Source: a virus. From it: 24,821 nt of DNA. Below, in pieces: positions 1-24,821 of this stretch. Under the pieces are notes generated by a model that was not told the origin of the DNA, ran no database searches, and saw nothing but the letters and a program-made list of their open reading frames with translations. The stretch is from positions 1-24,821 of the IMG/VR virus record IMGVR_UViG_3300030012_002814; one strand, 5' to 3'. Each line of letters starts with the position of its first letter. Within the stretch, counting starts at the first letter, position 1. The translations under genes and the position numbers were made by a program.

Positions 1-49
1 GACGAAACATTGCTGATACAGCTTCAAGTTGATGTGGTCGTAGTTGCAT
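1..49 (-). CDS. Start of a putative SF2 (UvsW-like) helicase, cut by the window edge
   Basis: Only the first 16 codons are inside the window. They read MQLRPHQLEAVSAMFR and then the gene leaves the left edge. The LRPHQ.EAV pattern is how many superfamily 2 DNA helicases begin (the Q-motif-like segment), including UvsW-type helicases of T4-like phages that act on recombination and replication intermediates. The ATG at 49-47 has a good Shine-Dalgarno sequence, AGAGGA at 59-54, four bases upstream, and a sigma70-like promoter lies just before that, so the start is well supported. The product name rests on 16 residues and is tentative. Another ATP-dependent helicase or a restriction-type translocase could begin the same way. 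Confidence 0.45.
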   Translation of the reverse strand, partial: MQLRPHQLEAVSAMFR

Positions 50-69
50 AAAATCCTCTGTATGTATCC

Positions 70-97
70 ATTATACAAGAAAGGGGCTGCATAGCAA
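70..97 (-). promoter_or_regulatory. Sigma70-like promoter for the helicase-like gene
   Basis: The minus strand carries TTGCTA (97-92), a 16-base spacer and a perfect TATAAT (75-70), followed about 20 bases later by the ATG at 49. The -35 matches the consensus at four of six positions. It is a host-type promoter, unlike the late boxes further right, which suits an early or middle replication gene. The -35 and spacer lie inside the terminator-like hairpin of the preceding gene. Confidence 0.55.
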
Positions 98-122
98 CCC
101 CCTTGTGACAGTTTTTCAACTG
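81..122 (-). terminator. Rho-independent-type terminator after the DUF262-HNH gene
   Basis: Directly after the stop codon at 124 the minus strand has a small perfect hairpin, CAGTT-GAAA-AACTG (122-109). It then has a larger GC-rich hairpin (104-81) in which AAGGGG pairs with CCCCTT and an inner TGC pairs with GCA, followed by TCTTGT. The T-tract is short and interrupted, so efficiency is uncertain. Position, direction and GC-rich stem fit termination of the DUF262-HNH transcript before the helicase-like gene. Confidence 0.55.
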
Positions 123-123
123 G

Positions 124-1653
124 TTATTCCGAATCTGTTATCGGATTTTTTCCTAACTTTTGATTATCTTCTTTCGTTTGCAACTTTAAGTTATCTTGTG
201 TAGTAGAACCACCATCTGCCCATGGCTCATCATGGCCACCTTGAATCTTATCAGGATTAAGAAGATCATCAAACTCAATGGGTTTTCCTTCTGGTGTTGT
301 AAAATCTTGTTCCCAAGCAGCAACTAACTTTTGTTCCTTTGTAAATGTTCTTTGTGAATCTCTTACCACAGAAAAGAACTGATCATAATCAAACTTAACT
401 GATTTGTTAGTAGGATAGTAATCTCTCGTAGTTGATTTTTTCTCTCCTAACTGATACTCTCCACCACCTTCAAGTAAGATACGGCGAATGCTATTGTACT
501 TAGCCTCTCTTGATCTTAGTAGTTCCTGATATGTGACAAACTTACCGTCACTTGTTGGGTGAAGCTTTTTATCATTAAGAAGTAAAGCATGAATTCTACT
601 AAACTCAGTGAAGAATCCTTCTTTATCTTGTAAAAATCTTCCTTGATCCTCCATCTGTTTGATAATGCAAACCATATCAATAATGGAATTTTTGTTCGGT
701 ATAATACCAACGTAAGGTTTAAGTGACTTTGCGAACTTATTAAAGAAACCAACGAAAGTAAATACACTTTCATTAATAGTTGATTTCTCATCATATGCTG
801 ACCAAAGAGTTTTGTCAGTTATCTTGTAATCATGTCCATACTGCCATAGTAAACATAGACCAGCGAGAAAATCATCAGCCTTTCTTCTTCCCGCCTCTTT
901 CTCACTAATATATTGTGGACATAAGAGACTCATGTGATCAGTTGTTAATTCTCTAATCTCTTCCGAAAAAGGCGATAGAACAGCATTACGTTTTTCGGGG
1001 CCATTTAAACTGATACCCTGATTCATTCTGATGAACTGTTCAGATAATTGTTTGCGAGTCGCCTTCAATATGACTTCTAATGTTACCTGAGCGTTTAGAA
1101 ATGCAAATTTAAGAACGTCATCAAGTTTCTCGTAGGTGTCATTAACTCCCTCTTCAACTGTAATTGATTGACCATTAACTAAGTAAATGCCTGGTTCAAT
1201 ACCAAACTCATTGTTTATGAATTTTCTGATTGTATTGATTCTGTTATTTGAATCAATGTTCAAATAATCTACTTGTTCACCAACCCACCACTGGTAGTAA
1301 TCTTGATCTTTTCGATTTTGTGATGCCTCTAAACAAGCCGCAGTTGCAGCAAATATAAATTTTGATGGCGCCATGCCAATTATTAATGAAGTGATATAAC
1401 TCTGCATATCCTCCAATGACCATCTTGTCCTTGATTGATAACTTAGATCGGCCTCTACTTTTTCTCCTGTAATCAGTTGTATAAGACGGTTTACAGTTGA
1501 CATTTTAGTCGCACTGATTAATGAAGCATAAGTTTTGATAAATGCTTTTTTCTTTGTCTTTGACTTTGCACGCCTTTGAGCTCTGTTGCCTCCTTTTTTG
1601 GTAGGACTTACTTTAGTTGTTGTCATAATAAGTGTGAATATACGAATATCCAT
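124..1653 (-). CDS. DUF262 (GmrSD/ParB-like) protein with C-terminal HNH nuclease motif
   Basis: 509 aa. A strongly basic N-terminus (residues about 14-40) is followed by DUF262-type motifs in the usual order: YQSRTRWSLEDM...SLIIG (72-93), IDSNNRINTIRKFI (133-146) in the place of the family DGQQR-T-L-F motif, and MNQGISLNGPEKRNAV (210-225), matching the family N.G..L...E.RNA motif. The C-terminus has an HNH-like motif: GGH (H474), DGGST (480-484), N488 and N497, without zinc-binding cysteines. DUF262 occurs in GmrSD and other DNA-targeting restriction or defence enzymes, usually with a second nuclease domain as here. DSNNR instead of DGQQR may weaken NTP binding. The internal ATG at 1626 (residue 10) is an equally good start, and neither has a clear Shine-Dalgarno sequence. 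It lies alone between the late structural genes and the helicase-like gene. It could be a nuclease against host or rival phage DNA, or a homing-like enzyme. The family call is fairly firm, the role is inference. Confidence 0.75.
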   Translation of the reverse strand: MDIRIFTLIMTTTKVSPTKKGGNRAQRRAKSKTKKKAFIKTYASLISATKMSTVNRLIQLITGEKVEADLSYQSRTRWSLEDMQSYITSLIIGMAPSKFIFAATAACLEASQNRKDQDYYQWWVGEQVDYLNIDSNNRINTIRKFINNEFGIEPGIYLVNGQSITVEEGVNDTYEKLDDVLKFAFLNAQVTLEVILKATRKQLSEQFIRMNQGISLNGPEKRNAVLSPFSEEIRELTTDHMSLLCPQYISEKEAGRRKADDFLAGLCLLWQYGHDYKITDKTLWSAYDEKSTINESVFTFVGFFNKFAKSLKPYVGIIPNKNSIIDMVCIIKQMEDQGRFLQDKEGFFTEFSRIHALLLNDKKLHPTSDGKFVTYQELLRSREAKYNSIRRILLEGGGEYQLGEKKSTTRDYYPTNKSVKFDYDQFFSVVRDSQRTFTKEQKLVAAWEQDFTTPEGKPIEFDDLLNPDKIQGGHDEPWADGGSTTQDNLKLQTKEDNQKLGKNPITDSE

Positions 1654-1698
1654 ATAGGGTTTTCAGGCCACTAGTCTGGTTTTTCGGTTGACTTTTAT

Positions 1699-1727
1699 AA
1701 TGTAACATAGATTATGTTACTTGGCAA
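1699..1727 (-). promoter_or_regulatory. Possible promoter with perfect palindromic operator
   Basis: The 87-base gap between two minus-strand genes holds a perfect inverted repeat, GTAACATA-GAT-TATGTTAC (1702-1720). On the minus strand a weak sigma70-like pair surrounds it: TTGCCA (1727-1722), 17 bases, TACATT (1704-1699). The dyad therefore fills the spacer, where a repressor or activator dimer could act on the 509-aa gene. No late promoter box is seen here, which suggests timing separate from the tail genes. As a terminator it lacks a following T-run. Confidence 0.35.
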
Positions 1728-1740
1728 GAGTTTATATAAT

Positions 1741-1929
1741 TTATTCTTCTCTTCCTTTCTCCTCTACTCTTCTAAGAAACTCATCATCAGGCGTAAAAAC
1801 AACTGGGCCTTCTGATATTCTCTCCTCAAGTTCATCTAGTAAAGGATCTTTTTGGTTATTTGATTCTTTGGAGTTCATAAAAAAAAACGAAACTAAGCCT
1901 ATTATAGACTTAATCTCGTAGTTGGTCAA
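1741..1929 (-). CDS. Small acidic hypothetical protein
   Basis: 62 aa if read from the TTG at 1929, or 45 aa from the ATG at 1878 (residue 18). The body is hydrophilic and charged (DELEERI, a TPDDEF segment, then RRVEEKGREE at the end). The longer form adds a short hydrophobic stretch (IIGLVSFFF). A weak late-promoter-like box (TTAAATA, 1951-1945) lies 15 bases before the TTG, the same distance seen between late boxes and starts elsewhere here, which favours the longer form. Neither start has a Shine-Dalgarno sequence. I do not recognise a family. It is the last gene of the late cluster. Confidence 0.5.
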   Translation of the reverse strand: MTNYEIKSIIGLVSFFFMNSKESNNQKDPLLDELEERISEGPVVFTPDDEFLRRVEEKGREE

Positions 1930-1944
1930 GTTCGGGTGGACAGT

Positions 1945-1951
1945 TATTTAA
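1945..1951 (-). promoter_or_regulatory. Weak T4-type late promoter box
   Basis: TTAAATA followed by ACT on the minus strand resembles the ATAAATAACT of the better late boxes in this window, with one mismatch in the core. It lies 15 bases before the TTG start of the small acidic protein. Confidence 0.3.
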
Positions 1952-1982
1952 GTGTAATATATTATTTGATTAGATTGTCAAT

Positions 1983-2417
1983 TTAACTCGGTTTTGTTGG
2001 CCAAGTAATATTAAATGGATCGGATTGTGTTGTTATATCTCTCAAAGCTTGCCGATAGGTTTTCCAATCATCTGACAAGGTAAGATCACTACTTGCTCTC
2101 CAATCTGTATCTTGCAACTTAAGATCTCTTTCGCTTCTTACATTTACCCATTGTTGATTTGTAAGATCAGTTTGTTCATCTGAAGTTGTGGATTCTACCT
2201 TTACAGTATATACCTTACCACTATCAACATAAGCATCTACTGTAGTTAACTTTTGTGTTGGTCTTGTATAGGTAAGAGTCTGTACAAGTTCAACAACATT
2301 ATTTTCTGTTAAAAAATCTGCATTAGGGCCAGCAACACTAAAACTTGTATTAGGAAATAGTTTTTGGATAGTACCAGTGTTTTTTACAGTAGTACCATCA
2401 ATAATTGCGTATTTCAT
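1983..2417 (-). CDS. Probable tail-fibre assembly chaperone
   Basis: 144 aa. The C-terminal 50 residues carry the pattern of phage tail assembly chaperones (Phage_tail_APC-like): R.....KLQDTDWRASSDLTL (TDW near residue 104), then DDWKTYRQALRDIT and a final NITWPTKPS. Such proteins are not usually in the virion; they help fibre proteins fold or trimerise and are encoded just downstream of fibre genes, as here. The N-terminal half (IIDGTTVKNTGTIQKLFPNTSF) resembles the variable, substrate-specific part of these proteins. The start overlaps the preceding stop by one base (TAATG) and has GGAG about ten bases upstream, so coupled translation is likely. It may serve several of the fibre units to its right. 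Confidence 0.72.
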   Translation of the reverse strand: MKYAIIDGTTVKNTGTIQKLFPNTSFSVAGPNADFLTENNVVELVQTLTYTRPTQKLTTVDAYVDSGKVYTVKVESTTSDEQTDLTNQQWVNVRSERDLKLQDTDWRASSDLTLSDDWKTYRQALRDITTQSDPFNITWPTKPS

Positions 2418-2668
2418 TAAGTTGTCTCCAATTCGTTAATTTGGTCTATAATTACATCACGGATGATAATTGATTTTAATTGTTCAGTTATATGATTTTT
2501 AACCTCAGTGGTTAATCTATCACGAAACTCAATTAAGTCAGGATTATCTGCATATTGAGTATTAATTTTATCGATAGCGCGTGTGTAATTATCTATGTTA
2601 ATTTGATAATTTAGAATCTCATCATTGCGAGGTTTAAGAGCTTCTTGAAGAATTTGAAGTTTGTTCAT
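2417..2668 (-). CDS. Small helical/coiled-coil hypothetical protein
   Basis: 83 aa, rich in Ile, Leu, Asn, Asp and Lys with heptad-like spacing (INIDNYTRAIDKI; later LKSIIIRDVIIDQINELE), so mostly alpha-helical and probably a coiled coil. It starts 17 bases after the 343-aa tip gene and its stop overlaps the chaperone start by one base, which places it in the fibre operon. Short helical proteins next to fibre chaperones are common in T4-like marine phages and may be assembly helpers or connectors. No family recognised. Confidence 0.7.
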   Translation of the reverse strand: MNKLQILQEALKPRNDEILNYQINIDNYTRAIDKINTQYADNPDLIEFRDRLTTEVKNHITEQLKSIIIRDVIIDQINELETT

Positions 2669-2685
2669 AACAGATGTTAATAAAA

Positions 2686-3717
2686 TTAAGCAGCAGGACT
2701 AAAGGCAACTCCCCTAACAGAGTTTGGCGGCATGGTTGAGGGATCTGCGTACTTAGTACCAAATCCTGAGCCTGAAGTCCAAGGATACACAGTAATAACT
2801 GGGTTACTATCATTTCCTATGGCTATGTTTGCTCCGTCAGGACTAAAGTCAACTGACCATCCATTGTACGTTACGGTTGAAGGATCTGAATACTTAGTCC
2901 CAAAACCTGAATTCCAAGGATATACAGTAACTTGAGGAGTGTTATCACGTCCTAAGGCTATATCTGATCCATCAGGACTGAAGGCAACACCAGCGCCATC
3001 ATATCCTGGCAAGGTTGAGGGATCTGAGTACTTAGCACCAAATCCTGAGCCTGAAGTCCAAGAATACGCACTAATGAAAGGAGAATTATAATGTCCCATG
3101 GCTATATCTGATCCATCAGGACTAAAGGCAACTCCCCTAGTCCTGCCTGGTGGTAAGGTTGAAGGATTTGAATACCTAGTACCAATACCTGTATTGAAAT
3201 CAAAAGGATACACATTAATGTAAGGATGATAAACGCTTCCTACGGCCACGGCTGTTCCATCAGGACTCCAGGCAATACCAAATCCACTGGACGGCAAGCT
3301 TGAAGGATCTGAATATTTAGTGCCAAAACCTGAAGACGACCACTTATATACAACAAGTCCGTAACTATTATACTGTGCTACTCCTAAGGCTGTTCCAGCA
3401 GGATTAAAGGAAATACCGAGGCAATTTCCTATTGGTGTGGTTGTGGGATCTGCGTACTTAGAACCAAATCCTGAGCCTATAGTCCAAGAATAAGCACTAA
3501 CATAAGGAGAATTAACGTGTGCTATGGCTAAAGTTGTTCCATCAGGACTAAAGTCAACATCAATGCCACTGCCTGCTATCAAGGTTGAGGGGTCTGAGTA
3601 CTTAGAAACAAAACCTGAAGAGAACTTATATACAGTAATGAAAGGAGAATCATAATGTGCTGTGGCTAAGTCAATAGCACTATCACCAGCAGCAGCACGA
3701 AGATGGTGTGATCTCAT
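2686..3717 (-). CDS. Seven-bladed WD40-like beta-propeller, putative fibre tip
   Basis: 343 aa made almost wholly of seven repeats of about 45-48 residues. The repeat pattern is (V/I).FSPDG..IA.G...SP.I.VY.W..GFG.KY.DPSTLP. The chain starts within a blade (SAIDLATAH...) and ends with the strand RGVAFSPAA, which completes the first blade: a classic velcro closure of a seven-bladed propeller. Blades are close to each other in sequence, implying recent internal duplication. No signal peptide. The ATG overlaps the stop of the 492-aa shaft gene (ATGA), with GGAG seven bases upstream, so the pair is co-translated. Likely an adhesin carried by the neighbouring shaft. The fold call is firm, the receptor-binding role is inference. 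Confidence 0.8.
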   Translation of the reverse strand: MRSHHLRAAAGDSAIDLATAHYDSPFITVYKFSSGFVSKYSDPSTLIAGSGIDVDFSPDGTTLAIAHVNSPYVSAYSWTIGSGFGSKYADPTTTPIGNCLGISFNPAGTALGVAQYNSYGLVVYKWSSSGFGTKYSDPSSLPSSGFGIAWSPDGTAVAVGSVYHPYINVYPFDFNTGIGTRYSNPSTLPPGRTRGVAFSPDGSDIAMGHYNSPFISAYSWTSGSGFGAKYSDPSTLPGYDGAGVAFSPDGSDIALGRDNTPQVTVYPWNSGFGTKYSDPSTVTYNGWSVDFSPDGANIAIGNDSNPVITVYPWTSGSGFGTKYADPSTMPPNSVRGVAFSPAA

Positions 3718-5192
3718 CCTAAATCTCCAATAGTTGCACCATATAATGTGCTTCCTACTTTAAATAATTCTATCGCTGTGGGTGTTGCACCTCCTAAAGT
3801 AGGAGCAGACCCACCCTTCCATGTCATTGTCGGCCAAGTCAAAGTATAACTTGATCCAGTTGATGTAACTATAAGAAGCATTGATTGACCAGTGGTTAAA
3901 CTATCAGTTGCAGTTCTATTTGCTCCGAGTGTCCATGTTTGAACCATTCCATTATCAGGATCTAAAGCAACAGATGATGCATCAGTGATAGCAAATACAG
4001 TTTCAGTTATTGAATCTTCAACATTAACTGGATTTCTAAATGTTGCAATACCAGCAACATCTAATATGCCTGTTCTTACGTTTGCAGTATTAATACCAGT
4101 AGTATTAGAAATATCACCGACAAAACTCGTAGCAGTGACGATGCCCGTAAAAAATCCGTCTCCATCAGAACTTAAGGTGATACCACTTCCAACTTTAATG
4201 CCAGATCTCGCAGTAATAAGGCCAACCGAGTCAACATTGGTTACATCCTCATAGGTTAATGTTCCGCCAATTGATACATTACCAGCAGCAGTTACAGTAT
4301 TGACTGATATATCATCTGATGATGTTAATACGACACTACCCTGTCTCCCATAAAATGCGGTCACGCCTGGTGGTGTTGATGCACCAGCGAGTCCGATATG
4401 TCTCACCTGTATCACGACGCCAGCATCAGGAGCAGTCGTAAATACCAACTGTGATCCAGCAGCACTATAAGATCTCGTTGCTGTTGATGAATGTGGATAT
4501 TGAACTACACCATCAAGAGTGACTATAACATCATTACTCGTAGGTGGTACTTGTGATAAATTAAACGTTGTTGAACTTCCATCACCAGTAAATTCATCAA
4601 TTACATTATTTTCAGTTTCAAAAACTCTGGCATGTTCTCCAATAAATGTACCAAAGACCTTATCTGTAGCTACGAGTGCTGTGCTGAATACAATTGTGGA
4701 GTCTGATTCAATACTATAATCAACAGCTGGATTTTGTATTACACCATTCACTGATAAACTCAATTGTGCAGAGCGAGTTATCTTTGATTTTGTTCCATTA
4801 GTATGAGTTGCTTTGAATTTTGTATTTGTTCCATCAAACTTAACATTTAACGTATGAGATGAACCAACACCAAGACCTGTTAAATTAATCGCAGTTCCGC
4901 TTGATGCGTCTGATGCAGTGTTTGCTAGTTTAATTGTGGTTTGATCTTCTTTGATTATAAAATAAAAAGATCCATCCGTTAATCCTGTGATAGCCGTTCC
5001 ACCACCATCCGAATATGTTACTTTCTGTCCTGTTATAAATCGATGTTGTCCAACTGAAAGTGTATCATTAGCAACAGATACAACATCGGAACTGGATGCA
5101 TCAAAAGTTAAAGTAAATGTCGAAATATCGTCAAGAACTTTAAAAGTATTTGTTGAGTCACCGACTACAGGTTGATTACCGAGATACGCCAT
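3714..5192 (-). CDS. Tail fibre shaft protein with TYEDV module
   Basis: 492 aa, low-charge, Ser/Thr/Gly/Val-rich beta-structural protein typical of trimeric phage fibres. Residues about 1-270 hold two or three repeated beta-domains (FDGTNTKFKATHTNG...LSLSVNGVIQNP; then DGSSTTFNLSQVPPTSND..VTLDGVVQYP). A central shaft follows with TYEDVTNVDSVGLITAR, GSGITLSSDGDGFFTG, GIVTATSFVGD and NVRTGILDVAGIATFRN blocks. A C-terminal domain (NGMVQTWTLG...SYTLTWPTMTWKGG) probably caps the shaft or docks the tip. Preceded by an exact TATAAATA late box 13 bases before the ATG and followed by an overlapping propeller gene. The two form the last shaft/tip unit of the array. Confidence 0.8.
   Translation of the reverse strand: MAYLGNQPVVGDSTNTFKVLDDISTFTLTFDASSSDVVSVANDTLSVGQHRFITGQKVTYSDGGGTAITGLTDGSFYFIIKEDQTTIKLANTASDASSGTAINLTGLGVGSSHTLNVKFDGTNTKFKATHTNGTKSKITRSAQLSLSVNGVIQNPAVDYSIESDSTIVFSTALVATDKVFGTFIGEHARVFETENNVIDEFTGDGSSTTFNLSQVPPTSNDVIVTLDGVVQYPHSSTATRSYSAAGSQLVFTTAPDAGVVIQVRHIGLAGASTPPGVTAFYGRQGSVVLTSSDDISVNTVTAAGNVSIGGTLTYEDVTNVDSVGLITARSGIKVGSGITLSSDGDGFFTGIVTATSFVGDISNTTGINTANVRTGILDVAGIATFRNPVNVEDSITETVFAITDASSVALDPDNGMVQTWTLGANRTATDSLTTGQSMLLIVTSTGSSYTLTWPTMTWKGGSAPTLGGATPTAIELFKVGSTLYGATIGDLG
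4158..4268 (-). repeat. TYEDV fibre-module repeat, copy in the 492-aa shaft
   Basis: Encodes GGTLTYEDV...ITARSGIKVGSGITLSSDGD. One of five dispersed copies, strongly similar in both DNA and protein, in the five shaft genes. The reading frame is the same in all. Confidence 0.85.
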
Positions 5193-5205
5193 TTATCTTT
5201 TTAGT

Positions 5206-5213
5206 TATTTATA
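5206..5213 (-). promoter_or_regulatory. T4-type late promoter box (TATAAATA)
   Basis: Exact match to the T4 late consensus recognised by the phage late sigma system, 13 bases before the ATG of the 492-aa shaft gene. The following leader (ACTAAAAAGATAA) is nearly identical to those at 7480-7493 and 9687-9700. Confidence 0.75.
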
Positions 5214-5229
5214 TTATATGTTCATAAGT

Positions 5230-6624
5230 TTAACTTACAAAAGTTTTTACCACGTTTGTAGTTGGAGTTGCGCTAGTGTATGATCCTGTTCCACTTGACC
5301 ACGGGGGATTTGAGTGATCTGTGTAAGGAGTGAAATTGATAACGGATGCTTCTGTTTCATTCGATTCAGTGAACGAGCTAGCCGCATAAGTAAAATCTCC
5401 ATGTGTACCAGTTAATGATCCATCAACAGGAAGTTTAAAAACTATGGTCTCTCTAATGTTATAACCATAACCGAACTGGTTTTGGGGTGAGTTTGATTGA
5501 AAAGTAAGATAGTAAGATCCATCATTATCAACTTCTATTCCATTTCCAAAATTATATTCATAACCCGCCCCACCAAGTTCACGTTGCCATTGAAGAGTTC
5601 CTGAAGAGTTCCATTTAGCAATTATCAACTTTTGACCAGCTTCGGTTCCTTGATTATCCATGCCCAACCCATAAGCATTACCCGAACTATCCACCGCCAC
5701 TCCACCTGAAATAGCACTTGCTGTTCCACCTATTCTTCGCGCCCATTGAAAAACTCCATTGGCTGCAAATTTGGCAACAACCATTTCAGTTAAGTTTTTA
5801 GATGAAGAATATAGAGTAGTACCGATAAAGAAATCGCCAGAGTGTCCTGGCGCCACTCTTATTTGAATATTACGACTTGAACCACCAGGCCCTCCATCAC
5901 TACTTGGTGTACCATATGCATACGCATTTAAACGACTACCATTGTGATCATATTTCACAATACCGTAAGAATTCCCGCTCATGCTACCACCAGAGGGTGT
6001 TCCATAGAACATATAACCTATATAAACGTTGTTATAAGCGTGTTCAAATCTCACATCTGGCCCAAAACCAGCTGCTGAAGATAAAGGCATCAGCCTTCTG
6101 TGCCATTGAAAAGTTCCAGAACTATCATATTTTACTAAGAACGTACCCTGACCATAAGATTCTACACCAATATAAACATTACCTGAAGTATCTACATCAA
6201 CCCCAAAACCTGTGTCTTGATAAGAAGAATTATCATATTTGCGTTGCCATTGAAGAGTTCCTGAAGAATTGTATTTAACAAGCACAGCTGCATATGCACC
6301 AGTGTATATATCAACTCCAACACCATAAACATTACCTGAAATGTCTACTGCTACTGCATTCATCTCTTTAAAACTAAGTTCTCTTGACCATTGATGAACT
6401 CCCTTATTATCAAACTTAACAATGAATCCAGTCTGGTAATAACTACCAGAAATATAAACATTACCCGAAGAGTCTATAGCTGCACACTGATGAGTCTCAT
6501 CATAAACGCCGTTATAGGTAGTATCCAGAGTATTAACCTTCAAATACCAAAAATTTCCCTGCGGCTTAGTGCCAATTAATGACCCCGCTCCACCTAATCC
6601 AGATACTCCTAAAAATGGTGACAT
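5230..6624 (-). CDS. SBBP-type seven-bladed beta-propeller, putative fibre tip
   Basis: 464 aa. From residue about 40 to 380 it consists of propeller repeats with the SBBP signature: DSSGNVYISG, then I(V)KFD..G..QW.R.L, with QW-R motifs in five blades (QWSREL, QWQRKY, QWHRRL, QWARRI, QWQREL). About seven blades can be counted. The N-terminal 30 residues are Gly-rich (SPFLGVSGLGGAGSL). The C-terminal tail (GDFTYAASSFTESN onward) lies outside the repeats and is shared with the 467-aa paralogue. Starts two bases after the stop of the 200-aa shaft gene without an obvious Shine-Dalgarno sequence, so it probably depends on translational coupling. Paralogous to the 467-aa and 513-aa genes. Likely receptor-binding; substrate unknown. 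Confidence 0.78.
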   Translation of the reverse strand: MSPFLGVSGLGGAGSLIGTKPQGNFWYLKVNTLDTTYNGVYDETHQCAAIDSSGNVYISGSYYQTGFIVKFDNKGVHQWSRELSFKEMNAVAVDISGNVYGVGVDIYTGAYAAVLVKYNSSGTLQWQRKYDNSSYQDTGFGVDVDTSGNVYIGVESYGQGTFLVKYDSSGTFQWHRRLMPLSSAAGFGPDVRFEHAYNNVYIGYMFYGTPSGGSMSGNSYGIVKYDHNGSRLNAYAYGTPSSDGGPGGSSRNIQIRVAPGHSGDFFIGTTLYSSSKNLTEMVVAKFAANGVFQWARRIGGTASAISGGVAVDSSGNAYGLGMDNQGTEAGQKLIIAKWNSSGTLQWQRELGGAGYEYNFGNGIEVDNDGSYYLTFQSNSPQNQFGYGYNIRETIVFKLPVDGSLTGTHGDFTYAASSFTESNETEASVINFTPYTDHSNPPWSSGTGSYTSATPTTNVVKTFVS

Positions 6625-6626
6625 GA

Positions 6627-7229
6627 TTATGCGTAATTAACAAGATTTGAAAGAACAACGTATGTTGCATCGGCAGTTTTTATAATATTATGATTATAAA
6701 CATCATACCCACTATCACCGCCTGCTGATGGAGTAGAAGCACCCAACCATTCCTCTGTGACTGCACTACCATCAATTGTCAATTGTGCTGAGTATCCCGC
6801 TGCAGCAGCAGTCACAATTATCACTACAGTGACCGCTTCTCCAATACCCATCTTAGAATTTAATGAGGTTGATCCATCAATTCTTATATTTGGTGTGGAT
6901 GTGGTTGTCTCTGTGGTTGTGAAGAGATGAACCATTCCATTTGAAAGATCTATATTTGTATTATCACTTAACTTACCAGCAGTTATATTAACACCCTCCC
7001 TTAAAAGACTTGAAAAATCTACACCTGATCTCGCAGTTATAATACCAACTGAATCTACATTGGTTACGTCTTCATAGGTTAACGTGCCACCAATTGAAAT
7101 ATTACCAGAGGCGCTAATATCTACGACATTAACAATATTGTTGCCCTGCAAATTTAAATTATCAGTGGATGATAATTCTTCGATCTGTCGTGTGCTTGAA
7201 TTTGCTATGAGTGGAAATCTATCTGCCAT
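6627..7229 (-). CDS. Short tail fibre shaft/adaptor with TYEDV module
   Basis: 200 aa, the shortest of the five shaft proteins. An N-terminal section (MADRFPLIANSSTRQIEEL, then NLNLQGNNIVNV) leads into the TYEDVTNVDSVGIITARSG block (about residues 52-70). A globular C-terminal domain follows, with NGMVHLFTTTETTTSTPNI, GIGEAVTVVIIVTAAAAGYS, and an ending of YNHNIIKTADATYVVLSN. That C-terminal domain is shared with the 250-aa shaft and, more distantly, the 264-aa shaft, all of which precede SBBP propellers. A late box lies 19 bases upstream and GAGAGG is in the leader. The stop is two bases before the 464-aa tip. Confidence 0.78.
   Translation of the reverse strand: MADRFPLIANSSTRQIEELSSTDNLNLQGNNIVNVVDISASGNISIGGTLTYEDVTNVDSVGIITARSGVDFSSLLREGVNITAGKLSDNTNIDLSNGMVHLFTTTETTTSTPNIRIDGSTSLNSKMGIGEAVTVVIIVTAAAAGYSAQLTIDGSAVTEEWLGASTPSAGGDSGYDVYNHNIIKTADATYVVLSNLVNYA
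7023..7091 (-). repeat. TYEDV fibre-module repeat, short copy in the 200-aa shaft
   Basis: Encodes GGTLTYEDV...IITARSG only; the following GSGITLSSDGD half seen in the other four copies is missing. Confidence 0.8.
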
Positions 7230-7248
7230 GTTATTTTATACCTCTCTG

Positions 7249-7256
7249 TATTTATT
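7249..7256 (-). promoter_or_regulatory. T4-type late promoter box (AATAAATA)
   Basis: AATAAATA, 19 bases before the ATG of the 200-aa shaft gene, overlapping the stop of the 74-aa gene. The leader contains GAGAGG as a ribosome-binding site. Confidence 0.6.
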
Positions 7257-7479
7257 ATAGATCAATAGCAACATCACTGCCAGCTCTATTGACCACATTA
7301 AAAGATGAACCAGACACACTAAAAGTAACCGCTGCTCCAGATCTTACACCTAAAGTTAATGTAGGAGCACCACCTAAAACAGTGCCATCTGACTTTATAA
7401 AGCTCGTCGCAGTGATAATTCCAATTTTGACATTTGTGGTGGTTTTTATACCTACCCCTGCAAGTTTAGTAATTGACAT
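7255..7479 (-). CDS. Mini fibre-like structural protein
   Basis: 74 aa. The start (MSITKLAGVGIKTTTNVKIG) resembles the first residues of the 250-aa shaft (MALTKVTGQVINTSTDVTVG), and GIITATSFIKSDGT is a standard fibre-shaft phrase of this locus. The rest (GAPTLTLGVRSGAAVTFSV...) is short beta-structure. It has its own late box 14 bases upstream with the same leader as two full shaft genes. It may be a small collar or connector, or a shaft gene cut down by recombination between modules that stayed in frame. It looks intact, so I annotate it as a gene. Confidence 0.65.
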   Translation of the reverse strand: MSITKLAGVGIKTTTNVKIGIITATSFIKSDGTVLGGAPTLTLGVRSGAAVTFSVSGSSFNVVNRAGSDVAIDL

Positions 7480-7493
7480 TTATCTTTTTTAGT

Positions 7494-7501
7494 TATTTAT
7501 T
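7494..7501 (-). promoter_or_regulatory. T4-type late promoter box (AATAAATA)
   Basis: AATAAATA with upstream TAT, 14 bases before the ATG of the 74-aa gene. The leader ACTAAAAAAGATAA is identical to the one before the 250-aa shaft gene. Confidence 0.65.
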
Positions 7502-7520
7502 ATAAGTGTGAGATTTAATA

Positions 7521-8924
7521 TTAGTCAAAGTAAGTAAGCTCACTGAAAGTGGGATTAAAAGCGGTATCTCCATACGCTGAGGTGTGAGCACTTTCAGAAA
7601 AAGATGTGGTGGTCTCAGTTGGCCCAACTGAAGTGCTGCTAGAAACAGAGATATTTGAGAAAACACCTCTAGGTGAGTCGAGATAAGAAGATGCAGCGTA
7701 AGTAAAATCTCCGTAAGTGCCTGTTAATGATCCATCAACAGGAAGTTTAACAATCATACAATGTCTTGGAGTATTAGCACCACCAATTGGCGTGGTGGTT
7801 TGAACTGCGAAATAAAAACTACCTGAGTCATCGACCTTTATTGCAGGGCCACTTGTGAATTCGTTACCTGTCCCACTAAAAGTGCGTTGCCACTGAAGAA
7901 CTCCCGAAGAGTTAAGTTTGAGAAGTATTACATTAAAACTGTCATTGTATCCTATCACATAACAATTACCTGAGCTATCTGTAGCTATTCCTCTAACATA
8001 TTCTGCGTTTGATGTTGAACCTATGATTCGGCACCATTGTTCAGATCCCAGATAGTTGTACCTAGTAACCAAGATATCTTGACCACCACCATGAGCATCA
8101 GCACCATGAACAGATGCAGCGACAAAAACATCATTTCCGTATGTAGCACAGTCAAAATTTCTATAAGTCATAGTGCCTGCGCCGTTGTTGCCTCTTATTA
8201 ATCTTGACCAAAAATGACCCCCACTGCTTTGAGTAATCACTCCAATGTAAATATTTCCACTTCCTGTTGGTTGATATGTTAAACCAGTAACATATACTCT
8301 ATTTCCTCCACCTTCAGCATCCATACTATGTACAGTGTCAAGATAAGTGCCTGTTTGCAACCTTTTTTGCCACTGAAGAGTTCCTGAAGAATTCCATTTA
8401 GCAAAAAACATGGGATCGCCGCTTCCACCGTAATCCTCTTTACCACCGAGATAAACATTACTACCACCATCTATAGTTAGACAATAATTTGTATGATCAT
8501 GACTGCCTGTAGTATTACCTAGTTGGCGTTCCCATTGTATAACTCCCGAAGAATTATATTTCATAACAAAAAACCAATATCCATAATGGTAAATACTTCC
8601 AGCAACATAAACATTATGAGAAGAATCTACTTCTATTCCATAAAATTCTATTGAGCTAGTATTATACTCTTTTCCCCATTGAAGAGCTCCCTTACTATTA
8701 AATTTTAAAACGAAACCCGCGCTAGTGTCTTTTTTACCACAAACATAAAGATTACCTGAAGAGTCCAACTGAATATCATAAGGTTGTGGATAACCGCCAC
8801 CAGTTGGAAAAGTAAAATAAAAATGATTACCAACACCAGCACCACCAAGACCAAGTGAAGTAGCACCACCACCAAGACCAGTTAATGATAAAGGTTTTTC
8901 ATATATTGAATTTCTTAGTGACAT
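7521..8924 (-). CDS. SBBP-type seven-bladed beta-propeller, putative fibre tip
   Basis: 467 aa, paralogue of the 464-aa protein. Repeats of the form DSSGN.YV.G...F..K.NSSG.LQW.R begin near residue 45, with W motifs QWGKEY, QWERQL, QWQKRL, FWSRLI, QWCRII and QWQRTF. A seventh blade (MIVKLPVDGSLTG) makes a seven-bladed ring. The Gly-rich N-terminus (LGGGATSLGLGGAGVG) probably docks on the shaft, and the tail GDFTYAASSYLDSPRG onward is shared at its start with the 464-aa protein and then diverges. Starts nine bases after the 250-aa shaft stop with no clear Shine-Dalgarno sequence. Divergent loops on a conserved scaffold fit a receptor-binding role, which is inferred. Confidence 0.78.
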   Translation of the reverse strand: MSLRNSIYEKPLSLTGLGGGATSLGLGGAGVGNHFYFTFPTGGGYPQPYDIQLDSSGNLYVCGKKDTSAGFVLKFNSKGALQWGKEYNTSSIEFYGIEVDSSHNVYVAGSIYHYGYWFFVMKYNSSGVIQWERQLGNTTGSHDHTNYCLTIDGGSNVYLGGKEDYGGSGDPMFFAKWNSSGTLQWQKRLQTGTYLDTVHSMDAEGGGNRVYVTGLTYQPTGSGNIYIGVITQSSGGHFWSRLIRGNNGAGTMTYRNFDCATYGNDVFVAASVHGADAHGGGQDILVTRYNYLGSEQWCRIIGSTSNAEYVRGIATDSSGNCYVIGYNDSFNVILLKLNSSGVLQWQRTFSGTGNEFTSGPAIKVDDSGSFYFAVQTTTPIGGANTPRHCMIVKLPVDGSLTGTYGDFTYAASSYLDSPRGVFSNISVSSSTSVGPTETTTSFSESAHTSAYGDTAFNPTFSELTYFD

Positions 8925-8933
8925 TTTAAATTA

Positions 8934-9686
8934 TTATGATGATGTTTTACTTTGATTTGCAATCACAGTAAATGTTGCATTAGCAGTTTTAATAATTGTA
9001 TAAGCGTGAATGTCAACTCCACTCGAACCACCGTCTGACGGTGCATCTCCTCCCACCCAATTTTCTGTAACTGAAGCACCATCGATTGTTAACTGTGCAG
9101 AGTAACCACCAGCAGCTGCAGTGGTGATAATCGTTACCGCTATAGACTCTCCAATTTGCATAACATCATTAAGAGTAACAGAACTACTAAATCTGATATT
9201 TGGAGTGGATGTGGTCGTTTCCTGTGTTGTAAAGTAGTGAACCATTCCATTTTCTAAATCAATATTTGTATTATCACTCAACTTACCAGCAGTTATATTA
9301 ACACCCTCTCTTAATAAACCAGAAAGATCTATTCCACTCGCAGTCACTGATGTAACAGTGCCTACTCCAGTCACTGATGTTGCAGTTACGATGCCTGTAT
9401 GAAATGCATTTCCATCAGGACTTAAAGTGATTCCTGATCCAACAAGAACGTTACCATTGAATGTAGAAACACCGACAGCAAACACATCTCCATCAGAACT
9501 TAAAGTTATGCCACTTCCAACTACAATTCCATTTCTTGCCGTGATAAGACCAACTGAATCTATATTAGTTACATCCTCGTAAGTTAATGTACCACCAACA
9601 GAAAGATTGTTCGTGACTGTAAGCACACCAACCGTAACATCCGTGCTGGTGTTTATAACTTGACCTGTAACTTTGGTGAGCGCCAT
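8934..9686 (-). CDS. Tail fibre shaft protein with TYEDV module
   Basis: 250 aa. After a short N-terminus (MALTKVTGQVINTST) come the TYEDVTNIDSVGLITARNG block, then two copies of a GSGITLS.DG(D/N).F unit separated by VGVSTFNGNVLV, and GIVTATSVTGVG. The C-terminal domain (about residues 135-250: NGMVHYFTTQETTTST, QIGESIAVTIITTAAAGG, SQLTIDGASVTENW-like segment, TIIKTANATFTVIAN) is clearly homologous to the C-terminus of the 200-aa shaft. The late box lies 14 bases upstream, inside the end of the 62-aa gene. Its partner tip is the 467-aa propeller. Confidence 0.8.
   Translation of the reverse strand: MALTKVTGQVINTSTDVTVGVLTVTNNLSVGGTLTYEDVTNIDSVGLITARNGIVVGSGITLSSDGDVFAVGVSTFNGNVLVGSGITLSPDGNAFHTGIVTATSVTGVGTVTSVTASGIDLSGLLREGVNITAGKLSDNTNIDLENGMVHYFTTQETTTSTPNIRFSSSVTLNDVMQIGESIAVTIITTAAAGGYSAQLTIDGASVTENWVGGDAPSDGGSSGVDIHAYTIIKTANATFTVIANQSKTSS
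9486..9596 (-). repeat. TYEDV fibre-module repeat, copy in the 250-aa shaft
   Basis: Full-length copy encoding GGTLTYEDV...ITARNGIVVGSGITLSSDGD. At DNA level it is closest to the copy in the 264-aa shaft (12055-12165), with long runs of identical bases around the ARNGIVVGSG part. Confidence 0.85.
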
Positions 9687-9700
9687 TTATCTTTTTTAGT

Positions 9701-9708
9701 TATTTATT
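9701..9708 (-). promoter_or_regulatory. T4-type late promoter box (AATAAATA)
   Basis: AATAAATA 14 bases before the ATG of the 250-aa shaft gene, overlapping the stop codon of the 62-aa gene. Followed by the shared leader ACTAAAAAAGATAA. Confidence 0.65.
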
Positions 9709-9892
9709 CGGAAACTACTTCGGATCCTGTAAATCCACCTTTTTTCCTTGACGCATCTATTATTGTTTCTTCAAAAGCATCGGTTTCAGAAGTAAAAGTT
9801 TTCTTTTTGGATATGTCATCAGACCAAACGTTCGTACCTGTCCAGTAGACTACTTTTCCAGATAATCCTTGTTTTTTAACGTAGTAAGCCAT
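9704..9892 (-). CDS. Small conserved phage protein (MAYYVKKQG type)
   Basis: 62 aa: MAYYVKKQGLSGKVVYWTG, NVWSDDISKKKTF, and an ending of KKGGFTGSEVVSE. I recall near-identical short proteins in marine T4-like phages, always without an assigned function. The aromatic N-terminus (YYV..VVYWTG..VWSD) suggests a small compact beta-domain. It has its own exact TATAAATA box 14 bases upstream and its stop overlaps the next late box. It sits between two shaft/tip units, so a small virion or assembly component is plausible. Confidence 0.75.
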   Translation of the reverse strand: MAYYVKKQGLSGKVVYWTGTNVWSDDISKKKTFTSETDAFEETIIDASRKKGGFTGSEVVSE

Positions 9893-9906
9893 TTTTATTT
9901 TTTAGT

Positions 9907-9914
9907 TATTTATA
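9907..9914 (-). promoter_or_regulatory. T4-type late promoter box (TATAAATA)
   Basis: Exact T4 late consensus 14 bases before the ATG of the 62-aa gene, followed by ACTAAAAAATAAAA, a close variant of the leader shared by three other genes here. Confidence 0.75.
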
Positions 9915-9937
9915 TTACATGTCCACGATTTTTATTA

Positions 9938-11479
9938 TCATGGGTTGCCTGGGTTCCAACTTACTGTTGCAGTATTCATACCTCCATGATTTGCTACAGT
10001 TAAAGATGGAGTATCATCAGTGTATCCAGTCCAAGGATCGCTGATAACTGACATACTTCTAGACTGGAATGTAGGAAAACCTGCAGCATTATGTGTAAGG
10101 GGATCCTGATTGTAGTATGGGCCGCCAGAGGAAAATGAATACTTATAATTAGAATTCCCACTATCATAAACACCATTAATCAATTCTGGATCCAGTTTCC
10201 ATATTGCAACATCGAAATCCGAACTTGGTGCAAGAAAATTTTTCCCTTCACCTAAAACATATATTCTTCCTCTGGAATCAGTATGCACTCCTCGAAGGTA
10301 GGCGTGACCTTGTGAACCACTCCATGTTGATCCTGTACTTTTATAAAATATTGAAGCCCGTGTATATTCGGTTCCTCCAGCACCAACACCAGTGCTGGTA
10401 GGAATTTGTACAATATGTCCTTGACCTGTAGAATTGCTAGCACCATGAAGATACGTATATGTTTGAAATAAATCACCACTATTAGATATGGATAATCCAG
10501 TGGTCGCAACAGTTCGAGCGTTATATCCAATTTTACGCGCCCAAGTAAGAGATCCACTATCAGACAACTTAACAATGAGTGATTGCGTATCGTTATAATG
10601 ACTCCCATAGAGTCCTCCAAGATAGATATTACCTGAACTATCAGATACTACATTTTTAGTGCAATGATACCCGCTGCTGTAACTATATGATTCAGAGTTT
10701 ATGGCCATATAATTGTATTGATCCCCAATACCTTTTGTCCATCTATGAGTTCCATCCAAATCATATCTAATAGCCATAAGGTCATTAGTATGGTTGTAAC
10801 TCCCGAAGGATTCGTAATAGTTTGAAGCATCGCCAGACACAACAATTCCAGCTGAATAACTACTACTAGCAGGAACATATGTGATCGACTGTCCTTTTAA
10901 AAGTCCGCTAGATGGGGTGTTAAAATATATTTTTCTCGTCCACTGAAGACTTCCAGAACTATTATATTTTACAGTTACTACCTGAGATGTAACATTAGAA
11001 TTCGCAGTAGACCAACCAGTAACGTAAACATTACCCGAAGGATCAGTTGTTACATCTCTAAAGTGTGTGGTGTTACCTGTAGAAAAACGTTTTTGCCACT
11101 GAAGAGTTCCAGACTCATTCCATTTTCCGATCCAACCACCACTACTATATGTTCCTATCATATACACATCAGTGCCACTGGTCGCTATGCTAGTTCGACC
11201 TTCACCGTAAACATCATGTACCCTACGTGTCCATTGATGAGCTCCATCATTATCAAATTTAACAAGATACGCAACGGAAGAGTTGGCACTAGTGGCTACA
11301 AAAATATTGCGAGAAGAATCTAAATCAATCGCAGAGCCAAAATCCATAAAATAGCCTGCACCACTATTATTATACTGTGCATACCAAGGATCTCCATCTG
11401 GTGGCAAACCACCCTGAAAGCCACCAGCAAGACTCGGCAGAGTTATGATAGGACTTTCTTTCTTATGATGATCTTTCAT
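9938..11479 (-). CDS. SBBP-type beta-propeller, putative fibre tip
   Basis: 513 aa, the largest and most divergent of the three SBBP paralogues. Blades carry the LVKFD.DG.HQWTRRV pattern, with W motifs QWTRRV, QWQKRF, QWTRKI, RWTKGI and TWARKI. Two irregular blades follow (around RASIFYKSTGSTW and DVAIWKLDPELING). The N-terminus differs from the others (MKDHHKKESPIITLPSLAGG), and the C-terminal 70 residues (YSFSSGGPYYNQDPLTHNAA to TATVSWNPGNP) are unique. The ATG overlaps the 264-aa shaft stop by one base (TAATG), so the pair is translationally coupled. No late box lies directly before the pair; it seems to be read from the promoter before the 318-aa gene. Confidence 0.76.
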   Translation of the reverse strand: MKDHHKKESPIITLPSLAGGFQGGLPPDGDPWYAQYNNSGAGYFMDFGSAIDLDSSRNIFVATSANSSVAYLVKFDNDGAHQWTRRVHDVYGEGRTSIATSGTDVYMIGTYSSGGWIGKWNESGTLQWQKRFSTGNTTHFRDVTTDPSGNVYVTGWSTANSNVTSQVVTVKYNSSGSLQWTRKIYFNTPSSGLLKGQSITYVPASSSYSAGIVVSGDASNYYESFGSYNHTNDLMAIRYDLDGTHRWTKGIGDQYNYMAINSESYSYSSGYHCTKNVVSDSSGNIYLGGLYGSHYNDTQSLIVKLSDSGSLTWARKIGYNARTVATTGLSISNSGDLFQTYTYLHGASNSTGQGHIVQIPTSTGVGAGGTEYTRASIFYKSTGSTWSGSQGHAYLRGVHTDSRGRIYVLGEGKNFLAPSSDFDVAIWKLDPELINGVYDSGNSNYKYSFSSGGPYYNQDPLTHNAAGFPTFQSRSMSVISDPWTGYTDDTPSLTVANHGGMNTATVSWNPGNP

Positions 11480-12273
11480 TATGCAAAGTTAGTAAAATTA
11501 CCAAAAACTGAATAAGTATTTGCAGCGGTCTTTAAAATTGTCAGTGAATATAAATCTACTCCACTTCCAGTGGCAGCAGATGGTGTCGTTGCATTAGCAT
11601 ATTTAATAGTTTGAGCGGAACCATCAATTTGAAAAGCAGTCATATAATTTGATGCGTTATTATTTGCAGAATATATTGTCATTGTCGTAACCTTTCCAAT
11701 ACCTATCAAACTATCAAACGTGGTACTTGCGTCTCCTCTAAGATTAATCACAAAAGAACCACCAGCATTTGTTGATCCATTCCAAACCATTCCGTATGTA
11801 AGAGCATCGTGATTATGAGTGCCTGAAACGGCGCTGGTATCATTGTGAAATGCTTCTTGTAGAACGCCACCACCAAAACTAGCTGAAGAAGAACTAAATG
11901 TGATTCCTGATCCAACAAGAACATTTGATCTAAACGTTGCAATACCAGCAACATCTAGATTTCCTGTTCTTACGTTTGCAGTAACAGCAATACCAGTAAG
12001 TGCAGAACCATCACCAGCATAACTTGTAGCAGTAACAACTCCTGTAAAGAATCCATCACCATCAGAACTTAGAGTTATGCCACTTCCAACTACAATTCCA
12101 TTTCTTGCCGTGATGAGACCAACCGAATCAATATTCGTTACATCCTCATAAGTTAGTGTACCAGCAACCGAAACATTACCACCAAAAGATCCATCACCGA
12201 CAACACTTAATCCACTTATTGTAATCGTTTCTGTTGAACCAATACCAGCAGCATTGATTTTTGTAAATGACAT
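11479..12273 (-). CDS. Tail fibre shaft protein with TYEDV module
   Basis: 264 aa. It begins MSFTKINAAGIGSTET, then VAGTLTYEDVTNIDSVGL-ITARNG, GSGITLSSDGDGFFTG, VVTATSYAGDGSALTGI, and NVRTGNLDVAGIATFRSNV. The C-terminal domain (from about residue 135: VLQEAFHNDTSAVSGTHNHD, YGMVWNGSTNAGG, SLIGIGKVTTMTI, LTILKTAANTYSVFGNFTN) aligns loosely with those of the 200- and 250-aa shafts. The His-containing THNHD stretch is specific to this copy. The start follows the 110-aa stop by one base (TAAgATG) with GGAG upstream. Confidence 0.78.
   Translation of the reverse strand: MSFTKINAAGIGSTETITISGLSVVGDGSFGGNVSVAGTLTYEDVTNIDSVGLITARNGIVVGSGITLSSDGDGFFTGVVTATSYAGDGSALTGIAVTANVRTGNLDVAGIATFRSNVLVGSGITFSSSSASFGGGVLQEAFHNDTSAVSGTHNHDALTYGMVWNGSTNAGGSFVINLRGDASTTFDSLIGIGKVTTMTIYSANNNASNYMTAFQIDGSAQTIKYANATTPSAATGSGVDLYSLTILKTAANTYSVFGNFTNFA
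12055..12165 (-). repeat. TYEDV fibre-module repeat, copy in the 264-aa shaft
   Basis: Full-length copy (AGTLTYEDV...ITARNGIVVGSGITLSSDGD), nearly the same in DNA as the copy at 9486-9596. Confidence 0.85.
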
Positions 12274-12274
12274 C

Positions 12275-12607
12275 TTATGTGATCTCCATAATTGTTAGGG
12301 CAGCATCAACACTATCATTTGTGTCGCTATTTACGTTTATTTGATCATTCGTTTCAAGAACAACTTTATTTCCTCCCATAAATTCAAGGGATGAACCATG
12401 TGGAATTGGAGCATTTTTTAACAAATTAACATCCTCTTTCGTTGTTGATGTTCTTGAGACTGCAACACCCACATTAACACCAGATCCAGATGTATTTGCA
12501 AGGGTGATACCAATCACAACAGTCGTTGTTGAAGAGGGAGCAGTATATATTCCAACTGTGGTTACTCCCACATTAGCTTTTGTTTTTAATTTAAAGGTGT
12601 TTGCCAT
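12275..12607 (-). CDS. Small conserved virion-type protein
   Basis: 110 aa beta-rich protein: MANTFKLKTKANVGVTTVGI, YTAPSSTTTVVIGITLANTS, then VNVGVAVSRTSTTKEDVNLL, PIPHGSSLEFMGGNKVVLE. I recall similar short proteins in fibre regions of marine T4-like phages, without known function. The alternating hydrophobic strands and the PIP.G.SLE turn suggest a small beta-sandwich. It lies between the 318-aa and 264-aa genes, seven and one bases from its neighbours, so it belongs to the same transcript. AGGA lies about ten bases before the ATG. A minor virion or fibre-attachment role is inferred from context only. Confidence 0.72.
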   Translation of the reverse strand: MANTFKLKTKANVGVTTVGIYTAPSSTTTVVIGITLANTSGSGVNVGVAVSRTSTTKEDVNLLKNAPIPHGSSLEFMGGNKVVLETNDQINVNSDTNDSVDAALTIMEIT

Positions 12608-12614
12608 TGTTTGT

Positions 12615-13571
12615 TTATCCTAAAGCGATTGCGAGAGCGGTTGCATCAGCGGCGGTTGCGCCAGTTTCTAATGGAGATCCGTTCACAAGAAGTGAACCTG
12701 TGGTATTTATGTCACCGTCCACATCTAACGTAAATGCAGGGCCGACTGAATTAATACCAACTCTTGTTGTTGGTATTCCAATGACCTTGACCATTGTTCC
12801 AGCAAGACCCACATTCAATAGATTCGTGGTTGTCATACCAGAGACAAAGGAGTTTGATGCACTAGAAAATCCAATCGTTGCAATCCCTGATATGACTGAA
12901 TTTCCTGAGATGGTTGCACTGTTAACGTTTAAATCACCACCACTGAAGGCTAGACTACCATTAACATCAACATCACCATTGAAATAAGCATTCCCAGTTA
13001 CAGTCAATGCACCACCGACTGTTGATGCACCACTAACATTAATATCACTACTTAAAATTGCAGGGCCACCGATTGTTGTTGCACCACCGACATTTAAGTT
13101 TCCACCAACCTCCAGATCATTCTCAAATCTTGAATTATCTACAATCTTTGCACCACCTGTAACCGTGAGTGCAGCACCAACAGTCAAAGCTGCACCAACA
13201 TTTAAGTCTTTTGTGATCGTTGCACCGATTGATACTGTCAAATCAGTTGCAGTCAATGACTGAACTGTTGAAAAACCTGTTGTAACGTTTAATGATGTGG
13301 CGTTTGCCTTTCCAAGTGTTGAGAATCCACTTACAACTGCATCAGTCGTGGTCATTGTGGTTACGCCAACCGCACCAGCAGTGACGATACCAACAAATTT
13401 ACCCACAAAACTCTCGACTTGACTATCCGATAGTATTTTACCACGAACATCAAGAGTCGCAGTCGGCACTGTTGTGCCAATCGCGACTCGATTATTTGCA
13501 GAATCGACAAAGAGAGTATTAGTATCGACCTCTAAGCCGTTCTTGACTACAAAATTTTTATTTACTGCCAT
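12615..13571 (-). CDS. Repetitive tail fibre/shaft protein
   Basis: 318 aa. It opens with MAVNKNFVVKNGLEVDTNTL, then DSANNRVAIGTTVPTATLDV, a head common to phage fibres that carry GIGTT.P...LDV repeats. The body is a long run of short beta repeats (LNVGAALTVGAALTVTGGAK, LEVGGNLNVGGATTIGG, ALTVTGNAYFNGDVDVNGSL), as in triple beta-helix or trimeric shafts. A second IG..PTTRVGINSVGP...LDV unit is near residue 265, and the end is Ala/Thr-rich. It has no TYEDV module and no overlapping tip gene. Start supported by GGAGAG in the leader and a CTAAATA late box. The lead gene of the transcript that also carries the 110-, 264- and 513-aa genes. Confidence 0.78.
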   Translation of the reverse strand: MAVNKNFVVKNGLEVDTNTLFVDSANNRVAIGTTVPTATLDVRGKILSDSQVESFVGKFVGIVTAGAVGVTTMTTTDAVVSGFSTLGKANATSLNVTTGFSTVQSLTATDLTVSIGATITKDLNVGAALTVGAALTVTGGAKIVDNSRFENDLEVGGNLNVGGATTIGGPAILSSDINVSGASTVGGALTVTGNAYFNGDVDVNGSLAFSGGDLNVNSATISGNSVISGIATIGFSSASNSFVSGMTTTNLLNVGLAGTMVKVIGIPTTRVGINSVGPAFTLDVDGDINTTGSLLVNGSPLETGATAADATALAIALG

Positions 13572-13590
13572 TGGGTTTCACTCTCCACCC
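13572..13590 (-). promoter_or_regulatory. Repeated 5' leader with ribosome-binding site in a hairpin loop
   Basis: The 19 bases directly before the ATG, GGGTGGAGAGTGAAACCCA on the minus strand, are identical to those before the 399-aa gene at 15347-15365. GGGT can pair with ACCC, leaving the Shine-Dalgarno GGAGAG in a ten-base loop. The stem is only four pairs, so a regulatory role is uncertain; the exact repetition is certain. Confidence 0.5.
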
Positions 13591-13602
13591 TATTTTTTTA
13601 AT

Positions 13603-13609
13603 TATTTAG
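13603..13609 (-). promoter_or_regulatory. T4-like late promoter box (CTAAATA)
   Basis: CTAAATA on the minus strand, 31 bases before the 318-aa start and just before the repeated leader. The same variant box occurs at 16699-16705. Confidence 0.5.
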
Positions 13610-13610
13610 T

Positions 13611-13634
13611 TTAATTAAATTGTTGAATAGTCAT
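13611..13634 (-). pseudogene. Remnant of a second copy of the 170-aa gene start
   Basis: Immediately after the stop of the 170-aa gene comes ATGACTATTCAACAA, the exact first five codons (MTIQQ) of that same gene, then TTT AAT and a stop. The 16-base match (13620-13635 and 14133-14148) is spaced exactly one gene length apart (513 bases). This looks like a scar of a tandem duplication or cassette exchange; the eight-codon reading frame itself is unlikely to matter. Confidence 0.6.
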
Positions 13635-14147
13635 TTAAACAACATAACCTGTAAAACCCAATCCCATATATTGACCTCCCTGACTACATCCACCATTGAA
13701 GCCACCCCAATTTCCATTCGATAATAAAGGTCTAATCTGTGTATAACTACAGGCACAAGAATTGGTTCCACCAACTACAAAAGTTGGAGAGTTATTTCCA
13801 CCTCTAACAAAATCGTATCCACCAGTTCCAGATCCACAATTCCAACCCAAATACCAATTATCAGTCGCACCAGTACCATAATTACTACCAGAAGCTAGAG
13901 CAGTTCGTAATCCATTAATATAATTAGCATCACTAATGTAGTATGTGCCATAAGCACTAAAACTCATTGTCATCTGTGTTACATTATTAGAGTTTTCAAA
14001 ATTAGTAAGCCACTGCACATACGCTGCCGCTGGTGTACTGGTAGCTCCACTACCACTGAATAATCCATAGAAACTGTATGTGCCATATGTGCCTTGAGGA
14101 GCATCTCCATCACCAGCAGCTGCTAAAATCATTTGTTGAATAGTCAT
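13635..14147 (-). CDS. Small Cys/Gly/Trp-rich putative fibre tip
   Basis: 170 aa. Starts MTIQQMILAAAGDGDAPQGT. The middle has FYGLFSGSG and AAYVQWLTNFENSNN. The C-terminal half is Gly/Asn/Trp-rich with Cys at 104, 131, 133 and 154 (GWNCGSGTGGYDF, SCACSYTQIRPLLSNGNWGG, GCSQGGQYMGLGFTG). The short, aromatic and Gly-rich, Cys-bearing C-terminus fits a compact distal domain at a fibre end; the cysteines could form disulfides or hold a metal. The ATG overlaps the 399-aa shaft stop (TAATG), so it is the tip partner of that shaft and the only non-propeller tip of the five. No family recognised with confidence. Confidence 0.72.
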   Translation of the reverse strand: MTIQQMILAAAGDGDAPQGTYGTYSFYGLFSGSGATSTPAAAYVQWLTNFENSNNVTQMTMSFSAYGTYYISDANYINGLRTALASGSNYGTGATDNWYLGWNCGSGTGGYDFVRGGNNSPTFVVGGTNSCACSYTQIRPLLSNGNWGGFNGGCSQGGQYMGLGFTGYVV

Positions 14148-15346
14148 TATTCTAACCCAGCTCCAGCACCATAGACAATACTAGCACTAACAAATATAAA
14201 CGTACATACTCCTCTTGCTTTTAACGTTAATGATGATTTAGTGCTCGTATCGTTAGCGAGATATGTGGTTATTGCACTACAGGTAATTGTTCGATCAGTG
14301 CCACTATTATTGATAATTGTAATAGCATCACCAGTTGAAAAAGTGCTGGCGGGAATTGTTACGTTATAAGGACAAGTAACATGTTTCCCTGCATCAGCAG
14401 CGACAAGTGTGTAAGTTGAAAGTTGAGAGTTTTGAGGAATACTTCTTACATTTCCTTTTGTATCACTAATATTTGAAGTTGCTGTAATATTTCCTGTAAC
14501 ATCAACACCGCCTAATGCATCAAGATTTCCAGTAAACGTAGAAACACCAACTGTGAATACGTCTCCATCAGGACTTAATGTGATTCCGCTTCCAACTACA
14601 ATTCCATTTCTTGCGGTAATCAGTCCAACTGAATCAACATTTGTTACGTCTTCATAAGTTAGTGTTCCACCAATAGATACAGTTCCAGCGATTGATACAT
14701 CACTACTAAAAGATGCTGTTGTTGCAATGATATTATCTCTGAACGTTGCAATACCAGCGACATCTAATATACCTGTTCTGACGTTTTCAGTTCCACCAAT
14801 ACCAGTGAGTGCAGAACCATCACCAGCAAAACTTGTAGCGGTAACAACACCAGCGACATTTAGAGTGCTGGCGTTTATATCAGCGGTATTTGCGATACCA
14901 GTTAACGCAGAACCATCACCAGCAAATGAGGTTGCACTGATAGTTCCACCATAATTACCAAAACTAGAGTTCAGTTTTGTAGCATCTATTGAACCACTAG
15001 TTATTTTATTTGCACTAACTGTTCCATCAACCAACGTTGATCCATTGATCGTTCCAGCTGAGGGTGTTCCAACATTGACACGAGAGCCCATTGCAAGAAT
15101 GAACACTTCTGCTTCTATTGCTGGTGCGGTTGTAAAAGTAATTTGACTGTCATCAACTGTATATGCGATTCCAGATTCCTGTATCACACCAGCGAGTGAT
15201 ACTAAAAGAGCATTCGCAGCTCCTGGCGAATATGCTTGACCAGTCGCCTTTAAATCAAAAGTTGTTTGTGATCCATCAAACTGTGATTGTATGCTATCCA
15301 GTTTAATAAATTCGCCTTGTGTTAATTGTCTTCCTATGTACGCCAT
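14147..15346 (-). CDS. Tail fibre shaft protein with TYEDV module
   Basis: 399 aa. N-terminal beta-domain (MAYIGRQLTQGEFIKLDSIQ, FDGSQTTFDLKATGQ, ALLVSLAGVIQESG, TFTTAP-like segment), similar in type to the domains of the 492-aa shaft. Linker GTINGSTLVDGTVSANKI, then three GDGSALTG-type blocks, NVRTGILDVAGIATFRDN, the full TYEDVTNVDSVGLITAR module and GSGITLSPDGDVFTVGVSTF. The C-terminal domain (VTCPYNVTIPASTFSTGD, AITIINNSGTDRTITC, LKARGVCTFIFV...GAGAGLE) differs from those preceding propellers, in line with its different tip. Preceded by a CATAAATA late box and the repeated GGAGAG leader. Confidence 0.8.
   Translation of the reverse strand: MAYIGRQLTQGEFIKLDSIQSQFDGSQTTFDLKATGQAYSPGAANALLVSLAGVIQESGIAYTVDDSQITFTTAPAIEAEVFILAMGSRVNVGTPSAGTINGSTLVDGTVSANKITSGSIDATKLNSSFGNYGGTISATSFAGDGSALTGIANTADINASTLNVAGVVTATSFAGDGSALTGIGGTENVRTGILDVAGIATFRDNIIATTASFSSDVSIAGTVSIGGTLTYEDVTNVDSVGLITARNGIVVGSGITLSPDGDVFTVGVSTFTGNLDALGGVDVTGNITATSNISDTKGNVRSIPQNSQLSTYTLVAADAGKHVTCPYNVTIPASTFSTGDAITIINNSGTDRTITCSAITTYLANDTSTKSSLTLKARGVCTFIFVSASIVYGAGAGLE
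14561..14671 (-). repeat. TYEDV fibre-module repeat, copy in the 399-aa shaft
   Basis: Full-length copy encoding GGTLTYEDV...ITARNGIVVGSGITLSPDGD, the rightmost of five. Confidence 0.85.
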
Positions 15347-15365
15347 TGGGTTTCACTCTCCACCC
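15347..15365 (-). promoter_or_regulatory. Repeated 5' leader with ribosome-binding site in a hairpin loop
   Basis: Second exact copy of the 19-base leader at 13572-13590, again abutting an ATG-GC start. GGAGAG is the ribosome-binding site and GGGT/ACCC can enclose it. Confidence 0.5.
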
Positions 15366-15374
15366 TTTTCTTTA

Positions 15375-15382
15375 TATTTATG
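15375..15382 (-). promoter_or_regulatory. T4-type late promoter box (CATAAATA)
   Basis: CATAAATA on the minus strand, 28 bases before the 399-aa start, between the stop of the 431-aa gene and the repeated leader. Confidence 0.55.
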
Positions 15383-15385
15383 TGA

Positions 15386-16681
15386 TTATATGCTTGGATA
15401 AACGACTATATTTCCAACCATGCCACTATGACTTGTGCATTGATATACTAAAGTATTTGGTGCAGCAAATGGAACTTCAAATTTAACCACTCCAACTTGT
15501 GCTCCATTATTAGTTACTCCAGTGTTGTATGCGGATCCACCATTTGACACTCTAATCTGAAATGGATGACCACTTGCATTCACATTAAACTCATAAGTCT
15601 GTCCTCTTGCAAGATAAATTGTTGAGTTATCTGCTGTTCCATCAAGTCCACCAGGCCCTGTGAAACGATATGCAGATGCTCCACTATTGCTAACCGACCA
15701 TCTTGATGTCACTGCATCTGATAGATCACCGACAAACTTGGTCGCAGTTGAGATACCAGTTACAAATGAATCTCCATCAGAACTAACCGTAACACCAGTT
15801 CCAACCTTGATCGAGGTTGCAGTTAGAATACCAACATTATATTTCTCGGTTCCAAGACCAACCGTATGACTTGCATTATCTACATGAACCAACTCATACC
15901 ATGCAGCGGCGTGTGCGAAATATGCCTTACCAGCACCATGAACATGAGCAAATGCACCATGATATGTGGATGCAGATGGTAGATCTGAGTAATTATTATA
16001 TAAGAATGGTATTACGTTATTCGTTGCAAGTCCGACAATCTGTTTTGCGTTTGTTGTGATACCAGTATTGAATATATCACCACTTGAACTAATTGTAACA
16101 CCAGATCCAACCTTAATACCACCAATGAATATATCACCACTTGAACTAATTGTAACACCAGATCCAACATGCACGAAATTACCTACAGTAGCAATTCCTG
16201 TAATATTTACACCTGATTGAGAAATACGAAATGTTTCTATACTTGAACCACCCTGCAAATGGTTGAATTTGTGAGTGCTATATGAGGTTCCTCCAGAATA
16301 ATAATTCATATCGGATCCATTACCACCCAAGAACATCAAATACGATCCACCATAAAAACTACCACTCCCAGTTTGTATCCTATCTTCAGATTCTAATTTA
16401 TATGCAGTTATAACTCCAACAAAATCTGCGTTACCAGCTGGGGTAATCGTAACACCTGATCCAACTTTAAGGTTTCCAGCAAATGTAGAAACACCAGATA
16501 CATTTATATCATCAAGTTCAGTATGACCATCGACATCTAAATTACCACCTACAGTTACGTTTGTACTGATGGCAACGTTGACCGCATTTATATTCAGATT
16601 ATTTGGACTATCTATCTTAGGTGTTCCAGAAGAACCTATTAAGTTTAATTCGGTTATTCCAAAACCTACTTTATTTGCCAT
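15386..16681 (-). CDS. Tail fibre protein with C-terminal cupredoxin-like domain
   Basis: 431 aa. Residues 1-110 are fibre shaft (MANKVGFGITELNLIGSSG, VGGNLDVDGHTELDDINVSG). Residues about 110-160 form a globular insert (SFYGGSYLMFLGGNGSDMNY). Two tandem VGSGVTISSSGDIF repeats come next, then a His-rich insert (YSDLPSASTYHGAFAHVHGA, YFAHAAAWYELV). The last ~95 residues look like a cupredoxin: YRFTGPGGLDG, IYLARGQTYEFNVNASGHPF (His372), then a final YQCTSHSGMVGNIVV with Cys415, His418 and Met421. The H-43-C-2-H-2-M spacing matches type 1 copper proteins. There is no signal peptide and the domain is fused to a fibre, so a role in virion stability or host contact is likelier than soluble electron transfer. 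Copper binding is inferred. A CTAAATA box lies 17 bases upstream. Confidence 0.78.
   Translation of the reverse strand: MANKVGFGITELNLIGSSGTPKIDSPNNLNINAVNVAISTNVTVGGNLDVDGHTELDDINVSGVSTFAGNLKVGSGVTITPAGNADFVGVITAYKLESEDRIQTGSGSFYGGSYLMFLGGNGSDMNYYSGGTSYSTHKFNHLQGGSSIETFRISQSGVNITGIATVGNFVHVGSGVTISSSGDIFIGGIKVGSGVTISSSGDIFNTGITTNAKQIVGLATNNVIPFLYNNYSDLPSASTYHGAFAHVHGAGKAYFAHAAAWYELVHVDNASHTVGLGTEKYNVGILTATSIKVGTGVTVSSDGDSFVTGISTATKFVGDLSDAVTSRWSVSNSGASAYRFTGPGGLDGTADNSTIYLARGQTYEFNVNASGHPFQIRVSNGGSAYNTGVTNNGAQVGVVKFEVPFAAPNTLVYQCTSHSGMVGNIVVYPSI
16069..16168 (-). repeat. In-frame tandem repeat (43-base exact copies, 57-base period)
   Basis: Positions 16069-16111 and 16126-16168 are identical over 43 bases, separated by 14 bases. 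The period of 57 bases is 19 codons, so the fibre repeat VGSGVTISSSGDIF is duplicated in frame within the 431-aa protein. The exact DNA identity suggests a recent duplication. Confidence 0.9.
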
Positions 16682-16698
16682 TTTTAAGCGTTTTTATA

Positions 16699-16705
16699 TA
16701 TTTAG
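16699..16705 (-). promoter_or_regulatory. T4-like late promoter box (CTAAATA)
   Basis: CTAAATA on the minus strand overlaps the stop codon of the protease gene and lies 17 bases before the 431-aa start. Confidence 0.5.
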
Positions 16706-18735
16706 GTATTAGTGATTGATACACCTGATATGGATACGCCACTAATAGAACGTACCGTATCGTTAGCAAAAGGATTATATAATACTCTGTCTGGAGCTCC
16801 TCTTAAATTTCCATTACCACGAACATTATATGAGGTATATACCTGATCAGCCCTATCATAAATATTAGTCCAACTCTGACTCCAGTATCCAGTATCATCT
16901 ACACCACTGTAGGGATCAGATAATCCAATAGTCTTAGAACCAGTTGTCTTCAACCAATCTCGGATTACAGTTTGTGTTGCTCCACGATTTGATTGTAGAT
17001 AGAGTGCGATAACAGAACAAGCATTTGGACAAGCAGAACTCGTGCCGTTAAACCATTTATCATAAAAACTTGAGTCATCTGATCTTTGAAAAATTTCATC
17101 ACTTGCATAAGCAGCAGCCATTGTAAGTTCAGCTGGTGCCCAAACATCAATCATTGGCCCATTTGCAGAATACGCTACCTTTCTTACAGAGTATGCAGGG
17201 GAACCCTGTTTTTCATCGCTGGGTTCTACCGCACAATCTAATGCACCCACTCGAATTGATCCCTTATCCACATCATGATCACCAGAAAATCCCTGTTGAA
17301 CTCCTCCAACACGATTTACATAATTTGTGGATGAACTATACCAATTTTCAAAATCAATATCATTCTTATCACATAATTTTTGATTAGTATTTCCAGCAGC
17401 TGTTACTACAATGCATCCTGATGCGATAGCATTTTCTGCTGCTGAACTAGTTGAAGAACTACCAGAATTATATTCCCCACCACCAGAATACCCTAACGTT
17501 AAAGGATTCCCATCTCCAATGTTTACAGTGAATTGCTTTAGATTTCGACAAGAACCCGCATTAGCTGAATAACTAGTTTCATAGCCAGCTCCCGTATATG
17601 TTAAAGTATTTCCTCTATAACCATGAGTATATGAGACGTTGTAAGAATAACCTGTAGAAGTTATAGAACCAAAACTATTATTAATGATCGTTGGATCTGG
17701 ATCCGTTGAATTTATTTTTTTAGCATTATGCCATATCGTACAGGCGTTCAATGCAGTATTACTACTTATCACTCCACCACTATCAGTCAATGATATTCTA
17801 ATATTCCAAATATTAGATTCAAATGCGAGTCCAAATGATTTACCACCAATCTGAGAAGCACAGCATGTTCCATGAGTGTCTAATATTGGATTTGATTCTC
17901 CACTAGAAGTTTTTGAAAATGCTTGTCCCACAGTATATGTTGAGGGTATTGAAACCGTTCCGAGAGATGAAAACTTTGCGGATCTCTTTGCAGTATTTTC
18001 CCACCATTCCTCAGCAGAAGTTGTCGCAATTCCTACACCAATGTTTACACCATCTAAAATTTTAGTGTACGTTACACCAATTCCAGTAAAATAATCAGGA
18101 TCTACCTTAAAAGGGCCATCAAGTATTACATCCTTGACTCTAGTCATTCCCTGTTCATCTAAAAACTCTGGATGTAATGCACCAATACCACTATCAATCG
18201 TAACCGTATCTACATTTTTTCCTGTAAGAGAGTAGGACACATCGCTATCCACAGTATAAGTTGCTGCAATACCAACTCCCTGAAATGGCTTACTTGAGGG
18301 ATTGTTAACAAATAAATGAGACCAGTTTGATCTTACTCCGTTTGTATGTTCAGTGGACTCTACACCGTAACCAGCTGGCAATAATGGTTTATTAAAAGCA
18401 ACATTCTTCTTGTATCTCAATACACTTGAGGATTGTGGTTGCGGATACTTATCAGGATTTAATTCAACACTTTCGATCTTTTCATGTGTTCTTAAAAGAT
18501 CGGCCTCTGCAACACTCATCTCATATATTGCAGTTCGCAATGAAAATTCCTGTTTGTTAGAGCAATCTATCTTTCGGTTAGGTATTCCATCTATGTCATT
18601 TTCATTAATGATATAGTTATGAATAGTTTCCCAATCTTCGGGTAAATTAACAACAACAATATACTCATCAATAGCATTAGGAGTATAATTTACTACAGGA
18701 GTATCCGAGGATACTCCAACTATTATTACATCCAT
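16702..18735 (-). CDS. Subtilisin-family (S8) serine protease in the tail gene cluster
   Basis: 677 aa. The catalytic set of the subtilase family is complete: Asp181 in VDTVTIDSGIGALHPEF, His288 in LDTHGTCCASQIGG, oxyanion Asn449 in VVTAAGNTN and Ser566 in FNGTSSACPNACSV. Residues about 20-97 (EYIVVVNLPEDW to LLRTHEKIESVELNPD) resemble an inhibitor I9 propeptide, so self-cleavage is possible. No signal peptide or membrane segment, which fits a protease packed in or on the virion rather than secreted. A large insert lies between Asp181 and His288, and the tail ends in VRSISGVSISGVSIT. The start is strongly supported by AGAGAGGTGA eight bases upstream, three bases after the giant structural gene. 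It may mature fibre proteins or degrade host surface proteins; the target is unknown. Confidence 0.85.
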   Translation of the reverse strand: MDVIIVGVSSDTPVVNYTPNAIDEYIVVVNLPEDWETIHNYIINENDIDGIPNRKIDCSNKQEFSLRTAIYEMSVAEADLLRTHEKIESVELNPDKYPQPQSSSVLRYKKNVAFNKPLLPAGYGVESTEHTNGVRSNWSHLFVNNPSSKPFQGVGIAATYTVDSDVSYSLTGKNVDTVTIDSGIGALHPEFLDEQGMTRVKDVILDGPFKVDPDYFTGIGVTYTKILDGVNIGVGIATTSAEEWWENTAKRSAKFSSLGTVSIPSTYTVGQAFSKTSSGESNPILDTHGTCCASQIGGKSFGLAFESNIWNIRISLTDSGGVISSNTALNACTIWHNAKKINSTDPDPTIINNSFGSITSTGYSYNVSYTHGYRGNTLTYTGAGYETSYSANAGSCRNLKQFTVNIGDGNPLTLGYSGGGEYNSGSSSTSSAAENAIASGCIVVTAAGNTNQKLCDKNDIDFENWYSSSTNYVNRVGGVQQGFSGDHDVDKGSIRVGALDCAVEPSDEKQGSPAYSVRKVAYSANGPMIDVWAPAELTMAAAYASDEIFQRSDDSSFYDKWFNGTSSACPNACSVIALYLQSNRGATQTVIRDWLKTTGSKTIGLSDPYSGVDDTGYWSQSWTNIYDRADQVYTSYNVRGNGNLRGAPDRVLYNPFANDTVRSISGVSISGVSITNT

Positions 18736-18738
18736 TTT

Positions 18739-21700
18739 TTAAGTCACCTCTCTCTTAAGTCTGTACGTTGTTGATCCACTGACACCTGTTTCTGGTGTCG
18801 CTCTGAGTAGAAGATTACTACCAGATATTGTAGCATCTAATTGAACTAACAATTCATTACTATACATGATTCCATATTGAGTTGAAGTTACTGTTGTTCC
18901 ATCTCTCATTACTAATAATTTTTGAGATTGATAATCAGATCCATTCTTAACAAATACAGTGTATTCAAATGCGAGTTCCGCTGCATCATAAGCGTAAGTC
19001 TCTAATGTGGATGGGGAACCAGCAGTCGCAGTGAATGTTCCCGAAGAAACTGTTCCTCCACTACCTGATGCAGTAACAGTTACAATACCAGCGGAAATTG
19101 CAGATACATCTAAGTTTGTTGAGAAGTTAATTGTTCCAGCAGTGCCGATATTAGATCCATCGTGTTGAATGATAACACCAGATCCAGAACCAACAACATT
19201 TGTTAATCCTGAACCATCACCACTGAATGATGTAGCGGTAACAATACCAGTAACATCAATTCCAGATTCACCTGTAGTAACAGCAGAGCCAACGATCATG
19301 TGATCGAGAGTTGCACTTGTTGCCGCAAGATCACCTGTATTTGCATTGAATGTTAGATTAGTTCCCGTCTTCGGCGATTGAGCACCTGTAGGATCATTAA
19401 CAAAGACTAAGTTACAAGTTGTATCCGATGATTCGTCAGCAACAGTGATATTTGTTGATGTTGATGCAGTGGTGGCAGTTATGGCGTTTCCACTAAATGT
19501 GGTTGCAGTTACAACACCTGTATAGAAAGCATTTGATGAAGTAATGAATCCAACTGTTGCGATTCCCGATACATTTAGATTTCGACCATTCACCTCATCA
19601 TATGTGATGTCACCATTGACATTTAAACCACCAACCGTTGCAATACCAGTTGTGAATAGATCACCGTCTGGGCTAAGAGTAACACCAGATCCGATTAGAA
19701 CATTGTCTCTAAATGTCGCAATACCAGCAACATCCAAGATACCTGTTCTTACATTATCAGTTCCAGCAGCACCAACAATTGTTGAGATACCAGCAGAGAA
19801 CTGAACTGTGAGATTATCACCAAAATTAACAGTCGCAGCAGTTCCAACTGCACTTCCACTATCAAAGATTGAAATACCAGATCCAATTCCGATTACACCA
19901 GTTAATCCAGAACCATCTCCAACAAATTCAGTCGCAGTTACGAAACCAGCATTGATGTTACCATATGATGTTGCAGTTAATACGCCAGAAATATGAACAT
20001 CACCGATAACATCGAGGCCTCCATTTGGATTTGTGGTGCCAATACCAATCTTGTCTGCACTTACAACAACTGAATCCTCATCTCTTGATACAAGACCGAA
20101 CTTTCTCCAAGTATTTTGTGTAGTGTAAACCCAACCAGCATATCCAGATTCGGATGGTTTGGTGGTGAGAACCACATCTCCAGCAGCACCGCCAACTGAT
20201 GGTGTTGCAATTCCAACCGTAATCTTTCTAGCAACTTTACCATCACCCTGTAATTGTAATGATACAGCTTCAATACCGTCAACAGATGTGGATGTTAATT
20301 TATTGGTAAAGATTGAAGGGCCATTGAATTCAGATAATACATCTTTATTTGCACCACCAGTAATTTTAAGAGCATCAGTTTCTGTCTTATCAACATCATG
20401 ACCCTCACCTGTGACAGTTGTGATTGGAGCATCAAAGATTTCCTCCTCACCAGTTGTTCCCTTGATAACCTTGTTACCAATGAAATATTCACCAACATCA
20501 TTCAATCCAGTATAGAAGTTTTGTCCTCCACCTCTCTTCTGTGTCTGACCTAACTTACGATCCTCTGTGGATAGAACCTTTGTCTGTTTCTCTGGTAAAG
20601 CAACAGAATAGTTACCCTGACCAAATCCAACATACTCAAATGTCTGGTTCGCAGCACGTATCAGTGAGTTTCTTCTTGATTCAACAGGAACTACACGAAC
20701 TTTCTTAATCTGTGTTCCTGATACATGGTTTGTTGATTTCGTTCCAAACACACCTCTAAATACAGAGTTGATAGATGAGTTCTTGATTCTCATCATCTCA
20801 TCATTGACCATGATGTAGTCACCAATGTTCAATCCACTTGTGGTTGCATCTGAAATACTAATTGATGATGATGTGGATGTAATACCAGCAGAGAGTGTTG
20901 TGGTGATTCCAACAAAGAAGCTAGACATTCTGCTTCCGATCTTCTCATCATCGGCACTAATTGCACCATCAGCAGATGAATATCCGCCAGGGAATCCAAA
21001 GATTGTTCCAGATAAAGTTGGTGCGGATACAGTTGATACACCAAGATTCACTGTAAATGTAGTGAGTCCTACGTTTTCTTGTACAACAAAAACACCATTA
21101 TATACTGTCTGACCAGCACCAGCGAGTTTAACTTTTGATCCAGCAAGTAATCCGTGTGCAGTGTTACCAGAACCAACCGTTGCAATACCTGTGGTAATGT
21201 CATAGGAAATGCTCTCAACATTGATTGCAGGGCCTATAAACGACATTGTTGCGTCCGATACTGCAGCACCGACTGTGATGTTATTACTACTTCCTCCAAG
21301 TGATCTACCAAAGTCAATAACCTCTGTGGATGCAAAGGATACGGATTTTGGACTTGGTGTATCTGTAACTCTAAATGTATTGTTGAGTTTTAAGTTTGTG
21401 TCAGATCGAATACCAGTAATTTGTACAACTTGATCAACAGCACTATAGACATCTGTGACCGTTAAAATACCAACAACGTGTCCAGCAGAGGTTGTAACAC
21501 CGATAACCTGAACAGAATTACCGATACCATATGCACCACCACCATTTACAATCGTGACTCCTGTAATTGTACCAGCAGCAGAAACGGTCACATTCGCAGT
21601 TGCACCACCACTCGCTGTACTACCCACTCCAACACCAACAAGTTTTGCACCAAATAGAGTTGTAGCAGATCCTTCACCATATCCAGCACCAGCAGACTGA

Positions 21701-24700
21701 ATACCAACAGAAAGTATTGAATTTAAATTATGTTCAACAGATAAAAATGCAGTGTGAGCAAGACCAGCACCATTATCAGATACAACACTCGTAATTCCAA
21801 CACTGATGCCATTTTGGAATAAGAATTTATTTTGAGTATCCTTCGTGATACTATCTTTTAAATCACTTGATGCAACTTTACCAATTGTTTTTGATACTGC
21901 GTGGCTGATCGCTGCATTAGGATCAGAGGTTGGATTATCTCGATCAACCTGTGGATATAGATCCTTAACTGGCTGACTAAATTTATAGTTTGTAAATGGT
22001 GATACCGTTGGTCTCACATCATAGTGTAGACATGTCAAATGATAGACACCATCTTGTTCTCCCGTAATATGTTCCTTAACTTCTTCGGATTCATAAATGT
22101 AGAAACTCTGTGCATATTCATTCTTTGAGAAGTTTGGTAGATTATCTACGGTTCTTGTTTGAGAATCGAGAGTTGATGTGCCTGGATTTGATTCAAGTGA
22201 ATATTGGAATCCTCGAGCACTCGTAATACCTATGACTGAGAATCTTCCATTAAATCCAGAGCTACCAATACCAGTTGCGTTATTATCAGATGTAACTTTA
22301 TTAATATTAACTACGGAACCAACAGTTAAGTTATGTGGTTCTTCTGACATCAATGTTGCAACATTGTTTGATGACTCCCAACTTGCCTCGTTAATAAAGT
22401 GGAAGTTTCTTTGATCGTCAATATTAGTTAACGATGTGGTTGTAATTTCCGCATCGGTAGAAGCAGTTGTATCACTTGTCTCCTGTAGAACATAACCCTC
22501 GATTGGTGGTCTTGCAGTTGTGATACCAGCTGGAATTACATATCTAAACTTGTAAATTGAATCCTCAATACCTCTTGAGTTTTCTTTTCTGACAAAGAAT
22601 GATTTTGGTGTATTTGCACCGAGAGCAGTTGTTCCAACTCCGACAAATGTAGGATAGATTTCATTGTCTGTTCCCTCAATTGAGACATTCACGAACCAAT
22701 GTTTATTCAGATCATCAAACTGAATTGGATGTCCAATATCACCAGATTTCTTATCGGATACACGACTTACAACTACAAGTTCACCACCAGTGCTGTTGAT
22801 TGTGAGTGCTGTTCCATCTAATGCATCGTTTAATGTTCTTGCAATTTGAAGATCATTTGCATTACTACCCTTAATCGTGAAGTAGACTTGATCCTCCTCC
22901 AATCCATCAGGTAGGAAACCATTGTTTGCAATCACACGAATTGATTCACCAGTAATTAGCTCATGATCTGTCTTTAATGATATAATATTTGAACTAATAC
23001 TACTTACACCAACTGTATTATTGACAACATATCTTTTTTCACCAGTATTAGTAGTAATACCTGTTTCGGTTGGCATCACCACTTTAGAAATAAAGTCACC
23101 CTCATTTCCATTTACATTTAATTGTAATCTTATTTTATCATCTAATGCAGCACCAAATCTAAATCCATCGACAATATGTGGTGGTGGTGCATCTTGGTTT
23201 GTGAATCCTTCAAAGTATAATCTTGTTGATGCACCCACACCGATTGTCTTATCAACATCAAGTGATAGATAATCAACATTTGCATTTCCATCTGTAATTT
23301 CTTTTGGTGGAATCAGATGTGTGATATAAGCAGCACTGTCAGGTGTAAATGCAGTTTTCTTGAATCCCTCAGACATCAAGGCATTTTCACCAAAGTTTGC
23401 ATTACAGTTTGCAAGTGATAATTCACCACCCGTATCTGCTACATATTGACTCTTATGTCCAATCGCAAAGACAGACACAGCTTGAACAATTGAATCATTT
23501 GATGCACGAACGTGAGTTGACTCATATTCTGGACGATAGACCGCAGATGGATCTAAGTGTAAATTATCAACACTTGTGTAATCTTCATACTGTCCAGATG
23601 TTGAGTTATAACGAACAAATGCCTTATCATCTTTCTGAAGTGCATTACCTGTAAACTGTGCAAGTAATCCACTCTTGAATCCTGTAACCTTTGATCCATC
23701 CAAGTGAATACCATTCATACCAAAGACGGATCTCTTTGATAGGTTGAATAGGTATGGTGAAGCAGAATTGATTGTATCAATTTCAATGTTCACATTTGCA
23801 CTTGTCAACGTGGGTAATGGATTGTTTGGTGCAGCACCAACCACATACTTAAATTGTGTATTTGATACGACCTCGGATACAACAAAGATGCCATTATATC
23901 CTGATGTACTAATACCAGAAATACGAACTGGAGTATCAATTGAAAGATCTGTAAGAGATGCATCCAAATCAACAGTTACAGTTGTCGATGCTGTTGAACC
24001 ATCACCAGCCTTGATGGATGAGATACCAACCTGTTGTCCCTTTGAACCTACAATACGATATTCTTCAACTCTTGTCTGAAAATCAAGACTACCTGATGGG
24101 AAGTCTGGTTCGATTGCTCTTCCTGTACCAGCATCATAAACATCACCAACCTTCTGATAATACATATCAAGATCAGTTGATGTTGAAGTTAGGTCAATAA
24201 AACTATCCTTAATACGAACTGGATTTGCACCATCAGCATACTCAAAACAGGTGAGTTTGTGATGAGAGAAACTTGGCGTGAATAAGTTTGCGGTGTAGTC
24301 TTTATATACGTTACCCGATGGATCACCATCAAAAATAGTGAACTGTGAAATATAACAAGCACCCGTTAATCTGAATATCGCAGATGGATCTATATTATTA
24401 TTCTCTGGATCTGGAACATATTTTGGTCTTATCTTTGTCTTACGGAGATCTTTACCTACGATTGATGTGCCTCTTGGAATGATCACACCACCACGAACAC
24501 TATTTAATTTGAATAGTTCATTATCAGGTGATGTTAGATCAAAATTACTACCAAGTCCAAATGGACTTAATATCTGGTTTGTTTGTCCAAATCTTGATGT
24601 GTATCTCGCTTCCGAAGCCACATCAACAGGTATAAATCCTGGCCTGTTATCAACGGTGTGAGTACCAGCAGCGAGGATAATGGTGGTTAAATCAAACTTA

Positions 24701-24821
24701 TCATTTCTCTGTCCTACAACATACGAAAACCTAGCAGCTTCAATTAGAGCTCTTTGGATCGTTTTAAATGGGCGTGTTTGGGAGTTTCCTTGATTCTCAA
24801 TACTATCAGTCGCATCCAATT
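18739..24821 (-). CDS. Giant virion structural protein, N-terminus beyond the window
   Basis: 2,027 codons visible; the frame is open to the right edge. The first residues seen (LDATDSIENQGNSQTRPFKT, IQRALIEAARFSYVVG, TTIILAAGTHTVDNRPG) match the opening of pectate-lyase-like beta-helix proteins, with beta-helix strands up to about residue 200 (GGVIIPRGTSIVGK, CYISQFTIFDGD). The middle is beta-rich and includes three related units with a GYNGIFVV-type core (about residues 300, 860 and 1240). Around 1335-1480 comes a segment I recall as conserved in marine T4-like phages (VNDEMMRIKNSSINSVFRG, LIRAANQTFEYVGFGQGN, GQTQKRGGGQNFYTGLND). From about 1590 (IGIGTTNPNGGLDVIGD) it becomes a fibre shaft like its neighbours (NVRTGILDVAGIATFRD), ending in a globular domain (LAFEYTVFVKNGSDYQSQKL to TYRLKREVT). 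Probably baseplate- or fibre-associated; no exact T4 counterpart is claimed. Confidence 0.82.
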   Translation of the reverse strand, partial: LDATDSIENQGNSQTRPFKTIQRALIEAARFSYVVGQRNDKFDLTTIILAAGTHTVDNRPGFIPVDVASEARYTSRFGQTNQILSPFGLGSNFDLTSPDNELFKLNSVRGGVIIPRGTSIVGKDLRKTKIRPKYVPDPENNNIDPSAIFRLTGACYISQFTIFDGDPSGNVYKDYTANLFTPSFSHHKLTCFEYADGANPVRIKDSFIDLTSTSTDLDMYYQKVGDVYDAGTGRAIEPDFPSGSLDFQTRVEEYRIVGSKGQQVGISSIKAGDGSTASTTVTVDLDASLTDLSIDTPVRISGISTSGYNGIFVVSEVVSNTQFKYVVGAAPNNPLPTLTSANVNIEIDTINSASPYLFNLSKRSVFGMNGIHLDGSKVTGFKSGLLAQFTGNALQKDDKAFVRYNSTSGQYEDYTSVDNLHLDPSAVYRPEYESTHVRASNDSIVQAVSVFAIGHKSQYVADTGGELSLANCNANFGENALMSEGFKKTAFTPDSAAYITHLIPPKEITDGNANVDYLSLDVDKTIGVGASTRLYFEGFTNQDAPPPHIVDGFRFGAALDDKIRLQLNVNGNEGDFISKVVMPTETGITTNTGEKRYVVNNTVGVSSISSNIISLKTDHELITGESIRVIANNGFLPDGLEEDQVYFTIKGSNANDLQIARTLNDALDGTALTINSTGGELVVVSRVSDKKSGDIGHPIQFDDLNKHWFVNVSIEGTDNEIYPTFVGVGTTALGANTPKSFFVRKENSRGIEDSIYKFRYVIPAGITTARPPIEGYVLQETSDTTASTDAEITTTSLTNIDDQRNFHFINEASWESSNNVATLMSEEPHNLTVGSVVNINKVTSDNNATGIGSSGFNGRFSVIGITSARGFQYSLESNPGTSTLDSQTRTVDNLPNFSKNEYAQSFYIYESEEVKEHITGEQDGVYHLTCLHYDVRPTVSPFTNYKFSQPVKDLYPQVDRDNPTSDPNAAISHAVSKTIGKVASSDLKDSITKDTQNKFLFQNGISVGITSVVSDNGAGLAHTAFLSVEHNLNSILSVGIQSAGAGYGEGSATTLFGAKLVGVGVGSTASGGATANVTVSAAGTITGVTIVNGGGAYGIGNSVQVIGVTTSAGHVVGILTVTDVYSAVDQVVQITGIRSDTNLKLNNTFRVTDTPSPKSVSFASTEVIDFGRSLGGSSNNITVGAAVSDATMSFIGPAINVESISYDITTGIATVGSGNTAHGLLAGSKVKLAGAGQTVYNGVFVVQENVGLTTFTVNLGVSTVSAPTLSGTIFGFPGGYSSADGAISADDEKIGSRMSSFFVGITTTLSAGITSTSSSISISDATTSGLNIGDYIMVNDEMMRIKNSSINSVFRGVFGTKSTNHVSGTQIKKVRVVPVESRRNSLIRAANQTFEYVGFGQGNYSVALPEKQTKVLSTEDRKLGQTQKRGGGQNFYTGLNDVGEYFIGNKVIKGTTGEEEIFDAPITTVTGEGHDVDKTETDALKITGGANKDVLSEFNGPSIFTNKLTSTSVDGIEAVSLQLQGDGKVARKITVGIATPSVGGAAGDVVLTTKPSESGYAGWVYTTQNTWRKFGLVSRDEDSVVVSADKIGIGTTNPNGGLDVIGDVHISGVLTATSYGNINAGFVTATEFVGDGSGLTGVIGIGSGISIFDSGSAVGTAATVNFGDNLTVQFSAGISTIVGAAGTDNVRTGILDVAGIATFRDNVLIGSGVTLSPDGDLFTTGIATVGGLNVNGDITYDEVNGRNLNVSGIATVGFITSSNAFYTGVVTATTFSGNAITATTASTSTNITVADESSDTTCNLVFVNDPTGAQSPKTGTNLTFNANTGDLAATSATLDHMIVGSAVTTGESGIDVTGIVTATSFSGDGSGLTNVVGSGSGVIIQHDGSNIGTAGTINFSTNLDVSAISAGIVTVTASGSGGTVSSGTFTATAGSPSTLETYAYDAAELAFEYTVFVKNGSDYQSQKLLVMRDGTTVTSTQYGIMYSNELLVQLDATISGSNLLLRATPETGVSGSTTYRLKREVT

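Follow-up and report, generated by a model that had tools for sequence, protein, structure and literature searches.

Five shaft-tip gene pairs in a marine phage genome fragment, with tip leaders matched to the connector class of the shaft, as candidate modular tail-fibre units

The window analysed here is a stretch of 24,821 nucleotides, positions 1 to 24,821 of the IMG/VR record IMGVR_UViG_3300030012_002814, from an ocean virus that apparently belongs to a family of cyanobacterial phages. Its minus strand carries an array of five gene pairs, each consisting of a fibre-like shaft (S) and a downstream tip (T), which are named here by protein length in residues; the pairs, lengths and junctions of the original prediction were all recovered. 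In the first pair, S399 (14147..15346, minus strand) has the N-terminal slot 'MAYIGRQ', the TYEDV hinge and a class B C-terminal domain (about 14147-14449, 105 bits), and overlaps by one base with T170 (13635..14147), which starts with the class B leader MTIQQMILAAAG (about 14106-14147). S264 (11479..12273), with the slot MSFTKINAAGIG and a class A C-domain (11479-11868), likewise overlaps by one base with T513 (9938..11479), the class A leader of which, KKESPIITLPSLAGG, spans about 11390-11479. The third pair is separated by nine bases and comprises S250 (8934..9686), with a class A C-domain at 8934-9332, and T467 (7521..8924), in which residues 1-31 (8832-8924) are a class A leader and a propeller begins at residue 35. 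A gap of two bases separates S200 (6627..7229; slot 'MADRFPL', class A C-domain 6627-7019) from T464 (5230..6624), which has the class A leader MSPFLGVSGLGG at about 6565-6624. The last shaft, S492 (3714..5192), with the slot 'MAYLGNQP' and a class C C-terminal domain (3714-4025, 175 bits), overlaps by four bases with T343 (2686..3717), which starts with the class C leader MRSHHLRAAAGD (about 3682-3717). A short distance downstream of the array lies a separate tail-fibre-assembly gene of the Phage_tail_APC (Tfa-like) type (1983..2417, minus strand).

The TYEDV module, predicted to be the conserved centre of the shafts, is indeed found in 5/5 of them, but it is a hinge joining interchangeable ends, and it is the C-termini of the shafts that are paired with the tips. 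Within the module, the third base at four-fold sites is the same in only 55/128 cases, and recent gene conversion of the module inside the window is thus unsupported. The C-termini fall into three domain classes, namely A (S264, S250 and S200), B (S399) and C (S492), and class A is recognized by the phrog_5906 profile (9.9e-21, 1.2e-29 and 5.3e-33 for S264, S250 and S200, respectively). The predicted structure of the S250 C-domain is a β-sandwich with a pLDDT of about 95, the best structural match of which is the Pa223 capsid spike, with a Z score of 7.4 that is suggestive only, being under 8. The model also resembles residues 79-180 of TSP4 (Z 5.5) and T4 gp9 (Z 5.4), recalling, at these low scores only, the XD domains of CBA120 TSP4 and the baseplate domains of T4 gp9/gp10, although it shares no sequence family with them; TSP4 and gp9 are described in the available text of PMC8825819 as trimeric phage connector proteins.

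Four of the tips are β-propellers, three of them of the SBBP type (PF06739; 42.5, 45.8 and 52.5 bits for T513, T467 and T464, respectively, against a cut-off of 20.5) and one WD40-like, T343, the fold of which is taken from a marginal profile match (27.7 bits, cut-off 27). The T467 model matches propeller enzymes and lectins. Searches with the tip proteins found no relatives of T170 in annotated phages or IMG/VR, and none of T467 in IMG/VR. The tip bodies are of adhesin type, being glycine-rich (47/94), laminin G/concanavalin-like or propellers.

The linkage of shafts and tips was followed through about 400 viral loci. In 211/214 class A shafts the C-domain forms the end of the protein and the next gene, encoding 100 residues or more, starts at a distance of -4 to +25 nt, and a tip gene likewise lies directly after the shaft in 57/57 matches of B type and 95/95 of class C. 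In densely packed phage genomes, adjacency is by itself weak evidence, and 820/1097 (75%) of the other long ORFs in these loci also have a close neighbour; the feature that exceeds chance is the class-specific leader of the tip. Pairing and modularity are well supported. The refuting condition named in the original prediction, shafts and tips at unlinked positions in related genomes, was not borne out, as the pairs stay together in seven isolates and a single-cell virus as well as in IMG/VR contigs. Laboratory isolates with such pairs include P-SSM7 (041/042), Syn30 (00041/00040), S-B28 (gp11/gp10) and S-CREM2 (gp115/116). Some AG-345 records served solely as context for single-cell viruses, and one of these, AG-345-L05, has no array at the corresponding place. 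In the closest relative, three shaft slots retain the same N-termini and carry a C-domain of another class, and leader and tip switch along with it.

The class-matched leaders, which the original prediction did not contain, are the main finding. Each shaft C-domain class is accompanied by its own leader, comprising the first ~10-30 residues of the tip, with the pattern 'K.xPLSLxGxGGG' in class A, 'MTIQQMxL' in class B and 'MRSHxLRAAAG' in class C. Among 236 nonredundant tips of 88 body families, the leader is constant whatever the body. When entire tip families were withheld, the leader identified the class of the shaft in 93.6% of cases, or 97.0% when A1 and A2 were merged; distant B-type shafts, which carry other leaders, were misassigned. 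Where tip families occur behind several shaft classes, the leader tracks the shaft in 74/84 cases, compared to a mean of 36.7 and a maximum of 53 upon permutation. Scored with leader models that had been built without the window, all five window tips were assigned to the class of their own shaft, including T467 (A1, 40.2 bits), T343 (C, 29.7 bits) and, with a modest score, T170 (B, 16.1 bits; next best 2.0), and the other window proteins reached at most 5.7 bits. When the S250 C-domain was fused to the T467 leader and modelled with AlphaFold2, the leader remained disordered and unplaced, in a monomer model that is blind to trimer interfaces; a Foldseek search with this read-through construct gave no significant match. 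Stop-codon read-through, suggested by an excess of in-frame gaps (104/167 class A pairs), was rejected, as many gaps hold a ribosome-binding site and the overlapping genes of the B and C pairs are in different frames.

In pairs with unrelated tips, shaft similarity correlates with leader similarity in every class (r 0.23-0.65, above all 999 permutations), and linked inheritance accounts for part of this correlation because the matched leaders adjoin the shaft in the DNA. The leaders could accordingly reflect passive DNA homology, with breakpoints falling just inside the tip gene and the leader riding with the shaft without any docking role. The class C leaders show a trace of this, as their synonymous sites are still partly in common (four-fold third-base agreement of 0.67 versus 0.41), and linkage therefore contributes there. 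However, the corresponding values are 0.45 versus 0.39 expected at saturation for A1 leaders and 0.33 versus 0.36 for A2 leaders, indicating that in class A it is the protein that is conserved, and class B leaders also keep their amino acids at or near synonymous saturation. Moreover, most unrelated tips retain a near-invariant proline and glycines, the T467 model has the leader disordered and outside the propeller, and passive linkage leaves unexplained why the breakpoints avoid the gene boundary itself. We consider this explanation unlikely.

Equally unlikely is a role of the array as a reservoir, phase-variable or in decay, from which one pair is used at a time. Several paralogous pairs do lie in tandem, and the short ORFs g74 and g62 within the array resemble leftover pieces. 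Nevertheless, all pairs are intact, co-oriented and mostly preceded by a late-promoter-like repeat of their own, and intact pairs are present in the closest relative too. This repeat, ATAAATAACTAAAAA, lies before the S492/T343 pair (5198..5212, minus strand), with exact copies before g74 and S200 (7486-7500), S250 (9693-9707) and g62 (9899-9913), making four where none is expected. A 22-base element, GGGTGGAGAGTGAAACCCAATG, marks the start of S399 (15344..15365, minus strand) and recurs identically at the start of g318 (13569-13590). A hairpin around the GGGTGGAGAGTGAAACCC element was no better than those of shuffled sequences. The proposal that tips are expressed one at a time by inversion found no support, since positions 2600-15450 hold one short palindrome and no inverted-repeat pair flanking alternative tips; the window is a genome fragment, and an invertase could lie elsewhere.

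It is slightly less likely again that the downstream genes encode assembly chaperones, similar to T4 gp38 or Tfa, which bind the shaft end via a conserved N-terminus and then leave. According to the available text of PMC10579305, fibre genes are commonly followed by chaperones, some of which are transient caps, and T4 gp38 is itself described as a chaperone in that of PMC12892980. The body of a chaperone should nonetheless be conserved with its shaft, whereas 88 unrelated bodies stand behind the same connectors, and these are lectin-like, propeller or glycine-rich. The five tips match no chaperone family among their Pfam and PHROG hits, and the array already has its separate Phage_tail_APC gene. 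Finally, it is very improbable that the leader is an element of the mRNA acting in translation or regulation (a start region or coupling), as the tight junctions, many with overlaps of 1-4 bases, might suggest, given that class A is conserved in amino acids with synonymous sites free and that both the gaps (-4 to +25) and the start contexts vary widely among genes with the same leader.

The comparison with T2 gp37/gp38 made in the original prediction is apt as a working analogy. In the T2-type systems (T2, PP01 and S16), a separate adhesin-like tip gene also lies directly after the gene of a trimeric fibre, glycine-rich bodies are common, and the N-terminus of the tip has to be compatible with the end of the fibre, to which the statistical match of leader and shaft class would correspond here. 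Indeed, the available text of PMC12892980 reports that T2 gp37 rejects PP01 gp38 unless its 113 N-terminal residues are those of T2. By contrast, the present fragment has five units instead of one, a leader of ~10-30 instead of ~113 residues, three or more shaft classes, each with its matched leader, and bodies that adopt many unrelated folds, propellers among them; the Pfam and PHROG matches of the ten proteins include no gp37 or gp38 family. A short conserved N-terminal attachment peptide is also known from the second receptor-binding proteins of Klebsiella phages (KP32, KP34, Menlow and PhiK64-1 groups), where, as PMC6872550 proposes in its available text, a group-specific peptide of as few as seven residues attaches one receptor-binding protein to the docking domain of another. 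The dock described there is a T4gp10-like branching domain at the N-terminus of the first spike, whereas here it would be the extreme C-terminus of the shaft, and tip exchange takes place inside a single genome array. Genes for hypervariable tail adhesins that determine host range are described for haloarchaeal hafunaviruses (PMC8651126) and marine metaviromic islands (PMC3909814), in the available text of which no class-matched leader or multi-unit array was found.

Altogether, we propose, with a probability of roughly 0.8, that a marine T4-like phage carries at this locus five modular units of tail-fibre or fibre-like type in an array, each with a plug-in adhesin encoded by a gene of its own. 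Each unit would comprise a conserved N-terminal slot that presumably attaches the shaft to the virion, the TYEDV hinge common to all shafts, a connector domain at the C-terminus that belongs to one of several classes, and a separately translated tip, the short leader of which fits the connector class. The leader would dock at the end of the shaft, which is probably trimeric there, and the body, whether β-propeller, lectin-like, glycine-rich or other, would presumably bind the host surface. Recombination may swap connector, leader and tip jointly behind a fixed slot, and also tip bodies behind a fixed leader. With their connector classes and matched leaders, five different tips could thus be presented on distinguishable connectors; we infer that the tips may be present in virions, bind receptors and be used several at a time.

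There is about an even chance that marine phages of several morphologies (myo-, podo- and siphoviruses infecting cyanobacteria and roseobacters) have a general set of connector classes in common, the leader of ~10-30 residues being recognized only by the matching shaft C-domain. If so, one virion could be loaded with several different tips that stay unmixed, and phages could trade tip genes, whatever the fold, once these gain the right leader. Such a match of leader and shaft end, like plug and socket, would explain the free swapping of host-binding tips. Most marine phages have receptor-binding proteins that lack a functional annotation ('hypothetical protein', 'sericin 1 precursor-like'). 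The leader-connector rule would make it possible to recognize tip genes in the genomes of uncultured phages solely by sequence and to assign each to its shaft, and it would offer a mechanism by which modules for host recognition are rapidly exchanged in the ocean.

The window, a virus record of 24,821 bases, carries five shaft-tip gene pairs, as the original prediction had it: the ten genes were all found on the minus strand, with the predicted lengths and junctions. In each pair, a fibre-like shaft (S399, S264, S250, S200 or S492, numbered by length in residues) is directly followed by its tip (T170, T513, T467, T464 or T343, respectively). Genes neighbouring the array match tail genes of T4-like cyanophages in profile and sequence comparisons, and the nearest annotated match of the window is Marine virus AG-345-L05 of the Kyanoviridae (81% identity over 16545-18970). 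A Subtilase gene (16702-18735, minus strand; Peptidase_S8, 3.7e-18), 81% identical in DNA to AG-345-L05, sits between a large tail-fibre gene and a baseplate/fibre-connector-like gene. In AG-345-L05 (MH319755, 1-10068), no shaft-tip array was found after the homologue of the 431-residue ORF g431, which is followed by helicase-like and DNA-methyltransferase-like genes; genes of the same kind come after the array of AG-345-E15. In addition, a 509-aa ORF (124-1653, minus strand) has weak matches to PADLOC NsnA (3e-8) and to two PHROGs without an assigned function, and its C-terminus appears by eye to be HNH nuclease-like.

All five shafts share the TYEDV module, a hinge, and differ in the type of their C-termini: S264, S250 and S200 end in phrog_5906, and S399 and S492 in two other domains. 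Relatives of a shaft, of the tips and of the three C-terminal domain types (classes A, B and C) were gathered from IMG/VR. The class A domain lies at most seven residues from the C-terminus in 219/220 ORFs, and in 211/214 class A shafts a gene encoding 100 aa or more begins at -4 to +25 nt. A downstream gene likewise adjoins 95/95 class C shafts and 57/57 class B-type matches, some of which also bear a class A end. Adjacency is nevertheless not the telling point, because phage genes are often packed this tightly: 75% of the remaining ORFs have a close neighbour gene. Of 167 nonredundant class A pairs in related loci, 104 keep the tip start in frame with the shaft stop, against an expected one third; this excess probably reflects inherited spacing rather than read-through.

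The class of the shaft is clearly matched by the leader, the N-terminal ~10-30 residues of the protein encoded next. In class A, with its subclasses A1 and A2, leaders read 'KKExPILSxLGxGGG' or 'MSPILGxxAGxSARGYGF'; after class B shafts they read 'MTIQQMxLGxGG', and after class C shafts 'MRSHxLRAAAGG'. With the class called from the shaft alone and leader models trained without the family of the tested tip, the class was recovered for 221/236 tips (93.6%; 97.0% with A1 and A2 merged), the errors outside class A being mostly distant B-type shafts with a leader of their own. Six tip families sit behind more than one class, and there 74/84 leaders go with the shaft (10,000 permutations: mean 36.7, maximum 53). 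For pairs with unrelated tips, shaft and leader similarities correlate within A1, A2, B and C (Mantel r of 0.23, 0.55, 0.65 and 0.58, respectively), each exceeding all 999 permutations. Conversely, among 3,127 scanned ORFs, leader matches lie directly behind a recognised shaft in 141/152 (A1), 114/126 (A2), 49/57 (B) and 101/120 (C) cases. Third-base agreement at four-fold sites is near saturation in A1 (0.45, expected 0.39) and A2 leaders (0.33, expected 0.36), despite which the proline and glycines are kept; judged from these codons, class A leaders are constrained at the protein level. Class C leaders retain some resemblance at the DNA level (0.67 vs 0.41).

For the window pairs, the models used to score leaders and shafts were derived exclusively from relatives, the window being excluded. 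S399 and T170 both fall in class B (shaft 105 bits; leader 16.1 bits, next 2.0), and S492 and T343 in class C (175 bits; 29.7 bits, next 9.9). S250 with T467 (207 and 40.2 bits) and S200 with T464 (197 and 21.8 bits) score as A1, and S264 scores 127 bits for A2 and 94 for A1, its T513 leader giving 25.8 bits for A1 and 22.2 for A2. All other window proteins have leader scores of at most 5.7 bits. No two of the three class A shafts are nearest to the same subtype, and leader style differs from one of these subtypes to the next, so that each of the five pairs may have a connector distinguishable from the others.

Behind these leaders the tip bodies are diverse: 236 nonredundant tips sort into 88 families, and by Pfam 47/94 are glycine-rich, others being laminin G/concanavalin-like, RCC1, SBBP, WD40 and kelch repeats. 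T513, T467 and T464 are SBBP beta-propellers (PF06739, 42-53 bits, cut-off 20.5), T343 is WD40-like, and profile searches gave no convincing match for T170. The predicted structure of T467 (mean pLDDT 74, pTM 0.82) clearly has a propeller fold, which begins at residue 35, follows a low-confidence stretch (residues 1-31, pLDDT about 27-36) and matches CylK and propeller lectins in Foldseek.

Connector and leader are clearly swapped together beneath conserved shaft N-termini (slots). IMGVR_UViG_3300026270_000013, the closest relative, shares its flanking genes with the window (g431, g318 and g110, 97%) and also has five pairs. In terms of shaft end and leader (window vs relative), the slot 'MSFTKINAAGIG' is A/A vs B/B, 'MAYIGRQ' B/B vs A/A, and 'MAYLGNQP' C/C vs A/A. 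Shaft identity between the two is high about the hinge and collapses beyond. At 21214-21879 of the relative, a shaft with an S200-type N-terminus ends in 'FVTKTGDFRLG', a C-terminus of a fourth type, and the tip after it bears a related leader; this is probably an additional class of connector.

Four exact minus-strand copies of ATAAATAACTAAAAA, none being expected, lie just before array genes (5198-5212, 7486-7500, 9693-9707 and 9899-9913), with similar motifs at matching places in the relative; the repeat resembles a late promoter of the T4 type or an anchor for recombination. The 22-base GGGTGGAGAGTGAAACCCAATG is identical at the starts of S399 (15344-15365) and g318 (13569-13590), both minus strand, and the relative has it at these two genes as well; its predicted hairpin is no better than chance. 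Two short minus-strand ORFs between pairs, g74 (7255-7479) and g62 (9704-9892), are conserved in the relative, and g74, which resembles the S250 N-terminus, is perhaps a leftover slot.

Pairs are also present in P-SSM7, Syn30, S-CREM2, Roseobacter phages CRP-738 and CRP-1, S-B28 (podovirus-type by its Autographiviridae lineage) and S-CBS2, presumably a siphovirus, and the single-cell virus AG-345-E15 has one A/A and one B/B pair. Since leader scores are low in some named isolates and the CRP-738 pair is annotated with a 57-base gap, these isolates support the rule and do not decide it.

For the class A C-terminal domain, structure prediction gives a high-confidence beta-sandwich (pLDDT about 95), which is most like trimer proteins of phages (Pa223 capsid spike, Z 7.4; CBA120 TSP4, Z 5.5; T4 gp9, Z 5.4), a likeness that is at most suggestive, with all Z below 8. 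As a stand-in for co-folding, an S250-T467 construct reading through the intervening stop codons was modelled; the leader is disordered in this monomer, which cannot test a trimer interface. We propose that the leader would dock on the trimeric shaft end, so that the tip would cap the fibre and its body would bind the host surface. Separate tips such as T2 gp38 and tip-fibre N-terminal compatibility (PMC12892980), and short peptides at the N-terminus that dock on branching domains (PMC6872550), are already known. In the open-access papers searched, we found no description of class-matched leaders common to unrelated marine tips. Simultaneous use of all five pairs is plausible from the gene arrangement, because they are co-oriented, several carry the same late-promoter-like repeat, and the array has no inverted repeats.
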